From Chloroflexi bacterium 44-23 (GTDB lineage Bacteria > Chloroflexota > Anaerolineae > Anaerolineales > Anaerolineaceae): a stretch of DNA of 64,000 nucleotides. A model generated the notes under the pieces. That model did no database searches. It saw nothing but the letters and a program-made list of their open reading frames with translations, and had not been told where the DNA came from. Below, in pieces: positions 1 to 64,000 of the stretch. Every line of letters begins with the position of its first letter. Position 1 is the first letter of the stretch. A program made the position numbers and the translations under genes. The stretch covers positions 372,001 through 436,000 of the forward strand of contig MKUW01000015.1 in NCBI GenBank assembly GCA_001899005.1. The letters are read 5' to 3'.

Positions 1-809
1 CAGAAAGAAAAATTTGCTGCATATTCATAACCGATTTCGTTGCTGCGTTGTGATTGCAAAAGGTATTCAAGAGTTGGTATCAATTGTATGGCTGCCAGTC
101 CCAGTGCAATCAGAATTGCAATTGAAAATGCCAAAAGAGAATTAAACATCTTTCTGATGGGTTTTAATATCGGAAAAATGAGAAATATCCCCCCCAGTAC
201 CAGTGTATAAAGACTGGTTTGAGCATGACCACTTAATAGCTGCATTGTCACAAAACATGCAAGCAATAATGTTACTCGCCAATTCACGCGATCATAATTT
301 TCTCGAATTTTCAAAATCGCATATAAAATCCATGATATCCAGGTAAAAGACCAGACCATACTGATGAACGAAATTCTGCTGATGATGTAACCTGAGAAAA
401 CCCACATGAATCCGCCTAATAATTGACTTAATTCGGTCATTTTTAATTGCTTAAGGAAAAGACTCATTCCAATTGCAGCCAACATTACATGTAACAAATA
501 TAACCACGTAAATCCGTAGGCCAGGCCAGTAATCCCAGATAGCTTATAAAATATTATTAGAATCCAATTGAGTGGATAAAATATTGCCGATTGATAATTT
601 GCCATTAATGGGGAACCAAATCCATTCCATGCATTCCAGAGTGGGAATTCACCTGCAGTAATGCGTTCAATCGCAAATTTCATCCAAGGAATAAATTGGA
701 GGGTTGTTGTTCCCCAATAAAGAACTTTTCCATCAAGAAACGTTGGCAGATAAACAATTAAAATAACAATCACCAACGAAACTTGAACTCGAAATTTCTT
801 AAAATACAT
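1..809 (-). CDS. YfhO-like polytopic membrane protein, 3' part cut by the window edge
   Basis: An open frame starts at an ATG at 809 and runs through the left edge without a stop, giving 269 visible residues. The N-terminus has a membrane segment, then a lumenal-type loop with LQFIPW and FPLWNAWNGFGSPL, which matches the N-terminal signature of YfhO/GT-C-like membrane proteins (aromatic and Pro/Leu-Trp-Asn motif before alternating transmembrane helices). Several further hydrophobic segments follow. The start lies two bases after the stop of the preceding gene, so it is translationally linked as the last visible gene of a four-gene operon. YfhO in Firmicutes helps glycosylate lipoteichoic acid. 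The substrate here is unknown. Confidence 0.75.
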   Translation of the reverse strand, partial: MYFKKFRVQVSLVIVILIVYLPTFLDGKVLYWGTTTLQFIPWMKFAIERITAGEFPLWNAWNGFGSPLMANYQSAIFYPLNWILIIFYKLSGITGLAYGFTWLYLLHVMLAAIGMSLFLKQLKMTELSQLLGGFMWVFSGYIISRISFISMVWSFTWISWILYAILKIRENYDRVNWRVTLLLACFVTMQLLSGHAQTSLYTLVLGGIFLIFPILKPIRKMFNSLLAFSIAILIALGLAAIQLIPTLEYLLQSQRSNEIGYEYAANFSF

Positions 810-811
810 TT

Positions 812-2371
812 TCAAAATTCACCCGCCAGCAATAGTTTAAATACGCGATAATCATTATTTTCAAAGAGCAATTCTGAGTTACGGTACCACCAGGACTCTG
901 AATCTATTTCGTATGATTTTGGAAAAATGATGTAACGTACCCAAAATTGTTTCAGAAATTGATCGTTAGAGCTTAGGTTTTCTTGATCAAAAAATTGTGT
1001 GACGAACTTCTGAATTTGATCCAGATTTTTGCTTTCCGGACCATGTCCAGTAATCACTCGGACAGGAATATAGGCTGGTAAAACATTGCTAATATCATAT
1101 GGCGCTAAGACCACATCTTTTTTTTCACAATCTTCACCAATCGCTTGAACGGTTTCAATGACTGATAATGGTTGATAAATTGGTTGGTGCAAATTTGTTA
1201 CAGACAAAAGTGACCCGCTGTACAAGAAAATTGTTGAAAGGCATGTAAAAACAATAACCAAATTACGCCAGGTAGGTTTCTTTATTTTTCCAATGATGAT
1301 TGAAATAAAAATTGAGAGAATCACCCAATAACCATCGGAAAGACGGCGTTGAAGATTAATCGGGAAATAAACCAAAACCGGTAACAATATCGCCCAGCTT
1401 AAAAGAAATATTTTTCTCTGAATTTCAGATCGCCACTTCCACATGACAAAAACGAGACAGAGAAATCCAATCCCATAAGCCCACAGAAAATCAATCGGGG
1501 GAGGAGATTTGATAATGTTCTGGCCTTCCCAGGCGCTTAGATATGGATCAAAAATAAACATGTAAGTGTTATAAGCAAAAAACGGGAATGGAATAAGGAA
1601 AAAATATAAATTTTCTTTAATTGTCACAATCAGCAGTATTTTCCTGAATTTTAAAAACTCAGCCAGCTTCCATGCAAAAATGATCATCCATGCCAACGGA
1701 ATAATTAAAGGTTGAAAAAAACCAGCCAAAAGCAAATAAATACCTGCGGAAACTCTCCGGTCCAGCTGAAATATATCAATCCCAGGTTGCAATAGCATTC
1801 TAAAAGCGCGCAGCATCAAACCACGTGCAAACAGTAAATGTGGTAATCCAAAAATTGACAAAAAACCAAAAGCTTCAGGCGAATAAAATTCTAATGGAAG
1901 TCTTCCGTTAAAAAGTATAACCAACCAGCCCAGGCCTCCACCTACACTCGAAATAATCACGGCAATTTTCGCGAGATTTGATGATGGTATGAAAATTTTT
2001 GCAAATCGGTAAGTCTCTGTTATCAAAAACAAGATTCCAACCCAGCGAAAGATTTGAAAGATTGAAATTAATTGAAGGTGTAATTCAGGTGTGTGGGCAA
2101 GCTTACCAAGAAGATAATAAGGCAGAAACGCAAGAAAACCATTTTGTGGATATGCGCTATAAGGAGTTCGGAAAAGCCAATCACCAGCTGAACCGCTTAG
2201 CATTTTTGCTATGTAAGAATTTCCATCTTCTACCCCGAATAAGAACCCACTAAATTGAAAAGAAGTGCCGCGCGCAAGGTCGAAGCCAATCGATATCGGC
2301 ACAGTGGTCAGCACGATTAAAAATGCAGACCAAATTAAAAGCCATTGTTGGTCCTTATTTTTTGCGTTCAC
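812..2371 (-). CDS. polytopic membrane protein, paralogue of the product of 4438-5985
   Basis: About 519 residues with roughly ten or more transmembrane helices. The N-terminal part carries DGNSYIAKMLSGSAGDW, closely matching DGNTYLAKMQQGYAGEW in the protein encoded at 4438-5985. Both also share FGGGLGWL/VGGGLGWL and an LNLQRR motif near the C-terminal third, so they are paralogues. I chose the GTG at 2371, because GAGG lies six bases before it. The upstream GTG at 2383 has no ribosome-binding site. The gene overlaps the end of the preceding YfhO gene by 17 bases. The architecture (loop with acidic residues between the first helices, many helices, soluble C-terminal tail) resembles GT-C glycosyltransferases, but I cannot name a substrate. 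Confidence 0.8.
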   Translation of the reverse strand: MNAKNKDQQWLLIWSAFLIVLTTVPISIGFDLARGTSFQFSGFLFGVEDGNSYIAKMLSGSAGDWLFRTPYSAYPQNGFLAFLPYYLLGKLAHTPELHLQLISIFQIFRWVGILFLITETYRFAKIFIPSSNLAKIAVIISSVGGGLGWLVILFNGRLPLEFYSPEAFGFLSIFGLPHLLFARGLMLRAFRMLLQPGIDIFQLDRRVSAGIYLLLAGFFQPLIIPLAWMIIFAWKLAEFLKFRKILLIVTIKENLYFFLIPFPFFAYNTYMFIFDPYLSAWEGQNIIKSPPPIDFLWAYGIGFLCLVFVMWKWRSEIQRKIFLLSWAILLPVLVYFPINLQRRLSDGYWVILSIFISIIIGKIKKPTWRNLVIVFTCLSTIFLYSGSLLSVTNLHQPIYQPLSVIETVQAIGEDCEKKDVVLAPYDISNVLPAYIPVRVITGHGPESKNLDQIQKFVTQFFDQENLSSNDQFLKQFWVRYIIFPKSYEIDSESWWYRNSELLFENNDYRVFKLLLAGEF

Positions 2372-4445
2372 GCCTGACCTCACGAATAATCAAGATGACA
2401 ACGGCCAGAAGACTAAAGTATTGAATAATGAATCCATAAGCAACCAATCTTGGTTTGTAAGTAAAGACAATATTATGATCCCCTGACGGCACTTCAATAG
2501 CACGAAATATACCTTCCTGTACAACAGCAGTCTTCATTCCATCAATAGAAGCTTCCCAACCAGGATAGAAAATTTCTCGAAGAATTAATCTTCCCCCACT
2601 TTGAGTGTGTAAAACAATTCGATTGGGTTCAAAACTTAAAAGATCAACCATTGAATTGTTATTTTGGAAAAAAGCAATAGCTGGTTCAATATTAAATTCA
2701 TAAAGATATTTCTCTGAAATAATTTTGGCGCTGGAAAAACCCGGGCAATGATCCAACGTGAAATCGGATATGACATAAACAACATTCAACGCCCTCAATT
2801 TTTCAACTTTAGGACATGAAGAACGATTATCGCTGGCCGGATTGCCGCTCTTAAAAGGTGGTAATGTGACACTATAACCATTATTTTTGATCCCTGAAGT
2901 TAGTTCAAAGAAATCCACATAGTAAGAAAGCTGCATTGGGTCAATACCATTTATTTGATTAATCCTCCAATATGCCCCTTCTTCCTGGCTGATGCTGTAA
3001 CTCGGTGTGTAAATTCGTGCAAATTCCGGTATCGATTCCAATTTGTCCATAAGGGGGGCTTTATTGTTGAGGTGATTTATTGCATTTTTGGGTTGTAAAT
3101 TAATGAAATTAATCCCAGACAGATCAATGAATAATAATAACCCGAGAAAGATCGGTACCAAGTTCAATTCCATTTTTTGGTGGATAACCAAACCCAGGCT
3201 AATCGTTCCTAAAAGAAAGAACGTAAGACTCCATACGATTGTCCACGCCAATTTAGACGTTACTAAATAAGCACCGGCCGCGAATAATACCAGGAATACA
3301 GTCACAGGTACGAGAAAAAAGAAACGATCAAATTTATACCCTTTTGGATTAGAAAGAAAATAATCAATAATAAAAGCTGAAATAACAGCAAAAGAAAAAA
3401 CTGTAAGGAACGCAAACCTGCTGGGAACGCGTAAAAGAGAGATTCCTGGAATTTCAAAGAAATATTTTAACAAAGGAATTTGACTTCCAAATGATAACAG
3501 CATAGCAACACCGGCAACCCAATACCAAAAACGAATTGGTTTGTTCTCTTGAACCAAAACTAAGCCTAAAATGACCATTAATATAACCACGGCGGATGGG
3601 TAAAGAACCCATTCAGCCAATCCCCCAGAGTTCGGGATTACAAGCCCGAGCAAATTTGCAGTATTCAACGCATAAACTGAACGTTCCGCTAAGGTAAGCG
3701 AATATCTGGAAGTATATTGAACGTATTCTATTAAAGGCAGCCACATCGCACTTGATGTCAACAATCCTATCAAACCGGAAATCAAGCTGGTTTTAAATTT
3801 TTGAGATAGTTTTCCTTCATGAGTGAACAGATAGGCTAACCACAACATGCCAGCAGGAACACCCCAACGTGCATCTGCACAAATGATAAAACCGATTACC
3901 ATCCCCGCAAGAAATCTATATAAGCTCGAATTTCGAGCACCAATCTTTTTTGTGAAATAAAACAACCAGGGAGTCCAGAAATATGCATAGAGGAAGCTTA
4001 AATGTCCTGCGGCAAAGTGGGCAAAGACTTTCGTTGACAGAACCAAAGCAATTGCACCAAAAATGGATCCATATTGAGAACGTCCTTCTGCGCGCAAGAA
4101 AAAATACATTCCAAAAGCCGCCATTGTCAGATGCAGAATAAAGACGATGTTAATTCCAGCCGGTAAAGGAAACAAAATCGCGATCCAACCCCAAATATAC
4201 GCAATCCCTGATAGAGGGTTTGCAGAGAAAGGATAGCCAGATTGGATTAAATTTGACCATAAAGGAATTTGGTGATCATTAATTATCCCATTCTGAAGTT
4301 GTAAAAGATTCGGAAAATGACTGATCGGTATATCCGAAAATCCGGAACCCGGCAAATAAAAGAAATCATTTAAATGGACCAGAATATCAGCTGAAGATAT
4401 CAAGAGTAAAACAAGCATGACAAGAAAAACAACTTTCTTAGTCAT
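2355..4445 (-). CDS. YfhO family membrane protein
   Basis: 696 residues. The N-terminal helix is followed by FPNLLQLQNG and IPLWSNLIQSGYPF, then many transmembrane helices. A C-terminal extracytoplasmic domain (about residues 590-670) contains the YfhO hallmark YPGWEASIDG followed by RAIEVPSGDHNIVFTYKP, and a last helix ends in a basic RREVRRERKK-like tail. This order is typical of the YfhO family, implicated in adding sugars to cell-surface polymers in Firmicutes. The ATG at 4445 overlaps the stop of the upstream gene by 8 bases, showing translational coupling. It is the second gene of the first copy of the duplicated two-gene module. The specific sugar or polymer cannot be read from sequence. 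Confidence 0.85.
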   Translation of the reverse strand: MTKKVVFLVMLVLLLISSADILVHLNDFFYLPGSGFSDIPISHFPNLLQLQNGIINDHQIPLWSNLIQSGYPFSANPLSGIAYIWGWIAILFPLPAGINIVFILHLTMAAFGMYFFLRAEGRSQYGSIFGAIALVLSTKVFAHFAAGHLSFLYAYFWTPWLFYFTKKIGARNSSLYRFLAGMVIGFIICADARWGVPAGMLWLAYLFTHEGKLSQKFKTSLISGLIGLLTSSAMWLPLIEYVQYTSRYSLTLAERSVYALNTANLLGLVIPNSGGLAEWVLYPSAVVILMVILGLVLVQENKPIRFWYWVAGVAMLLSFGSQIPLLKYFFEIPGISLLRVPSRFAFLTVFSFAVISAFIIDYFLSNPKGYKFDRFFFLVPVTVFLVLFAAGAYLVTSKLAWTIVWSLTFFLLGTISLGLVIHQKMELNLVPIFLGLLLFIDLSGINFINLQPKNAINHLNNKAPLMDKLESIPEFARIYTPSYSISQEEGAYWRINQINGIDPMQLSYYVDFFELTSGIKNNGYSVTLPPFKSGNPASDNRSSCPKVEKLRALNVVYVISDFTLDHCPGFSSAKIISEKYLYEFNIEPAIAFFQNNNSMVDLLSFEPNRIVLHTQSGGRLILREIFYPGWEASIDGMKTAVVQEGIFRAIEVPSGDHNIVFTYKPRLVAYGFIIQYFSLLAVVILIIREVRRERKK

Positions 4446-5985
4446 CCGATACCTTAAAGATCTTCACATATTCGTCGGCATATACAAGATGAAATCTGTC
4501 CAAGATCCTGAGATTTGATAACGTTTGTTCCTCCAGACCGTAAAATAAATAATCAACCTCCCAAATTTTAATTAGATCCCGGCTCGTTCCGAAAGGTTCT
4601 TGTGTCCAAAAATCAGTTACTTGCAACAAAGTTTGATTGGCATTTACAGTTTCAAATGGATGACCATAAACTGTCTTAACAGGCGCTAAAGAAGGTAACA
4701 ACAAACCAGTATGTGGCCCAGAAAATACAACCGACTCCGGTTCAACTGAATTTGACATCCAAGTTGCAGGTTTTTCCAGGTAAGTTGGCAAAAAAAGGTT
4801 CTCGTTTCGGGTTTTGATGGCATTGATGGAACCTGTCAATACGAAAAGTGATGAAGGAAGACCCAAAAGCGTAATTAATAATACGATTCTGATCTTGATC
4901 CTTTCATTTGTAAATTGGTCAATTTGAAAATAGCGGTTTAAAAATAAGAAAAAAAGGGCAGCGACAGGTATATAAAAGCCAACCATAAATCGTCTTTGCA
5001 GATTAAGCGGTAAATACAATAAGATGATTGTTGAAAATATCCAAATCGCTAAAGTCGTTTCCAATGAAGTCAATCGAAATGGGCCCCGTATCCTTATCAA
5101 GAAATACATCCAAACCAGCCCGATTAGAAATGGTGAAAATGAAAATAAAAAATTAAGTATCGTTGGTGCTGGGGTAATATTTTGGGCATTCCAACCGCTT
5201 AACAACAAATCGTTTTTTATTGAGAGGAACTGATAAAGAACAACCGGCAAACTGAATGCAGCCGCAATAGCAAAGTCAATGATTTCTTCCTTCGCGCCTT
5301 CCTCCCGATGAATTATCACCTGGCTTAAAAGAATAATCAGGATGATCACTACTGAAAATGGAGAAATATTCGCAAGAACAAAACCAATTAAACCAAACGA
5401 TGCCTTGTGCCACCAATGCTTTACAGGCGTTAAACCAAAAATAAGCGCTAAAAGTATTAATGCAATGCTCAGAGGAAAATGTGGGTTTGAAAGTGCTGAA
5501 AGGAAAGGAAAAGCCTCTGCAACCCAAAAATCTGCTGGCAAATCACCTGAGATCAAATAAAGCCAGCCCAGCCCCCCACCGAATAATAAGATGAATACAA
5601 TAAAGAATTTTAGATATGCGAGTTTAATTGGCATTAATTTAACGAATTTAATTATCACAAAAAACATAAAAACAGAAGATAGGATTCTTGCAGTGTGAAA
5701 AACCCATAAAACAGGTAAATGAAAAAGTTTAGCAGCATGACCCAATAATAAGTAAAAAATGAATAATAAGACCTTGCCGTTGCTGGCTGAAGTGTAAGGA
5801 AGCTGATAAAACCATTCGCCAGCATAACCTTGCTGCATTTTAGCAAGGTAAGTATTCCCGTCGATTGGATTCAATAAAAATCCGTTGAAAACTTGATCTT
5901 TATTATTTGATAAGAACCCAAAAACGAAGGGAGAAATAAGAACGGTTAACCAGAATAAAAGCAAAAGGACTTTATTACGGTTCAT
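4438..5985 (-). CDS. polytopic membrane protein, first gene of the YfhO-module operon
   Basis: 515 residues with about ten transmembrane segments and a soluble C-terminal tail of roughly 110 residues. It shares DGNTYLAKMQQGYAGEW, FGGGLGWL and LPLNLQRRF with the protein of 812-2371, so the two are diverged copies. The start ATG at 5985 has no Shine-Dalgarno site. Instead a strong promoter places transcription initiation at or next to the A of the ATG (see the promoter at 5994-6022). It is coupled to the YfhO gene downstream. The layout suggests a GT-C type glycosyltransferase or a lipid-linked sugar handling protein, but this is inference from topology only. Confidence 0.8.
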   Translation of the reverse strand: MNRNKVLLLLFWLTVLISPFVFGFLSNNKDQVFNGFLLNPIDGNTYLAKMQQGYAGEWFYQLPYTSASNGKVLLFIFYLLLGHAAKLFHLPVLWVFHTARILSSVFMFFVIIKFVKLMPIKLAYLKFFIVFILLFGGGLGWLYLISGDLPADFWVAEAFPFLSALSNPHFPLSIALILLALIFGLTPVKHWWHKASFGLIGFVLANISPFSVVIILIILLSQVIIHREEGAKEEIIDFAIAAAFSLPVVLYQFLSIKNDLLLSGWNAQNITPAPTILNFLFSFSPFLIGLVWMYFLIRIRGPFRLTSLETTLAIWIFSTIILLYLPLNLQRRFMVGFYIPVAALFFLFLNRYFQIDQFTNERIKIRIVLLITLLGLPSSLFVLTGSINAIKTRNENLFLPTYLEKPATWMSNSVEPESVVFSGPHTGLLLPSLAPVKTVYGHPFETVNANQTLLQVTDFWTQEPFGTSRDLIKIWEVDYLFYGLEEQTLSNLRILDRFHLVYADEYVKIFKVSDD

Positions 5986-5993
5986 TGAATTCG

Positions 5994-6022
5994 AGTATAC
6001 ATGAACTGAATAAAAATCTCAA
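5994..6022 (-). promoter_or_regulatory. promoter of the YfhO-module operon, leaderless type
   Basis: On the minus strand TTGAGA (6022-6017), a 17-base spacer, then TATACT (5999-5994). Only 8 bases separate the -10 box from the ATG at 5985, so transcription would begin at the start codon or one base before it. No Shine-Dalgarno motif is present. The -10 box lies in a 12-base sequence, GTATACATGAAC, that recurs at 6056. Confidence 0.7.
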
Positions 6023-6049
6023 TTTCGATCTCCAAATCATTCACTTGAC

Positions 6050-6078
6050 TTGCTTGTATACATGACCACATCTATAAT
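6050..6078 (+). promoter_or_regulatory. promoter of the zinc-ribbon/NACHT pair, leaderless type
   Basis: TTGCTT (6050-6055), 17-base spacer, perfect TATAAT (6073-6078), then 7 bases to the ATG at 6086. Transcription is predicted to start at about 6085-6086, i.e. at the start codon. Upstream in-frame TTG and ATG codons at 6050 and 6062 lie inside the promoter and cannot be translated from this transcript. The spacer contains GTATACATGACC (6056-6067), a near copy of the sequence at 5995-6006 in the divergent promoter. Confidence 0.7.
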
Positions 6079-6085
6079 CAAGATT

Positions 6086-6787
6086 ATGAGCCAACGTGGA
6101 TTTTTATATAGCCTGCAATTAATAGATTCGCAAATTGACAAAATTCTTGATCGCATCAATGTGATTAACACCAGAATTCAAGACAAAGAGCTGGTTACCA
6201 ATGCGCAATTCGTAAAAAACGAGGCAGAGCAAAAGGCGACGAAAAAACAATCAGAAATTCGAAAACTGGAAGATCAAATCAACTCAATTGTTTATAAAAA
6301 GAAGGAGAGTGAAAAAGAACTCTATGGGGGAAAAATTAAGAATCCGAAGGAATTACAATTATTACAGGAAGAGATATCATCGCTTAAAAATAGAATTTCA
6401 CAATTAGAAGATGAATTGTTTAATCTAATGATTGAAAATGAGACCCTCGAGCATGAATTGCAGGCAGCTGAAACAAATCTACTAAAAATTACAACTGACA
6501 AAGCCGCTGAAGTTGCCGATTTGGAATCTGAAAAAACGCAACTTCTAACTGAGTTGAATGTCTTGAAAATCGAAGAGGAACCTATCCAAGCTCATATTGA
6601 TTCCGATTTGTTAAATAAATACCAGAAGCTAAGAATTTCAAAAAATCGTTTGGCTGTTGTAATTGTTGAAGAAAACGCTTGCAGCGGGTGTGGCAACAGC
6701 CTTACCCTGGCAGAATTGCAGAAGATAAAATCACCGATCGATGAATATTACTGCCCGGTTTGTAAACGCATATTGTATTATGGGTAA
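6086..6787 (+). CDS. coiled-coil protein with C-terminal C4 zinc ribbon
   Basis: 233 residues from the ATG at 6086, chosen because earlier in-frame starts fall inside the promoter. Residues about 10-180 form a long heptad-rich coiled coil (runs of E, K, Q, L), and the C-terminus holds a four-cysteine ribbon, CSGCGNSL ... YYCPVCKRILYYG. This is the layout of the bacterial zf-RING_7/DUF164 family (Helicobacter HP0958 and chlamydial CdsZ are studied members, linked to flagellar or type III functions and RNA binding). No flagellar genes are nearby, so the role here is open. The stop is 5 bases before the NACHT-protein start, so the two are co-transcribed. Confidence 0.85.
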   Translation: MSQRGFLYSLQLIDSQIDKILDRINVINTRIQDKELVTNAQFVKNEAEQKATKKQSEIRKLEDQINSIVYKKKESEKELYGGKIKNPKELQLLQEEISSLKNRISQLEDELFNLMIENETLEHELQAAETNLLKITTDKAAEVADLESEKTQLLTELNVLKIEEEPIQAHIDSDLLNKYQKLRISKNRLAVVIVEENACSGCGNSLTLAELQKIKSPIDEYYCPVCKRILYYG

Positions 6788-6792
6788 TTTTA

Positions 6793-9192
6793 ATGCTTAA
6801 CTGGTTAAAACACTTTCAACTCGAAAGAATTTCTTTCTTTATAGGGTTTTTGACGGCTTCACTTTTTTGGTGGTTATTTGTTAAAACCAAGAAATGGTGG
6901 CCAGAAATTACCAATTCTCTCAAAAATATGAGCGAAAATATTCGTCGCAACCAATCGTATGGATTGGTTATTGCTCTTCGGAAAGATGTTATCAAGCGTT
7001 CACAATCAAATCACATTGGGGCAAAGCTCTTCCGTCTAAACGAAATTCTTGTAGAACCATCATTTCTTATACCTCCCCATTTGAATATCGGTGCTGAAAA
7101 ATCGCTTTTTCAAGAAGAAGCTGCCAATATGGTAGCGTTTTCTCCAGAATTAACCGTTATTAGTCGCAATTTTTCGGTACCAAAAATAGAAATCTACAAC
7201 GCAATTCAAAAATATCCACGTATTGCTATCAGTGGGATTCCCGGATCCGGAAAAACATTTACGATGGCTCATTTAGCCAGTTTAATTGCGGAAAAAAATG
7301 TTGCTTGTGGAAATTGCAGTGGCAAAACACCGTTTTACTTTCATGTCTATGATACAAGTATGTTACTTTCCCCTAATCATGATTTACCCACCCACATTTA
7401 TAAAGCAATATCCCCCTATTTACCTTCTTCCCAATTACCAAAACTGGCTAAATTCATTGATCATGAATTAACCAAAGGTAACGCAATCATCATTCTTGAT
7501 GGATTGGACGAGCTACACGAAAGTGATGCTGACAAGATACTGGAGATGATTGAAAGATCCACTAGCACGTATCCATTCACACAATGGGTACTGTCAACTT
7601 CACCTTATTATTTCGGAAATCTGGAACGAATGAATTTCGTTGTTTTACCAATCGCAGCGATGTCTAACGCTGAAATCAATGAACTTCACCAAAAATGGAT
7701 TTCATTATGGTACCGACACATTTTTGGTGAGGATAGTCAAACACCTTATTATCTTAAACGGGAACTTCTCCTTAATTGGGCGAATTTCACACCGCCGGGC
7801 TATACATCTTTGGAAAATACACTTTATATCTGGGGAGCACTATCCGGAGATTTGCGTGGTAATGATACATTATCGATTTATGAAAGTTTGTTCTCACGAA
7901 TTTTCCAAGCCGGCTATTCTCCGGATGCTTTGGCAGCCTTCGCTTATCAATTTATTGAAGCCGATTCAACAGCACTGCCTGCCAAAAAATCAGAGGGCAG
8001 CCTTTCCGAACCGCTGCTTGATTGGGGAATCCTAAGCCATAAAAACGATTTATTGGTGTTTAATTATATTGATCTCCTAACATATCTGGCCAGTATGTAT
8101 CCGAAACTAAAACATACACCAGAGAAAATCGAACTCCTCGTTCGCAATGCAATCGATTTTTCCTATATGGGATTTTTGTCTGCTCGGAATGCTCAACCCA
8201 AATGGGTAGAAAATAGCTTGCAAATAGATCAGGCACCTTTATATTACAACTTAACGACGATCTTCCCCTGGCTACGCCATGCTCCGATTAATACGCCGTG
8301 GCGAACCGCTTTATTTAAGACTTTGATCCAATTGATTCAAAACCCAATCACACCAACCGGAATAAAGACCCGACTTTCATCCGCATTTGCTTATGCGAAT
8401 GACCCTTCTTTGAATGTTTTTTGCAAACAGCTCTTATCACAATCGGATAATAACTACAAAATATTGGCCCTTCTCTTGATTGGCTCCACTTCTGATAATT
8501 CATTGAATAATGAAATTATTGCTTCACTTTCGACATCGTCATCACAAATTCAAAAATATTCGGCACTGGCTTTGTCTGTATTTGAAGATGATCAAAGTTA
8601 TCATGCTCTGGCCTTATTGCTTTTAAACGCTGACGAGGATGTTCGCAAACTGGTAGCAGAAAGTCTGGCGAACATGAAATTACAGGGCATTGATATTTTG
8701 AAGGATGCAATTACACTCGAGGATATTTCGGTTCGTCGATCCGCAATTTTTGGACTCGCCCACATTAATGAATTGTGGGCTTATGAATTACTTGGAAAAT
8801 TATCGATCGAAGATTCACAATGGGTAGTACGAAATGTAGCCCATCAAGCAGTCGAATATTTGGATTCTCAATCACAATTTTCCCCCCAAACAGTAATCCC
8901 TCTATATGAAAAAGAATGGTTGATTCAATTCGCAGCTGACCAGAACCTCGGTATTTCACCGGAAATCAACCCGACTCCCTTGTTGCTGAAAGCAATCAAT
9001 TCCGGTACAGAGCAAGAAAAACTAAACGCTATGGCAGAATTACCATTGTTTATCGAAGGTACCCCGCAGGCCGACATCATACAGTTGGTCTATGATAGTA
9101 ACCAGCAAATTTCAGAAATGTGTGCCAATATGATTTGGAGAATATACCAATCCGGAACAGAGATTCTTATTGATCAAGCCAGTTTGATTTAA
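6793..9192 (+). CDS. membrane-anchored NACHT-type NTPase with HEAT-like repeats
   Basis: 799 residues. A single hydrophobic helix at about residues 13-30 anchors the N-terminus. A P-loop GIPGSGKT lies at 148-155 and a Walker B with the NACHT-type extended acidic motif IIILDGLDEL at 232-241. The central part (about 300-500) is helical winged-helix-like. Residues about 530-760 contain degenerate HEAT/Armadillo units such as SVRRSAIFGLAHINE and DEDVRKLVAESLANM. STAND NTPases of this build act as signal-gated switches, and many bacterial NACHT proteins are immune sensors, but membrane-anchored versions may be regulatory. No effector domain is evident. The stop overlaps the convergent DUF167 gene by 4 bases. 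Confidence 0.8.
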   Translation: MLNWLKHFQLERISFFIGFLTASLFWWLFVKTKKWWPEITNSLKNMSENIRRNQSYGLVIALRKDVIKRSQSNHIGAKLFRLNEILVEPSFLIPPHLNIGAEKSLFQEEAANMVAFSPELTVISRNFSVPKIEIYNAIQKYPRIAISGIPGSGKTFTMAHLASLIAEKNVACGNCSGKTPFYFHVYDTSMLLSPNHDLPTHIYKAISPYLPSSQLPKLAKFIDHELTKGNAIIILDGLDELHESDADKILEMIERSTSTYPFTQWVLSTSPYYFGNLERMNFVVLPIAAMSNAEINELHQKWISLWYRHIFGEDSQTPYYLKRELLLNWANFTPPGYTSLENTLYIWGALSGDLRGNDTLSIYESLFSRIFQAGYSPDALAAFAYQFIEADSTALPAKKSEGSLSEPLLDWGILSHKNDLLVFNYIDLLTYLASMYPKLKHTPEKIELLVRNAIDFSYMGFLSARNAQPKWVENSLQIDQAPLYYNLTTIFPWLRHAPINTPWRTALFKTLIQLIQNPITPTGIKTRLSSAFAYANDPSLNVFCKQLLSQSDNNYKILALLLIGSTSDNSLNNEIIASLSTSSSQIQKYSALALSVFEDDQSYHALALLLLNADEDVRKLVAESLANMKLQGIDILKDAITLEDISVRRSAIFGLAHINELWAYELLGKLSIEDSQWVVRNVAHQAVEYLDSQSQFSPQTVIPLYEKEWLIQFAADQNLGISPEINPTPLLLKAINSGTEQEKLNAMAELPLFIEGTPQADIIQLVYDSNQQISEMCANMIWRIYQSGTEILIDQASLI

Positions 9193-9509
9193 CTGATACT
9201 TGCCTGTGCGAGAATCTTATTCAGCTCTTCCGGATCGAAGCCATTAATAGTGACGATCAATTTATCATTTTTCCCAGTGATTAATTCGATTTGCTTCTTT
9301 TTTACATTGGTTAATCGCAATATTTCCTCGATAATCAATTGGTTTCGAAAGTCTTCCGAAGACCCGGTTGGAAAATAAAATTCTATAATGCCAGTTTTTA
9401 AGATCTTTCCAAATCCTAATTTCGTCAAGCTCTGCAAGCATTTCACAGCCACAGCCGTACCACTTCCTGAACCATTTAATTTATCCGGAAATTTCATTTT
9501 ACGATCCAA
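9189..9509 (-). CDS. DUF167 (YggU-like) family protein
   Basis: 106 residues, last gene of the long minus-strand operon. The order beta-strand KCLQSLTKLGF, then IIEFYFPTGSSEDFRNQLIIEEILRL, then KKKQIELITGKNDKLIVTINGF fits the small alpha/beta DUF167 fold, and it sits directly after yggT, its usual neighbour. The usual PPxxGKAN stretch is replaced by PTGSSEDFRNQ, so it is a divergent member. The ATG at 9509 overlaps the yggT stop by 11 bases. A second ATG at 9497 would start one base after that stop, and either is possible. Function of the family is unknown. Confidence 0.65.
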   Translation of the reverse strand: MDRKMKFPDKLNGSGSGTAVAVKCLQSLTKLGFGKILKTGIIEFYFPTGSSEDFRNQLIIEEILRLTNVKKKQIELITGKNDKLIVTINGFDPEELNKILAQASIS

Positions 9510-9765
9510 ATTTCATAAGCACTGACACAAGGAGGATTTCAACAACACGCACTAATAAAACCAGTACAATCGGACTAAAATCAAACCCCCCCAGGGGTGG
9601 AACAACTTTACGGATTGGATTTAGAAGTGGGTTGATGAGACCATCAAGTGTTCGCCGTATGGGATGGTATGGGGAAACAAAATAACTCATAACAATAGCT
9701 ATAATGATTAACCATGTATAAACACTGGCTGTTATTTGAATAATTTGAATAATTAAACCGAGCAT
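9499..9765 (-). CDS. yggT: YggT family membrane protein
   Basis: 88 residues, two hydrophobic helices with the family signature between them: SYFVSPYHPIRRTLDGLINPLLNPIRKVVPPLGGFDFSP is present across residues about 26-64, and the second helix contains IVLVLLVRVVEILL. YggT proteins are small inner-membrane proteins found next to yggS in most bacteria and linked to cell-shape/division clusters and osmotic tolerance. It lies 25 bases after yggS and overlaps the DUF167 gene, consistent with co-translation. Confidence 0.9.
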   Translation of the reverse strand: MLGLIIQIIQITASVYTWLIIIAIVMSYFVSPYHPIRRTLDGLINPLLNPIRKVVPPLGGFDFSPIVLVLLVRVVEILLVSVLMKFGS

Positions 9766-9790
9766 TACTTGATTTCCTCACTTGATTAAT

Positions 9791-10534
9791 TTATTTACGA
9801 CTTCCCATAATTTCAGTCCCTATTCGCAAATAGGTGGCGCCTTCAAAAATAGCGTCCTGGTAATCCTGGCTGGTCCCCATTGAAAGCTCAGGTAGAGACA
9901 AAGACCAGAATTGTGAAACCAAATAATCTCGCAATAGCCGCAAACGTTCAAAGTATACTCTGTTTTTGCCGACTTCTTGTGTGAATGGTGGCATTGTCAT
10001 AAGACCGATTATGTGAATGCCTGGCAAGGATCTCATGGTATTCACACCATCTAATAAGTCTCCCCACCTTGTCTGGTCCCATGCTTGAAAGCCATATTTA
10101 TCCTCTTCGCCAGACACGTTATATTGTAGTAGAACTGGAATTGGTTGCAGTTGTTCTACCTGAATTCTATTACTTAATTTAAACGCTAGTTTGAGACTAT
10201 CGAGTGCATGAAAATAATCAAAACCTTGAATCAATAATGGAATTTTTCTGCTTTGTAAATGACCGATCATGTGCCAGGAAACGCCTTGCAAGAGGCCGGT
10301 TTCTATCTCTTTCATCTTACCAACAGTTTCCTCCGGATAATTCTCACCAATATGCTTTGCACCGGCCTTAATAACCGCCGAAATTTTTTCTGGTGGCTGC
10401 CCTTTGGTCACGACAATTAATTTGACATCTTCACAAGTACGGGAAATCTTATTGCACGATTCTTCTATTTTGGCTTGGGTAATTTGAAACCGCGAATTAA
10501 TTGGTTCAAGCTCTAATTCAGAAGGTGTTTGCAT
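9791..10534 (-). CDS. yggS: YggS/PLPBP family pyridoxal-phosphate homeostasis protein
   Basis: 247 residues, the usual family length. Single-domain fold-type III PLP protein: the Schiff-base lysine is K44 in LIVVTKGQP. HIGENYPEE follows, then WHMIGHLQSRK (canonical WHxIGxLQxxK) and near the C-terminus LSMGTSQDYQDAIFEGAT with LRIGTEIMGSR (canonical LSMGMSxDxxxAI ... RIGxxIFGxR). The protein buffers PLP and affects amino-acid metabolism but has no known catalytic turnover. Its ATG overlaps the pgeF stop by one base (TAATG arrangement). The pgeF-yggS-yggT order is common in bacterial division-linked operons. Confidence 0.93.
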   Translation of the reverse strand: MQTPSELELEPINSRFQITQAKIEESCNKISRTCEDVKLIVVTKGQPPEKISAVIKAGAKHIGENYPEETVGKMKEIETGLLQGVSWHMIGHLQSRKIPLLIQGFDYFHALDSLKLAFKLSNRIQVEQLQPIPVLLQYNVSGEEDKYGFQAWDQTRWGDLLDGVNTMRSLPGIHIIGLMTMPPFTQEVGKNRVYFERLRLLRDYLVSQFWSLSLPELSMGTSQDYQDAIFEGATYLRIGTEIMGSRK

Positions 10535-11316
10535 TATTTAAGACCAATCAGAACGCCAAACCTGCCAGATTGCTTGCCTTCTGCCCGGTAGGAAAACCAA
10601 TCTTCGATATGACATGCTGTACATATACCTGCCATTTCAATCTGACGAACTCCACTCTGCTCTAACAATAACCGATTTGTAAGCCAAAGGTCAAGAAATA
10701 TATTGCCTCGGTTTTCAATCAGCACTTCACTCTCAAATTCTGGTAAATTTTTATTGACTTGCATGGTGACTTGTTTGCCAACAATGTAATGATCTTTTCC
10801 AATCGAAGGGCCGATCCCTGCAATGATGTTTTCAGGTGCACTCCCAAATTCGCTCATCATCATTTCAACTGATTTTTGCACCACCCGTTTTACTGTTCCC
10901 TGCCAACCAGCATGAACAAGTCCAATGGCTTTTATGACAGGATCATACAACAAGATCGGTACACAGTCGGCAAAACGCATTAACAAAGTCACATTTTTTT
11001 TATTGGTAATAATTGCATCTGCCTGCTGATGTTTTTCATCTAATTGCCGTGGGTTTTCAGCTTTCACAACTCTATTTCCATGTATTTGCCAAACATCAAA
11101 AACAGATTCAACGGTTCGACCCAGAAAATCAAATATCCTTTTGCGATTCTCTACGACATTTTCTCGTGAATCTCCAACAGTTCCACCTAAATTTAAACTG
11201 AAATAGGGTTGCGGGCTAACTCCACCATGTCTGCTGAAAACACCATGAACAAGATCTGAATCGGGAAATGAAGAAAATTGAAAATTCTTAATATCTTTTG
11301 AGATTCTGATAATCAT
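10534..11316 (-). CDS. pgeF: peptidoglycan editing factor / multicopper-like YlmD-YfiH family
   Basis: 260 residues. It carries all family blocks: VHGVFSRHGGVSPQPYFSLNLG, WQIHGNRV, the metal-binding MRFADCVPILLYDP and IGLVHAGWQGTVKRVV, and the C-terminal CTACH plus FSYRAEGKQSGRFGVLIGL. Histidine and cysteine ligands of the laccase-domain zinc/copper site are present (H in IHGN, C in ADC, H in HAGW). Members remove misincorporated residues from peptidoglycan precursors or act as purine nucleoside phosphorylases. Starts at ATG 11316, overlapping the preceding gene by 4 bases (ATGA). Confidence 0.92.
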   Translation of the reverse strand: MIIRISKDIKNFQFSSFPDSDLVHGVFSRHGGVSPQPYFSLNLGGTVGDSRENVVENRKRIFDFLGRTVESVFDVWQIHGNRVVKAENPRQLDEKHQQADAIITNKKNVTLLMRFADCVPILLYDPVIKAIGLVHAGWQGTVKRVVQKSVEMMMSEFGSAPENIIAGIGPSIGKDHYIVGKQVTMQVNKNLPEFESEVLIENRGNIFLDLWLTNRLLLEQSGVRQIEMAGICTACHIEDWFSYRAEGKQSGRFGVLIGLK

Positions 11317-12317
11317 TTTGATACGAGATTAGAACTCTTTGATTGTTGGTATTCAATTTTTTCAAGCAACATAACTTTCGTTTCATGCATACTTTCTTCT
11401 ATCAATGGAAAAAGATACCAAGCTGTTGTTAGTCCAAACAATGTGCCAGTAATTGTGCGCAAAAGGGGCGTACTTTCCCTTATTGGAATCCAGGCCGGAA
11501 GATTTAACCCCAGGCTGGCAAGCTGAGATGTGCCATCCAAACCAATTGGAATCAGACCAATGATCAACCAGATATACCAGGGCAGCGATTTTAGCCTGCG
11601 CCCACTGATAATAAAAACAAGCGTGAATAACAACATACTGGCATAAATTGCAGTATCGCGTTCGCATAAGGCAACTTTATAACCAACTTGATCGTTGCCA
11701 ATAAAATTGCGAGCTTGACGTGTATCGATTTCACTTTGGCCAGTGATATCCTCGTAACTGAGCACTCCATCGATCCCAGCAATTGCACGAGGGTAAAATG
11801 GTTGTTCTCCAAACAAAAACCAGGATCGAAATGCCAATTGATGGCATAGTGGTTTGTAGATTGTATAAATTACTTTTGCAGGCAGCATCGCCCCATTGCG
11901 GGCAAAGACTGGTGCCAGAAAAGGTAAACCGACATATAAAGCCAGGAAAAATGTTATTAACCAAATATAATATTTACTAAGCCAGAGTGAGATTTTATCA
12001 ATTTTAGTGAAATTTCTTCCCTGTTCAATTCTTCTTTTAAAATGCTTATCATCCAATTCCAAAAGCTGCTTTTCACGATCAATGGCTGCCATAATGGTCA
12101 TTCTTAGTTTCTTCTCATCAATCAACCCCTGCAAGGTATAAGGGCCAATTTTTACCACAGGTATTTCACGACCGTGTTTTTGCAATAATTCTTTCTTCCC
12201 CTCAATATCAATAGTAACCAGATCAAAAGAAATTTCCGTTTTTAATTGCGATAATGTTTCAATTATTTGTTGACACGGTTCACAATCAGTCCGAGAGTAT
12301 ACAATAACACTAATCAA
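11313..12317 (-). CDS. glutaredoxin-like domain fused to DUF2085 membrane domain
   Basis: 334 residues. Residues 1-85 are a thioredoxin-fold glutaredoxin-like domain with the redox pair in DCEPCQQII (C12/C15 region) and the cis-proline loop IPVVKIG. After a basic linker, about five transmembrane helices follow, with DUF2085 signatures: LCHQLAFRSWFLFGEQPFYPR, then CERDTAIYASMLLF and PIGLDGTSQLASLGLNLP with a late WIPIRESTPLLRTITG. The fusion couples a thiol-disulfide domain to a membrane domain of unknown function. It sits right after ccdA, so a role in passing reductant from CcdA to envelope or membrane targets is a reasonable inference. It could also be an independent redox sensor. Confidence 0.85.
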   Translation of the reverse strand: MISVIVYSRTDCEPCQQIIETLSQLKTEISFDLVTIDIEGKKELLQKHGREIPVVKIGPYTLQGLIDEKKLRMTIMAAIDREKQLLELDDKHFKRRIEQGRNFTKIDKISLWLSKYYIWLITFFLALYVGLPFLAPVFARNGAMLPAKVIYTIYKPLCHQLAFRSWFLFGEQPFYPRAIAGIDGVLSYEDITGQSEIDTRQARNFIGNDQVGYKVALCERDTAIYASMLLFTLVFIISGRRLKSLPWYIWLIIGLIPIGLDGTSQLASLGLNLPAWIPIRESTPLLRTITGTLFGLTTAWYLFPLIEESMHETKVMLLEKIEYQQSKSSNLVSK

Positions 12318-12338
12318 GATTCCTCACAAAATTCAAAA

Positions 12339-13058
12339 TTACAAACCCAAATCCACAAAGAAACCAAAGCGGTTTAATTGTTCCAGTACTCCAAAGAAAA
12401 GCATGCCGCCCACAATTATCAATATGATACCCATTGCGATTTCAACATAATGCATTGCCTTCCCATACCGCTGCAAAATTTTCGTAACCCATCCAATACC
12501 CAATGCTGCAATTAAAAAAGGAATCGCCAGACCTGCAGAATAAGAGGATAGCAATTTCACCCCTGTGGCAATTGAACCCTCATTAATTGCCAATGTTAAG
12601 ATGGCACTTAAGACAGGACCTACACAAGGTGACCAACCCGCAGAAAAGAAGATCCCCATCAAAAAAGAAGACAGGTAGTTTCTTCCCTTTTTCATGGATG
12701 ACTGAGCTCTAACATCATATTCCAGAAATGGGATTCGAATTATTCCGGTCAAATGAAGCCCGAATAATATTACAACTATTCCTCCGACTTTGGCCAAGAT
12801 ATCGCGGAGTGAATAAAGTAGCCCACCAATTGCAGACGCGGTTACTCCCAGGGATATAAATACCAGGCTAAACCCTAAAACAAATGCTATTCCATGCGAT
12901 AAAGTCTCTAATTTTTTGGTGTTATTTTGATTTGCTTTAAGTGCAGCAATTGATTGACCGCTCAAATAGCTGATATAAGCAGGTACCAGAGAAAAAACAC
13001 AGGGTGATAAAAATGACGCTAATCCGGCTAAAAACGCAAGACCAATAGATACTGACAT
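12339..13058 (-). CDS. ccdA: CcdA/DsbD-type membrane thiol reductant transporter
   Basis: 239 residues with six predicted transmembrane helices. The two essential cysteines of the family are present in symmetric motifs, FLSPCVFSLVPAY in the first helix and FSAGWSPCVGPV in the fourth, together with PAYISYLSG. CcdA moves electrons from cytoplasmic thioredoxin across the membrane for cytochrome c maturation or envelope disulfide reduction. No cytochrome assembly genes are in the window. The glutaredoxin-DUF2085 fusion follows 21 bases later and the L,D-transpeptidase gene ends 7 bases before it, so the three are one transcription unit. Confidence 0.93.
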   Translation of the reverse strand: MSVSIGLAFLAGLASFLSPCVFSLVPAYISYLSGQSIAALKANQNNTKKLETLSHGIAFVLGFSLVFISLGVTASAIGGLLYSLRDILAKVGGIVVILFGLHLTGIIRIPFLEYDVRAQSSMKKGRNYLSSFLMGIFFSAGWSPCVGPVLSAILTLAINEGSIATGVKLLSSYSAGLAIPFLIAALGIGWVTKILQRYGKAMHYVEIAMGIILIIVGGMLFFGVLEQLNRFGFFVDLGL

Positions 13059-13065
13059 TTAATTA

Positions 13066-14163
13066 TTACAATTCCTTTACATCTATAATTGTTCCGCCTG
13101 GCATAGAAATGGAGATATCACCCGGGTCCATTGAGACATGCGGGTCAGTCCAACGGAAAACCCATTTTGCATCGTCTGGCGCAGCGTTGATACAACCATG
13201 CGAACGAGGCGTACCATAATCGTTGTGCCAAAAAGTGGAGTGAATCGCCACACCTGCGCCAGTAAAAAGACAAGTCCACCCGATTCCAGCTAAATCATAA
13301 CCACCGCCAGTGGAACCGCCACTCATATGAACTGAGATTAATTTTCTCCAAATGGGGTGCGGTCCTACTGGAGTGCCCCACTCTTCGACAAATTCACCGG
13401 CAGAATTCCACTTTGCCCCTGATGAAATTTGACAGAAATAAACTTCACGATCATCTTCATAAGCTGTCAATAATTGTCTTTTTGGGGTGACGTCAATTAG
13501 GAGCTTTTTGTTCTCTACATCCGGTGAAATAGGTGCCAATTCATTCTCACTTAATGGTCGCATAGCGGCAGCATCAGCCCAAAATATATCACCATATCCA
13601 AAGCGTTCATTGAGCCGGTAGCGAACTCTGCCATCCTGACCAACGCGCATATCATCAGCCCAAATTATTTGAGAATAGTACAGTCGTGGATAAAGAGTCT
13701 CTTTTAGTGATGGTGATCGCGGTGGGGGATTTTCCTGGTACAGGTCAACAAAAGGTGTGGTCACTTCTACCCACATTCCGTGACCAAGTGAGGACATCGG
13801 CAATTCAGAAACGGGCGAATTGATTGTATTTCCTACTGGTTGAAGGGAAGGGGCATAAATATACCCATCCGGAGTTTCTACCCACCGAGCACTGATCCGC
13901 CCGCCTGGTATTTCTCCGACAACTTCACGCAGCCAGACTACGATGGCATCTTCATAAAGAACACCCGTTGATTCTGCATTGACTGAAGGGTGTTTTCGTA
14001 TGTCAACTTTCCCCACACAAACTCGACCCAACCTTTCCGCATCCGGGAAATCGATTGATTGAGCTGCCACAGATAAAAATGGGTGGAGCAAATAAGCTCC
14101 GCCAGCAAACAAAACCCCTTTAAGTAAATCTCTCCGGGAAAATTTCTTTGAAAACCAATACAT
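13066..14163 (-). CDS. Tat-exported L,D-transpeptidase (YkuD domain) with SH3-like region
   Basis: 365 residues. The N-terminus has a twin-arginine signal, FSRRDLLKG, followed by a hydrophobic stretch to about residue 34. Residues about 45-115 are SH3-like (RVCVGKVDIRKHPS, VVWLREV, GGRISARWVET). The YkuD catalytic block lies near the C-terminus: HSTFWHNDYGTPRSHGCIN with the nucleophile C324. Such enzymes form 3-3 peptidoglycan cross-links or attach proteins to the wall. A Tat signal on this class is unusual compared with the Sec signals of most relatives, and implies folding before export. It follows hutH by 18 bases and precedes ccdA by 7. Confidence 0.9.
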   Translation of the reverse strand: MYWFSKKFSRRDLLKGVLFAGGAYLLHPFLSVAAQSIDFPDAERLGRVCVGKVDIRKHPSVNAESTGVLYEDAIVVWLREVVGEIPGGRISARWVETPDGYIYAPSLQPVGNTINSPVSELPMSSLGHGMWVEVTTPFVDLYQENPPPRSPSLKETLYPRLYYSQIIWADDMRVGQDGRVRYRLNERFGYGDIFWADAAAMRPLSENELAPISPDVENKKLLIDVTPKRQLLTAYEDDREVYFCQISSGAKWNSAGEFVEEWGTPVGPHPIWRKLISVHMSGGSTGGGYDLAGIGWTCLFTGAGVAIHSTFWHNDYGTPRSHGCINAAPDDAKWVFRWTDPHVSMDPGDISISMPGGTIIDVKEL

Positions 14164-14181
14164 GTCAGTAAGATAATCTCA

Positions 14182-15744
14182 TTATGAAATGTTGTCAACT
14201 CTTAATTGTGGAAAAATGCTTTGAAATTCACTTGAAAGGATTAATTCTTTGACGATTTCTATTTCTGGGCCCCAAAGCGCATCTCCCGCTTGGTAGGGAA
14301 TCCTTTCGCGAATTATTTCATAAGCGAGTGCGGTTCCTGACCCGAGATTTGCAAAAGGCAATTTCTTTTTGCGCAAATCAATGGCCCGCGCTGCTGTATA
14401 CATTTCAATCGCGATCACATGAAATGCATTTTGAATAATCTGATAAGCATGCCGGGCTGCTGTCATTGAATTGGCATTATGATCTTCCTGATCTCCGCTT
14501 GTTGGGAGGGAATGAACACTATCCGGATTAGCCAGCGAAGAATTTTCAAGAACCAGGCTAGCTGCAGTGTACTGCGGCATCATCAATCCTGAATTCAGAC
14601 CCGCTGCTTTTTCACTATCCACCAGCATTGGTGGCAAGCCTGCATTTAAATTTGCATCTGTCATGCGATTGATACGTCTTTCGGAAATGGCAGCCACCTC
14701 TGCGACGGCAATGCTCAAAAAATCAATGCTCATTCCAACTGATTCACCATGAAAGTTACCGCCTGAAATCGCCCGGTCAGGTTCAAACAATAATGGATTG
14801 TCAGTGGCGGCATTTATTTCACGCTCGATAATCAGATTGACGAACTCAAGCGTGTCTCTGGCAATACCCTGTACCTGAGGTGCACATCGCAATGAATAGG
14901 CATCTTGTACCCGTCCAGCCGCATCGATAAATTGTGAATTTTTTATCAGATTTCGAATATTCTCGGCAACTAACATTTGCCCAATCTGACCTCGGGCAGC
15001 ATGGATGCGATGATCAAATGCATCGCTGCAACCCAGCATTGCTTCAAGACTCATTGCCAGAGAAATTTCTGCTAAACTAAACAGCAGCCTGGCGTCATTA
15101 ATGCATAAAGCTGCGATAGCTGCAGAAAATGTAGCACCATTGTTAATCGCCAAACCTTCTTTTGGCCCAAGAATTATCCGTTTTATGCCTGCAGATGACA
15201 TAGCTTCTTTGCCACTTAATATGTGTCCACCATATTGCGCTTTTCCAGAATCAGAGTCAAGATCTTTTTGATCCGTAGTAAACACAAGCGCCAGATGAGA
15301 AAGTGGCCCAAGATCCCCCGATGAGCCCAATGATCCTTGCGAAGGAATGACTGGGACCAGGTCTTTATTTAACATTTCCAGCAAAGTCACTACGACATCA
15401 CGACGCACACCAGAAAAACCTTTCGTCAAAGTATTTGCGCGTACTAACATGGCAGCCCGAACGATTTCTTTTTCCAAAGGTGCACCGGTTCCAACTGCAT
15501 GACTGAGAATTAAATTACGACTCAATTGCGCTGAATCTTTTGAATCGATTCTTGTATCAGCAAAAATGCCAAATCCGGTATTTATTCCATAGACAGGTGA
15601 GCCGGTTTGAATTATTCGCTCTTTGAGATTGTAAGAGCGTATCAAGTTATGTTCTCCATCTTCCGAAATAGAGACTTTCTCATGGTTCCTTGCAACCCTT
15701 GTTATTTCGTCTATTGAAAGATGATGCCCATCAATTTTTGCCAT
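14182..15744 (-). CDS. hutH: histidine ammonia-lyase family protein with Ser-Ser-Gly at the MIO site
   Basis: 520 residues, close to the usual 500-510. The histidine-type substrate motif LSRNLILSHAVGTG, the tyrosine region GINTGFG, the loop SLPTSGDQEDH and SGGNFHGE are all present. The prosthetic group MIO normally forms from Ala142-Ser143-Gly144. Here the aligned residues 141-143 are Ser-Ser-Gly in GSLGSSGDLGPLSH. The reaction would be deamination of histidine to urocanate. No hutU, hutI or hutG is in the window, and it is embedded between a phytol-kinase-like gene and an L,D-transpeptidase gene, so it may act alone or on another aromatic amino acid. Family assignment is sure, substrate less so. 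Confidence 0.85.
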   Translation of the reverse strand: MAKIDGHHLSIDEITRVARNHEKVSISEDGEHNLIRSYNLKERIIQTGSPVYGINTGFGIFADTRIDSKDSAQLSRNLILSHAVGTGAPLEKEIVRAAMLVRANTLTKGFSGVRRDVVVTLLEMLNKDLVPVIPSQGSLGSSGDLGPLSHLALVFTTDQKDLDSDSGKAQYGGHILSGKEAMSSAGIKRIILGPKEGLAINNGATFSAAIAALCINDARLLFSLAEISLAMSLEAMLGCSDAFDHRIHAARGQIGQMLVAENIRNLIKNSQFIDAAGRVQDAYSLRCAPQVQGIARDTLEFVNLIIEREINAATDNPLLFEPDRAISGGNFHGESVGMSIDFLSIAVAEVAAISERRINRMTDANLNAGLPPMLVDSEKAAGLNSGLMMPQYTAASLVLENSSLANPDSVHSLPTSGDQEDHNANSMTAARHAYQIIQNAFHVIAIEMYTAARAIDLRKKKLPFANLGSGTALAYEIIRERIPYQAGDALWGPEIEIVKELILSSEFQSIFPQLRVDNIS

Positions 15745-15758
15745 TTGATATCCTTTTT

Positions 15759-16460
15759 TTAAAACAAGAGCAATCCCAAAAGTATAGAAATTAGAGGTAC
15801 TGTCAAGTTATCCATGTCATAAAAGGGGATGGATTCGACAATCGTAGCAACAAAATTGATAATTATGAGGTTAAATAAAATCAATAATGAATTAATTCCA
15901 TACTGATAAACCTGATTGAAAATCAAACCAATGGCCAATGAGAAAAATAAACCTCCAAAAAACATCGCCACACTTCCGCCTACGGACTTGTCAGGTGCCC
16001 AAGGCAATTTCGGTGTTTTTATTCGGCGTCCGACTACATCCGCCAGTCCATCCCCTCCACATAATATCATCAGAGCCGTTATGCCCACTAAAGAATCACG
16101 CCAAAATAAAACAGTAGCTGCTACAAAAACAATTCCATAAATGAGTGGTCCTTTGAGAATCTCTCTGCGGTTACCCGTCCTCGATAGAGAATCAACCGAA
16201 GATTGATCTTTTATAATACCGACACCAATCAGAAAAAATTGGATTGTAATTAATAATGGAATTACAGCAGCAAGATAACGTGAGTAAACGGATTCCGGGA
16301 AGAGGAGCCAACCCAGGACAAAAATTGGCCCTGTTCCAATGTGTACCAATTTTCTACTTAGCTTGTTAGAGATTATATTTTTGCTTGCAAGGAAATTATT
16401 TAATCGCAGCCAGGCAACTGAAACAATCGTTGTTAGAATAAAAGCAACCCATATTGACAT
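15759..16460 (-). CDS. phytol/dolichol kinase-like integral membrane CTP-dependent kinase
   Basis: 233 residues, mostly hydrophobic, six to seven helices. Family motifs in order: SRKLVHIGTGP near residue 34, SLSRTGNRREILKGPLIYG about 94-112, then GGDGLADVVGRR and LPWAPDKSVGGSVAMFFGG about 135-170. These are the signature blocks of the VTE5/FOLK and SEC59 group, which phosphorylate isoprenoid alcohols (phytol, farnesol, dolichol) with CTP, and are distantly related to CDP-diglyceride synthase. The likely substrate is a prenol recycled for quinone or lipid-carrier synthesis, but this is not fixed by sequence. Gaps of 13 and 14 bases to smpB and hutH show operon membership. Confidence 0.82.
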   Translation of the reverse strand: MSIWVAFILTTIVSVAWLRLNNFLASKNIISNKLSRKLVHIGTGPIFVLGWLLFPESVYSRYLAAVIPLLITIQFFLIGVGIIKDQSSVDSLSRTGNRREILKGPLIYGIVFVAATVLFWRDSLVGITALMILCGGDGLADVVGRRIKTPKLPWAPDKSVGGSVAMFFGGLFFSLAIGLIFNQVYQYGINSLLILFNLIIINFVATIVESIPFYDMDNLTVPLISILLGLLLF

Positions 16461-16473
16461 ATAACCTCACCGT

Positions 16474-16929
16474 TTATTCGGTTCTTTTTGATGTTCGTTG
16501 AACTTCTCTTTCCTGGTCACGTTTTGCGATACTTTCCCGCTTGTCGTACAACTTTTTACCCTTTGCAGTTGCAATTTCTAACTTCGCCCTGCCATTCTTA
16601 AGATAAAGTGAAACCGGAATAATTGTCACCCCTTTTTGGCGAACCATATTCCACATTTTCAGAATCTCTTTTTTATGCAGGAGCAGCTTTTTCTTGCGTT
16701 TGGGATCATGATTGAATATACTGGCAGCATCATAGGGAGCAATGTGCGCATTTACGATCCAGGCTTGGTTATTTTCTATTTGAATAAAGGCTTCATTAAT
16801 ACTTACTTGCCCGGCGCGAATTGATTTTATTTCGCTTCCCCTCAATTCCAATCCCGCCTCATAACGATCAAGCAAGAAATACTCGAATGAAGCTTTGCGA
16901 TTGCGGGCAATAGTTTTTACGTTTTCCAT
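16474..16929 (-). CDS. smpB: SmpB, tmRNA-binding protein
   Basis: 151 residues. Contains the family landmarks RNRKASFEYFLLDRYEAGLELRG (canonical N(R/K)KA...Y.I.E.yEAGI.L.GtEvKSlR), EIKSIRAGQVSINEAF, HIAPYDAAS, DPKRKKKLLLHKKEI and the basic C-terminal tail ending KGKKLYDKRESIAKRD. SmpB binds tmRNA and delivers it to stalled ribosomes. The ssrA gene is not in the window. First gene of a ten-gene minus-strand run. The start ATG has TAAAAT seven bases upstream rather than a Shine-Dalgarno site, a weaker version of the leaderless pattern. Confidence 0.95.
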   Translation of the reverse strand: MENVKTIARNRKASFEYFLLDRYEAGLELRGSEIKSIRAGQVSINEAFIQIENNQAWIVNAHIAPYDAASIFNHDPKRKKKLLLHKKEILKMWNMVRQKGVTIIPVSLYLKNGRAKLEIATAKGKKLYDKRESIAKRDQEREVQRTSKRTE

Positions 16930-17087
16930 GTGCTTGATTTTAACACATCAATTCTTAAAATCGATGCAGGTACAATAAGCATTCTTACAAGAAAAATTTA
17001 TAAAAGCAACCAATAAATTTCAAAGAAATTAATCTACAATATCATCATTCAATTTTCTCTTATAAAAATTATAAGAAGGGCAAACGA

Positions 17088-17750
17088 ATGGAAAAACCAC
17101 CTTACAACATATATGATGAACCGTTTCTCTATAGAATTCATCCTCAAAAAACTGAAACTCCAAAAGAAATATTTGTATTAATCCATGGCTGGACAGGTAA
17201 TGAGAATTCCATGTCAGTTTTTATCGGGAGTATTCCAGATTCAGCTATTGCAATTTTGCCACGCGGAGTATTTCGAATCGATGAAGGTCAATATGGTTGG
17301 ATCAATGTTGCCGAGCGTGGCGAAAATGATTTTTCATCATATCAAAAAATTGCTGTTTCCCTACACAATTCAATAACTAAAATTATCTCTAACCTGACCA
17401 ATAACATGGAATATAAGGTGAATCTAATCGGGTTTAGCCAGGGTGGAGCTCTAAGTCTGGTCTATAGCTTGCTTTATCCTCATGAAGTGCCGAAAGCAGC
17501 AATTCTATCTGGATTTTTGCCTCGGCATTATCCAATAACGTCACAAACAACAGGAATGCAAAGCGAATATTATGTTGCGCACGGCACCAAAGACCCATTG
17601 GTTGAATATGAACGAGCTGAGGAGATCAGGGATTATTTAATTTCTCTGGGTGCGGAGGTCCATTTTTGCAAGGCAGATATCGGACACAGAGTCAGCCCAT
17701 CATGTGTAGCAGGTTTGAAATCATTTTTTGAAGAAGGCTATCGTACATAA
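17088..17750 (+). CDS. alpha/beta hydrolase, phospholipase/carboxylesterase type
   Basis: 220 residues, a compact esterase. The oxyanion-hole loop LIHGWTGNENSM is near residue 33. The nucleophile serine is in IGFSQGGALSL (about residue 118), the acid probably in HGTKDPLVEYE, and the histidine in IGHRVSPSC (about 203). This matches the small carboxylesterase/YpfH-like family acting on short acyl esters. AAGAAGGG lies about ten bases before the ATG. Its end overlaps the convergent SH3 gene by 13 bases. The natural ester is unknown. Confidence 0.85.
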   Translation: MEKPPYNIYDEPFLYRIHPQKTETPKEIFVLIHGWTGNENSMSVFIGSIPDSAIAILPRGVFRIDEGQYGWINVAERGENDFSSYQKIAVSLHNSITKIISNLTNNMEYKVNLIGFSQGGALSLVYSLLYPHEVPKAAILSGFLPRHYPITSQTTGMQSEYYVAHGTKDPLVEYERAEEIRDYLISLGAEVHFCKADIGHRVSPSCVAGLKSFFEEGYRT

Positions 17751-18361
17751 AAAATTGAAAAAAGAGCCAAGAGAATTCCAATGATTCCAAGGACGACAAT
17801 GACTAAACCCATTGGAACACCACCGGCGACTTGATTTGGTGCTTGGGATTCAAAAGTAGGAATAACAATAGGCGCTGCTTCGGTAAAGGTAGGCAGGCGG
17901 GTTGGTTGTTCTGTAACAACAAATTGCGCGGCAAGGGTAGGGTCAATCGTAGCAGTATAGAGTGGTGTCGGGCTGGCTGGCGGTTCTAACACTGGAAGAG
18001 GACCGGGATCGGTAAGATACAAAGAAAAGACCCATGCTTTGCCACCCGGCGCTCCCGGATATAAAATCTGTATCCATTCCCCTCCTGGTGAGATTCCGAC
18101 AGCTTCAACCATTTGGCCAACTAAAAGTACACCTACTTTTGAGTACAAGCGATTCGGTCCAGATCGCACATTAACAGAGGGCTCATTTTGGCTGGGTCGA
18201 ACCGTTACCATCGGTCCGGTAGCAGTTCCGGTGACTGTTGGAATGTTGATTGTCGGTATCTGCCATTCCGGTGAGGCATTTACCGTGGAGGCAACATTAT
18301 AAATAAGGATCACACTCATCAGTAAAAACGCAAGACATAAAAGTAAATACTTGTTTTTCAC
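17738..18361 (-). CDS. SH3-domain membrane protein
   Basis: 207 residues from a GTG start at 18361, chosen because AGGAG lies five bases upstream. An N-terminal hydrophobic signal/anchor (about 4-28) is followed by a bacterial SH3 domain (about 50-117; VNVRSGPNRLYSKVGVL, GGEWIQILYPG, GKAWVFSLYL), a Pro/Thr-rich linker with SPTPLYTATIDP, and a C-terminal transmembrane helix (about 182-205). SH3b domains bind cell-wall peptides, so this is probably a wall-facing or wall-sensing protein. Divergent from the zinc-ribbon gene at 18415, sharing a 53-base promoter region. Confidence 0.78.
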   Translation of the reverse strand: MKNKYLLLCLAFLLMSVILIYNVASTVNASPEWQIPTINIPTVTGTATGPMVTVRPSQNEPSVNVRSGPNRLYSKVGVLLVGQMVEAVGISPGGEWIQILYPGAPGGKAWVFSLYLTDPGPLPVLEPPASPTPLYTATIDPTLAAQFVVTEQPTRLPTFTEAAPIVIPTFESQAPNQVAGGVPMGLVIVVLGIIGILLALFSIFYVR

Positions 18362-18400
18362 AAATACTCCTGAACATTCAACTTTTTTAACAGTTCTGAT

Positions 18401-18406
18401 TATAAT
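18401..18406 (+). promoter_or_regulatory. -10 box 8 nt before the zinc-ribbon gene start
   Basis: Perfect TATAAT, 8 bases before the ATG at 18415. No Shine-Dalgarno sequence lies between them. The -35 element is weak (TTCAAC at 18377-18382, 18-base spacer). This is another candidate leaderless start. Confidence 0.55.
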
Positions 18407-18414
18407 ATATTGTT

Positions 18415-18999
18415 ATGACCCCTAAAACGTTTCACGGAAAAATCACCCCAACAGATATCGCATCATCCTTATATGCCCACTTTCATCGTGGTAATCTGCG
18501 CGTCCAGCAAATTATGGATGGCAATAATATTGTTGTACAAATCGCTTCACGTGATCAGACTCAATCAGGTGGAAAAACCGGTGTAAGCGTTTCACTCCAA
18601 AAAGTGGAAGATGGTGTCATGGTTAGCCTTGGTAAACAAGCCTGGATGGGTATCGCATCAAGTTTAGGAGTCACTGCTTTTTCTGTTTTTCGGAATCCAT
18701 TAAATATACTGGGAAGAATTGATGATATCGCACAAGACATTGAAAACATCCAACTCAGCGATGCAATTTGGGATGTAATTGAAGCCACCGCCAAAAATCT
18801 CGGTGCCGGCTTTGAGTTTTCAGAAAGATTACGCCGATATGTTTGTGCTTATTGTGATACACCGAATCCCATGGGTGAACCAAGATGCATTGCATGCGGT
18901 GCGCCTTTAGGCACAAGCCAGCAGCAAACGTGCCAATTTTGTGGATATGTTTTGTCATCGAATTCCAATGTTTGCCCAAATTGCAATAAACAACTGTAA
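18415..18999 (+). CDS. protein with C-terminal double zinc ribbon
   Basis: 194 residues. Residues 1-135 form an unrecognised alpha/beta domain with a glycine-rich central hydrophobic stretch (AWMGIASSLGVTAFSVF). The C-terminal 55 residues carry two CxxC...CxxC ribbons: CAYCDTPN...CIACGAP and CQFCGYVL...CPNCNKQL. Double zinc ribbons of this sort occur in many bacterial proteins as protein-interaction or nucleic-acid-binding modules. The stop abuts the zwf stop on the other strand with no gap. No function can be assigned. Confidence 0.75.
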   Translation: MTPKTFHGKITPTDIASSLYAHFHRGNLRVQQIMDGNNIVVQIASRDQTQSGGKTGVSVSLQKVEDGVMVSLGKQAWMGIASSLGVTAFSVFRNPLNILGRIDDIAQDIENIQLSDAIWDVIEATAKNLGAGFEFSERLRRYVCAYCDTPNPMGEPRCIACGAPLGTSQQQTCQFCGYVLSSNSNVCPNCNKQL

Positions 19000-20535
19000 T
19001 TAATGCAAATCTGGATTGTGCCATTTCCGACCGGAGCTTTGAATAAACAAGTCAGCTCCTTGGGGACCCCATGTGCCTGCTTCGTATACGGGTAAATATT
19101 TTGTCTTTGCTGCGTTCCACCCCTCTATCAAACGATCAGTGTACGCCCACTGCGCAATGACTTCGTCGGATCTGGTAAATAAAGTTGCATCACCATAAAG
19201 AGCGTCTTGAATTAATCGCACATACGCTTCGGGGGTTTTCTGGTGGAAAGAGGTTTCATAATCAAAATCCATTTCGACTGGAGCAATTTCATTTACTGGG
19301 CCAGGCATCTTGGCACCAAATGTCAGGTGAATGCCTTCATCAGGTTGTAATCGTAGAACAAGAACATTTGGCGCTTCACCGGCCATATTTTGCCAATTGA
19401 ACAAAGGCAAAGGAACTTGTTTGAAATGGATAGCGATTTCTGTCATGCGTACCGGTAAGCGTTTCCCTGATCGCACAAAAAAAGGTACTCCAGACCACCG
19501 CCAGTTTTCAATATACATTAGCGCTGCCAGATATGTTTCGGTTGTAGAATCAGGTGCGACTCCTGCCTCATCTTTATAGCCTTTCACACGCTCACTTTTT
19601 ATATAACCGGATGCATATTGTGCACGAAACGTATTGATATTGACAGCATCTTGATCATATGGCCTAAGAGAGCGAAAAACCTTAACCTTTTCATCCCGAA
19701 CACAATCTGCAGAAAAAGCAACGGGGGCTTCCATTGCGGTCAATGCAACCAATTGCATAATATGATTCTGGAACATGTCGCGTACTACGCCAGCTGATTC
19801 GTAATAGCCAGCCCGTGTCCCGACACCATTGGTTTCTGCGACTGTCACTTGAACATGATCGACATACTGTCGATTCCAAAGCGGTTCAAAAATACCATTT
19901 GCAAAACGGAGGACTAAAATATTTTGAACTGTTTCTTTGCCAAGATAATGATCAATGCGATAAATTTGTTTTTCTTCAAAAACGTTGTGAACAAGTTTTT
20001 CCAGTTGCTTGGCAGTCTCCAGATTTCTGCCATAGGGCTTTTCAATCACGATTCTCGTCCAACCCTTTTGATTACTATTTAAATTGCTTTCCCCTAATTT
20101 TTCAATGATGGTTTCATAGGAATCTGGTGGCGTTGCCAGGTAATAAAGAACATTATTAATGTTAGTTTCCTCCAAAATAGTCTCGAGTTGCTGATAACCA
20201 GATATATCGTCAAAATTGGATTTTACATAACGAACATTTGAAAAAACATTTGAAAAATCTTCCTCACGCAGTTCGCTCGTAGAATATTCTGAAATTGCAT
20301 CAAAAAAGACATCCTTAAGTTTCTCATCGCTCCAATCACGCCGGGCGAAACCAATAATAAATAAATCTGAAGGAATCCTTTTGGCTTGGATTAATTCATA
20401 AATTGCTGGGATCAGCTTACGGTGAGTTAGATCACCTGTTACTCCAAAAATTACGATTGCAGAATTGTTCAATTTTTCGATTGCTACAGAGTTGTTTGTC
20501 ATTGTTTCCACGACCTGTGTGTAAGATGTTTTCAT
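19000..20535 (-). CDS. zwf: glucose-6-phosphate 1-dehydrogenase
   Basis: 511 residues. The NADP-binding motif [16 protein letters not shown] is near residue 30, the substrate-binding [13 protein letters not shown] (canonical RIDHYLGKE) near 198, and [13 protein letters not shown] follows. Catalyses the first oxidative step of the pentose phosphate pathway, glucose 6-phosphate to 6-phosphogluconolactone. The ATG at 20535 lacks a Shine-Dalgarno site. An in-frame ATG at 20502, preceded by GTGGAAAC, would still leave the whole Rossmann domain and is a plausible alternative. No gnd or pgl gene is adjacent. Confidence 0.95.
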
Positions 20536-20646
20536 TTTAGAAGAACACTCTTATAAAATCAAGGAATAAGATTACATTTTGTTGATTATCATAAAGCCGC
20601 AAGTACTTTTCGGTTGTTCTTGAATAATGGTAACGGAGTATTAAAT

Positions 20647-21600
20647 ATGCATGAAAACCCGATGCACATATTTTCAGGTGGCCGCCACCAACAACTTGCC
20701 ATAGAAATTGCAGGATTGCTGAAAACCAACCTTGGCAATTCAACAACAACTTTTCTACCAGATTCTGAGATTCATGTCATTCTCAATGAAGTCGTGCGCG
20801 GTCATGACATTTATTTTATCCAACCCATCGCCAGACCTGTCAACGACGCCATCATGGAACTACTCTTATATATCGATGCATTCCGACGGGCAAGTGCCAA
20901 TAAAATTAATGTTATGCTGCCGTACTTCCCCTATGCCCGCCAGGAGCGGATGGCGAGAGGGCGCGAATCAATCAGTGCCAGAGTAATTGCAGATTTAATT
21001 GAGTCACAAGGTGCAGACCGGATATCATTCATCGATATTCATAACCCAGCCATTCAGGGTTTCTTCAAAATTCCGGTTGACCCCATTAGTGCTTTAGGAG
21101 TATTTTGCAACTATTTGGAAAATTATGATTTACAGAATTCGATCATTGTCAGTCCCGATGTTGGAAGAACACCACTGGCCGCAAAGTATGCAGAAAAATT
21201 AGGCCTACCGATGACTGTTTTGCACAAGCGGCGTGATTCATTCTCAGCCACCAGAACAACACATATGGTTGGTGAGATTTGCGGTAAGCGTCCCATCATT
21301 ATTGATGATATGATCGCAGGTGGCAGTATTTTGAATCAAATAGATTTTTTATTTGAAAATGGTGTCGATCAGCCTGTGTGGTTGGCAATCACACACCCAA
21401 TTCTATTACCAAACGCCATCTCCAGAATTTCTGCGGATGACCGCATCGAAAAGGTAATTGTCACGAACACCTTACCATTACCTGAACCAGCAAAAGAGTG
21501 TTCAAAAATTGAACAAATATCAATCGCGCCACTTTTAGCAGAGATCATTCGGCGAATATACATCGGAGAAAGTATCTCCAGCCATATAATCCTTTCTTAA
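20647..21600 (+). CDS. prs: ribose-phosphate pyrophosphokinase (PRPP synthetase)
   Basis: 317 residues from ATG 20647, which has GGAG eight bases upstream. An earlier in-frame start at 20614 lacks one. Motifs: HIFSGGRHQQLAIEIA, LPDSEIHVILNEVVRG, YFPYARQERMARGRE, the catalytic loop LHKRRDSFSATRT, and the PRPP-binding loop IIIDDMIAGGSIL. In the last, the usual DDMIDTGGT becomes DDMIAGGSI, a mild departure. Produces PRPP from ribose 5-phosphate and ATP for nucleotide, histidine and tryptophan synthesis. Its position beside zwf, on the opposite strand, fits pentose phosphate supply. Confidence 0.9.
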   Translation: MHENPMHIFSGGRHQQLAIEIAGLLKTNLGNSTTTFLPDSEIHVILNEVVRGHDIYFIQPIARPVNDAIMELLLYIDAFRRASANKINVMLPYFPYARQERMARGRESISARVIADLIESQGADRISFIDIHNPAIQGFFKIPVDPISALGVFCNYLENYDLQNSIIVSPDVGRTPLAAKYAEKLGLPMTVLHKRRDSFSATRTTHMVGEICGKRPIIIDDMIAGGSILNQIDFLFENGVDQPVWLAITHPILLPNAISRISADDRIEKVIVTNTLPLPEPAKECSKIEQISIAPLLAEIIRRIYIGESISSHIILS

Positions 21601-21661
21601 AATCCTTTTGCATGTACAATGAAAATGTTCAGCTAATTAATCAAAAAGAGAGGATAGCAAA

Positions 21662-22501
21662 ATGGTCATCATTTTTGCCGATACGACTTCGAGTATTCCG
21701 GTCGATGAAGCCAAAATATTAGGCATTGAGTATTTACCTCAATTTATCATTTTTGGAGAAGAAACTTTTAGGGATGATACCGAGTTAGATTCTGCCACAT
21801 TTATAAAGAAATTGATTGCGTCTTCGACTTTACCCAAAACATCTGCACCTCCACCGCAAATGTATCAACCGTTATTTGAAAAACATCTCAAAGCTGGAAA
21901 TGATATTATCGTTTTAACACCCTCAGCAAATGTCAGTGGCACTTATCGAAGCGCCGAGATGGCTTCACAAGAATTTATTGGTGAGAAAATCACGATAATC
22001 GATACTCTCAACATAGGGGCAAGTTTTGCCTCTCTCGTAAAAACAGCAGTCCAAATGGCCAATAATGGCGAGAGTTCTGATACTATCGTCGCGACTGTAA
22101 AGAATATGGTGGAAAGGGAACGCAATATTTTTGTGGTTGATACACTCGAATACCTCTACAAAGGGGGTCGTATTGGTGGCGCGAAAATGTTATTCGGCAG
22201 TCTCTTGCAAGTGAAACCGCTCTTAGCCCTAAAAAGGGGACAGGTAGAACCAGTTGAAAGCCAGCGCACCAAGAAAAAAGCAGTTAGTCGAATGATTGAA
22301 CTTATTATTGAAGAATGTCCTCCAAAAAATTCCAGCCTTTTAAGCATTCAACACGGAGCCGCTTTAGCTGACGCGCAGAAATTAGCACAGCAGCTTAAAG
22401 AAGCCTTAAATTTGGATGAAGTTCCTATCTATAATCTTCCACCGGCCTTCTTAGTACACTCAGGGCCTGGAGTTTTGGGTACAAGTTATTTTATTGATTG
22501 A
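21662..22501 (+). CDS. DegV family fatty-acid-binding protein
   Basis: 279 residues, the normal family length. Hallmarks: FADTTSSIPVDEAKILGIEYLPQFIIF at the N-terminus, TSAPPPQMYQPLFEK, SGTYRSAEMA, and YLYKGGRIGGAKMLFGSLL. DegV/FakB proteins bind a fatty acid in a deep cavity and present it for phosphorylation by FakA. No fakA lies in the window. AGAGGA before the ATG is a good ribosome-binding site. A bidirectional terminator follows. Confidence 0.88.
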   Translation: MVIIFADTTSSIPVDEAKILGIEYLPQFIIFGEETFRDDTELDSATFIKKLIASSTLPKTSAPPPQMYQPLFEKHLKAGNDIIVLTPSANVSGTYRSAEMASQEFIGEKITIIDTLNIGASFASLVKTAVQMANNGESSDTIVATVKNMVERERNIFVVDTLEYLYKGGRIGGAKMLFGSLLQVKPLLALKRGQVEPVESQRTKKKAVSRMIELIIEECPPKNSSLLSIQHGAALADAQKLAQQLKEALNLDEVPIYNLPPAFLVHSGPGVLGTSYFID

Positions 22502-22540
22502 AAATCATTGGCAATCAAAAAGATAGAATATTTTGATAAA

Positions 22541-22568
22541 AAAAAGAGCACGAAATTGTGCTCTTTTT
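22541..22568. terminator. bidirectional intrinsic terminator between degV and hppA
   Basis: An 11-bp stem AAAAAGAGCAC / GTGCTCTTTTT (22541-22551 with 22558-22568) around a 6-base loop, with A-tract and T-tract arms, serves both converging genes. Confidence 0.9.
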
Positions 22569-22588
22569 AAATCAATTTTTATAAAGTG

Positions 22589-24901
22589 TCAATCACTGCC
22601 GATAGTAGGAACTTCCATCATAACTGGTTTCTTGCTTTGTAAAAATGACCATACAATCACCGCGAAAAAGATTGCCACTACGATCCAGCCGGCAATTCCA
22701 AGATCATGATATTTAACAATCACCGGAGCAGCCAAAAGGCTTACCAGATTTACAACCTTGATCATCGGATTAAGAGCTGGCCCTGCAGTATCCTTGAGTG
22801 GGTCACCGACCGTATCACCAACGACGCTTGATTTGTGGCGTTCTGAGCCTTTACCCGTATTCGCTGCAAGATCACGTGGCTCATCTTCAATCGATTTTTT
22901 TGCATTATCCCAGGCACCGCCTGTATTGGACATAAAAACGGCTAGAAGTTGACCACTTAGAATTACTCCCGCCAGGAAACCTCCTAGTGCTTCTACTTGC
23001 AAGATCATCCCAACAAGAAGTGGAATAACAATCGCCAGTAGTGCAATCGGGACAAGTTCTTTTTGAGCGGATTTTGTAGAAATGCCAACAACACGTGCGT
23101 AGTCAGGCTTTACCGTTCCTTCCATAATGCCTGGTATACGGAATTGCTTGCGGACTTCATCGACTACTTGTCCAGCTGCGCGGCTGACTGCGCGAATATT
23201 CAATGAGCTAAACAGCCAGGGCATGGAACCACCAAGTAATAAGCCGATAAATACTTTCGTTTCTGAAATTCGAATCCATTCGATCGCTGGCATCCCTAAT
23301 TGTGCCTGAACGCGCGATACGTCAGTAATATAAGACGCAAACAGACTGACAGCAGCGATTACGGCTGAAGCAATCGCAATTCCTTTTGTAATTGCTTTGG
23401 TTGTGTTTCCAACAGCATCCAAATCAGCCATGATTTGGCGAGCAGCAACAGTTTCAGGATCATCCATCCCGTGCCAGGCCATCTCGCCAATCCCATTGGC
23501 ATTATCAGAGATCGGGCCATAAGAATCCATAGCGACATTGTTACCGGTATGACTCAACATACCGATACCAATCATGGAGACTGCATATAAAACATAAATC
23601 GGTGGGTCATTTTGAAACAAGAGATAGGCAAGTATGAATGATATTGAGATAACAAGCGTCGCCCAAACACTTGATTCCATACCCACTGATAAACCTGAAA
23701 GAATAAGTGTGGCGCTTCCGGTATCTGCGGACTTTACAATTTCTTTAACCGGGGGTTTGCTCGTTGATGTAAAGTACGAAGTTAACGGGTTGAAAACCAC
23801 AGCTACAGCAACGCCTATAGTTGTTAGCATCCCGAAGCGCCAATCGCCTGCATAAAGAACTGCAATAACGAATGCCCATAGTATCGTATTGACGCTGGAA
23901 ACTTCGTAAGAACGGAACATGGCTTCTTCAGCATCATGTGCTCTTAGGAATTTAATCGGAAATTTTTCCCAAATCGGGACCGTAAAGGTACCCATAATTG
24001 AGCTTATCACTCCGACACCGCGAATAATTAATGGGTATACAATCCATTTCATTTCACCGGTTAATTGAACTAGTGTAATCCCAAGAATCAGCGCTGATAC
24101 AATTGTTACTTCATAGCTTTCAAAAATATCGGCTGCCATCCCAGCACAGTCACCAACATTATCGCCGACCAGATCTGCTATTACAGCCGCATTACGAGGA
24201 TCATCTTCTGGAATATCTTGTTCAACTTTACCTACCAAGTCTGCGCCTACATCAGCGGCTTTCGTATAAATCCCACCACCTACACGCATAAAGAGAGCTA
24301 CCAGGGTGCCGCCAAAACCAAATCCGAGTAATGCGTCCGGCGCTGCTTTCCCGAAAATTATAAAAATGATCGTTCCGCCCAATAAACCCAGTCCATCGGT
24401 TAACATTCCTGTAAAAGTTCCGGAATAGTACGCAATTGAAAGCGATTCATTCAAACTTCTCCGTGCAGCAGATGCTGCCCGAACCGAAGCCTGGATCGCC
24501 ATTCGCATCCCCATTTGACCAACCAGAATGGAAAAAGTAGCACCAATAATGAAGGCGATGGAGCGACCAACTGCGATAATCAGTTGGACATTGCGCCCAC
24601 TGAATTCCTCCTGGGCTTCCAAAGTAGGCTGGACAACATAGACGCTAAAGAAAAGTGCTACTGTCAGCAGCGCAATGGCAGGAATGATAGTTTTTAACTG
24701 TTGCGTTAAATAACTATTCGCGCCAATGCGAATTGCATTCCATATTTCTTGCATTTTCTCTGTGCCTTTGTCTTTTTTCAGCACCTTTTCCCGCAACCAA
24801 TATGCGTACAACAAGCTAATTAATGCAACAATAATGATACCTAGCATGGATATTTGCTCAAAATTACTGAACCCATGCCTGGCCAGGCCAAGAATATTCA
24901 T
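22589..24901 (-). CDS. hppA: K+-independent proton-pumping membrane pyrophosphatase
   Basis: 770 residues, about 16 helices. Substrate-binding motifs: GGGIYTKAADVGADLVGKVE, the acidic pair DVGADLVGK/DDPRNAAVIADLVGDNVGD, and near the C-terminus GKGSERHKSSVVGDTVGDPLKDTAGPALN. The K+-dependence signature reads GNTTKAITKG with K502 and T505. K at the first site and T at the second mark the K+-independent, H+-pumping class, whereas K+-dependent (often Na+-pumping) enzymes have A and G/A. It hydrolyses cytoplasmic pyrophosphate and builds a proton gradient. AGGAGG precedes the ATG. Confidence 0.95.
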   Translation of the reverse strand: MNILGLARHGFSNFEQISMLGIIIVALISLLYAYWLREKVLKKDKGTEKMQEIWNAIRIGANSYLTQQLKTIIPAIALLTVALFFSVYVVQPTLEAQEEFSGRNVQLIIAVGRSIAFIIGATFSILVGQMGMRMAIQASVRAASAARRSLNESLSIAYYSGTFTGMLTDGLGLLGGTIIFIIFGKAAPDALLGFGFGGTLVALFMRVGGGIYTKAADVGADLVGKVEQDIPEDDPRNAAVIADLVGDNVGDCAGMAADIFESYEVTIVSALILGITLVQLTGEMKWIVYPLIIRGVGVISSIMGTFTVPIWEKFPIKFLRAHDAEEAMFRSYEVSSVNTILWAFVIAVLYAGDWRFGMLTTIGVAVAVVFNPLTSYFTSTSKPPVKEIVKSADTGSATLILSGLSVGMESSVWATLVISISFILAYLLFQNDPPIYVLYAVSMIGIGMLSHTGNNVAMDSYGPISDNANGIGEMAWHGMDDPETVAARQIMADLDAVGNTTKAITKGIAIASAVIAAVSLFASYITDVSRVQAQLGMPAIEWIRISETKVFIGLLLGGSMPWLFSSLNIRAVSRAAGQVVDEVRKQFRIPGIMEGTVKPDYARVVGISTKSAQKELVPIALLAIVIPLLVGMILQVEALGGFLAGVILSGQLLAVFMSNTGGAWDNAKKSIEDEPRDLAANTGKGSERHKSSVVGDTVGDPLKDTAGPALNPMIKVVNLVSLLAAPVIVKYHDLGIAGWIVVAIFFAVIVWSFLQSKKPVMMEVPTIGSD

Positions 24902-24926
24902 CTTTCCTCCTATTAAGAAGACATAA

Positions 24927-25277
24927 AAAATTTGGTTTGGAATTTCTACGCAGGAATTTTGCTACTGCTAGATTTTACTTATTCAGCATAAAATGTCAAA
25001 TGAAATCATGGGAATAGTTTCTTGTTGTATTTTTCTTAAATCATTTGATTTTTTTCGAGAAATTTTCTTCACCCCTCCTTCTTCAGAAAATGAAAAAGCG
25101 ATTGTGAGTTTTTAATAAACTGACTGCTTGACAAAGAGATTTTGTTCGATTCTTAAGAGTTTAAAAATTTGGTTTGAAAATCGATTGCTGATATTTATTT
25201 TGAGTAGTTCAAATAAAAAAAATACACAATGCCAATAAATATTTACATTAATATTACATAAGAATCTTCAAAAGCTG
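24927..25277. other. AT-rich non-coding gap upstream of rpoD leader
   Basis: No ORF with a ribosome-binding site and no recognisable RNA family. The 5' part is the promoter/leader region of hppA on the minus strand. Very AT-rich with poly-A/T runs. The structured part of the gap is listed separately. Confidence 0.6.
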
Positions 25278-25306
25278 TTGACTTTCGTCATTTCATGTTG
25301 TAATAT
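25278..25306 (+). promoter_or_regulatory. strong sigma-70-type promoter 200 bp upstream of rpoD
   Basis: TTGACT (25278-25283), 17-base spacer, TAATAT (25301-25306), predicted start near 25313. It would drive either a long rpoD leader or a short RNA ending at the hairpin 25340-25363. Confidence 0.6.
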
Positions 25307-25339
25307 CTAGCGGATCAACTTTTTATTGGAAATAATCAT

Positions 25340-25370
25340 ACGAGCTGATTGAGATCAGCTCGTTTATTTG
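25340..25370 (+). terminator. hairpin with weak U-tract in the rpoD leader
   Basis: A perfect 10-bp stem ACGAGCTGAT / ATCAGCTCGT (25340-25349 with 25354-25363), TGAG loop, then TTATTTG. It could be a terminator for a roughly 55-nt transcript from the promoter at 25278, or an attenuator in the rpoD leader. Confidence 0.5.
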
Positions 25371-25409
25371 TATGAACAAGATTAAGGAATTCTTGCCCTA
25401 CAATTTCTA

Positions 25410-25438
25410 TTGAAAATAAAACAAAAAAAGTGTATCCT
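25410..25438 (+). promoter_or_regulatory. probable proximal rpoD promoter
   Basis: TTGAAA (25410-25415), 17-base spacer, TATCCT (25433-25438), transcription start near 25445, about 64 bases before the rpoD ATG. It lies downstream of the hairpin at 25340. Confidence 0.5.
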
Positions 25439-25508
25439 GATCTAGCATACTCTAAGATTAAATGATCTGTGAGAAATGCATGTAGAAAACGAGGATCTTT
25501 AGTTAAAT

Positions 25509-26732
25509 ATGGATAAATTTATTAGCGATGTTGACGAAGAAAATGATGAAAGCTTAGTCTACCCGGCGATTGCCAGATTGGTGGAATTAGGACGCCAAAA
25601 ATCTTATATCACCATAGATGATATCCTTCATTTTTTCCCGGAAGCTGAACAAGACGTAGAACAACTGGAGGAAGCTTTTGCAGCTCTAATGAGCGCAGGT
25701 ATCCCCTACATTGAAGATGAAACCCCTTTAGATGGACCGGTAGAAGATGACCTGGAAACTGAACAGGAAGAAAAAGAAGATGAGGAGTCGTCCAAACTCT
25801 CTCTAGATGATCTGCAAAACATTGACACTGATGACACGATCGGTTTGTATTTGAAGGAAGTGAGTCGCGTTCCTTTGTTGACAGCTGAAGAAGAAGTTGA
25901 GCTGGCGCAGAGGATCGAGCGTGGCCGTTTGGCGCGTGAAGAACTGGCGAAAGGAAATACAACGGAGAACAGGCGCTATGAACTTCGTCGTTTGATCGAA
26001 GATGGCTGGAGTGGTCGTGAGCATCTGATCACAGCCAATTCAAGGTTAGTTATCAGCGTAGCCAAGAAATATATGGGGCGTGGGGTTCCCTTTTTGGACC
26101 TAATTCAAGAAGGAAATATCGGGCTCATCCGTGCTACAAAAAAATTCGATTACCGCCGCGGCCACAAATTCTCCACCTACGCAACATGGTGGATTCGTCA
26201 GGCAGTTACACGGGCAATTGCCGATCAGGGAAGAACGATCCGCGTGCCTGTCCACATGGGAGACCAAATCAATAAGCTCTTGAGAATTCAACATCAACTC
26301 ACCCAAAGACTTGGGCGAGAACCAAGCGTGGAAGAATTGGCAGAAGCCTTGGATGTACCCCCGAAGAAAGTTGAAAATATGATCCAGGTAGCTCGCCGGC
26401 CGTTATCCTTAGAGACACCGACAGATGATGAAGAAGACTCTGTATTGGGCGATTTTATCGAGGACAATGAAGCTCCTCCTCCAGATGAGATGGCCACTTA
26501 TAATTTGCTTAAGGAACATCTTGAAGAAGTTCTGAATGGCTTGCCACCAAGGGAGGTAAGGATTCTGCAATTGCGCTATGGCCTCTTGGATGGGCAAGCA
26601 TACACACTTGAAGAGGTTGGCAGAAAAATGGGTGTTACTCGCGAGAGAGTTCGCCAAATTGAAGCGCAAGCTTTGAGTCGTTTGCGGCACCCGGTGATTC
26701 GCAGAAAATTGCGAGACTATTTAGGCGAATAA
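25509..26732 (+). CDS. rpoD: RNA polymerase primary sigma factor, RpoD/SigA type
   Basis: 407 residues. An N-terminal region 1.1-like helical part and an acidic linker (about 75-98) precede region 1.2 ([25 protein letters not shown]). Region 2 has [37 protein letters not shown], with the -10-recognition helix intact. Region 3 starts RTIRVPVHM. Region 4 ends with the [23 protein letters not shown]. Recognises TTGACA/TATAAT promoters, as found throughout the window. GAGGA lies 13 bases before the ATG, rather far. Followed by a clear terminator, so rpoD is monocistronic. Confidence 0.95.
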
Positions 26733-26750
26733 AAATTTTGATGTAAAATT

Positions 26751-26779
26751 AGCGTGCTGTTTATAGCACGCTTTTTTTT
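26751..26779 (+). terminator. intrinsic terminator of rpoD
   Basis: Stem AGCGTGCT / AGCACGCT (26751-26758 with 26765-26772), 6-base loop, then an eight-T run. Confidence 0.9.
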
Positions 26780-26840
26780 ATTCTATTTATCCGATATACT
26801 TATCTAAGACGTTTTTAAAGCTCTTTATTTGGGAGGAAGT

Positions 26841-29800
26841 ATGGCCAAGATTTCCTTGCGTGAATACATTCGAGAAATAGAAAACCTGATCGACAGAGGT
26901 GATACGCAAAAAGCCATAGCACACTGTAAACATCTTTTGAGGTTTTATCCAAAACATATCGATACATATCGACTTTTTGGAAAAGCACTTTTAGAAATGC
27001 AGAAATACGGGGATGCCTCGGATATTTTTCAGAGGGTACTTTCCTCCGTTCCGGATGATTTTATTTCTCAAATTGGAATGAGCATTATAAAAGAAGATGA
27101 AAATAACTTAGATGCAGCCATTTGGCACCTCGAAAGAGCATTTGAAATCCAGCCATCGAACAAAGCAGTACAGGATGAATTAAAACGCTTATATTCCAGC
27201 AGAGATGGCGTCCTTCCAACAAAAATACGCTTGACTCGCGGTGCCCTTGTTCGGATGTATGCCAGAGGGGAACTGTACTCACAAGCAATAGCCGAGATTA
27301 AAGCCGCCTTAATTGAAGACCCCAATCGAGTTGATCTGGAAGTTATCTTGGGGCGTCTCTACTATATTTTAGGTCAAAAGCTCGAAGCCACTGAAACAGC
27401 CAGTAAATTAATAGCCATGTTACCTTATTGCTACGAGGCAAACCGTATTCTGGCTGAAATTCTTCCGGGTACTTCACGCGATGAAGATGCGAAAATATTC
27501 AGACAACGCGTGATCGACCTTGACCCTTACTTTGAATTTGTAAACGAATCCATCCCCAATCCCATTGATATTGCTGATAACAATGTGATGGTTGAGTATT
27601 TGGACTGGGATCCTACGACAGCGGAATCAGATCAACCAGATTGGGCGAAATCGATTGGATTGGATTGGGATACTGGCGAAAAAATTGCTGCTCCATCGCT
27701 CGATAGCTGGCTTTCTGACGAAATGGATTTAACCAAACCACGGGAAGAAAATGTTTTTCCGGGTTATTCAAGTTTAGAAGAGAATCATGAAGAACAAGAA
27801 CAACCCGAAAAGATCGATTCAAGCTCTTATGATGTGGATGAGACAATTGTGCCCGAGAGTAAAACTGCTGAATCAGAATTAATCAATGTGAATGAAAATG
27901 AAACCATACCCGCCTGGATGGCAGAAGTCGGTTGGGAAGTAAGCGATGAGGTCAATCCGGATCTTGAAAAAGGTTTCAACTTTACAGCTGGAGATGAAGA
28001 AATTGTTTCAGAAATTGCTTCAGGGGAAGAGCTCCCGGAAATTGAGCCAGGAATAATACCGGATTGGGTAAAACAACTTGCACCTTCAGAAGAATTGCGT
28101 GCTGAGGGCATAATCGATGAAGATGATCAATTTATAGATGACAAAAACTTTGAAAAACTTTTTTCAGTGTCACCAGTTGAAGAAGAAGAAGAAGACTTCT
28201 TTAAGAATTTAAATAAATCACAGGATTGGATGAAAGAATTTGAAACAGAGAGTGATGAGCTCATTCGACGGGATGAAGTTGAAGGATTAGTTTCTGAACT
28301 GGAAAACCAGGAATTTTCTTACGCTGAAGAATCTGAAGAAATCATTTTGCCGGCCGAGGAATCTGATTCAGGAGCAGGCACTTTTTCTACAGATGCCGAA
28401 ATTGAAGAAGAAGAAAAAGAAGAAATTAATTTACCTGCAATTAGTGAGAGTGCTACTGAAGTAACCGCAGATGTTGAATCAAGTTGGTTCCGGGATTTTA
28501 TTCCTGATGAAGGAAAAGTTAAACAAGTGGATGGTGAGGAGGAGGAGGATAAGAGTTTCTTAAGCTTTTTGCCTGAGATTGGTGATACAGATCAGGAAGA
28601 GCCGCAGGCTGTACCGCAAGAAGGTGATTTCTCTTGGTTGAATGCATTACAAAGCTCCGCTGGCGATGAAGACATACCCGCCGAGGAGGAATTGCCCCAA
28701 CCAACAGAAAAGAAAGATCTTGACGCCATCACAGAAGATGATGATGAAGAATTTAAAGATATTTTTACTTTAATCGATCCAACGATTAAGGAATCCATTC
28801 AAGAGTCTGAGGAAATCGATCTATCAAGCTTGCCATTGGAAGAAAAGACCCCGGATTGGCTTGAATCTTTAATGCAAAACATTCCTGAACAGCAACCTGA
28901 AGATGCGGTTACAAAGAGAATTGATTCTCCTTCTTTCGAGGCAGAACCTGAAACCACAGCAGAGCCGGATTTGGCTACGAAGAAAATCGAATCTCCCTCT
29001 TTCGAATCCGGTACTCCCATAAATGCAGATGAAGAAACTGTTATCGAGGATTCGTCTTCAGAAGAAATCGAATCTGCATTTTCTTGGATGGAAGAATTGG
29101 TTACAAAACATAGCAAAACTGAACAGATGACATCTTTTGATAACATCAGCGAAACACCTGCACAGCCGGATTGGTTAAAAGACTTCAAAGAAGAAGCCAT
29201 TGAAGAAGAACCCGATCCATTTATGGAATCAAGTAAAGAGGCAGAGCAAGATTTTCTGGATGATGATTTGACTCCTTCCTGGTTGAAAGCTTTACAAGAT
29301 GAATCACAAGAACCGGACGAAATTGTTTCTGAATTGGCGCATGAGACAGATGAAATTTCCCAAGAAATAGATGTTACTTCCCTTGAATTAGATGATGAAT
29401 TTGAGGCATTGTCCGCTGTTGAAGATGTAGAAACACATGAAGAGGTTGAACCAGTTGCAGATATTGAACAAGAATATGTAGAGGCCTCCTCTGCTTTGAA
29501 ACTAGACGATGAAATAATAAGCCAGATTGATGGCATCTTAGAGCCTGAAAAGGCATCACTACTTTCACATGATCAAGAAATTGAAGAGGATATAGATTTT
29601 GATTTAAGCACTCAGGTCCCTGAACATGTTGAAGATGGCAAGCTTGAAGAAGCGCTTGTTGCAGCTGTAGATTTCAAGGAAAAACCAGATTCAGAGATCA
29701 GGACTGTTGAAGAAGAATTGGTAATTCAAAAACAGGTCCAAGGTGATTTCGAGAAAAACAATGTAGAAAATCTGGTTTTGGCGAACAAATTACTCAATAA

Positions 29801-30014
29801 AGGCGAGGTTGAGAATGCGGTTACGCTCTATAATGGTTTGATACAATCTAAATCTTCATTGGATGAAATCATCAGAGAATTAAAAGAAGCCTTGGACCAT
29901 CGCTACCCTATCGACATCTCCCTTTGGCAGACACTCGGAGATGCATATGTACGAAAAAATCAACTTCAGAATGCACTTGACGCATATACCAAAGCTGAGG
30001 AATTAATTTCATAA
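26841..30014 (+). CDS. large acidic TPR scaffold protein with repeated Trp motifs
   Basis: 1057 residues from ATG 26841, which follows GGAGG by four bases. A TTG four codons earlier lies inside that site. Residues 1-220 are about five TPR units (for example AKISLREYIREIENLIDRG, DTYRLFGKALLEMQKYGDA). About 220-950 is a low-complexity, Glu/Asp-rich region with ten spaced short motifs of the form (P or S)-x-W-(L/M/V/F)-x-x-hydrophobic, such as IPDWVKQL, TPDWLESL and TPSWLKAL. A duplicated tract contains RIDSPSFE / KIESPSFE. The last 90 residues are another TPR pair. Cytoplasmic, no signal peptide. Probably an adaptor. Partner unknown. ndk follows after 16 bases. Confidence 0.8.
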   Translation: MAKISLREYIREIENLIDRGDTQKAIAHCKHLLRFYPKHIDTYRLFGKALLEMQKYGDASDIFQRVLSSVPDDFISQIGMSIIKEDENNLDAAIWHLERAFEIQPSNKAVQDELKRLYSSRDGVLPTKIRLTRGALVRMYARGELYSQAIAEIKAALIEDPNRVDLEVILGRLYYILGQKLEATETASKLIAMLPYCYEANRILAEILPGTSRDEDAKIFRQRVIDLDPYFEFVNESIPNPIDIADNNVMVEYLDWDPTTAESDQPDWAKSIGLDWDTGEKIAAPSLDSWLSDEMDLTKPREENVFPGYSSLEENHEEQEQPEKIDSSSYDVDETIVPESKTAESELINVNENETIPAWMAEVGWEVSDEVNPDLEKGFNFTAGDEEIVSEIASGEELPEIEPGIIPDWVKQLAPSEELRAEGIIDEDDQFIDDKNFEKLFSVSPVEEEEEDFFKNLNKSQDWMKEFETESDELIRRDEVEGLVSELENQEFSYAEESEEIILPAEESDSGAGTFSTDAEIEEEEKEEINLPAISESATEVTADVESSWFRDFIPDEGKVKQVDGEEEEDKSFLSFLPEIGDTDQEEPQAVPQEGDFSWLNALQSSAGDEDIPAEEELPQPTEKKDLDAITEDDDEEFKDIFTLIDPTIKESIQESEEIDLSSLPLEEKTPDWLESLMQNIPEQQPEDAVTKRIDSPSFEAEPETTAEPDLATKKIESPSFESGTPINADEETVIEDSSSEEIESAFSWMEELVTKHSKTEQMTSFDNISETPAQPDWLKDFKEEAIEEEPDPFMESSKEAEQDFLDDDLTPSWLKALQDESQEPDEIVSELAHETDEISQEIDVTSLELDDEFEALSAVEDVETHEEVEPVADIEQEYVEASSALKLDDEIISQIDGILEPEKASLLSHDQEIEEDIDFDLSTQVPEHVEDGKLEEALVAAVDFKEKPDSEIRTVEEELVIQKQVQGDFEKNNVENLVLANKLLNKGEVENAVTLYNGLIQSKSSLDEIIRELKEALDHRYPIDISLWQTLGDAYVRKNQLQNALDAYTKAEELIS

Positions 30015-30030
30015 TTATTGGAGTAAATAC

Positions 30031-30486
30031 ATGGAACAAACATTAGTATTGGTGAAACCCGATGGCGTGCAACGAGGTCTCATCGGTGAAATAATCGCTC
30101 GCTTGGAAAAAAGAGGTCTTAAACTTGTTGGTGCAAAATTAATCCAGGTTGCCGATTCACTGGCAAGAGAACATTACGCTATTCATATCGGTAAACCTTT
30201 TTACGAAGGGTTGATCCAATACATTACCGCTGCTCCGGTGATGGCCATGGTATGGGAGGGTGAGAATTCCGTTAATGCAGTACGACAAACCATGGGTTCG
30301 ACCGATCCTGTAAAAGCCACGCCGGGGACCATTCGTCATGATTTTGCATTGTTAATCTCCCGCAATCTTACACATGCATCCGATTCCCCCGAAAATGCTC
30401 GAAATGAAATTTCGCTATGGTTTGAAAAAGATGAAATTGTCGAGTGGCAACGATTAAATGAAGATTGGATTACCGGCGGAAACTAG
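30031..30486 (+). CDS. ndk: nucleoside diphosphate kinase
   Basis: 151 residues. Starts EQTLVLVKPDGVQRGLIGEI, contains HYAIHIGKPFYEGLI and the ATP-binding MGSTDPVKATPGTIRHDF. The phosphorylated histidine is H115 in RNLTHASDSPENA. The usual HGSDS block reads HASDS, a conservative change. Balances NTP pools by gamma-phosphate transfer through phosphohistidine. It sits 16 bases after the TPR gene and is probably co-transcribed with it. Within this window it lies with other pyrophosphate/nucleotide enzymes. Confidence 0.96.
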   Translation: MEQTLVLVKPDGVQRGLIGEIIARLEKRGLKLVGAKLIQVADSLAREHYAIHIGKPFYEGLIQYITAAPVMAMVWEGENSVNAVRQTMGSTDPVKATPGTIRHDFALLISRNLTHASDSPENARNEISLWFEKDEIVEWQRLNEDWITGGN

Positions 30487-30647
30487 ACTTCGCAGCTAAA
30501 GCAAAGATTTCGTTTCTAAAAACCTGCTAATTAGAATACTTAAACAGTGCAAGAAACCAAAAACAGGTCAGTTTTCCGGTTCCCTAGTATTAATTATTTG
30601 CAACCAAAAATATATTGGTCAGATTTCAAAATTAACCGACCTTCAAT

Positions 30648-31211
30648 TCAAGCTTGCTTAGAAATTAAAGCCAAGTTATCGCCATTAATGGCCATATAAT
30701 CGAGCCAATCGATCATCGCTTCAATCTGCTTTATTCGATATTGTATTATCAGCCCGTGATAAACGCTTTGACTTTCCAATTCATGGGCTGCAATTCTTTC
30801 CAGCCAACTCATACATTCGAGTCTCTGATCCTCAATCAACAAAAGCCCGCTTTTATCATCCAATTTCATAGAGAAAAATAACTTCGCCAAAAACTCTTGC
30901 CGCATTTCTCGACCGTGATCGACTGGTTTTCCCATCCAAGAAAGAACAACCTGGCGGCCCTCATCAGTCAGACTGTATTCTTTGCGTGACGGGTATTGAT
31001 CACCCTCTACTTTAAATTGATCAAGGTAGCCGTTTTGAAAAAACTTATCCAAATAGCCATAAAAGAGGCTTTGCTTTATGTGCCAGATTTCTCTAAATTC
31101 AACGCTCTGGGATAAATGTTTATATAGTTCATACCCATAATATGGTTTATCCAGAAAAAAGCCCAGGATCGAATAACTGAGTGTGTTTATTTCTTTTTTT
31201 CTAGGGCTCAT
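30648..31211 (-). CDS. PadR family transcriptional regulator
   Basis: 187 residues. A PadR winged helix occupies residues 1-85 (LSYSILGFFLDKPYYGYELYKHL, WHIKQSLFYGYLDKF, RKEYSLTDEGRQVVLSW), followed by a helical Vir-type dimerisation domain. PadR proteins repress efflux, phenolic-acid or stress genes. No obvious effector gene adjoins it: ppa is divergent at 31436. The -10 box ATTATA (plus-strand reading) at 31219-31224 is seven bases before the ATG, with no Shine-Dalgarno site, so the mRNA is probably leaderless. Confidence 0.85.
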   Translation of the reverse strand: MSPRKKEINTLSYSILGFFLDKPYYGYELYKHLSQSVEFREIWHIKQSLFYGYLDKFFQNGYLDQFKVEGDQYPSRKEYSLTDEGRQVVLSWMGKPVDHGREMRQEFLAKLFFSMKLDDKSGLLLIEDQRLECMSWLERIAAHELESQSVYHGLIIQYRIKQIEAMIDWLDYMAINGDNLALISKQA

Positions 31212-31435
31212 GCCTTGAATTATATTCTATATTATCGCCAAGAAAATAATAACCAGTTTTTATTTACATTTTATCAGTGTCTTGTACGACAATTGAATAA
31301 ATTTATTTTAGCTGTTTGAAGAGTAAGCCAAGATCACAAAAGTGAGCAAATATTTTCTTTGAGAATTTTATTTTTATTTTTTACATAGGCCAAAAGGAAG
31401 TATAATAAGGCTTAATAAATTCATTGGAGGATTAT
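31212..31435. promoter_or_regulatory. divergent padR/ppa promoter region
   Basis: Carries the padR -10 (31219-31224, minus strand) and a ppa -10 TATAAT at 31401-31406 with TTTACA 15 bases upstream. A small dyad TTGTACGACAA lies at 31282-31292 and might be an operator. No other structure seen. Confidence 0.4.
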
Positions 31436-32047
31436 TTGAAATTTCCAAGCCCTTTTTTCCGTTGGCGCCCGCACCCCTGGCATGGTCTGGAAGCCGGCCC
31501 CAACCCCCCAAAATTAGTACATGCATACATCGAAATATCTCCATTTGATCTTGTCAAATACGAAGTCGATAAAGAAACTGGTTATTTACGGGTTGATCGC
31601 CCGCAGAGAAGCTCTTCAATTCCTCCAACCTTGTATGGCTTTATTCCCAGAACCTATTGTGGCAGTCGGGTAGGAAAACTTTCTCCAAAATCAACACGTG
31701 GTGATGGTGATCCACTAGATATTTGTGTAATAAGCGAAAGACCAATCACCAAAAGTGAGATTATTCTGAATGCGCGCGTTGTTGGTGGGATTCAAATGAT
31801 AGATGATGGCGAAGCGGATGATAAAATTGTAGCCATTTTATATAACGACAGCTTTTGGCAGGATATTAATGATTTGCCAGATCTTCCGAAGGCATTAATT
31901 GAACGTCTACAGCATTATTTCAGTACTTACAAATTGATTCCGGGCAAAGAAGATTTGACCTACATCGCCGATATTTACAATGCAGAACACGCCTTTAAAG
32001 TAGTAGAGGCTGCGTTGCTTGATTATGAAGAGACTTATGGGGAGTAG
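31436..32047 (+). CDS. ppa: inorganic pyrophosphatase, family I
   Basis: 203 residues from a TTG at 31436, preceded five bases earlier by GGAGG. A TTG at 31424 overlaps that site and is rejected. Family I motifs: [28 protein letters not shown], and the metal-binding [14 protein letters not shown] with three aspartates, plus [11 protein letters not shown]. Hydrolyses pyrophosphate in the cytoplasm. The long N-terminus ([22 protein letters not shown]) is typical of a subgroup of bacterial enzymes. Convergent with the ppk2 gene, together with hppA and ndk forming a pyrophosphate/phosphate theme. Confidence 0.92.
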
Positions 32048-32082
32048 AATTCTCTCTTCATCAAATATTTGACATAAGCAAA

Positions 32083-32898
32083 TCAATCAATAACAACCTT
32101 CTCAATGCCAGCCTCAGCAGCTGGATATTTCATATTGAGAGATTCTAGAGTTTCGATAATAACAGTAGATATAATCAAATTGCGATACCAGTTCCGATCT
32201 GCCGGTACGATATACCAGGGAGCACTCTTGGTGCTGGTCTTTTCCAAAACATCTTCGTATGCATCCCGATACTTATCCCACAAACCGCGTTCTTTTAAAT
32301 CACCGCTTGAAAACTTCCATTGTTTTTCAGGATTATCAATCCGCTCCTGAAGCCGAATTTTTTGTTCCTCTTTTGAAATATGCAAAAAGAATTTCAAAAT
32401 AACTGTACCTTCATCATGAAGCATTTTCTCAAAGGCGTTTATATGATCAAATCGTTTTTTCCAAACCTTTTCGGAAACCAATTCATGAACACGGACTACC
32501 AATACATCTTCATAGTGACTTCGATTGAATATAACAATTTCCCCCTTCGCCGGTGCTTGCTTGTGAATACGCCACAAATAATCGTGGTCTAATTCAAGCG
32601 CTGACGGTACCTTAAAACTTGCTACACGCACTCCAGAAGGGTTGACTCCCTTAAAAACTGACCTTATTACCCCATCTTTACCGCCGGTATCCATAGCCTG
32701 TAAAACAATTAAAATTCGTTGTTTTCTTTCAGCGTAGAGTAATTCCTGTAATTTCTCTAGCTGCGTGTTAAGTTCCAGCAAATGCAATTTCGCATCTTTT
32801 TTCCCTCCATCCCAAGCAGAGGTTTCAAGTGTGTCCCAATCATTCAGCTGTACTTTCTGGTCTGGTTCTAATCGGTATTTCTCAAATGCTTTCTTCAT
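32083..32898 (-). CDS. polyphosphate kinase 2 family protein (polyP:nucleotide phosphotransferase)
   Basis: 271 residues, one PPK2 domain. Walker A region LQAMDTGGKDGVIRSVF, followed by GVNPSGVRVASFK, and the Walker B/lid block IFNRSHYEDVLVVRVH. C-terminal WYRNLIISTVIIETLE is characteristic. Uses polyphosphate to phosphorylate AMP, ADP or GDP. The single-domain form with this sequence context resembles class I or III, which sequence alone does not separate. A-AAGGAAAA precedes the ATG at 32898. Converges with ppa. Confidence 0.9.
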   Translation of the reverse strand: MKKAFEKYRLEPDQKVQLNDWDTLETSAWDGGKKDAKLHLLELNTQLEKLQELLYAERKQRILIVLQAMDTGGKDGVIRSVFKGVNPSGVRVASFKVPSALELDHDYLWRIHKQAPAKGEIVIFNRSHYEDVLVVRVHELVSEKVWKKRFDHINAFEKMLHDEGTVILKFFLHISKEEQKIRLQERIDNPEKQWKFSSGDLKERGLWDKYRDAYEDVLEKTSTKSAPWYIVPADRNWYRNLIISTVIIETLESLNMKYPAAEAGIEKVVID

Positions 32899-32970
32899 TT
32901 TAGTTTTCCTTTCTTAGTGTACTTATTTATTTATCCATCTGATTTTCAATACCAGGAACCAAAATATTAA

Positions 32971-33456
32971 TTACGGTTTAGCACCAAATTCAATCTCATA
33001 TCCAAGTTGTTTCCACTGATTCATTCCGCCAGCCATACTGGTCACTTCTTCATACCCGGCTCTCTTTAGAATATCCCTTCCGGTTGTACTGCGGTTTCCA
33101 GAACGGCAAACAACGACAATCGGTTCATCTCTCGCCAATTCACTTAATCTGTCAGGTAATTCGCCCAGAGGAATTAATAATGAACCAGGTATATGACCAG
33201 ACTCATATTCTTCTGGTTCGCGGACATCCAACATTAATGTTCCAGATGAATAATATTCATGCGCTTTGGCAACAGAAATCTCGAGACTTAATTTTTCTGC
33301 CGAAACTGATCTACGCTGGGTCAAAGCAAAGAATGTGCCAAGTAAGACAACAATAGCAAGCGTAATAACCCACCAAAACGAACTATTTGGCTTTGTTTTT
33401 ATTTTTTGGGTTTTGTTAACTTGTGTTTTTTTGTCATTTCGCGTTTTCTGTTTCAT
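32971..33456 (-). CDS. membrane-anchored rhodanese-domain protein
   Basis: 161 residues. A basic N-terminus, then a transmembrane helix at about 28-46 (WWVITLAIVVLLGTFFALTQ), and a single rhodanese domain with MLDVREPEEYESGHIPGSLLIPLGEL and the active-site loop VVVCRSGNRSTTGRDIL. The catalytic Cys is present. The helix would place the domain outside the cytoplasm. Such proteins transfer sulfane sulfur or serve as redox-linked carriers. GGAGAAG lies before the ATG. Confidence 0.88.
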   Translation of the reverse strand: MKQKTRNDKKTQVNKTQKIKTKPNSSFWWVITLAIVVLLGTFFALTQRRSVSAEKLSLEISVAKAHEYYSSGTLMLDVREPEEYESGHIPGSLLIPLGELPDRLSELARDEPIVVVCRSGNRSTTGRDILKRAGYEEVTSMAGGMNQWKQLGYEIEFGAKP

Positions 33457-33575
33457 GTCTTCTCCATTTTAAGATAGAAATTGTAAACATGAATAATACC
33501 TTTTATTCATTAAAACTGGTATATAGTTTTATAGGCTTTCTTTCGCCTTTGACTGAATGATTGGAGTTATTTGCA

Positions 33576-34475
33576 TTGTTTATAAACTTCCATATTCCCG
33601 AAAATAAACAACTGATTGAAGAATTAGTCCCAGACGGGCTGAATAATAGAACATTTTCGATCCACATCCCAAATGATTTATCATCAGATGAAATTAGAAA
33701 CTTGGTGCAGGCTGCGGATGAAAGGTTTTTAAGAAGGAAGGAAATTCAAGATGTAAGATCAAACCCAATAAATTCATCCACTTATTACACAATCACAAAT
33801 GATGAATTACCCAATGTGTGCGTAATAGAATTGTCTCACTTTTATATTTATGATAACTGGGTATCAATCCGCTCAGGTGTCTTTGACCGTTACCTGAGGT
33901 TAAATATTAGCCATTTTATAGGTCGAATAGCTGATTTTTATAATGACAATGACCAGGATGTTTTTTTCATTAAATGGGATACCACTACCCTGAACCGAAT
34001 TCCCATACTTAAAATACGCCAGCTATTAAAAAGAAAGATCTCCCCTTTTGGTACATTTGTTTCCACAGATTTAATTTTACCGGTAAAGAAGCCTGAAAAA
34101 TCCTTGGATACGGAACAAAAGCAATTGGAAATTTACCGAAACCATCTTCCAAAAAAATTTGAGCTTGAGTTTCAAACTGTATTTAACGGATTTAGTAACC
34201 AATTGAAAGTTTCAGTATTTCGTACCTGGGAAAATTATCTTCAGAATTTCATCTTAAATGAAAATCATATCTCCTGCTTAACCAAATCAATGACAAAAGC
34301 ACTCATAACCGCTATTGCAGGTTCAGATGAAAAAAATGGAGTTTGGGTTGAATTAAAAACAAATAATAATTCAATAATTATCCCATTGAACGATGTTGAA
34401 GATATTTTGTTAAATCCAATTTTTGAAAAAATGTTTCATTTTTATCAACATTGGTGTGAGATTTTTTGTTATTAA
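33576..34475 (+). CDS. conserved-looking protein of unknown function
   Basis: 299 residues from TTG 33576, chosen because GGAG lies nine bases upstream. A TTG at 33561 is inside that site. I recognise no family. Features: no signal peptide, no transmembrane segment, mixed alpha/beta composition, an aromatic-rich middle (HFYIYDNWVSIRSGVF) and a hydrophilic C-terminal helix bundle, LEFQTVFNGFSNQLKV. Flanked by rhodanese on the other strand and a dihydrouridine synthase after 98 bases, so it is probably transcribed alone. A palindrome TAAAACT-N7-AGTTTTA lies upstream at 33511-33531. Confidence 0.6.
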   Translation: MFINFHIPENKQLIEELVPDGLNNRTFSIHIPNDLSSDEIRNLVQAADERFLRRKEIQDVRSNPINSSTYYTITNDELPNVCVIELSHFYIYDNWVSIRSGVFDRYLRLNISHFIGRIADFYNDNDQDVFFIKWDTTTLNRIPILKIRQLLKRKISPFGTFVSTDLILPVKKPEKSLDTEQKQLEIYRNHLPKKFELEFQTVFNGFSNQLKVSVFRTWENYLQNFILNENHISCLTKSMTKALITAIAGSDEKNGVWVELKTNNNSIIIPLNDVEDILLNPIFEKMFHFYQHWCEIFCY

Positions 34476-34560
34476 TTAACAAAGCTTCTTTTCTTTGTTA
34501 ATCCGCACGCTTCAAGCAATTTTCTTTGTGCAGTCTTACCAAGGTTTCTGATTTTTGCTT

Positions 34561-34566
34561 TACAAT
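34561..34566 (+). promoter_or_regulatory. -10 box 7 nt before the dihydrouridine synthase start
   Basis: TACAAT at 34561-34566 lies 7 bases before ATG 34574. No Shine-Dalgarno sequence. The -35 is weak (TTACCA, 19-base spacer). Candidate leaderless start. Confidence 0.45.
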
Positions 34567-34573
34567 TCTGCAT

Positions 34574-35560
34574 ATGAAAGACTTGAAACCTTTTCAGCTT
34601 GGAAGCACGCAATTAGACAATCCATTTTTTTTAGCCCCAATGGATGGCTTCACGGATTACCCTTTTCGGACGATCTGTAAACGTCTGGGAGCCGGTGTGT
34701 TGGTATCTGAATTTATTAACGGGCTGGACATTGAAAATCAGCATCCTTTTCTACAACAAAAAATATATTTTAGCGAAGACGAACATCCTTTTGGCTATCA
34801 AATTTTCGACGATTCTCCGGAGCGATTACTTCTGGCTGCACAATATCTTCGCGAGTTTAATCCCGATTTCATTGATATAAATTTTGGCTGCTCCGCCAGG
34901 AATGTTACTAATCGAGGCGCTGGAGCAGGATTATTGAGAAATCCTTCAAAAATCGCCGCAATAATCTCAACATTGGTCAAAAATGTAGATCTGCCGATTA
35001 CAGCAAAAATTCGGCTCGGCTGGGACAATCACAATTTAAATTATTTGGAGGTTTCCCACATCATCGAGAGTGAAGGGGCACAAATGATCGCCGTTCACGC
35101 TCGCACCAAAGTGCAGGGGTATTCAGGAAAGGCGGATTGGGATGCAATTGCACGAATTCAAGAGGCAATCAGTATTCCGGTGATTGCCAATGGGGATATC
35201 CGCACACCTGATGATATCGATAAAGTATTACAGGAAACCGGGTCATCTGGAATTATGGTAGGTCGGGGAGCTCTATCGAACCCATGGATTTTTCAACGAA
35301 AATATTTGGAAGACATTCAACCGATCGAAAGATACAAGGTGTTCCAACTACACTTCGAAAAAATGCTATCTTTCTATGGCAAACGGATTGGCTTAATTCT
35401 CTTCCGTAAACACTTACATAGTTATATAAATTCCGAAATCCTTACTCGCCCACAACGGATTGAATTGTTCACCCAAACAGAATCTAGCGGATTAGAGAAT
35501 TTAGTAAAGCAATACATTTACCAAAATCATTTTAGTCCCGGTCTAAATTCTCCATTTTAG
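34574..35560 (+). CDS. tRNA-dihydrouridine synthase
   Basis: 328 residues from ATG 34574. A TIM-barrel flavoprotein: FFLAPMDGFTDYPFRTICK, then DINFGCSARN with catalytic C106 (canonical NxGCP, here P is Ser), ITAKIRLGWD, IAVHARTKVQGYSG, VIANGDIRTPDDI and GIMVGRGALSNPWIF. Reduces specific uridines in tRNA using FMN and NAD(P)H. Closest in layout to DusB. The extra 16 residues upstream in frame lie beyond the -10 box and are excluded. Ends 29 bases inside the convergent AhpD-like gene. Confidence 0.88.
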   Translation: MKDLKPFQLGSTQLDNPFFLAPMDGFTDYPFRTICKRLGAGVLVSEFINGLDIENQHPFLQQKIYFSEDEHPFGYQIFDDSPERLLLAAQYLREFNPDFIDINFGCSARNVTNRGAGAGLLRNPSKIAAIISTLVKNVDLPITAKIRLGWDNHNLNYLEVSHIIESEGAQMIAVHARTKVQGYSGKADWDAIARIQEAISIPVIANGDIRTPDDIDKVLQETGSSGIMVGRGALSNPWIFQRKYLEDIQPIERYKVFQLHFEKMLSFYGKRIGLILFRKHLHSYINSEILTRPQRIELFTQTESSGLENLVKQYIYQNHFSPGLNSPF

Positions 35561-35891
35561 ATAGATCAAGTGTCTCGATAGCATGACGAAGATGTGGAAT
35601 TACAATGCTTCCACCGACTACCAAACCGACGTTTAATGCCTCCAGAATCTCTTCATCAGATATCCCCAATTGCACACATTGCAAGATGTGGTAGTCAATA
35701 CAGTCATTACACCTCAAAACGGTAGATGCAACCAGACCGCATAATTCTTTTGTTCTTTCGTCAAGTGCACCGGCTTTGTAAGCATTGGTATCGAGATTGA
35801 AAAAACGTTTGATACCAAGATGGTTGGTTTCAAGAATTCGCCGGTTCATTTTTTGCCGATATAATTGAAAGTCCGTTAATCGATTATGCAT
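35532..35891 (-). CDS. AhpD-like carboxymuconolactone decarboxylase family protein
   Basis: 119 residues. The family block LDERTKELCGLVASTVLRCNDCIDYHI includes a CxxC pair, C61 and C64, with H68 (CxxCxxxH), the AhpD-type redox site. The C-terminal part ILEALNVGLVVGGSIVIPHLRHAI fits. Members act as alkylhydroperoxidase-linked reductases or small peroxidases. AAGGGGAT precedes the ATG. Downstream of nothing obvious. Convergent overlap with the dihydrouridine synthase. Confidence 0.85.
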   Translation of the reverse strand: MHNRLTDFQLYRQKMNRRILETNHLGIKRFFNLDTNAYKAGALDERTKELCGLVASTVLRCNDCIDYHILQCVQLGISDEEILEALNVGLVVGGSIVIPHLRHAIETLDLSKMENLDRD

Positions 35892-35949
35892 TTTATCCCC
35901 TTAACAGGCAGGATTTATTAATTTTGTAATAATATTTCTTTTTCAAAGA

Positions 35950-37662
35950 TTACGTAGATAACCTTTTAGTTTCTATCTGAAATATCCTTCTGGCGATTGC
36001 CAAAGTGGCAGCGTAGGTAGAATCCATTCCAAAATAAGATAACGTCCCAGCTCCCAAATTTTTACCTTTGCTTAATGGCGTATCAGAAGCATAGTGAATG
36101 ATTCCCAGGTCAAATGGGAGCCCATAAAGATTTACAATTTCATTGATTGGATGACGGATTGGCCGGTACATCTCATAAATCGCAGAAAGGAACGGCCCGG
36201 CTTCCATCTCAATATCAGTATAACCTTCACGATAAAACACATCGGCTAGTTTTCCATTTTGTAGAAATGTACCTAAAACTGTTACTGCTTTCTGGTTATC
36301 CAACACAGTCCCGTATACTAGATCATTGACAATATCTTTAGCTGAGAAAGCATTTTGGAATAGATATGTATTTTGCGAATGTTCATCATGGACCACATTC
36401 GGGATCATCACATCACCCATGACACCATTCAAAGTGGCCGCCTTCCCCATTATATAAACTCCTAAAATAGGGTTGGCATGTTCCGCAATTTTGGCCAGGA
36501 TATTATAAGCAGCTAAGCCGAGAGGATAATCGATATTAAGAATTAGGGCGTCACTATCTTTTAACTTTTCTAAATTAGGAACATTTTTTAACCGGGGATC
36601 AAGCTCATCCGGGTTAATTTTGCCGAGTTCAATTACTTGAGCATCAACATCAAAGTAATGTGTGCTGACTATACGAATTATCCCCTTCTCTTCTTCATCA
36701 ATTTTCTGTAATTTTGCTAAAGGCTGTTGTCCACCTTCAGATTGCTGCATTTTCTTCAACACATAGTATAAAAAGTTCTCGCGACTGGCCGCTTCTTTTC
36801 CGGAAATAATCTGCTGCCATTCATGTAATAAAGTGATATTGTCGGAATGATTTAAATAATCTTCAATCTGCGATTGACGCTTAAGAGCAAAGCCGGAAAT
36901 GATATTGGTAAGTGAATGCATGTTGCTTGAAATGAAATACACTGGTCGTTCTAATAATTCCGGGGAATGAACTTCGATATTTTCCCACCATGAACGGGTA
37001 GCCCGCCAATATTCACTTAAAGGACCACCCAGAAGATTTACTCTTAATTGCGATTTCTTGCTCTTAATCAGCAATATATTCGAAACAAAATCATCCCCCC
37101 ATATAATTTCTAATCGATGCAGATCTTCAAACTCCATTAATAGCCAATTAGCTAACTGTGAAAATGCAGTTGGATTTGTAATAACGGATTCAATCTTAAA
37201 ATCATCAGGTATGTTACCTAACAGAAAATGAAGTTTGTTCCATTCGATCTGATAAGCAGTAAGAACAGGTATAACATCATCAATATCGGAGCGGCTGGCA
37301 ATAAAGCAGGCCATTTTTTCTTTTCCATCGAAAAAGCACCTTCTCCGGCGAGCAACCGCACCGACCTGTTGCCATTCTTCCACATTTGATATTCCATGTT
37401 GTTTAAAAACTTCGGCACTCTGCCCGATAATGACTACATGCACTTGCTTAATACAACTTGGAAGCCTTAGAAGGCTATAAATAAAAGCAGATGTATCCGG
37501 TGTATGGGTGCGTGCATTTGGGTGCAGAAGTGAAATCATTCCTGCATGCACTTCTTCAAGCGTTTTAATTTGGATTTCAGTTGTTGATCTCAATAACGAG
37601 TATAACGTTCGCTGATATAAATCAATTTCTTCTGTAGCGGTTTTCGGTACGGTTCTTTCCAT
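35950..37662 (-). CDS. conserved protein with nucleoside-phosphorylase-like C-terminal part
   Basis: 570 residues, no signal peptide. The N-terminal 330 residues are not recognised. The C-terminal part contains GVYIMGKAATLNGVMGDVMIP, then LVYGTVLDNQKAVTVLGTFL and YTDIEMEAGPFLSAIYEMY. A glycine-rich GDVxIP block followed much later by an (E/D)MEAxP block is the order found in PNP/UDP phosphorylase folds (canonical GDV..P and vDMExaa). Activity on nucleosides is a guess from that pattern. Whether the N-terminal half is a second domain of the same pathway is unknown. GAGGATTT lies before the ATG. Confidence 0.65.
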   Translation of the reverse strand: MERTVPKTATEEIDLYQRTLYSLLRSTTEIQIKTLEEVHAGMISLLHPNARTHTPDTSAFIYSLLRLPSCIKQVHVVIIGQSAEVFKQHGISNVEEWQQVGAVARRRRCFFDGKEKMACFIASRSDIDDVIPVLTAYQIEWNKLHFLLGNIPDDFKIESVITNPTAFSQLANWLLMEFEDLHRLEIIWGDDFVSNILLIKSKKSQLRVNLLGGPLSEYWRATRSWWENIEVHSPELLERPVYFISSNMHSLTNIISGFALKRQSQIEDYLNHSDNITLLHEWQQIISGKEAASRENFLYYVLKKMQQSEGGQQPLAKLQKIDEEEKGIIRIVSTHYFDVDAQVIELGKINPDELDPRLKNVPNLEKLKDSDALILNIDYPLGLAAYNILAKIAEHANPILGVYIMGKAATLNGVMGDVMIPNVVHDEHSQNTYLFQNAFSAKDIVNDLVYGTVLDNQKAVTVLGTFLQNGKLADVFYREGYTDIEMEAGPFLSAIYEMYRPIRHPINEIVNLYGLPFDLGIIHYASDTPLSKGKNLGAGTLSYFGMDSTYAATLAIARRIFQIETKRLST

Positions 37663-37805
37663 AAATCCTCATTTTTTTATATACTCCATTATAACGAAAA
37701 TTTAGTAGATAGGTTTTTCAGAGAAGAAAAATTCATTTTTCGTTTTTCTCTCTACCTTTCCTCGTTCAAAGGGATTTATAATTATTACTTACCAGGATGA
37801 TTAAA

Positions 37806-40082
37806 ATGGCAGTAAATAACGAAAACTCATCTTTTTCACCAGAAAACTTTTTGTCGCTTTCTGCCTCAATTGGAAATGATTTCAATACTTGTGACAATAA
37901 AGATATTTTTCAGGTTTTCCAAAAAAGCTTACGAAAAATCGCCTTGTTCTTTAAAGTTGATCGAGTCATACTTTATAATCTTGACTCTGAAATTAATTTT
38001 TCTTTAATAGAATTTAAATCAGGACCTTTTCCCTCTCATTCTAGTTGGAAAAATAGTGATTTTTCTTCTTCACTTCCCTGGGTATTAGCCCAGTCAAACA
38101 GCCCGGAACCAATTGCTATTGAAGATCTTCAGCAACTTCCGGGAACAGCTTTCACTGAAAAACTTCTTTTAGAAAAAGAGAAAATTGAATCCATTCTCTG
38201 GATCCCGCTTCGCAACCAGTGTCAAAGGATTGCAATTATTGAATTCGCTGAATTCTCCCGACGCCATTCCTGGAACAGCATTCCTACAACTTATTATTAT
38301 CAGTTATCAATTTTATTTACTGTTTTATTAGAGCGAAAACGAAACATTGATATGACTGAGGCAATTCACAGATCCTATGAACGATTAATTGCTTCAAAAA
38401 ACAATGAACTCACAACCATAATGAATATCCAGAAAGTATTAATTACAGAATTGGACATCAAACAAGTAATTCAACTTATAGCCGATGAAGTTCGCCGGTT
38501 GACCAATTCAAAATTTAGTTCTGTTTGTTTGCTTGAAAATAGACGAATGATCTTACAGGTTAATTCTGGCATTCTGAGAGGAAAATTACCGCTTGGTGGA
38601 GTCATAGAAATGACGAATGAATTCTCAGAACAAGCGTTGAATTCTGGGCTTCCATTCAGGGTGAAAAACAGCCCGCATCTTCCGAATGTCTATGCTGAAG
38701 CTCTCAGATTTCTAAAAGCAGATTCGCTTTTGGTTATGCCATTAGTTTCTGAAGACAATCTGATCGGTATGATGTCGATTGCAATTAAAGATAATGGAAC
38801 TCATCGTCATGAAGATGAACGTTTGGTAAAAATGTTTGCAAATATTGCTATCATCGCAGTTGATAATGCAAAAAGTTATCGTGAGCAACAGAACCGCCGG
38901 GAAGAAGCTGAACGTGGTAAACGGATAGCGGAGGCATTGCGAGACATTTTACGAATTCTTAACTCCAACACAGCCATTAATAAAATTTTGGAGTATATCG
39001 CTACACAATCACGCGAATTACTGCAAGCAACTTCCACAATGATTCGCAAGATAGACTATGAAAAAGGAACTGTTTTCACCGAGGCATCCAGCAATTTACC
39101 TGCTGAATTCGATGTGATAAAAGAAATACCATTCTATCCTGGTGGTTCAGAGCGCATTTTGAAAGAAAATGTTCCCGTGGCCGTACCAAACCTGCAGGAA
39201 GGCCTCGGCAGATACCTTCGTGACACCCAGGAGTTATCCAGTCCCCAGCGAGACTGGGTTAAAGTGCTCCTTAAATATTTTAAGAGCCACTTAATAATTC
39301 CGCTGATCATTAATAACGATCTCTACGGAACACTTACTTTCTATTTTGACCAGATTACCGATTTTTCCGAAGAAGATATCCATCTTGCTATGACTCTTGG
39401 CACTCAAGTTTCACTGGCTATTGAAAATGCCCGTCTGAGGAGCCAGGAGCGTGAAATTGCTATCGCCACTGAGAGAAATCGCCTGGCTAGAGATTTGCAT
39501 GATGCTGTAACACAAACTCTGTTTTCAGCCACTTTGATCGCCGATGCACTTCCCAGGATGATGAGTAAGAACCAAACTGAAGGACTTCAACGACTGGAAG
39601 AATTACGGCAATTAACTCGTGGGGCACTAGCAGAAATGCGTACTCTTTTACTCGAATTAAGGCCTTCAGCAATCCAAGATGCATCATTTTCAGAACTTTT
39701 AACACAACTATGTGCTGCATTCAACAGCCGTGGTAATTTAAAAGTGAATCTGAAATTAGAATCTGTTAACTCCTTACCAGGGGAAGAAAAATTAGCTTTT
39801 TATCGAATCGCTCAGGAATCACTCAATAATATCGTCAAACATGCCAATGCAACTCATGTGCAAATCAATTTTATAGAGGAAAAAACATGCTTCATACTGC
39901 AAATTCATGATGATGGCATTGGTTTTGACAATCTTAATGTTCCTTCTACTCATTTGGGAATTGGCATTATGAATGAAAGAGCGCAAAATATCGGTGCCAA
40001 GTTAGAAATTAAAAGTTCAATCGGCCATGGAACTGAAATTAAATTGATCTGTCAGAAATCAGAGCTGTTTGAATCAAATTAA
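37806..40082 (+). CDS. cytoplasmic multi-GAF histidine kinase, HisKA_3 type
   Basis: 758 residues from ATG 37806 (AGGAT seven bases upstream; the ATG at 37797 lies inside that site). Three GAF-like segments at roughly 20-165, 200-345 and 380-545. A HisKA_3 dimerisation region has the phosphorylated H565 in ERNRLARDLHDAVTQ. The ATPase lies near the C-terminus: IAQESLNNIVKHANA, DDGIGFD and GIGIMNERAQNIGA. No transmembrane segment, so it senses a cytoplasmic ligand through GAF. HisKA_3 kinases usually pair with NarL-type regulators, but none is adjacent. Confidence 0.9.
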   Translation: MAVNNENSSFSPENFLSLSASIGNDFNTCDNKDIFQVFQKSLRKIALFFKVDRVILYNLDSEINFSLIEFKSGPFPSHSSWKNSDFSSSLPWVLAQSNSPEPIAIEDLQQLPGTAFTEKLLLEKEKIESILWIPLRNQCQRIAIIEFAEFSRRHSWNSIPTTYYYQLSILFTVLLERKRNIDMTEAIHRSYERLIASKNNELTTIMNIQKVLITELDIKQVIQLIADEVRRLTNSKFSSVCLLENRRMILQVNSGILRGKLPLGGVIEMTNEFSEQALNSGLPFRVKNSPHLPNVYAEALRFLKADSLLVMPLVSEDNLIGMMSIAIKDNGTHRHEDERLVKMFANIAIIAVDNAKSYREQQNRREEAERGKRIAEALRDILRILNSNTAINKILEYIATQSRELLQATSTMIRKIDYEKGTVFTEASSNLPAEFDVIKEIPFYPGGSERILKENVPVAVPNLQEGLGRYLRDTQELSSPQRDWVKVLLKYFKSHLIIPLIINNDLYGTLTFYFDQITDFSEEDIHLAMTLGTQVSLAIENARLRSQEREIAIATERNRLARDLHDAVTQTLFSATLIADALPRMMSKNQTEGLQRLEELRQLTRGALAEMRTLLLELRPSAIQDASFSELLTQLCAAFNSRGNLKVNLKLESVNSLPGEEKLAFYRIAQESLNNIVKHANATHVQINFIEEKTCFILQIHDDGIGFDNLNVPSTHLGIGIMNERAQNIGAKLEIKSSIGHGTEIKLICQKSELFESN

Positions 40083-41174
40083 ATTTTGGTTTATCCCTTT
40101 TGTAATAAAATCTGAAACGATGTCAGCGCCATTTAGGGGAATAACCTGGTTTCTCGAGGAACTCAAAAGCGATTCTATGGCATCTTGCCATTCTCCATTT
40201 TGAAATTGGTTAAAGCTGATTTTTTTGCTGGACAAATTCTTTATAATGAAATTTTCAAGATAGATTGATTCTCGAAAATTCTCCCGCCCTATGAAAAGAA
40301 AGGGTACACCAGCAGAATAGACTTCAGCGATAGTGCTATAACCGACTTTTCCGACTACAACATCGCTAGCGTGAATCAAATCGGGATGAAAATAATGATG
40401 GTCATGAGGCAGCAAAATTAGGTTGTCCCTTTGTTCTTGTGAACGAACGGACTGCGTAATCATGAGAAAATAACAATTTTTAGAAAAATTCTTTGATTTA
40501 AATTGGGTGCCATTGACCGGGATTCCACCCATAGTAATCAGGACCATTTGGGCATCAGTATCTATGCCCAATCTCTTTCGGATTTTTCCTCTCCCCATTC
40601 GTTTTTCACGAAAAATCGGACCAGTTCGTTGGAGACTTGTATCTATACTACAGACAGGTTCTGTTTGAATGTGAAAGGTAGCAGTTTTGTAAATTTCTTG
40701 CAGGTAATGACTCGTTTCCTCGAATTTGGGTGAAAAAGAGAAATAGGGTTCGTAAATCCAATCCCAAGTAAAGTTCTCGATAAGCAATGAACGAATATTA
40801 CAGAACTGAGCTACCAATAGGCCAAATGGTGAGATGTCGCTGATGATCAACTCAATGCCAAGGGACTTAATTAAGCTACCAATCTCTTCCAACCTTTTGG
40901 GGGAGATGGGATAGAATTTTGTTAAACTTTCGAGTGTAAGGTGTAGATCCTCGTGGAACGGATCCGATTGCACGAGACCAACATCAACTTGAATTGGGTG
41001 GAGCCGATAATCAATGTCAAGTTGATCCAAAGAGTTTCTGAAAAACCATTCATGTACATGACTAAAAATATGGCACTCAAATTTGGAGATCTTCATAAGT
41101 GATTCAATAACCGCACACGTTCTTGCTGCATGCCCGAAACCATGTTCAGATACAAAAAAGGCAATTTTTTTCAT
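40074..41174 (-). CDS. GT-B fold glycosyltransferase-like protein
   Basis: 366 residues. N-terminal Rossmann-like FFVSEHGFGHAARTCAVIESL with the HGxGHAAR motif of MurG/MGDG synthase-like enzymes. The C-terminal half has a nucleotide-sugar-binding-like segment VLITMGGIPVN and DVVVGKVGYSTIAEVYSAGVPFLFIGR (canonical vxKxGxxTxxEaxxxgxPxl). Sugar and acceptor are unknown. Resembles predicted glycosyltransferases fused to L-arabinokinase-like domains in other bacteria. Its end overlaps the convergent kinase gene by nine bases. Confidence 0.8.
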   Translation of the reverse strand: MKKIAFFVSEHGFGHAARTCAVIESLMKISKFECHIFSHVHEWFFRNSLDQLDIDYRLHPIQVDVGLVQSDPFHEDLHLTLESLTKFYPISPKRLEEIGSLIKSLGIELIISDISPFGLLVAQFCNIRSLLIENFTWDWIYEPYFSFSPKFEETSHYLQEIYKTATFHIQTEPVCSIDTSLQRTGPIFREKRMGRGKIRKRLGIDTDAQMVLITMGGIPVNGTQFKSKNFSKNCYFLMITQSVRSQEQRDNLILLPHDHHYFHPDLIHASDVVVGKVGYSTIAEVYSAGVPFLFIGRENFRESIYLENFIIKNLSSKKISFNQFQNGEWQDAIESLLSSSRNQVIPLNGADIVSDFITKGINQNLI

Positions 41175-41223
41175 CTAAATTTCGGCCTGCATGCATATGT
41201 GGCTATTGGTGGAGAATATCGTA

Positions 41224-41961
41224 TTAAAAATCAGCGGATATTTCTAAATAATCTTCAACATTAAATGGCAAGCGGACATTCATTCGCCGAATTCGGTCGG
41301 CTTCTTTTTCAATTACCCGCATTACAACCACACTCATATCATCTTTAGGTCTATTTTGATCGAGGCGTAAAGCATGTAATAAGAGCGCGTCTGCAATGTA
41401 TTGTGCAGAAGGCTGCTGTTCATCCAGATAAGCTTCAATCATTGAGCAGATATCAAGTGAATGGCCAAATCGTTCGCCGGCATAGTAGATCCCGTCCGTG
41501 TACATAACTACTGTCACGCCAATATTTAAAGATATTTCAGTAATAGAGGGGCGGATATTGCGGGCATTACCAATTTGCTGGCTTTCACTTGAAATACATT
41601 CAACATTATTTTCCTGGGCAACAAATACCGGTGTCGGATTATTGCGAGTAATGACGAGCGTTTGAGTTTGCAGATCTGCAGAGAGAATGTTAAGATAGAC
41701 TGAGCTTTGCCCCCCTCTTTCCATAAAAAGGAAATCAGAAGCTGCCCTGGCGGCAGCACCATCACGAATACCATCCGAAATCAGGTTGATCACCTTCCTT
41801 ACAACCAGCGACGATATCGCCTTTGCTTGCTTGCCAGAAGCTTTCGCATCTGCCATAACACAAGTCACTCCACCCATTGGGCGCTCAACAATTTCGAGTG
41901 TATCTCCGCTTTCGCTGGAATCATATTTTATTGCTTTAGCTACTGCCAGTTGAATTTCCAT
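41224..41961 (-). CDS. SpoIIE-type serine phosphatase
   Basis: 245 residues, phosphatase domain only. Metal ligands of the PP2C fold are recognisable: SGDTLEI near the N-terminus, MADAKASGKQAK (canonical gDvmGhGxxAa), YTDGIYYAG and PKDDMSVVVMRVI near the C-terminus. It lacks sensor or partner-switch domains, so an anti-sigma or STAS partner would be needed elsewhere. TAAAAT is six bases before the ATG. No Shine-Dalgarno site. Neighbouring methyltransferase and glycosyltransferase are on the same strand with small gaps. Confidence 0.85.
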   Translation of the reverse strand: MEIQLAVAKAIKYDSSESGDTLEIVERPMGGVTCVMADAKASGKQAKAISSLVVRKVINLISDGIRDGAAARAASDFLFMERGGQSSVYLNILSADLQTQTLVITRNNPTPVFVAQENNVECISSESQQIGNARNIRPSITEISLNIGVTVVMYTDGIYYAGERFGHSLDICSMIEAYLDEQQPSAQYIADALLLHALRLDQNRPKDDMSVVVMRVIEKEADRIRRMNVRLPFNVEDYLEISADF

Positions 41962-41997
41962 AATTAGATTTTAATGCATTATTCAAATTTTTGGAAA

Positions 41998-42648
41998 TCA
42001 TCGAACATAGTTAACAAATTTAACAAAAATTAATACTCTGCCTGCTACTTCCATGCGATCGATCACAAATCTATCCGGTAAATTTGTTTTACGACCATTA
42101 TAGTTTGGCACCGGACGATCTTTTTTTGGAAAATTAAATAAAGCATAAAGTCTACGATAAAAAGCATCAAGAAGGTTTTTACGTTTAAACTCCACGCCCA
42201 GTAAACAAATAAACCGTCCGCCGGGTGTAAGTACGCGAGCCAATTCCAAATGAAATTTGTTGCTAGATACAAATTCTGAGGGGAAAGTTGACACAATTAA
42301 ATCAAAAGAATTCTTGGAAAATGGTAATTCATTCACATCTGCGCGCGTAAGGCGATATTTTAATCCGTGCTTCTTCAAATTTCTTTTTGTTATTCTGACC
42401 ATCTGCACACTTTCGTCAAGGCCGAATACCGAAATTCCTTTTTCGATTAGCGTTTTTTGTAAAATGCCGGTTCCAAACCCCACTTCGAGAGTCCGTGAAT
42501 TAGGAGTAACAAATTGTTCAATCACATTGCACCATTGGAACCAACTCCCCCCAGAGACCATCCATGCAATAAAATTATAAACAAACGCAAAAGAATGATA
42601 TAAATGTTTGAAGATGAATTTCATAAAAGTCGATAAGATTCTTTGCAT
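41998..42648 (-). CDS. class I SAM-dependent methyltransferase
   Basis: 216 residues from ATG 42648, chosen because the -10 box ATTATA (plus reading, 42656-42661) lies seven bases upstream. The frame extends back to 42690, but that part overlaps the promoter. An amphipathic or membrane-associated N-terminus (FIFKHLYHSFAFVYNFIAW) is followed by motif I LEVGFGTGILQK, an acidic strand VFGLDESVQMVR, RADVNELPFSKNSFDLIVSTFP and LTPGGRFICLLG. Small-molecule or lipid-quinone methyltransferase is likely, substrate unknown. Leaderless-type start. Confidence 0.82.
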   Translation of the reverse strand: MQRILSTFMKFIFKHLYHSFAFVYNFIAWMVSGGSWFQWCNVIEQFVTPNSRTLEVGFGTGILQKTLIEKGISVFGLDESVQMVRITKRNLKKHGLKYRLTRADVNELPFSKNSFDLIVSTFPSEFVSSNKFHLELARVLTPGGRFICLLGVEFKRKNLLDAFYRRLYALFNFPKKDRPVPNYNGRKTNLPDRFVIDRMEVAGRVLIFVKFVNYVR

Positions 42649-42712
42649 ACAACATATTATAAACAATTGAAATTTTTCTCGATTTTCCAATTATGTTTTT
42701 TCTATTTCTAAC

Positions 42713-42741
42713 TTGAATTCTTAAATTATTCCTGATACACT
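42713..42741 (+). promoter_or_regulatory. promoter of the fadR-like/FGGY kinase operon
   Basis: TTGAAT (42713-42718), 17-base spacer, extended -10 TGATACACT with TACACT at 42736-42741, predicted start near 42748. It leaves a leader of about 30 bases containing the AAAGGTG ribosome-binding site. Confidence 0.65.
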
Positions 42742-42777
42742 AATGGTTAGACCTCTTACCAATGAAAGGTGACCAAT

Positions 42778-43470
42778 TTGAACTTCATAGCGCCGGTTAA
42801 GCCAGCAGAATACGCTGAAAAGAGCATTATCAGAGCGATCATAGATGACACTTTTCCCATTAATAGTTCTTTGCCACCCGAGCGGGATCTAGCAGCCCAA
42901 CTAGGTGTCACCCGACCGACTTTACGGGAGGCGCTTCAGCGTCTCGCTCGTGATGGTTGGCTTGAAATTCACCAGGGCAAGAACACTCGTGTCAAAGATT
43001 ATTGGAAAGAGGGAAATTTAAATGTTCTATTTTCACTTTCCGATATTGAGGGGTATTTGCCGGAACATTTTATCATCCATTTGTTGCAAGTCCGTGCACT
43101 TTTATGCCCAACCTATACACGTCTGGCAATCTTAAGACATCCTGAAGAGATCGTTGAGTTCTTGAATTCAACTCCAAATATTGAGGAAAGCGCACCAGTT
43201 TTCAGCACTTTCGACCTTGCATTGCATACGAAATTAACAATTCTCTCCGGAAATCCTGTTTTTACATTAATTTTGAATGGGTTTCATGATTTGATCGAAG
43301 ATCAATCCAAAAGATATTTTTTGCAGAAGGAAACCCGCGTATATTCAGCCCGGTACTACGATGCTCTTCGAAAGGCAGCGGTGAACAGAGATCCTGAAGC
43401 CGCCTTTAAAATTTCTGAAAAAGTCATGAAAGATAGCATCCAATTTTGGCAGCAATATGTTAAAAAGTAG
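42778..43470 (+). CDS. FadR-like GntR family regulator
   Basis: 230 residues from TTG 42778, seven bases after AAAGGTG. This start also matches the length of E. coli FadR. An N-terminal winged helix holds [22 protein letters not shown] followed by [21 protein letters not shown], and a C-terminal all-helical FadR-C domain has [17 protein letters not shown] and [20 protein letters not shown]. The match to FadR runs essentially end to end from memory (for example RARDGW, NPxxxLILNG). FadR binds long-chain acyl-CoA. The ligand here may differ. The FGGY kinase starts 11 bases after the stop and is the likely target. Confidence 0.82.
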
Positions 43471-43481
43471 AGGAATTCTTA

Positions 43482-45041
43482 ATGTCAGATGATTACATTT
43501 TGGCGATAGATAATGGCACGCAAAGTGTCCGTGCAATGATTTTCGATTCAACTGGCAACCTGATTTCAAAATCACGTGTTCCCATCGACGACTACAAATC
43601 ACCACAGCCAGGAATGACAGAAATTGACCCTTTAATTTTCTGGGAATCAGTCTGTCAGGCTTGCAATCAGTTATGGCAGCAAGCTGAGATTTCTAAAACG
43701 AATATTCGTGCAGTAGCAATAACAACTCAGCGATCCACGTTGATCAATCTCGATAAGAATGGAGATCCTCTGCGTCCTGCCATCGTATGGTTGGATCAGC
43801 GCCAGACCGAGGGGCTAAAGCCAGTTTCTGGGCTCTGGGGACTTGCTTTTTGGCTTTCCGGAATGCGAGATACCGTTGCTTACCTGCAGGCTGAAGCCGA
43901 GTGCAACTGGATACGTACTCACCAACCCGAGGTGTGGGATAAAACGGATAAATACTTGTTGTTATCTGGTTATCTTACTCACAAATTAATCGGTGAATTT
44001 AAGGATTCAGTTGGTTGCCAGGTTGCTTACATACCATTTGATTACAAACATCAAACCTGGTCAGGAAAGTTTGATTGGAAATGGCAGGCTGTTCCGGTTG
44101 ACAAAAAAATGCTTCCAGAACTTGTTCCGCCCGCTTCAATCCTCGGTCATATCAGCCAAAAAGCAAGCGAAGAAACCGGTATCCCAGCCGGCTTACCGCT
44201 AATTGCAGCCGCAGCAGATAAAGCCTGCGAAGTCCTTGGCGCTGGCTGTATCGAGCCTAATATTGCTTGTTTAAGCTACGGAACCACAGCCACCATCAAT
44301 ACGACTCACAAAAAATACACGGAAGTAATTCCCCTGATCCCGCCTTACCCTTCAGCAATCCCAGGATCATATAGCTTGGAGCTGCAGATTTTTCGAGGGT
44401 TTTGGATGGTTAGCTGGTTCAAACGAGAATTTGGTCAAAATGAACGGAGACTTGCTGAGGAACGCGGTGTCGAACCTGAAGAACTATTTGATGATCTGGT
44501 TAATTCTGTACCCGCAGGTTCGATGGGACTCACTTTACAGCCATTCTGGTCTCCAGGATTAAAAACACCCGGACCAGAAGCAAAAGGGGCCATCATTGGG
44601 TTTGGCGATGTACATACCCGTGCCCATTTATACCGATCCATCCTTGAAGGTCTGGCCTACGCTCTGCGTGAAGGGGCTGAGCGCACAAGTAAGAAAAGTG
44701 GAATTCCGATAACTGAAATCCGTGTTGCTGGTGGCGGTAGTCAAAGCAATGCGGCGATGCAAATTACAGCTGATATTTTTGGGATGCCAGTCGCTCGTCC
44801 TCATATTTATGAAGCATCCGGGTTAGGCGCAGCCATTGTTGCAGCTGTAGGCGTTGGCATCCATGCGAATTTCGAAGAAGCTATTAATTCGATGACCCAT
44901 ACCGGAACTCAATTTACTCCAAACACAAAAAATACTCAAATTTACGATCAAATGTACCACCAGGTCTATAAACCGCTCTATGGACGATTGAAACCACTTT
45001 ATAAAAATATACGTTCAATTACAGGATACCCACCGAAATAA
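43482..45041 (+). CDS. FGGY-family carbohydrate kinase
   Basis: 519 residues. N-terminal ATPase motif [16 protein letters not shown], then [18 protein letters not shown] and WLDQRQTEG, the central [28 protein letters not shown] and the C-terminal [23 protein letters not shown]. The FGGY signature end GEALRE-like reads [12 protein letters not shown]. Xylulose, gluconate or glycerol-type sugars are possible, and the substrate is not fixed by these motifs. Controlled most likely by the FadR-like regulator immediately upstream. AGAGGAAT ten bases before the ATG is a good ribosome site. Confidence 0.85.
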
Positions 45042-45072
45042 TTGATCAGCTTTTTTTTATTGAACCAATTTC

Positions 45073-45101
45073 TTGACAATTCAAAACCAGTTCTTTAGAA
45101 T
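45073..45101 (+). promoter_or_regulatory. promoter of the glycine riboswitch/gcv operon
   Basis: Perfect TTGACA (45073-45078), 17-base spacer, TAGAAT (45096-45101). Predicted start near 45108, so the transcript begins with the riboswitch. Confidence 0.8.
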
Positions 45102-45109
45102 GGAACTAG

Positions 45110-45215
45110 TTAAGGTGATTAAAAAGAGACCCAATATAGCGGGCACCGAAGGTGCAAATAAGGACTCAGGCAAAGTCTTTATGAAACTCTCAGGTAAAAG
45201 GATTTATTCACCGCT
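45110..45215 (+). ncRNA. glycine riboswitch
   Basis: Contains the conserved core of the glycine aptamer: GAGA (45126-), GGGCACCGAAGGTGCAA (45141-), then CTCTCAGGTAAAAGGA (45187-). A hairpin of about nine pairs (ATAAGGACT with AGTCTTTAT around GGCA) is inserted between the two conserved blocks. It precedes glycine cleavage genes. I read a single aptamer; a second, canonical aptamer is not evident downstream. Flanked at the 3' side by a possible expression-platform hairpin near 45259-45280. Boundaries are approximate. Confidence 0.88.
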
Positions 45216-45317
45216 TCCCTCCTGGACGTAAAAAAGCTTAATCCTCGAACAGGAAAGAGTGGCAAACACTATTTGGCCATAATTCTTATATTTCTGCATG
45301 CGAAAAGGAGAAAATAA

Positions 45318-45710
45318 ATGAAAAACCCGCAAGATTTAAAATACGCAAAGACGGATGAATGGGTGAAGGTTGAAGGCAATACCGCAACGATCGGTGTGTC
45401 TGACTATGCGCAGTCTCAACTTTCAGATATTGTTTATCTTGAATTTTTAGTGGAACCGGATGATGAAATTAAAAAAGGTGCCTCCATCGTCACACTTGAA
45501 TCAGTCAAAGCTGCGGCTGATGTCAGCTCACCTGTATCAGGCAGGGTTGTGGCTTTAAACGATTCACTTAGCGATGAATTCGAATCAATCAATACCGACC
45601 CTTTTGGAAAAGCCTGGATGGTTAAAGTTGAATTATCCGACCCATCCGAGATGGACGGTTTGATGTCTGCTGATGAATACAGCGCTTTTTGTGATGATCG
45701 GGAGCACTAA
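45318..45710 (+). CDS. gcvH: glycine cleavage system H protein
   Basis: 130 residues. Lipoyl-attachment lysine K64 in VTLESVKAAADVSSPVSG, and the N-terminal KYAKTDEWVKVEG and C-terminal GKAWMVKVEL blocks are conserved. Shuttles the aminomethyl group between P- and T-proteins. AAAAGGAG precedes the ATG. gcvT, the usual first gene of the operon, is not in the window. The stop overlaps the gcvPA start by one base. Confidence 0.97.
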   Translation: MKNPQDLKYAKTDEWVKVEGNTATIGVSDYAQSQLSDIVYLEFLVEPDDEIKKGASIVTLESVKAAADVSSPVSGRVVALNDSLSDEFESINTDPFGKAWMVKVELSDPSEMDGLMSADEYSAFCDDREH

Positions 45711-47059
45711 TGTTTATTCCACATTCTGATTCAGATAAATCAGAGATGCTCGAAAAGATCGGATTAAAAAGCATTAAAGATCTTTTCAAGGATGTACCTG
45801 AAAAATATCGTTATCCGGATTTAAACCTTCCTGAAGCAATCTCTGAAATGGAAGCTTTGCAAAACCTCAAAGATCTGGCAGACGTTAACTTTTCGACCGA
45901 TGATATGCTCTGTTTTATGGGTGCCGGTGCCTACAACCATTACATTCCGGCTGCGGTAGACAGCATCATCACCCGCGGTGAATTTTTGACAGCCTACACG
46001 CCATATCAACCTGAGGTTTCTCAAGGAACTTTGCAGGCTATTTTTGAATATCAATCTTTAATCGCGGCGTTGACCGGTATGGAAGTCAGCAATGCCTCGC
46101 ATTACGATGGTGCGACTGCTGCTGCCGAAGCCTGTGTATTGGCTTATCATAATTTTCGCGGTAAGCGGAATAAGTTCGTTCTTTCAAAGGGCCTACACCC
46201 ACAATACCGTGAGACAATTCAAACCTATTTCCAGGGATATGAAAATCTCAAAATTGTTGGTTTCGACAACCCGTCACAAATGCCAAATGATGATGATCTG
46301 CTTAATTTGGTTGATCTTGATACAGCCATTGTCTATGTCCAATACCCAGATTTCTTTGGGAGAATACGTGATTTCACCAAATTTGTTGAGCAGGTTCATG
46401 AAAAAGGTGCTCTGGTTGCTGTTTCTGTCAACCCGATGGCTTTGGGAATGTTAAAACCACCCGGTGAATTTGGCGTAGATATTGTTACCGGAGAAGGCCA
46501 ACCACTCGGGATCCCCCTTTCATTTGGCGGCCCATATTTGGGATTGTTTGCGACAAAAAAAGAATTCGTCCGAAAACTTGCTGGTCGCTTGGTGGGTGAG
46601 ACCGTGGACAAAGAAGGTCGTAAAGGATACGTATTAACCCTGACGGCCCGTGAGCAACACATTCGCCGCGAAAAAGCTACATCGAATATTTGCACGAATC
46701 AAGGACTAATTGCACTGGCTGCCACTGTGTATCTTTCTCTATTAGGGAAACATGGGCTTGAACAAGTTGCCAGATTGAATTTTGATAAGGCGCATTATGC
46801 AGCCACACAATTCAATCAATTGAATGACTTTGAAGTTGTCTCAAACAGTCCTTTTTTCAATGAATTTGTTTTGAAATGTCCTTTACCTGTCGAAGAGATT
46901 AATGCACTCCTGCTCGATTACGATATTCTTGGTGGCTATGATTTATCCAAAGATTATCCGGAATTGGAGAATTGCATGCTGGTTGCCGTTACCGAAGCCG
47001 TTTCAAAAGACGACATCGATTACTTTGTAAGTTCATTACAGGAGGTTTGCCATGGTTGA
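45710..47059 (+). CDS. gcvPA: glycine decarboxylase subunit 1 (P-protein N-terminal half)
   Basis: 449 residues. Contains HSDSDKSEMLEKIGLKSIKDLF at the start and the family blocks FMGAGAYNHYIPAAVD, AYTPYQPEVSQGTLQAIFE, YDGATAAAEA and REQHIRREKATSNICTNQ. With GcvPB it makes a heterotetrameric P-protein, the pyridoxal-phosphate-dependent decarboxylase of glycine. Overlaps gcvPB by eight bases in a different frame. Both halves have complete N- and C-termini, so this is a genuine split, as is common in thermophiles and Gram-positive bacteria. Confidence 0.97.
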   Translation: MFIPHSDSDKSEMLEKIGLKSIKDLFKDVPEKYRYPDLNLPEAISEMEALQNLKDLADVNFSTDDMLCFMGAGAYNHYIPAAVDSIITRGEFLTAYTPYQPEVSQGTLQAIFEYQSLIAALTGMEVSNASHYDGATAAAEACVLAYHNFRGKRNKFVLSKGLHPQYRETIQTYFQGYENLKIVGFDNPSQMPNDDDLLNLVDLDTAIVYVQYPDFFGRIRDFTKFVEQVHEKGALVAVSVNPMALGMLKPPGEFGVDIVTGEGQPLGIPLSFGGPYLGLFATKKEFVRKLAGRLVGETVDKEGRKGYVLTLTAREQHIRREKATSNICTNQGLIALAATVYLSLLGKHGLEQVARLNFDKAHYAATQFNQLNDFEVVSNSPFFNEFVLKCPLPVEEINALLLDYDILGGYDLSKDYPELENCMLVAVTEAVSKDDIDYFVSSLQEVCHG

Positions 47060-48518
47060 GGCGACCATTTTTGAGATTTCTTCACCAGGGCGAATTGGCG
47101 TCAAATACCCAGAAAGTGACGTACCATCCTTCGAGTTGCCGGCAGAGCTGGAACGCCGCCACCTCCCCTTGCCTGAAGTTGCTGAATTGGATGTCGTGCG
47201 GCACTTTACTCGGCTTTCCAAATTAAACTACAGCATTGATTCTGGCTTTTATCCGTTGGGATCATGCACAATGAAGTACAACCCAAGAATTAATGAAGTG
47301 ACAGCCCGATTAAGTGGATTTGCGAAAACGCATCCTTTACAACCGGTAGATACTGTTCAGGGCAACCTGGCTTTAATGTATGAATTACAGGAATGGCTTG
47401 CAGAAATCAGCGGTTTCTCCGCAATCACCCTGCAGCCAGCTGCCGGCGCACAGGGAGAATATACAGGCGTATTGATCATACGCGCATATCATAAAGATCG
47501 CGGCGATACCAAACGCACGAAAATGATTATTCCGGATTCTGCACATGGTACAAACCCGGCTAGTTCTTCAATGAGCGGCTTTGATGTGGTTCATTGTGCA
47601 ACAAATGAACATGGCAATATTGATCTTGATTCTCTAAGAGCTGTTTGTGATGACACAACCGCAGGTTTGATGTTGACCAATCCCAACACATTGGGGTTGT
47701 TTGAACAAGGGATTAGTGAAGTAATCGAGATCGTTCATCAAGCGGGTGGCTTGGTTTACGGTGATGGCGCAAATCTGAACGCATTGCTTGGGATTACCAG
47801 GCCAGGGGATTTGGGAATCGATATTATGCATTTTAATTTGCATAAGACCTTTTCCACGCCTCATGGCGGTGGCGGACCGGGTTCAGGCCCTGTAGGTGTT
47901 GCCAGTCATTTGGTCGATTTCTTGCCCTGTCCTGTGGTTGGTATACTCGAACCCGCCAGCGGTGATTTCCCGCCATTCTATGGTTTTGTAGAACCCGCCA
48001 AGAGCATCGGGCGAATGAAGGCGTTTTACGGCCATTTCGGAATGGTTATACGCGCTTATACTTACATTAGCATGTATGGCAAGCATGGCTTGCGTGAAAT
48101 AGCTGAAGGTGCAGTTTTAAATGCCAATTATCTGATGGCACTGGTAAATAAACACTACAAAGTTGCTTACCCGCGCATATGCATGCATGAATTTGTGGTT
48201 GAAGGACATTGGCCAAATGCGCCGGAGGTTATTGCTCTCGATGTATCCAAACGCTTGATGGATTACAATTTCCATCCACCAACCAACTACTTTCCACTCA
48301 TTGTTCCAGAAGCGCTTATGATCGAACCAACCGAAACCGAAAACAAAGAGACACTTGAACTATTTGCGGATGCGCTTATCAAGATTTCTGATGAAGCGGT
48401 CAATAATCCACAACTTCTCAAGGATGCGCCTCATAATACCCCTATCGGCAGGTTGGATGAGGTTAAAGCAGCTAAAGACCTGGTTTTGTGTTGTTGGATA
48501 CCAGAAAAAGAAAACTAA
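47052..48518 (+). CDS. gcvPB: glycine decarboxylase subunit 2 (P-protein C-terminal half)
   Basis: 488 residues. PLP lysine K265 in FNLHKTFSTPHGGGGPG, preceded by GEYTGVLIIRAYH and HGTNPASSSMSGF, with the C-terminal NYFPLIVPEALMIEPTETE. Catalyses the decarboxylation together with GcvPA. Overlaps gcvPA by eight bases, so translation is coupled. Followed by a strong terminator. Confidence 0.97.
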   Translation: MVEATIFEISSPGRIGVKYPESDVPSFELPAELERRHLPLPEVAELDVVRHFTRLSKLNYSIDSGFYPLGSCTMKYNPRINEVTARLSGFAKTHPLQPVDTVQGNLALMYELQEWLAEISGFSAITLQPAAGAQGEYTGVLIIRAYHKDRGDTKRTKMIIPDSAHGTNPASSSMSGFDVVHCATNEHGNIDLDSLRAVCDDTTAGLMLTNPNTLGLFEQGISEVIEIVHQAGGLVYGDGANLNALLGITRPGDLGIDIMHFNLHKTFSTPHGGGGPGSGPVGVASHLVDFLPCPVVGILEPASGDFPPFYGFVEPAKSIGRMKAFYGHFGMVIRAYTYISMYGKHGLREIAEGAVLNANYLMALVNKHYKVAYPRICMHEFVVEGHWPNAPEVIALDVSKRLMDYNFHPPTNYFPLIVPEALMIEPTETENKETLELFADALIKISDEAVNNPQLLKDAPHNTPIGRLDEVKAAKDLVLCCWIPEKEN

Positions 48519-48540
48519 CAAAAAACCTACATAATTAATA

Positions 48541-48576
48541 AAGGAGGTTATCAAAATTGATAACCTCCTTATTTTT
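48541..48576 (+). terminator. intrinsic terminator of the gcv operon
   Basis: A 14-bp perfect stem AAGGAGGTTATCAA / TTGATAACCTCCTT (48541-48554 with 48557-48570), two-base loop, then ATTTTTC. The stem contains AAGGAGG, a Shine-Dalgarno-like sequence, but no start codon follows. Confidence 0.9.
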
Positions 48577-48588
48577 CCTGAAAACCTA

Positions 48589-48616
48589 TTGTAATAATAA
48601 AATGTTCAAGTATAGT
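48589..48616 (+). promoter_or_regulatory. promoter of the small pilin gene
   Basis: TTGTAA (48589-48594), 16-base spacer, TATAGT (48611-48616), start near 48623. It leaves a leader with GGAGG before the ATG. Confidence 0.5.
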
Positions 48617-48639
48617 TAATAATAATTGAAGGAGGTATT

Positions 48640-48786
48640 ATGGGTCATTTGTGGAAGGAAGATGGCCAGGGATTTCTCGAATATGGGCTGGTCATAATCA
48701 TTGTTGCCGTAATAATTATTGCGCTATTATTTATTTTCGGCAACCGAGTCGGGTTAATGTTTAGCAACATTGTTAATTTGATCTGA
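48640..48786 (+). CDS. Flp/Fap-type pilin, orphan, 48 residues
   Basis: A 48-residue reading frame with GGAGG four bases before its ATG, preceded by a promoter and followed by a terminator. Short basic/polar leader, then EDGQGFLEYGLV with a prepilin-like glycine before QGFLEY: Glu at +5 and Tyr at +6, as in Flp pilins, followed by a long hydrophobic helix IIIVAVIIIALLFIF and a short polar tail. It fits a type IVb pilin processed by a prepilin peptidase. No tad genes are in the window, so assembly machinery is encoded elsewhere, or it is a membrane peptide of another kind. Confidence 0.75.
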   Translation: MGHLWKEDGQGFLEYGLVIIIVAVIIIALLFIFGNRVGLMFSNIVNLI

Positions 48787-48809
48787 AATCATTTTTATTC
48801 ATTTAAAAA

Positions 48810-48840
48810 AACCTCATAAATAATTTATGGGGTTTTTTTT
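48810..48840 (+). terminator. intrinsic terminator of the pilin gene
   Basis: AACCTCATAAAT / ATTTATGGGGTT stem with one G-T pair, A-tract upstream and a run of eight T downstream. It may work in both directions. Confidence 0.85.
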
Positions 48841-48881
48841 ATATCTGTTAGAATGAAAGGCTAAAAAGGATTGATATATTC

Positions 48882-50033
48882 ATGAAAATGATTGAGCTAT
48901 CCAATCTTGATAAACAAGATTTTTCCGACAAAAAGTTTTATCCTGGGACCGAGGGAAACCCTTTTGATTCCATACTGCGCATCTTTAATGGTCTCAATAC
49001 AATACACTCAATATATTTCCTTTTTGGCATAACCTTATTTTCTTTTTTTTTCACGTTCTTGAATTTACGCAACTGGCTAATGCTTTTGCTTTTCGCTGCC
49101 TTTGATTGGCTGATCATAGCATTGTTACCGAAGTTTAAGATTACTTTTGGCCCAACACATTCACAGGTTTTTCTTCTCCTGTTAATGCGGACTCCTTTTA
49201 TCTGGCTGCCATTTCCTTTCAACCTGGCATTTCAAATAATTGGTACTGCCCTGGTGTTGGCTGGTTTTGTCTATGAACCAACGCAAATCATCGTCAAGCA
49301 GCAAGATTTGGAGATTAACAAAAGCCAACTCAAAGCCCCGATAAACTTCGTACAAATAGGTGACATTCACCTTGAAAAATGTGGTGTACGCGAACGCAAG
49401 CTGCTTAGTATGCTTAAGTTACTATCGCCTAACTTCATTTTATTTACTGGTGACTTCCTTAATTTATCAAATAACTCGGATCCGCTAGTGATTGAAGAGG
49501 TAGCTAAATTCTTCAGTGAAATTAACGCGATAGCTCCCACTTACTTTGTTCCAGGCAGCCCTGCAGTAGATCTTAAAGAAAGTCTTGATGCAATCATATC
49601 GAAGACCAAAGCAATTCCCTTAATAAACCAAGATTTATTGCTCGTAGAAAATGATCTTACCATTCATATCATTGGGCTGGATTGCACGCACAAACCAGGC
49701 GTGGACATTAAAAATTTAGCAAAAGCGAATAAACTGAAAGGTGATGTTGCCATCTTAATGTATCATTCACCTGATTTAATCTATGAATTAATTCCTGAGG
49801 ATCATATTGATATAATGCTCTCGGGGCATACTCATGGCGGCCAGGTACGCTTGCCAATGCTTGGTGCGATTTTTACCGGATCTTTGTATGGCCGTAAGCT
49901 TCAATCCGGTATTTACAAAATGGGAAAAACCCTTCTTTCGATTTCTCGGGGTATCGGCTTCGAGGGAATGGGTGCACCGCGTGTGCGTTTTTTATGCAAG
50001 CCTGAAATAAATTTCTGGACGATCAAACACTAG
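48882..50033 (+). CDS. membrane-anchored metallophosphoesterase with degenerate metal motif
   Basis: 383 residues. About three hydrophobic segments between 40 and 130 precede a calcineurin-like phosphoesterase domain. Block 1 is GDIH (D161, H163), block 2 LFTGDFLN (D191), block 4 MYHSPD (H295) and block 5 LSGHTHGGQVRLP (315-320). Block 3, normally GNHD or GNHE, is GSPAVD at 225-230, so the bridging ligand and catalytic His are missing. It may be inactive, or have a shifted site. Similar in layout to YaeI/YkuE-type phosphodiesterases. A strong ribosome site is not evident; ATG at 48888 is possible. Confidence 0.8.
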   Translation: MKMIELSNLDKQDFSDKKFYPGTEGNPFDSILRIFNGLNTIHSIYFLFGITLFSFFFTFLNLRNWLMLLLFAAFDWLIIALLPKFKITFGPTHSQVFLLLLMRTPFIWLPFPFNLAFQIIGTALVLAGFVYEPTQIIVKQQDLEINKSQLKAPINFVQIGDIHLEKCGVRERKLLSMLKLLSPNFILFTGDFLNLSNNSDPLVIEEVAKFFSEINAIAPTYFVPGSPAVDLKESLDAIISKTKAIPLINQDLLLVENDLTIHIIGLDCTHKPGVDIKNLAKANKLKGDVAILMYHSPDLIYELIPEDHIDIMLSGHTHGGQVRLPMLGAIFTGSLYGRKLQSGIYKMGKTLLSISRGIGFEGMGAPRVRFLCKPEINFWTIKH

Positions 50034-50196
50034 TATGATTCCTTCCGCAATCAACACCTAATTCCGAAAAACTCCGCAGATTAAAGATCAATATTTCGCA
50101 GTCTGATGCGATTGCGATTCAATCTCTGGCCCTAAAACCATTCAACTCGAATGGCATTGCCTCATAACCAAAAGACCAGAACCAATGTTACTACGA

Positions 50197-50263
50197 CTCG
50201 TAACATAAAGATTTGGTGGTTTGATGCTATCGGAAAGCACCAAATCATTGATGGGCTGCGAAC
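50197..50263. repeat. 67-bp hairpin repeat, copy 1
   Basis: Aligns without gaps to copy 2 at 50417-50483. Shared core: TAACATAAAGA, GGTG, GAAAGCACC, ATCATTGA and CGAAC. Folds as GGTTTGATGCT / AGCACCAAATC with one mismatch and one wobble. Confidence 0.75.
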
Positions 50264-50416
50264 CAATTTGAGATATATAATTTAAGTAGGCTTTCCTTCC
50301 GAGGTCTATTCTGTTTTTTTCACAGGAGATTTCTGGTAAAGGCGAAGCATCCGGGAAACCATTCTATCCTAAGAAACATACCCATCGCGGATGCATCATC
50401 CATGAGCATGTCACTT

Positions 50417-50483
50417 CTCATAACATAAAGACGCGGTGATATGGTGCTTTGCGAAAGCACCATATCATTGAAGTTCTACGAAC
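50417..50483. repeat. 67-bp hairpin repeat, copy 2
   Basis: Exactly 220 bases after copy 1. It forms a perfect stem GATATGGTGCTTT / AAAGCACCATATC. Relative to copy 1 one stem position has changed from T-A to A-T, keeping the pair. Confidence 0.75.
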
Positions 50484-50723
50484 GCACCCTCCGCCTTGCC
50501 GGAATCATGCAATATTATTTCATCCTCAAATACTCGCAATGTCACAGCAGAGTAGTCAGAGAATTTACCAAAGCGATCCCCTTCCAAGGCCGTATTGATA
50601 AGGTTGGATTTGATTCAGACAACAAAGTAATATTGCGAAAATAGCGGTTTCTTATAAAATTATCGAACAATTGCATTAAAAGCCAGATGTAAAAAAACCC
50701 CTCGTTCTTGTACTGACCTACAA

Positions 50724-53462
50724 TTATGATTTTAATTGAGCTGTAATTACAGAAATTGCCAAGCTAATTGCTTCTGGTAATTTTTCAGCATCTTTTCCGC
50801 CTGCTTGTGCAAGAGTAGGACGGCCACCGCCTCCACCCCCCAACATTTCAGATAATGTTTTGACGATGTTTCCAGCATTTAGCCCACGCGATACCAGGTC
50901 CTCTGTCACTGCGACAATTAAAACGGGTTTGTTGTTTTGAACACTGCCCAAAACAACCACGCCACTTTTATAACGCGAGCGAAACCGATCCGTCATCGAA
51001 CGCAATGTGTCAGAGTCAGCTTCGGGGATTAGTTTGGCCAGAACAACAAAATCTGAAACCCTTTCAACATCTTCCAACTGGTTTAGGAAAGCCTGGCCGA
51101 CCAACAATTGCCGAAATCGATTGCTTTCATTTTTTTCAGCTTCCAGTTCGTTCTGCAAGGAAGATATTCGTTCAAGCAAATGATCGTCTGAGCTGTTCAA
51201 TTGATGCTCTATTGTTTTAACTAACTGAGATTGACGATGTAAATATTGATAGGCTTCACGGCCTGTAATGGCTTCAATTCGCCTGATTCCGGCTGCGGTG
51301 CTGCCTTCGCTAATAATGACAAATGATCCGATATCCCCTGTTTCATCAACATGTGTACCCCCGCATAACTCGTAGGAGATTACATTTTCATTGCCAATCG
51401 AAATTGTCCGCACGATTTCACCATATTTTTCGCCGAACAAAGCCATGGCACCTTCAGACATAGCTTCGGCAATCGGTTTTTCGACTATGCGCAATGGCAA
51501 ATCCTCAAGGATAGCTTCGTTTACACCATTCTCGATTCTTTCCAATTCATCCGCACTTAAAGGGGAAGGATGGGTAAAGTCAAAACGCAACCGGTCAGGT
51601 GCCACCAATGAACCCGCCTGTCGCGCGTGATTTCCGAGTACTTTATGCAATTCCGCGTGCAAAAGATGAGTGGCTGTGTGATTACGCATGATATCTTTGC
51701 GACGGGTGCGATCCACAGAAGCAATTACTTCATCATTCACTGAAAAACTTCCGCGCTTGATATGACCATGATGAACGATAATTCCAGCAGCTGGTTTTCG
51801 CACCATCTCCACTTCTATTTCAAAATCGCCGCCATCATTGCAACGTATAACGCCAGTGTCGGATACCTGACCACCCGATTCAACGTAAAAACAAGTTTGT
51901 GGCAAAATAATTTCTACCGAATCACCTTCAAAAACACTTTCAACCCGTTCTCCGTCTTTTATTAAAGCCAAAATTCTTCCGCTTATCTGGGTATTTGAAT
52001 ATGGGTCGTATTTGACTCCAGAAGGGGGCAACAGTTTTTGAAGTTGAAGATCCTCAAAAATGGCACGATAAATTTCGACATCGCCGGCATCCATAACCCC
52101 AAAGATTTTTCCAGCGCCGGAATCAATACGATGACGGTCCATTGCTTTTTTAAATCCAGCTTCATCAACTTCAAAATTATTTTCTCGTGCAATATCGCGT
52201 GTAATTTCAAAAGGTAGGCCATGAGTTGCATACAGGTCAAAAGCCTCATCCCCGCTGATCAAATTGTCTCCACGTGCTTGCATCGAAGCGAAGAAATCAT
52301 CTAAATATGTTAAGCCGGACTGCAAAGTCCTAGCAAACCGTACTTCTTCTCTGGTCAGATTCTCAAGGATCGTTTGCTGGTTTTTCAATAATTCCGGATA
52401 CGCTTCACCATAATTATTAATAACAACTTGTGCGATTCTGGCCAGAAAGGGGTCATTAATTCCCAGCTTTCCTGCAAAGCGAGCTGCACGCCGAATAATC
52501 ATTCTGCAAACATAATTACGGCCAGTATTTCCAGGCACTACCCCATCCGCAATCAAAAATGTGGCAGCTCGAGCGTGGTCTGCTATAACACGATAGGGTG
52601 TGAAGTTTTCAGAAACCCGTTTATCATCATCTTCTGTTAATAATTGCACTTCTCGTATTAATGGGAGTAACAAATCGGTTTTATAATTTGAATTTACATT
52701 CTGTAAAACTGAGACAATCCGTTCAAACCCCATGCCGGTATCAACATGAGTCTGAGGAAGGGGCTCAAGGACTTCATCGTTAATGCGATTATATTGAATA
52801 AAAACATTATTCCATAATTCCAAAAAGCGATTGCAATCTCCATTGACTCTGCAGACATGGTTGGCAACACCTTTTTTATCACAGAAATCGATTCCCCGAT
52901 CAATATGGATTTCAGAACATGGGCCACAAGGTCCTGTTTCAGCCATCTCCCAGAAATTTTCTTTGCGGCCAAAGAATAGTATATGATCCTCGATTAAATT
53001 TGGCTGTTCTTTCCAGATTTGGTAGGCTTCCTCATCAGAAGGGATAATTCCCTTCTCGTCCTTAAAAACCGTCACCCATAGTTTTGATGGATCGAGATGC
53101 CAGAAATCAGTCAATAATTGCCAGGCCCAAGGTATCGCATCCTTTTTATAGTAATCGCCAAATGACCAATTACCGAGCATTTCAAAAAATGTGTGATGCC
53201 AATCATCCCGGCCAACATCGTCCAAATCATTGTGCTTACCAGCTACGCGCATGCATTTTTGAGAATTTACTGCGCGGGTATAAGGACGTTTTTCAATTCC
53301 AAGAAATACATCTTTGAATTGAACCATGCCTGCGTTTGTAAACAGCAAAGTTGCATCACCGCCCGGAACCAGAGATGACGATGGAACATATGTATGCCCT
53401 CGTTTTATGAAAAATTCAATAAATTCTTTTCGTATCTGATTTCCTGAAGGGACATTTTCCAT
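50724..53462 (-). CDS. alaS: alanyl-tRNA synthetase
   Basis: 912 residues, normal full length. Class II core with GGDATLLFTNAGMVQFKDVFLG and the region SQKCMRVAGKHNDLDDVG, followed by the editing domain with zinc motifs HTATHLLHAELH and CGGTHVDETG, and the C-Ala domain ending MLGGGGGGRPTLAQAGGKD. Charges tRNA-Ala. Ribosome site AGGAG five bases before the ATG at 53462. The promoter and a palindrome flanking the transcription start lie just upstream. The preceding gene on the strand ends 83 bases away. Confidence 0.97.
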   Translation of the reverse strand: MENVPSGNQIRKEFIEFFIKRGHTYVPSSSLVPGGDATLLFTNAGMVQFKDVFLGIEKRPYTRAVNSQKCMRVAGKHNDLDDVGRDDWHHTFFEMLGNWSFGDYYKKDAIPWAWQLLTDFWHLDPSKLWVTVFKDEKGIIPSDEEAYQIWKEQPNLIEDHILFFGRKENFWEMAETGPCGPCSEIHIDRGIDFCDKKGVANHVCRVNGDCNRFLELWNNVFIQYNRINDEVLEPLPQTHVDTGMGFERIVSVLQNVNSNYKTDLLLPLIREVQLLTEDDDKRVSENFTPYRVIADHARAATFLIADGVVPGNTGRNYVCRMIIRRAARFAGKLGINDPFLARIAQVVINNYGEAYPELLKNQQTILENLTREEVRFARTLQSGLTYLDDFFASMQARGDNLISGDEAFDLYATHGLPFEITRDIARENNFEVDEAGFKKAMDRHRIDSGAGKIFGVMDAGDVEIYRAIFEDLQLQKLLPPSGVKYDPYSNTQISGRILALIKDGERVESVFEGDSVEIILPQTCFYVESGGQVSDTGVIRCNDGGDFEIEVEMVRKPAAGIIVHHGHIKRGSFSVNDEVIASVDRTRRKDIMRNHTATHLLHAELHKVLGNHARQAGSLVAPDRLRFDFTHPSPLSADELERIENGVNEAILEDLPLRIVEKPIAEAMSEGAMALFGEKYGEIVRTISIGNENVISYELCGGTHVDETGDIGSFVIISEGSTAAGIRRIEAITGREAYQYLHRQSQLVKTIEHQLNSSDDHLLERISSLQNELEAEKNESNRFRQLLVGQAFLNQLEDVERVSDFVVLAKLIPEADSDTLRSMTDRFRSRYKSGVVVLGSVQNNKPVLIVAVTEDLVSRGLNAGNIVKTLSEMLGGGGGGRPTLAQAGGKDAEKLPEAISLAISVITAQLKS

Positions 53463-53478
53463 TCATGCTCCTAATAAA

Positions 53479-53537
53479 ATAATCATGGGCAAAGTTATTT
53501 TGTCCATGATTATAAGCTATCGCTATAGCACTAGCAA
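53479..53537 (-). promoter_or_regulatory. alaS promoter with palindrome flanking the transcription start
   Basis: Minus strand: TTGCTA (53537-53532), 17-base spacer, TATAAT (53514-53509), start near 53502. A 10-bp inverted repeat ATAATCATGG / CCATGATTAT (53479-53488 with 53504-53513) brackets that start and embeds the -10 box. On a read-through transcript from the upstream gene the same repeat would form a hairpin followed by TTTATTA, a possible terminator. Confidence 0.65.
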
Positions 53538-53545
53538 TATTGCAG

Positions 53546-56068
53546 CTACTTTGATACAACCATTTTTATCATCTTTCCCTTTGAATCAATGGTGACCCGG
53601 GCTGTGTGAGTATATTTTTTGCGACCTAATTGGACCAAATTTTGTAAAGTAACTACATAGCGATCTTTAATCAGTCGAATATTCTCGCTTGCTGAAGGCA
53701 CGCCTTTATATGTGCTATCGACGCCTACTTGCATTTTGTTCAACTTTACTGTTGCTTGTTCGATACCCGGCAGATACGGCTTAAGTTTTAATTTTACTTG
53801 AGAAATGATTTCTTCATCAATTACCAGCCCATTTCCATTTCCATGATCGACATCACATATTGTTTTTACCTTGGAAGGCTTCGCTAAAATTGGTAAGCGT
53901 CTGTTGACCAAATTATTGGGTTCATATGCAAAGAAAGGATCACCATAGAATATAAATTGGATCAATGTTTTTTGATCTTCACCATCCAGGTACCCCTGTC
54001 GAGTAGTCATTTGCTGCACAAGGCTAATTTTCGCTCGCATAAAAGCTTCCCCACTGGTGTTGCCTTCACGAACATTCTTCCAAAACAAATTTGCCAACAA
54101 ATCAGCAGCAATTAATGGTGAAGAAATGGAACCATATGAAGTACAGGTAGATCCGATAAAAACCGGAACACCTAATGATAGATATTTCAACCCAATTGAA
54201 TTGTTCTCGTATTTATTGAACATGTGGCCGCCATAGCAAGCTTCAGTAAACACAATCTTCGGAGCGCGTCCATTTGCGACCAGATCTTCAGGTGCTACTG
54301 CTAACGGGTAATCAATGCCGCTTGGGTCAAGGTAATCGCGTTGTCCATACCATTCACCATGGTCTTGAAGGCCATGCAAATTAAAATAAACCAAATCATT
54401 ATTCATTAAATCACTTTGTTTAAGGAATTGGTTCTTCAAAGCAGGTGAAATGAATACTTTCTTGGTTTCAGCGATTGGCCGAAAAGTTGCGTAGGATGAT
54501 AATTTCCATACTGATGCAGAATAACCGATTCCAGATAGGTTGGCAGGCCTCATCAAAGCAGAAAACGAGCTAAATATTCGTGCCCACACCATGCGAATTG
54601 ATTTCGGTTGGGAATGATATTTGACCATCGAGCGCAATTGCTGAATTAAAATACCGGCATCAGCTCCGTTTTCACCCATAATTCTGCCAACAGGCCAATC
54701 CGGAACAAAATAATTAGAATCCAGATTGGAATACGGATTATCTGAGAGAACTTCGTTGTCGACATCATCTGTAGGGTTAGGCAGGCGGTGGAATGGAACC
54801 ACCTCATCATTACCCACAATTAATAATGCTCCAATCTTCTCACCTCTTTTTAACAGCGAGTTATCTAACTCGAGAAGACTGCTTTTTATTTTCCAGGGAT
54901 CAATAATATTTAAGGCTGCCGTGTTGAACTTAGTCTGCGATTGAGGATCGTCCGGGATAAATAAAACCGAATCCCATCCCGGTTTGCTCTGCACGAGCAG
55001 TTGGATATGCCGCAGCACCTGAAAAATTATCTGATAGGTCTGCTCACCATATTGTTTAATCAATCCTGTTTTGGTTGTTAGAATAACATAAACTGGGAAC
55101 CGGCCATCTATTTTCGTATTGGCATCTTTTTTTAATTTATTGGCAAGCCTTGCGAACTCTTTGGAGACCTGTTTGCCGGTATCGGATTGAATAAACGATT
55201 TTCGTTTATTTCTGGATGAGTTTTCCTCAAATTCATCAAAGTTTATCGCATAATTTGTATTCGGATCCCCTTCCGGCAGCCTGTTCCAACCTAAATCAAA
55301 AGCAACTTCATTTGGCACCTGCAGATCCAGGACGATCTCTAATTTGTCCGGCCAAAGAGGCAGAAAAACATGCTGATCACCCCACCATCGTCTTGCTACT
55401 TGTCCAGATGCATCTTGAGCCACACATTCATGTAACAAATTGACTGCTCGTTCCTCATCACCCATTTCTAAAAGTTCTTCTGCCAAAACCATCTTGAATT
55501 GAATTGCTTCTGGCCAGGTACTATGATAAAGATCTGCCAGTTTCTGAACAGTATTTGTATCCTGGTTTAAGTAGACCGTTTTAAGATGATATACATTGAT
55601 CAAAGCATTATCTTGCTTTAGAGAGAGAATTCTAAAAACCATTTGCGAGGCATCATCTACCTTGTTTTGAATAATGGCTTTTTGAACGGCATGCAGGGCC
55701 GGACTCCAGACTGGCAGCATATTTTTCTGAACCCCTTTGCCACCAAGAGCGAATTGAGAAGCCTGGCTGAGCAGTTTCTCGGATGCACTCACCGGAAGAT
55801 GTCCTAAAAACTGATAGGCTTCCAGAAATTCCGGGTCCGATTTTAGCAAGTCATTCACCAATTCTATGGCCTTTTGCCAATTCTTTTCAGCAGCAAAGAA
55901 TTTCGCGAGATAAAGTTTTATTCCAAGGTCACCGGGATATGCGCCAAGCCATTTTAACGCTGCCTGTCGTCCAAAAACATTTTTTTGGTGGCTGAGGGCA
56001 GACCCAAGAATTTGGATCAGTGTTCCACGCGAAATTGCCGTCTGCGAACTTCTAGGATCATCCAACAT
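53546..56068 (-). CDS. TPR protein fused to a clan-CD (C25/gingipain-like) cysteine protease
   Basis: 840 residues from ATG 56068, nine bases after GGAGG. An upstream ATG at 56098 is inside the giant TPR gene without its own site. Residues 1-240 are TPR-like (AIELVNDLLKSDPEFLEAYQFLG). A central alpha/beta domain is followed by the protease core: catalytic His H565 in YFNLHGLQDHGEWYG, Cys C611 in IVFTEACYGGHM, plus SIGLKYLSLGVPVFIGSTCTSYG and the C25 terminal motif IFYGDPFF. A C-terminal tail of 130 residues is not recognised. Downstream of the giant TPR gene with an 11-base overlap. Substrate unknown. Confidence 0.8.
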   Translation of the reverse strand: MLDDPRSSQTAISRGTLIQILGSALSHQKNVFGRQAALKWLGAYPGDLGIKLYLAKFFAAEKNWQKAIELVNDLLKSDPEFLEAYQFLGHLPVSASEKLLSQASQFALGGKGVQKNMLPVWSPALHAVQKAIIQNKVDDASQMVFRILSLKQDNALINVYHLKTVYLNQDTNTVQKLADLYHSTWPEAIQFKMVLAEELLEMGDEERAVNLLHECVAQDASGQVARRWWGDQHVFLPLWPDKLEIVLDLQVPNEVAFDLGWNRLPEGDPNTNYAINFDEFEENSSRNKRKSFIQSDTGKQVSKEFARLANKLKKDANTKIDGRFPVYVILTTKTGLIKQYGEQTYQIIFQVLRHIQLLVQSKPGWDSVLFIPDDPQSQTKFNTAALNIIDPWKIKSSLLELDNSLLKRGEKIGALLIVGNDEVVPFHRLPNPTDDVDNEVLSDNPYSNLDSNYFVPDWPVGRIMGENGADAGILIQQLRSMVKYHSQPKSIRMVWARIFSSFSALMRPANLSGIGYSASVWKLSSYATFRPIAETKKVFISPALKNQFLKQSDLMNNDLVYFNLHGLQDHGEWYGQRDYLDPSGIDYPLAVAPEDLVANGRAPKIVFTEACYGGHMFNKYENNSIGLKYLSLGVPVFIGSTCTSYGSISSPLIAADLLANLFWKNVREGNTSGEAFMRAKISLVQQMTTRQGYLDGEDQKTLIQFIFYGDPFFAYEPNNLVNRRLPILAKPSKVKTICDVDHGNGNGLVIDEEIISQVKLKLKPYLPGIEQATVKLNKMQVGVDSTYKGVPSASENIRLIKDRYVVTLQNLVQLGRKKYTHTARVTIDSKGKMIKMVVSK

Positions 56069-59000
56069 GTTGTTTTGCCTCCAATGGAGAATGTACAAAA
56101 TTAAGAGCGATTACTCCGGCCAGTTGCCGCCGAATACTGGCATCTTTTGGTGATAAATTTGCAGCCATACGCAGCATTTTTTCTGCACCTTGATAATCTT
56201 TTACTTCTTTCATGATCTGTCCAGTCTTGTAATACGCACGCGCATCATTGCTATCCCGCAAGATTGCTTCCTGATAAGCATCCAGTGCGTTAGGATAATT
56301 TTGTTGGTCAAAATAAATATCTCCAACTTCCAGACAGGAAATCACATCTTCACTATTAATGGCTGCCGCTTTACTAAAGTATTCCAAAGCTTGATCTAAA
56401 TGACCTTGTTTCTTTAATAGTCCTCCCAGGAGCAACAGAATTCCTGGTTGTTCCATTGAAATTCTTAACGATTTCTTCGCATTCTCTTCCGCAGCTTGAA
56501 AATCTTCCAAATCGTTATAAAGCAGCGCCAGGAGAGAAAATGCCTCCCAATCTTCCGAATCTTCCACAGTCATTTGAGACACTACTTTAAGCGCTTCTAC
56601 CAGGTTGCCGATTTCCCTCAAATTCCAGGCTAGAGAAACTTTCAACTCATGGCTTTCAGGGTTGTTCACCAGAGCTTTTTCAGCCATTCGAACAGCATCT
56701 TGATATTTTTTTTGAGTTTCCAGAATGGAAATCATAAGTAAATACCCGGCTACGTTTTCAGGATTTTTTTGAATGACCTGATAAGCATTTTGCTTGGCCT
56801 TTTCATATTGCTGCATTTTTACAAAGATGTAACCTTCCTGCAAAACCGCCTGCATATTCTGAGAATCCATATTTTTAGAAATTTGAATCGATTTCAAAGC
56901 AAGATCAACTTTTCCTTCCATTAAAAATGCCTGGGATTGGTAATAGTGATATTCAAAAGTGGAGCTGAGGTCTTTTTTATAGGTTTCCAATGTTTTCAAA
57001 ACTTCTTCAGATTTACCATTTTTAAGCAAAGTATCAAGGTATGGAATTATTACAGTTTTTATGGAATCTGATTCCTTGATAATTTTCTCCCACAGGTTCA
57101 TAGCCTTGCCATTCTCCCCCATACTTTCGTACAAATTTGCTTCTGTGACTTGCCAATTCTCTTCATCACTCCAGGTTTGATTTGCCTTTTTGCAGTATTC
57201 AAGCGCTTCTGAAATGTTATTAAGCTTGTTGTGGCAATAAGACAATGTCATATTTATTAATGGATTTGATTGAAAGCCTGCATCTGAAAATAGGTTGATA
57301 ACCTTATGAGGCGCAACCGTTAATTGGTGGCTTGCGAAGGTCAGCAAATTGTTAGCTACAGTTTCTGATGAACTCAGAAAATCCTCAACGTCTTCGATTT
57401 TTTCAAGAGTTAATAATCGCCTAATCAGCAAGTATTTCAAAGACGGGATGCCCTCTCCGTTAATCAACTCACGGTTGACGTCGTTTTCATCACCGCTACC
57501 ACTCAGGTAAAGCAAGTCGTTATAGTTTTTAATGAATTCAGTTGAGCCTTTCTGAGAAGCTTTTTTCTGTAATTGCAAGATAAATTGGTCATCACTGGCT
57601 TGCTTTTCCAACAAAACTGAACGATGGGATTTGACGCCTAACTGAGAGAATAATCCGGATAAATTATGACTTGCATTTACCAACAATAAAGTGAATAAGG
57701 ATGGTTCAACATCACAATTTGTAAATTGCTGCCAATCGTTTATTAATCCGGATGCTATCTGGAATTCATATAAGTCAATTGCGCATAAAATCGCAAGGCG
57801 AAAGGTCAGGTTTTTCCAGGTTTGGGAAAGCAAAACGCTTATATTTTCACTTCCAAATGAAAATTTCATATTGGCTAGATTTTCAGATAGCTCCAAAAAT
57901 GCTGTCCGTGCTTCTGAAAATTCATCTTTACTAATCAAATTCATTATGGCTAAACATTCAGACAATGGATTCTTAAATTGTGTGCCGAAATCCTTCTTCA
58001 CTCCATTCGATCTCTGAAATCGATTGATTAGAAAATCAAACGCTTGTTTGATCGGCCATAAAACCTCATCCTCTTGATTTAGGTTTTCCATGTCGATGGT
58101 TGACAGATAACTGTATGCAGTTTCATAATCGTTCAATTGCAAAGAAATATCAGCGGCAAACAATTTGTAGGCCGAAACTGACGGTTGCAATCGAATAACC
58201 TGGTTTATACTTGCCAGACTTTTCTCAAATTGATTTGCTTTGATAGCACAGCCAGCCAGCCTGGTCAAAGTGAATTCATTTTTCTCCATTGCTTCAATCC
58301 AAGCCAACGGAACAAAAAATTCATTGTTCTTTTTAATTAATAAGTACTCTGCCAATTTCTTTTTCGCTTGCAAGGATTGATCATATGCATCTAAAGCAGA
58401 GGAATATTGTTTCAATCCCATTAACACTTCCGCTTGCATCGAAAAAGTTGCAGCAAATGTGTAATTCTGAGAAATTAATTTTTGAATATGTTCCAATCCT
58501 TCTTGCCATTTGTTATTTATGACACAGAGGTAAATTAATTCCAACTGATTTTCAAGTGATAATGGAGAAAGCGTTAATATTCCTTTTTTGTAAGCCTGAT
58601 ACGCATTTTCAAAGTTTTCCAGTCGCAAGAAAATCATTGTCAATTTTCGTAAAATGGAATAATCTGAAATGACCTGATTTAATAATGATGCCAGAGTCGA
58701 GTTGGCTGCTTGCAAATTGCCAACGATGACATATTCATTTGCTAATTGAATTGCCAGCTCGGGATTGTCGTTACTAAGCAAGTTGGCGTATTCCAGTGCT
58801 TTAATCACTTCATTTTCATTAGATAATTTCTTCATAAAGCTTGCGTACCAGATCAAGTTGCGCACATCTGTCGCACAAAGATTGTAAGCTTCCATGGCCA
58901 TCTGTGATGCCTCATTATTTAATTTTGCTGTGAGATACGCCTCAGCCAAAGCTTGTTTAATACCTACATGGTTAGGATTGTAAGAAACTGAGTCTTTTAA

Positions 59001-61442
59001 CATGACCAATCCCATTTCAATTTCTCCAAGGGCATTTTTTACCAACCCAAGGCCAGCAGAAATGCGCCAGGTCCATTCAGAGAGGTCGTTATCTCTTTTT
59101 TGGCTGTTATCTACCAAATCTAAATATATTGAATGAGCGGCCTCAAATTCGTTTAGGAGGAAAAGAACTTCTGCCAGGAGAATATGGGCATAGGTCTTTT
59201 TTTCATCACTTTGTTTTATAAAAGCTTGAAGTGTTTTTTGCGCAGCTAATAAATGTTCCATTGAAGGCTTGTTTTGTTCTGTAAGTGAAAACTGATTCTC
59301 ACTATCATTTAAAATTGTTTTCACATACAAGAGAAGCCATTCCGGTTTCGCTCCTGTTTCAGCTGAAATAGCAATTTCAAAGCTTGCCAGCGCTTGTTCA
59401 CGATTATCATTCTCTAAACATCTTTGCGCGTCCATAAAAGCCAGTTCTGGGTTATTGGCCCACTTCCCTTTAGCCTTCAAAAGGTATCTTTGACTTTCAT
59501 CCAAGTGCCCAAGTTCCTTTAGCGTATGAATTAAATTAATGTAATAATTTTCATCTTCTGAGTTGAGAGCGATTGCTTTTCGTAAGTAAGGTAAGGCTTC
59601 AGCGAACAAATTTTGGTGTAAGCATACTCTCGCTAAAGCATAATGAATCTCATCGGATTCAGGGACAGCCAAGACTGCCGACCTTAATGTTGTGATGGCC
59701 TCATTAAAATTCTCTGCCACCTCAAATATTTCAGCCAGTGTCAACCAGGCTTCGGCGCTAGTGGCATCTCCTTGTAAGGCTTTCTTCAAAGAAATTTTAG
59801 CTGTTTCGTATTCACCCTCAAGGAATTGAATTTTTCCATTTATGGAATAAACTAAAGCGTCTTCCATTCCGTGACTGGCTAATTTCTCACATAATTTCTT
59901 GGCTTCCTCAATTTTGCCGGCATTACAAGCTGCGTTCGCATAATCGAACCAATCGCTTTGTTCAACTTTTCCATTGGCTTCAGCTGTTTCCCATTCTAAA
60001 TATAGGGTTTCCCAATCTTTCTTTTGAATTAGTAGCTTTCGAAGATTCTTTTGAATTTGCGCATTGGCAGGCTCAATCGCAGCATTTATTTTATATTTCT
60101 CATATTGCAATTCAGAGTTGGCGAATTGGTCAATATTGTCAGTGATAATTGCTGAAATGATTGGATTGTTTTTTGAGATCATGTCGAGAAATGAAAGATA
60201 AGCCTCAATCTGATCGGCCAGCTCAAGATGTTTTAACGAGTCGATGATTGTGCGATGGTCAATCTTCTGTAACAATTCAATCTCATCAACGGCTGGCCAA
60301 TTTGCCTGGCGTTCATGCAACCATACGTAAAAGTCTCTGGTAGCCAGTTCCTTGGCGCGGTTTTCTTCCCCTTTTTCTTTTAAGGCAATAGCTGAATTTA
60401 ACTTTTGAATAATTGAGTTATCTAATGATGTATTACTTCCTTCCAAATCAACATATGAATTCGTTCCACCTGGTTTAAAGTGCACATTTTGGCTTGTATC
60501 ACTGCTTGGATCAATGTAGCCATATTCACCGAATGCTTCATCCGAGCGAATAAAGAGTAAATCTATGAAATTTTGAAGTTTATTGGTGGTTTCTTTGGCT
60601 GCCTTAAAATGCGCATTAGCTTGATGGCTAGATTTTTCAAGTACATTCTTATATCCAGAAAGGATATGTTCTTGAATCTTTTCTTCAATAACTTTGAAAG
60701 ATGAAATAGGATTGTTGTCAGTTTCAAACTGATATTGATCAGGTTTGCGAAGGACATTTGAAATTTCCGGAACCATAAACCCTAATTGTCCCGGGAATGA
60801 TTGATACCAACTAATCTGTTTTGCCATTGGACTATTTTCAACCAGATTCTTGATAATATTTGCTTTTTTCTTCTTATCAAACAATTGCACTGAAATAATA
60901 TGGTTTACCAGCGAAATGGCAAGATTCTCATCTTTATCATCAGCAATCGCAATTAAGAAATCTTGGGAATAATCCAACAAGCTGTAGAGAATCGCCAGCG
61001 GAGTTCTCCAACATTGATAGAAAAAAGAGCGCGATTCAAAACGCTGGATTCCTAATTCGGTCAAAATGCCATGCCAATTTTGTGTTTTTAAGCCGCGTTC
61101 ATAGAGCGCCAGGCCTAATAAAGTTGCTTGCTTCAGATCCTGCACTCTTCCCTTGCCGTTGCGAATTGTCTCAAAGAGTGTGACTGCACTCTTTAAGTAA
61201 AGTTTCTCAGAAATTGGTCTTGACCGTATATCTAAAGAAAGCCCGGAGTGAATCAATGCAATCGACCCCAGATTCCAATCTTCGATATTTTGGCCCAGTG
61301 ATTCAACAATCTTTTTCACTGTTCCCAAATCAATAAAGGCTTCCCAGACAATTTTGTCCAGGCGAAGTGATTCGAATAATTTCTTTTGATCAGTCTGTGA
61401 GATTGTTGCGTCAAAATATTGGAAAAATGGTGTTGATTTCAT
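56058..61442 (-). CDS. giant TPR repeat protein, 1794 residues
   Basis: Almost wholly TPR after an N-terminal, partly hydrophobic, unrecognised domain (1-330). Typical units such as YAKALLFLAEAYL-type repeats are seen across 400-1790; for example NYPNALDAYQEAILRDSNDA near the C-terminus and DQALEYFSKAAAINSEDV. It would form a long superhelical scaffold in the cytoplasm. GGAG before the ATG. It begins 18 bases after the 105-residue membrane-protein gene and overlaps the start of the protease gene, so these are coupled and may act together. Confidence 0.85.
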   Translation of the reverse strand: MKSTPFFQYFDATISQTDQKKLFESLRLDKIVWEAFIDLGTVKKIVESLGQNIEDWNLGSIALIHSGLSLDIRSRPISEKLYLKSAVTLFETIRNGKGRVQDLKQATLLGLALYERGLKTQNWHGILTELGIQRFESRSFFYQCWRTPLAILYSLLDYSQDFLIAIADDKDENLAISLVNHIISVQLFDKKKKANIIKNLVENSPMAKQISWYQSFPGQLGFMVPEISNVLRKPDQYQFETDNNPISSFKVIEEKIQEHILSGYKNVLEKSSHQANAHFKAAKETTNKLQNFIDLLFIRSDEAFGEYGYIDPSSDTSQNVHFKPGGTNSYVDLEGSNTSLDNSIIQKLNSAIALKEKGEENRAKELATRDFYVWLHERQANWPAVDEIELLQKIDHRTIIDSLKHLELADQIEAYLSFLDMISKNNPIISAIITDNIDQFANSELQYEKYKINAAIEPANAQIQKNLRKLLIQKKDWETLYLEWETAEANGKVEQSDWFDYANAACNAGKIEEAKKLCEKLASHGMEDALVYSINGKIQFLEGEYETAKISLKKALQGDATSAEAWLTLAEIFEVAENFNEAITTLRSAVLAVPESDEIHYALARVCLHQNLFAEALPYLRKAIALNSEDENYYINLIHTLKELGHLDESQRYLLKAKGKWANNPELAFMDAQRCLENDNREQALASFEIAISAETGAKPEWLLLYVKTILNDSENQFSLTEQNKPSMEHLLAAQKTLQAFIKQSDEKKTYAHILLAEVLFLLNEFEAAHSIYLDLVDNSQKRDNDLSEWTWRISAGLGLVKNALGEIEMGLVMLKDSVSYNPNHVGIKQALAEAYLTAKLNNEASQMAMEAYNLCATDVRNLIWYASFMKKLSNENEVIKALEYANLLSNDNPELAIQLANEYVIVGNLQAANSTLASLLNQVISDYSILRKLTMIFLRLENFENAYQAYKKGILTLSPLSLENQLELIYLCVINNKWQEGLEHIQKLISQNYTFAATFSMQAEVLMGLKQYSSALDAYDQSLQAKKKLAEYLLIKKNNEFFVPLAWIEAMEKNEFTLTRLAGCAIKANQFEKSLASINQVIRLQPSVSAYKLFAADISLQLNDYETAYSYLSTIDMENLNQEDEVLWPIKQAFDFLINRFQRSNGVKKDFGTQFKNPLSECLAIMNLISKDEFSEARTAFLELSENLANMKFSFGSENISVLLSQTWKNLTFRLAILCAIDLYEFQIASGLINDWQQFTNCDVEPSLFTLLLVNASHNLSGLFSQLGVKSHRSVLLEKQASDDQFILQLQKKASQKGSTEFIKNYNDLLYLSGSGDENDVNRELINGEGIPSLKYLLIRRLLTLEKIEDVEDFLSSSETVANNLLTFASHQLTVAPHKVINLFSDAGFQSNPLINMTLSYCHNKLNNISEALEYCKKANQTWSDEENWQVTEANLYESMGENGKAMNLWEKIIKESDSIKTVIIPYLDTLLKNGKSEEVLKTLETYKKDLSSTFEYHYYQSQAFLMEGKVDLALKSIQISKNMDSQNMQAVLQEGYIFVKMQQYEKAKQNAYQVIQKNPENVAGYLLMISILETQKKYQDAVRMAEKALVNNPESHELKVSLAWNLREIGNLVEALKVVSQMTVEDSEDWEAFSLLALLYNDLEDFQAAEENAKKSLRISMEQPGILLLLGGLLKKQGHLDQALEYFSKAAAINSEDVISCLEVGDIYFDQQNYPNALDAYQEAILRDSNDARAYYKTGQIMKEVKDYQGAEKMLRMAANLSPKDASIRRQLAGVIALNFVHSPLEAKQHVG

Positions 61443-61460
61443 TCAGACTCCTATCAAGAT

Positions 61461-61775
61461 TTATGCGAATTGCATTAGTAAATAAATCGAACCACTCATA
61501 ACCAGTGCGCCCATTATCACCAGAAATACACCTACGCCTGCAGAAGTTTGTACTAATTGGTTAAGAGATTCAATCAAAACGGAGGCATTACCAACCAAAC
61601 CTGCCATTTCTTCAGCAATCCCCTTTTGAACAATTTTCTTGGTCTCATTGGCGATTTTGTTGATCCCTACACCGAAAACACGTGAGACCAAAATGTACAT
61701 ACCGATTAGAAATGTCAGCGCGCCAACCCCTAAAAGGAGAAGCCCTAATTTATAAAATAATTCTGCAGACATCAT
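61461..61775 (-). CDS. small membrane protein with two helices, unknown
   Basis: 104 residues from the ATG at 61775, eight bases after AGGAGG. A TTG codon three bases earlier is less likely. Two strongly hydrophobic helices (about 8-32 and 78-103) flank an amphipathic central part with KIANETKKIVQKGIAEEMAGLVGN. It could anchor the giant TPR or protease proteins at the membrane, because it heads their operon. No family recognised. Confidence 0.7.
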   Translation of the reverse strand: MMSAELFYKLGLLLLGVGALTFLIGMYILVSRVFGVGINKIANETKKIVQKGIAEEMAGLVGNASVLIESLNQLVQTSAGVGVFLVIMGALVMSGSIYLLMQFA

Positions 61776-61833
61776 CAAAAATACCTCCTGAATTGATAGT
61801 TCAAGAGGTATGATGCAAGATCAGTGCCAGGCT

Positions 61834-63009
61834 TTAGTTTTTCTTCCTGATGATCGTGTAGGGTATGTCGTTCAAATCAATTACCCCGCTGTCATTCGAT
61901 ATCATAGAAAATTCGAGTACATGACTTAATTCACGGACATTGCCAGGCCAATCATAAGCAATGATTGCCTCAAGTGCCCGCGGAGTGATGTCTTCAACGT
62001 TTAAACCCCTTTGGGAGTTAATCAATTTAATCAGGAAACCGACCAGTTCAGGAATGTCTTCTTTTCTATCACGTAAGGCAGGAATTTCCAGATCAATAAC
62101 TTTTAATCGGTAATAAAGATCTTCTCGAAACTCATTTTTGGCAATCATTTCCAACAAATTGCGATTTGAGGCTGCAATCAACTGTACATCAACGTGAATT
62201 TCTTGAGTTCCACCCAGGCGTCTAAATGATTGAGTTTCAATAGCACGCAAGAGCTTGGCCTGAATATCCATGGCCATTGATGAAATTTCATCTAGAAAGA
62301 GGACGCCCCCATCGGCAGTTTCCATTAATCCCAGTTTTCTTTTATCAGCACTCGTAAAGGAATTGGCTTCATGGCCAAACAATTCAGATTCGAGCATGGT
62401 GCTTTGTATTGCTCCGCAATTTATGGCCACAAACATCTTATCCTTGCGCGGACCGCTATGGTAAATATATTGTGCAAGTATGTCTTTGCCAACTCCGGTT
62501 TCACCCGATATCAAAACACTGGCTGAAGCCATAGCTGCGCGTTGGGCTAGGTTATATACCTGCTGCAGTTCTTTATTATTGCTGGGGACAAATTTGAAAT
62601 TTTTCCTTTGAATATCCTGGAAAAGAAAAAGCTGTCGCCGCATTCGAACCAGTTCAACAGCTCTTTTAATCGTTAACTCCAAGCGTTCCAATTTTATTGG
62701 TTTTGTAATGTAATCAAGTGCGCCATTTTTCATCGCATCCACTGCAATTTCAATATCAGGAACACCGGTAATTAATATAATGGGCGGATTATTGGGGAAA
62801 TAAGCGCTTTCATATAAAAGTGTGGGACCAAACCCATCAGGCAATTGCACATCCAGCAACACCAGATCAGCGTTACCTTTTTTTAATTCTTCACGCGCAT
62901 CCCCAAGTGTTCCCACACCAATTACATCGTAGTCCAACGAGGTAAGAAATGACTCTAAAGTAGAGCGCGCATTTACTTCATCATCTACAACCAGTACTGT
63001 AATGCCCAT
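61834..63009 (-). CDS. NtrC-like AAA+ response regulator without GAFTGA and without HTH
   Basis: 391 residues. Receiver domain with phospho-acceptor D53 in LVLLDVQLPDG and conserved D9, D10 and K103. AAA+ domain with Walker A GETGVGKD (169-176) and Walker B GGVLFLDEIS (234-242). The sigma-54-contact loop, normally GAFTGA, reads NSFTSA at 216-221 after FGHEA, and the protein ends at a short C-terminal segment after WPGNVRELSHVLEFSM, with no Fis-type HTH. It can probably oligomerise and hydrolyse ATP, but normal sigma-54 activation is unlikely. Directly follows the kinase gene; stop and start are adjacent. Confidence 0.85.
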   Translation of the reverse strand: MGITVLVVDDEVNARSTLESFLTSLDYDVIGVGTLGDAREELKKGNADLVLLDVQLPDGFGPTLLYESAYFPNNPPIILITGVPDIEIAVDAMKNGALDYITKPIKLERLELTIKRAVELVRMRRQLFLFQDIQRKNFKFVPSNNKELQQVYNLAQRAAMASASVLISGETGVGKDILAQYIYHSGPRKDKMFVAINCGAIQSTMLESELFGHEANSFTSADKRKLGLMETADGGVLFLDEISSMAMDIQAKLLRAIETQSFRRLGGTQEIHVDVQLIAASNRNLLEMIAKNEFREDLYYRLKVIDLEIPALRDRKEDIPELVGFLIKLINSQRGLNVEDITPRALEAIIAYDWPGNVRELSHVLEFSMISNDSGVIDLNDIPYTIIRKKN

Positions 63010-64000
63010 TTATATTTCTCCCTGTTTTACAGGTAAGTATACAGCAAAAATTGTGCCGCCACCCGGGTATGATTCCACGGAAATATTGCCACGGTGTGCC
63101 GTTATTATCCGTTTACTAATGGCCAAACCTAATCCAGTTCCGGTTTTTTTGGTGGTGATAAAGGGTTCAAAAATACGCCCAGCGACTTCCTCAGGTATTC
63201 CCGGGCCGTTATCTGTAATCTTAATTTCAATTTGTGGGTGATTTGAAATTGTTTGGATTTCCTGAATGATTATTCCCAGTGTGCCATTGGGCAACTGGGA
63301 CATTGCCTCTACTGCGTTACTGATCAAATTTGTAAAAACTTGTTCCAATAAGCGTGGATCAGCTGAGATTTCAGGCAGTTTTTCGGGTTTCTGAACAAAA
63401 TCAACAACACCAACGCGCATCATTCTCGGTTTCCAGCGATCAACAACCCGTTGCACTAACACACCTGCATCAATCGTCTCAAACTTAGGATCAAAAGGTT
63501 TGGAATAAGACAAAATTCCTTCCATTTGATGTGTCAAACGTTCGCAATCCAAGTTCATTCGATCTACTAGGTCTTTATTTTTGGGATCATCTGCGAAGGT
63601 TCTTGAAAGCATTTGCAATCCCATGGATATATTATTAATCGGGTTTCGGACTTCATGTGCAAATACAGCCAAAAATTCGCCAAGAATCGCTCTTTGTTCG
63701 AGCTGCTGTGCTCGTACTCTGAATTCTTCATTTTCACTCACATCTCGCAAATAAATCAATAATGCATACAATTCGTCTCTGTGAATGACGGGAATGATTT
63801 TTAATTCAACGGGAATGGAATCCCCATCTCTTCTGTGGATCTGCACAATGCCCAAGCGCTGAAGATACAACTCCTGCCGGCTGGATTCCAATAACGGCAT
63901 TAAATTGTCTGGCCCAATTAAGATATTTTCTATCGGGTGGCCTATAATTTCGCGCATCTGATAGCCAAGCATTAACTCAGCGCTTGGATTAAGAAACCAA
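63010..64000 (-). CDS. PAS-containing sensor histidine kinase, 5' end beyond the window
   Basis: The frame stays open to the right edge (WFLNPSAELMLGYQ is read upstream of the first internal ATG), so at least 330 residues are present and the start is missing. A PAS-type segment ends near 63780, followed by VFAHEVRNPINNISMGL with the phosphorylated His. The ATPase has ITDNGPGIPEE, FITTKKTGTGLGLAISKRI and PGGGTIFAVYLPV. Membrane or sensor parts would be upstream. Adjacent NtrC-like regulator is the partner. Confidence 0.88.
   Translation of the reverse strand, partial: WFLNPSAELMLGYQMREIIGHPIENILIGPDNLMPLLESSRQELYLQRLGIVQIHRRDGDSIPVELKIIPVIHRDELYALLIYLRDVSENEEFRVRAQQLEQRAILGEFLAVFAHEVRNPINNISMGLQMLSRTFADDPKNKDLVDRMNLDCERLTHQMEGILSYSKPFDPKFETIDAGVLVQRVVDRWKPRMMRVGVVDFVQKPEKLPEISADPRLLEQVFTNLISNAVEAMSQLPNGTLGIIIQEIQTISNHPQIEIKITDNGPGIPEEVAGRIFEPFITTKKTGTGLGLAISKRIITAHRGNISVESYPGGGTIFAVYLPVKQGEI

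Follow-up and report, generated by a model that had tools for sequence, protein, structure and literature searches.

The window analysed in this study (64,000 nucleotides of one contig of Chloroflexi bacterium 44-23) contains a long gene whose product carries TPRs at both ends and, between them, an acidic chain with short Trp-centred motifs. What kind of protein is this, and what could its motifs bind? The initial annotation considered the motifs as regularly spaced docking sites for one partner. The gene, called hub in this work, can be divided into three regions:

26841..30014, plus strand: TPR-IDR-TPR hub gene, 1057 amino acids; an open reading frame with Pfam TPRs and a start backed by relatives.
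26841..27620, plus strand: N-terminal TPR domain, residues 1-260; Pfam TPR, AlphaFold2 pLDDT of at least 90 in each ten-residue block.
27621..29717, plus strand: acidic, predicted disordered middle, residues 261-959; low pLDDT, 31% Asp plus Glu.
29718..30011, plus strand: C-terminal TPR domain, residues 960-1057; Pfam match and AlphaFold2 helices from residue 960.

The ATG at 26841, and not the TTG at 26829, is the likely start, since most relatives open with a similar MA-ISLR sequence. Pfam detects TPRs at both ends of the hub and nothing between them, in agreement with the initial annotation, and tandem TPR helices are present according to Pfam, the AlphaFold2 model and the structure search. 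The Glu/Asp-rich middle of about 700 residues described previously was also recovered: residues 241-960 (720 residues) contain 31% Asp plus Glu and 14 Trp. A simple hydropathy scan found no hydrophobic segment in the hub (the highest 19-residue mean is 1.02, none exceeding 1.8), which fits a soluble protein. PADLOC gave no match to the hub, and a defence role was rejected on that basis.

The pattern W[LVIMFA]xx[LIVMFW] is present in 10 copies in residues 241-960. The mean over 10,000 shuffles of this region was 1.06 and none of them gave 10 motifs (the maximum was 8), so the ten motifs reported for the acidic middle are real in number, about one being expected by shuffling. Their spacing is not regular as proposed, the gaps ranging from 29 to 91 residues. 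Hubs contain about ten motif sites here and up to 25 in relatives.

The conservation of the motifs was studied in 40 fetched order-level loci plus the protein itself, L052 and L053 being cut by contig ends. In 37 of these 41 homologues the middle has more motifs than the maximum of 500 shuffles of its own sequence; the excess is absent in the other four (L057, L063, L068 and L070). An alignment of 37 rows was constructed with the hub and 36 of the 40 relatives (L047, L052, L053 and L064 were left out). In this alignment the 14 Trp of the middle show a mean identity of 0.75, compared with 0.17 at other middle positions. Because aligners favour Trp, shuffled middles were re-aligned as a control. 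Three such runs gave mean Trp identities of 0.07, 0.19 and 0.22, and the non-Trp positions dropped from 0.17 to 0.13-0.14. Chance or composition as the source of the motifs is thus ruled out by the shuffles and by these re-alignments. A lack of conservation in orthologues had been named beforehand as the result that would contradict the docking proposal; both measures, enrichment and Trp identity, gave the opposite result.

The motif consensus is [DE][DE]-hydrophobic-P-[DE]-W-L-[KR]-x-hydrophobic. Residue enrichment was computed around 809 Trp with no preselection. Hydrophobic residues are enriched at positions -3 (2.2-fold), +1 (3.7-fold) and +4 (2.3-fold), Pro at -2 (5.4-fold), Lys/Arg at +2 (6.4-fold), and Asp/Glu at -5, -4 and -1 (1.7-2.5-fold). 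Of 377 motifs, 358 have L, I, M or V at +4, 18 have F and one has W. The individual sites of the hub, with identities taken from the 37-row alignment and helices from the AlphaFold2 model, are as follows:

27636..27656, plus strand: motif 1, PDWAKSI (W268), block W-A-x-S-I-G; 84% identical, helix 267-271.
27708..27710, plus strand: W290, a conserved Trp outside the W-hydrophobic-x-x-hydrophobic pattern; 92% identical.
27909..27929, plus strand: motif 2, PAWMAEV (W359), block IPxWMxxAGW; helix 358-362.
28059..28079, plus strand: motif 3, PDWVKQL (W409), block IPDWLQxIAP; W409 invariant, helix 408-413.
28221..28241, plus strand: motif 4, around WMKEF (W463); 81% identical, helix 463-466 of low confidence.
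28479..28499, plus strand: motif 5, around WFRDF (W549); 84% identical, no helix predicted.
28629..28649, plus strand: motif 6, FSWLNAL (W599); 86% identical, helix 598-604 of low confidence.
28851..28871, plus strand: motif 7, PDWLESL (W673); 57% identical, helix 672-679.
28926..29006, plus strand: stretch with two SPSFE copies; unconserved.
29067..29195, plus strand: diverged copy of a 43-residue module, holding motifs 8 and 9; match to profile A1, helices 739-762 and 777-786.
29079..29099, plus strand: motif 8, FSWMEEL (W749); 95% identical, inside helix 739-762.
29166..29186, plus strand: motif 9, PDWLKDF (W778); 78% identical, helix 777-786.
29274..29294, plus strand: motif 10, PSWLKAL (W814); 70% identical, helix 813-821.

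These sites are of mixed kinds: conserved single blocks, the 43-residue module, generic PDWLxxL sites and lineage-specific expansions. By regex, the blocks IPxWMxxAGW and IPDWLQxIAP are each present in 33 of the 41 homologues, a few matches of the latter lying at other positions. The module (A-W-L-E-x-L-A-A-K-Q-G-A...P-P-x-W) occurs in one to four copies in 32 of the 41. The hub of the window has a single, diverged copy at W749-W778, whose E value of 1.1e-14 is partly circular because profile A1, of 33 rows, includes this copy. In L032, the motif was expanded through an 84-bp unit, present in 7.8 copies (90% match). A single uniform repeat was rejected, since fixed blocks, module and generic sites differ. 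At least one conserved Trp, W290, escapes the motif pattern that was first noted. A repeated SPSFE tract had also been pointed out; its two copies exist, but only one of the 40 relatives has SPSFE and, being present in just two of 41 sequences (its own included), it was discarded as a functional repeat.

The AlphaFold2 model of the hub was built on the 37-row alignment. In this model 580 residues have a pLDDT below 50, the listed low segments all lying within residues 279-960, and the C-terminal TPR exceeds 90 from about residue 971. A helix is predicted on nine of the ten motifs, W549 being the exception. In eight of them a short helix starts at the Trp or one residue before it, and W749 lies within a longer one. 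The middle also has five predicted helices away from the motifs. At the nine helical motifs pLDDT, taken in blocks of ten residues, is 43-70, so the motif helices should be taken as suggestions.

The hub is widely found in Chloroflexota. A search over 101 genomes, own included, gave matches in 85, and in a phylum-wide sample of 301 genomes the N-terminal domain was detected in 114 (E <= 1e-12). The identity of this domain is mostly 40-64% among order-level relatives. The nearest named records are those of an HGW-Chloroflexi-8 MAG (87% over the N-terminal domain), Bellilinea, Longilinea and Thermanaerothrix; records of Bellilinea caldifistulae and Longilinea arvoryzae match the hub. Outside the order, the 43-residue module was matched in 24 genomes. 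Twenty of them were checked for the hub N-terminal domain, which is present in 17 and was not detected at E <= 1e-6 in G211, G165 and G134, whose module match is weak; restriction of the module to hubs is thus only partly supported. In L075 and L109-L113 the hub is split into two adjacent genes, the first with the N-terminal TPR domain and the second ending in the C-terminal one. In the five of these loci inspected for it (L075 and L109-L112) the second gene begins near a copy of the module.

Two neighbouring genes of the window were considered in relation to the hub:

25509..26732, plus strand: sigma-70 factor of the RpoD/SigA type, upstream of the hub; above the sigma-70 superfamily cut-off and below the RpoD model cut-offs.
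30031..30486, plus strand: ndk, 16 bases past the hub stop codon; NCBIfam NF001908, 199 bits (cut-off 155).

A sigma-factor gene precedes the hub in 26 of the 40 order loci. In 37 of the 40, the hub is followed by ndk on the same strand; L052 and L053 are cut and L068 is without ndk. At distant loci ndk is downstream in 13 of 20 (six directly, seven past one intervening unassigned ORF), the remaining ones being L074-L076, L078 and L088, with no ndk beside the hub, and L073 and L077, which end at contig edges. Among ten further loci ndk is downstream in six, two are cut (L114, L118) and two are without it (L110, L113). The upstream genes identified at distant hub loci vary. The pairing of hub and ndk, conserved well beyond the order, supports a putative functional link between them.

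The motif is not exclusive to the hub. A generic-motif profile searched in five genomes (E <= 10) gave 68 matches. The hub accounts for 30 of them and a single further ORF in each genome for 21, while the other 17 are isolated. No third ORF with more than one match was found in these five genomes. The second protein, called PxWL membrane protein here, is represented in the own genome by the following gene:

L119, 4567-6990, minus strand: PxWL membrane protein; one profile match, nine PxW[LMIV] sites by regex.

Its gene belongs to a cluster of conserved order composed of DUF6754, an ORF, the PxWL membrane protein, another ORF, a MutL-family protein (PF13941) and a KOW protein. A search for DUF6754 detected it in 15 of 22 genomes and in none of 14 control genomes. 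The MutL-family protein of this cluster presumably has an actin-like fold. Eighteen PxWL membrane proteins or positional counterparts were compared. In sixteen, some 240-350 residues separate two hydrophobic segments, the separation being about 250 in most members; the other two (L125, L127) are cut where the sequence stops. The motif sits in the acidic N-terminal chain, and in 16 of the 18 (all but L134 and L137) PxW[LMIV] is more frequent than in any of 1,000 shuffles. Ten of the 18 show a zinc-ribbon pattern, Pfam zinc-ribbon matches being below cut-offs, and Pfam detected no TPR in the three members scanned. The domain between the two hydrophobic segments gave a good predicted model, for which no solved relative was found at E <= 0.001.

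Some hubs carry a different motif. Seven of the 20 distant hubs (L080-L085 and L087) contain 6-29 copies of a PF-type motif, P[FY][SDENT][LFWIM]xx[LIMF], about 0.03-0.2 copies being expected. These hubs show no excess of PxW[LMIV], save L084, which carries both kinds. Neither motif is found in the hubs of L078, L079, L091 and L092. The membrane protein counterparts of all seven PF-hub genomes (L125-L131, of which L125 and L127 are cut) maintain the PxW[LMIV] excess and have at most one PF-type site. Since the membrane protein keeps PxWL where the hub is PF-type, a joint change of motif in the two proteins was rejected (seen in none of the seven PF-hub genomes). Any common reader would need to accept either motif.

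On our best reading, the hub would work like two known systems, PEX5 and FimV/HubP. According to passages of PMC8086558, PEX5 combines TPRs with disordered WxxxF/Y helices that are read by PEX14. The hub resembles PEX5, as described there, in being a soluble TPR protein whose disordered region bears several short amphipathic Trp helices with a hydrophobic residue at +4. However, this residue is mostly aliphatic across the homologues, and the literal WxxxF is found at three of the ten sites of the hub (W463, W549 and W778). The hub also has TPRs at both ends, and a PEX14-like reader is only putative. PEX5 structures appear among many TPR matches to the hub model; no homology to peroxins is claimed, none being evident beyond the TPR. 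PEX5, an import receptor of peroxisomes, uses its TPR domain to read PTS1 tails of its cargo; TPRs are present in the hub too, where a cargo would be putative. The polar landmark proteins FimV/HubP, as presented in the abstract of PMC12918733, possess an acidic cytoplasmic region and TPR, with a middle that varies between genera. The hub shares with them the long acidic region, the C-terminal TPR and, probably, the cytoplasmic place. In contrast to FimV/HubP, the hub has no transmembrane segment, no LysM-like model among its Pfam or NCBIfam matches at E 0.1 and no FimV model among its NCBIfam matches; besides, it has an extra N-terminal TPR domain and the array of Trp helices. We take the NCBIfam library to include a FimV model. 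The hub is therefore not filed under either family.

The motif is also similar to the C-terminal peptide of FtsZ, with which it shares a core of acidic-hydrophobic-Pro-x-aromatic-Leu-basic residues. In FtsZ this core is part of a disordered tail to which several proteins bind (passages of PMC3418248 and PMC9939409). The two FtsZ proteins of the own genome end in DIPAFLR and DLPAFLR, matching the Trp motif at -4, -3, -2, the aromatic position, +1 and +2. For some relatives, F replaces W in the hub motifs (IPDFLRAAGW, IPGFLQEAGW). However, compared with the tail core D-[ILV]-P-x-F-[LM]-[RK], the hub motif has mostly W for F and an additional hydrophobic residue at +4; the FtsZ tail exists in one copy, contains Phe, is basic downstream and lacks the +4 hydrophobic. 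Thirty-two FtsZ frames were sampled, in which a regex gave a tail in 28 and none in four. Each tail was given a score from a motif matrix that ignores the aromatic residue (three of them on nine positions), and 1,628 aromatic-centred sites from 36 other proteins of the window served as controls. Twenty-two of the 28 tails fall within the top 1% of the controls and six outside, a result that is a lead and not a proof, since the regex used to pick the tails already resembles the motif. The gene ftsA adjoins ftsZ. SepF was found in none of 13 genomes, compared with seven of 14 control genomes, and was rejected as a reader.

The architecture, the enriched and conserved motifs, their predicted helices, the second motif protein and the linkage to ndk are direct results of the analysis. 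From there we infer that the motifs may be docking sites, that a reader could be common to both proteins, that the hub is probably cytosolic and that its TPRs might hold clients. We consider it rather probable that the hub is a cytosolic multivalent adaptor, whose Trp helices would act as docking plugs for one or more readers. Its two TPR domains, able to hold clients, would be joined by the long acidic disordered chain. On this chain, about ten short amphipathic helices could each plug with low affinity into a hydrophobic groove of a putative reader, and the number of plugs would set avidity. The acidic chain of the membrane protein is crowded with this plug as well, so that a common reader, or related ones, would bring the two proteins to one place in the cell. 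By gene order, Ndk would be the first candidate client of the TPRs; the presence of TPR says little by itself about clients. With respect to the single partner originally proposed, docking stands as the best reading and the motifs are conserved, but the sites belong to several positional classes and a second protein carries the motif.

Other explanations can be weighed against the adaptor; their probabilities overlap with its own, because three of them are specific forms of docking. The Trp helices could plug the hub's own TPR grooves, leading to a closed form, a homotypic meshwork or a condensate. Short peptides or helices are common ligands of TPR grooves, and the halves of the split hubs, being encoded by separate adjacent genes, may need to find each other. 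However, the motif helices, at pLDDT 43-70, give no sign of firm docking in the model, and the PxWL membrane protein, in which Pfam detects no TPR (three members scanned), is rich in the motif too, so we regard self-association as unlikely. Slightly more doubtful is that the motifs mimic the C-terminal peptide of FtsZ and have a tail binder as reader, FtsA being the candidate, which would place the hub and the PxWL membrane protein at the division site or make them compete for it. The tails of the own FtsZ proteins, the scores of the 22 tails, the F found in some motifs and the vicinity of ftsA and ftsZ argue for this mimicry. On the other side, the tails have no hydrophobic residue at +4 and basic residues follow their core, in contrast to the acidic surroundings of the motif; six of the 28 tails score outside the top 1%, four frames gave no tail with a regex that itself resembles the motif, SepF, another tail binder, was detected in none of the 13 genomes searched, and short motifs of this shape might converge by chance.

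A scaffold for Ndk, bound through motifs or TPRs so that nucleotide supply is placed near a consumer, would account for ndk being downstream at most order, distant and further loci while the examined upstream genes vary. Yet gene order may mean shared expression only, the motif is also present in a protein encoded elsewhere, and eight loci (L068, L074-L076, L078, L088, L110 and L113) have no ndk beside the hub though the sequence continues, which makes this scaffold distinctly improbable. The direct insertion of the Trp helices into the inner membrane seems the most improbable of all. The helices are amphipathic and contain Trp, and the WF helices of PEX5 also touch membranes (passages of PMC8086558), but short helices in such a strongly acidic chain should be repelled by anionic membranes, and binding to a membrane would not call for features as specific as Pro at -2 and Lys/Arg at +2.

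A broader and quite speculative scheme, to which we assign the same low probability as to FtsZ mimicry, is that a Chloroflexota-wide, FtsZ-tail-like Trp-helix address tag is present on the hub and the membrane protein. One reader with an actin fold (FtsA or MutL-like) would gather both at the division or growth site, and the tag would have been re-coded to the PF type in some hub lineages. In the one library searched, no publications were found on TPR-disorder, short-linear-motif or Ndk links in Chloroflexi or Anaerolineae, on DUF6754, or on Chloroflexi FtsZ tails. The likeness to the FtsZ tail makes it testable whether Chloroflexota, with SepF in none of the 13 genomes, organise division proteins through tail-like motifs. 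If the adaptor reading is true, a large and little-studied phylum would have its own cell-organising scaffold, with a docking code readable from sequence and, the motif being short and defined, a reader that one peptide pull-down could reveal.

The source genome of the window carries, on its contig C15, a conserved cluster of uncharacterised genes:

L119 (C15:52000-64000) 407-8356, minus strand: conserved uncharacterised gene cluster.

At this locus the genes run as DUF6754, an ORF, the PxWL membrane protein (a second protein of this genome dense in the Trp motif of the hub), an ORF, a MutL-family protein, a KOW protein, and an ORF. DUF6754 was present in 15 of the 22 Chloroflexota checked and in none of the 14 control genomes.

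Two other features belong to the window itself:

6793-9192: 799-aa protein with NACHT and HEAT-repeat regions.
53546-61442: 1,794-aa TPR protein adjoining an 850-aa protein with TPR and Peptidase C25 domains.

PADLOC gave no match for the TPR/Peptidase C25 protein pair.

The same genome possesses two FtsZ genes on contig C6 (loci L071 and L072), each with a canonical tail, and ftsA adjoins the first of them.

The hub, the TPR-disordered-TPR protein, varies among relatives. Two adjacent genes take the place of the single hub gene in L075, L109, L110, L111, L112, and L113. PF-type repeats, such as LKPFSLEELGLSPEEIAQLE in the L087 hub, replace the Trp motifs of the middle region in the distant Chloroflexota loci L080-L085 and L087. 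The disordered chain of the order-level relative L054 includes, at the end of its middle region, a putative ComEA-type helix-hairpin-helix-like stretch, recognised by eye.

Follow-up and report, generated by a model that had tools for sequence, protein, structure and literature searches.

The DNA analysed here, called the window, is a stretch of 64,000 nucleotides (C15:372001-436000) from a 4.18-Mb Anaerolineaceae genome that is 97.85% complete; the family was assigned from named relatives, among them Bellilinea, Longilinea, Brevefilum and Ornatilinea. On its minus strand, at 61834..63009, lies an open reading frame for a bEBP-type response regulator of 391 amino acids, hereafter the activator, which combines a receiver with a sigma-54 AAA+ domain. 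Pfam placed Response_reg at residues 5-114, Sigma54_activat (PF00158, 214.6 bits) at 144-307 and AAA_lid_14 at 313-389, and gave no HTH_8 match C-terminal of AAA_lid_14, the protein ending at residue 391. This agrees with an earlier sequence-only reading of the window, in which the protein stops before any Fis-type HTH. The receiver residues Asp9/Asp10/Asp53, Thr81 and Lys103 (codon of the phospho-acceptor Asp53, 62851..62853), Walker A (GETGVGKD, residues 169-176, 62482..62505), Walker B (LFLDEIS, residues 237-243, 62281..62301), the arginine fingers (FREDLYYRL) and sensor II (WPGNVREL), all on the minus strand, were present and nearly invariant in 79 aligned orthologues, bearing out the earlier statement that the receiver aspartates and both Walker motifs are kept. 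The same reading had given the L1-loop motif at the GAFTGA position (residues 216-221; 62347..62364, minus strand) as NSFTSA, and the activator sequence confirmed it.

NCBIfam models for AtoC, NtrC, LuxO and similar bEBPs matched the activator over most of its length, with scores below the curated cut-offs for the models listed. The closest solved structure in a PDB sequence search was Aquifex aeolicus NtrC1 (4l4u, E 1.6e-83; also 1ny5), which was also the best fold match of an AlphaFold2 model (pLDDT 82.7); NtrC1 differs from the activator in having GAFTGA and a DNA-binding domain. PADLOC matched the activator only to generic AAA+ entries of the RtcR/PspF type and, once and weakly, to a receiver; it gave nothing for the TM, TPR and C25 proteins encoded downstream.

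The minus-strand gene order is rpoN, histidine kinase, activator, TM protein, TPR protein and TPR/C25 protein. The 3′ part of the gene for the predicted cognate kinase (651 amino acids, start beyond the window) occupies 63010..64000; the kinase has PAS domains, HisKA, HATPase_c and a weak GAF match, with no membrane domain among the Pfam matches listed. On the other side of the activator, a small protein of 105 amino acids with two hydrophobic (probable TM) segments is encoded at 61461..61775, preceded by the RBS AGGAGG at 61784-61789, and its place is conserved across the class. It is followed by a giant TPR protein of 1794 amino acids (56058..61442) and by a TPR protein of 850 amino acids with a predicted peptidase C25-type protease domain (53546..56098). 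The C25 assignment is based on a PF01364 score of 51.5 bits and on His575 (NLHG) and Cys621 (EACYG), which were invariant in 31 aligned sequences; a PDB sequence search with this protein gave no meaningful match.

Loop variation and the missing HTH

At a cut-off of E<=1e-30, the activator gene was found in 108/121 genomes of the family, and the remaining 13 were mostly incomplete assemblies. The loop of the 79 aligned orthologues was GAFTGA in 34, GAFTSA in 24, NAFTGA in 7, GAFSSA in 4, GSFTGA in 3 and GAFTDA in 2, with five other variants seen once each. Position 3 was F or Y, position 4 T or S and position 6 A in 79/79. Among the seven orthologues of the same genus, five had GAFTGA, one GAFTSA and one HSFTGA. 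NSFTSA is thus the sum of three changes that occur singly or paired in other orthologues, and the exact triple variant was seen in this genome only. The alignment suggests that NSFTSA is drift inside a tolerated set that keeps the Phe and the Thr. The Anaerolineaceae orthologues are natural GAFTGA variants open to experiment. Another loop, GSYSGA (Phe to Tyr, Thr to Ser), was observed in the activator of another genome (L083, G025; 8338-9714), where rpoN and a top-scoring -24/-12 site still adjoin the gene.

Each of the three substitutions has a precedent. N at G1 and S at A2 are found in working activators, the second Gly (G5) is D in FlgR, and a putative case has S at G5 (PMC3162934). Sigma-54 activation also survives Ser, Asn or Asp at G266, the second Gly of NorR, an HTH-bearing activator under NO control in which these single substitutions were made in the laboratory; most substitutions at this position were non-functional, and the activity of the Ser variant was still partly regulated (PMC2941729). 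Because one change in GAFTGA can be enough to lower or abolish the function of an activator (PMC3162934, PMC2941729), reduced activity of the NSFTSA protein is possible.

The HTH was absent from >100 family orthologues, whose C-termini end at about the same point, so that sequencing error or truncation of the gene can be ruled out as the cause. In the tree, it was absent in 51/51 sequences on one side (Anaerolineaceae, G289 and the f56 pair) and present in 11 sequences from other families of the class, which carry a C-terminal tail of 66-87 amino acids. A single change explained this distribution in 92% of bootstrap trees, on a branch that is weak by SH-aLRT (90/43). Absence of the HTH from this family of activators is real and old, and together with its retention in the other families it supports the proposal that DNA binding had been lost. 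The sequence-only reading had named an orthologue set with intact GAFTGA and HTH as evidence against it: intact GAFTGA did turn up, within the same genus, but the HTH only in other families. When the HTH-bearing relatives were scanned for enhancer palindromes, no consistent repeat was found.

The activator lacks the C-terminal Fis-type HTH for enhancers that defines the classical NtrC-type (type Ia). It has the features of a type Ic bEBP, namely a Sigma54_activat AAA+ domain with its motifs and no C-terminal HTH, in a genome that encodes sigma-54 and contains candidate -24/-12 promoters. The loop also has the Phe/Tyr at position 3 and Thr/Ser at position 4 of this type, although the hexamer is not canonical. 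The activator is of a known kind with an unusual loop; what sets it apart is that loop and the module around it.

rpoN and candidate -24/-12 promoters

The earlier reading had proposed a genome search for rpoN. A full-length gene (465 amino acids) was found at C15:436972-438369, minus strand, in the same operon as the activator, directly upstream of the kinase gene and about 0.97 kb past the window end (window-equivalent 64972-66369; L037:8973-10370). Its AID, CBD and DBD were all detected (DBD E 2.1e-30), and region I and the RpoN box (ARRTVAKYR) are intact. A weak second Sigma54_DBD match of 33 residues at C13 was taken as a stray HTH match and rejected. Right after sigma-54 region I, 53/60 sampled Chloroflexota RpoN sequences (the sample includes L037 and loci L038-L067 and L238-L267) have a zinc-ribbon-like CxxC...CxxC motif; it is absent from the aligned solved sigma-54 chain and from the RpoN of G108, an apparent contaminant.

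A PF00158 search of the genome gave four matches, of which the activator was the single bEBP, with 97.85% completeness leaving room for a second one in a gap. The other three were rejected as ClpB/ClpC-type ATPases. Some Anaerolineaceae have a second bEBP-like protein (L086:3135-4682 in G202; others in G523 and G583), so "sole activator" is true of this genome and not of every relative.

A candidate sigma-54 -24/-12 promoter, TGGCACTGATCTTGCA, lies at 61814..61829 on the minus strand, 4 bp past the activator stop and upstream of the TM-TPR-C25 genes. This and all other sites reported here are consensus matches, scored with a weight matrix hand-set from the known consensus. A site 1-22 bp past the activator stop was present in 27/28 nearest orthologue loci; a contig end truncates the remaining one. 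In a wider set, a -24/-12 site followed the activator in 57/63 loci and outscored all others of its locus in 50; the exceptions were L072, L154, L164 and three loci that showed no linked TM gene. The probability of such a site at one locus by chance, given the base composition, is ~4e-5. In this genome, a second -24/-12 site stands in front of rpoN.

Sites of this type were more frequent where rpoN was present. In comparisons that ignore shared ancestry, six family genomes with rpoN had 65 exact TGGCAYNNNNNTTGCA sites between them (3.2 per Mb), against 27 in six rpoN- genomes from a different family in the order (1.2 per Mb), and the gene for a 'WPVQW' membrane protein had an upstream -24/-12 site in 6/8 rpoN+ genomes versus 0/13 rpoN- orthologues. 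The WPVQW gene itself (L203:1647-2654, C15:111546-112553; L268-L290) occurs in both rpoN+ and rpoN- relatives. In addition, an operon for a barrel-like protein and a second FtsZ (FtsZ2) was preceded by a -24/-12 site in each of the six family genomes, as well as in G289. A -24/-12-like site at the border between the barrel and FtsZ2 genes was not counted as a promoter; it may reflect coding constraint (GTSIAT-like peptide).

Proposed mode of action and alternatives

We propose, with a probability of roughly 0.86, that the activator, in the same way as Helicobacter pylori FlgR and Chlamydia CtcC, is functional, controlled by phosphorylation and able to activate sigma-54 without an enhancer. The adjoining histidine kinase would phosphorylate Asp53, and the AAA+ domains would assemble as a ring, whose NSFTSA loops, with the contact Phe and Thr kept, would engage from solution a sigma-54 holoenzyme pre-bound at -24/-12. 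Because it has no HTH and the genome contains no competing bEBP, the activator could serve all sigma-54 promoters, that is, the putative promoters of the TM-TPR-C25 genes, rpoN, the barrel-FtsZ2 operon and the membrane-protein gene; the site before rpoN would provide autoregulation. The observed basis for this proposal is the gene order, the single bEBP, the presence of rpoN, the conserved promoter sites, the motif variation and the old absence of the HTH.

HTH-less bEBPs that act from solution are established in H. pylori FlgR (PMC3930126) and Chlamydia CtcC (PMC7482065). The FlgR/FlgS system resembles the one described here in its receiver and AAA+ bEBP without DNA-binding domain and its partner kinase that is not membrane-bound (PMC3930126, PMC3162934), and the wider FlgR group also has a changed second Gly (GAFTDA) (PMC3162934). 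In contrast, FlgR serves flagellar genes, whereas here an rpoN-kinase-bEBP operon has TPR, C25 and FtsZ2 targets, and the FlgR loop differs from NSFTSA at three positions. In the Chlamydia CtcB/CtcC system, an HTH-less bEBP is likewise the sole activator of the sigma-54 regulon (PMC7482065, PMC3162934). Chlamydia belongs to another phylum, and the regulon is a different one. We know of no link between CtcB/CtcC and FtsZ2, C25 or TPR genes. A lineage of >100 genomes, with several cultured strains, would join the few known enhancer-independent sigma-54 activators. Among cultured relatives, C25/activator loci occur in Bellilinea caldifistulae, Longilinea arvoryzae, Ornatilinea apprima and Thermanaerothrix daxensis.

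The three loop substitutions could instead mark a decaying or attenuated sigma-54 activator, with a weakened protein and a regulon that is partly off, or an activator that is being lost. The triple variant is found only in this genome, the branch of the activator is the longest of its small clade (0.48), and the NorR results, in which few second-Gly variants remained functional and the Ser variant was still partly regulated (PMC2941729), point in the same direction. However, all catalytic motifs of the activator, region I and the RpoN box of rpoN are intact, as are the -24/-12 sites at the operon, rpoN, the barrel-FtsZ2 genes and the membrane-protein gene, and we regard attenuation as unlikely.

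We consider it more improbable still that, as the sequence-only reading had suggested, the activator has lost sigma-54 contact and is a phosphorylation-controlled AAA+ machine that remodels other proteins, for example the TPR and C25 products. The NSFTSA loop and the missing HTH fit such a machine, and the TPR and C25 genes are indeed conserved neighbours. The retained Phe and Thr, GAFTGA in close orthologues of the same genus and the precedent for each substitution nevertheless speak against loss of contact. Action on something other than sigma-54 transcription finds no support at a locus where rpoN is in the same operon, the activator is the only bEBP and a -24/-12 promoter adjoins its stop; without an activator, the conserved sigma-54 promoters would be silent, and nothing would keep them from decaying. 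The suggested link to the neighbouring protease and TPR proteins holds, but its nature is most likely transcriptional. The idea of a family-derived regulator of the sigma-70 type, akin to TyrR, HupR or VpsR, can practically be dismissed: an altered GAFTGA is the hallmark of these proteins (PMC3162934), but they use a DNA-binding domain and have lost the Thr or part of the loop, whereas the activator has no DNA-binding domain and keeps Phe and Thr. A degenerate GAFTGA and a missing HTH thus do not mean that sigma-54 function is lost when rpoN and conserved -24/-12 promoters adjoin.

Downstream genes and a second FtsZ

The rpoN-kinase-bEBP linkage recurs across the class, and the order rpoN-kinase-bEBP-TM-TPR-C25 is kept in many families. 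Lineages differ in where the genes for the barrel protein and FtsZ2 lie: upstream of TM-TPR-C25 in some (directly between activator and TM gene in L149 and L163), after the C25 gene in G272, G224 and G289, and apart from these genes in Anaerolineaceae, as an operon that has a sigma-54 site of its own. The barrel gene occurred in 9/9 rpoN+ and 0/13 rpoN- genomes compared, which had 2-3 copies of FtsZ and exactly one, respectively.

FtsZ2 and FtsZ1 were separated by a 100/100 branch. The T7 Asp was present in 24/24 FtsZ1 sequences and replaced by His, Asn or Ser in 17/17 FtsZ2 sequences; with the matching change, E. coli FtsZ D212A retains 7% of its GTPase activity (PMC8142252). Anaerolineaceae sigma-54 thereby gains a concrete set of likely targets, including a second FtsZ without the catalytic residue.

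Taken together, rpoN, the kinase, the bEBP, the TM protein, the giant TPR protein, the C25 protease, the barrel-like protein and the second FtsZ constitute a conserved Chloroflexota sigma-54 module, the function of which we infer as follows. One kinase and its solution activator may control a self-contained sigma-54 programme that delivers a GTPase-crippled FtsZ paralogue together with the giant TPR protein, the membrane protein and the C25/caspase-like protease, and that would be dedicated to remodelling or arresting the division filament in response to a signal, a tentative scheme that we hold to be possible and rather doubtful. Our best guess at the division of labour, equally speculative, is that FtsZ filaments would change in response to the signal, with the TPR protein as scaffold and the protease as processing enzyme. 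We found no report of a sigma-54 module with FtsZ2 in the open-licence literature, and to our knowledge the programme would be unlike any known sigma-54 regulon or FtsZ system. With FtsZ2 in the target set, division control in filamentous Chloroflexota becomes directly testable.

The barrel-like protein (L313:8340-9728 and orthologues, including L163:751-2088) starts with 'LGFHYFPDTxHY' and adjoins FtsZ2. Its family gave no significant Pfam match, and its structural model was poor (pLDDT 66.8), with GH39/aldolase-barrel matches at TM about 0.4; assignment of a function from the predicted fold was set aside, given the poor model and weak matches. Among the genomes compared, FtsZ2 (L313:9732-10889 in G000 C6; L314-L321; L158, L163, L172, L179, L180, L182, L193 and L194) was confined to rpoN+ genomes, where it is associated either with the sigma-54 operon or with a sigma-54 promoter. 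In a class sample of 298 genomes, 36 had a strong rpoN match and 32 a C25 gene, with both in 27. The C25 gene occurred without a strong rpoN match in G026, G042, G157, G177 and G229 (C25 at C128:14445-15980); several of these five genomes have gaps, although completeness reaches 93% in G229.
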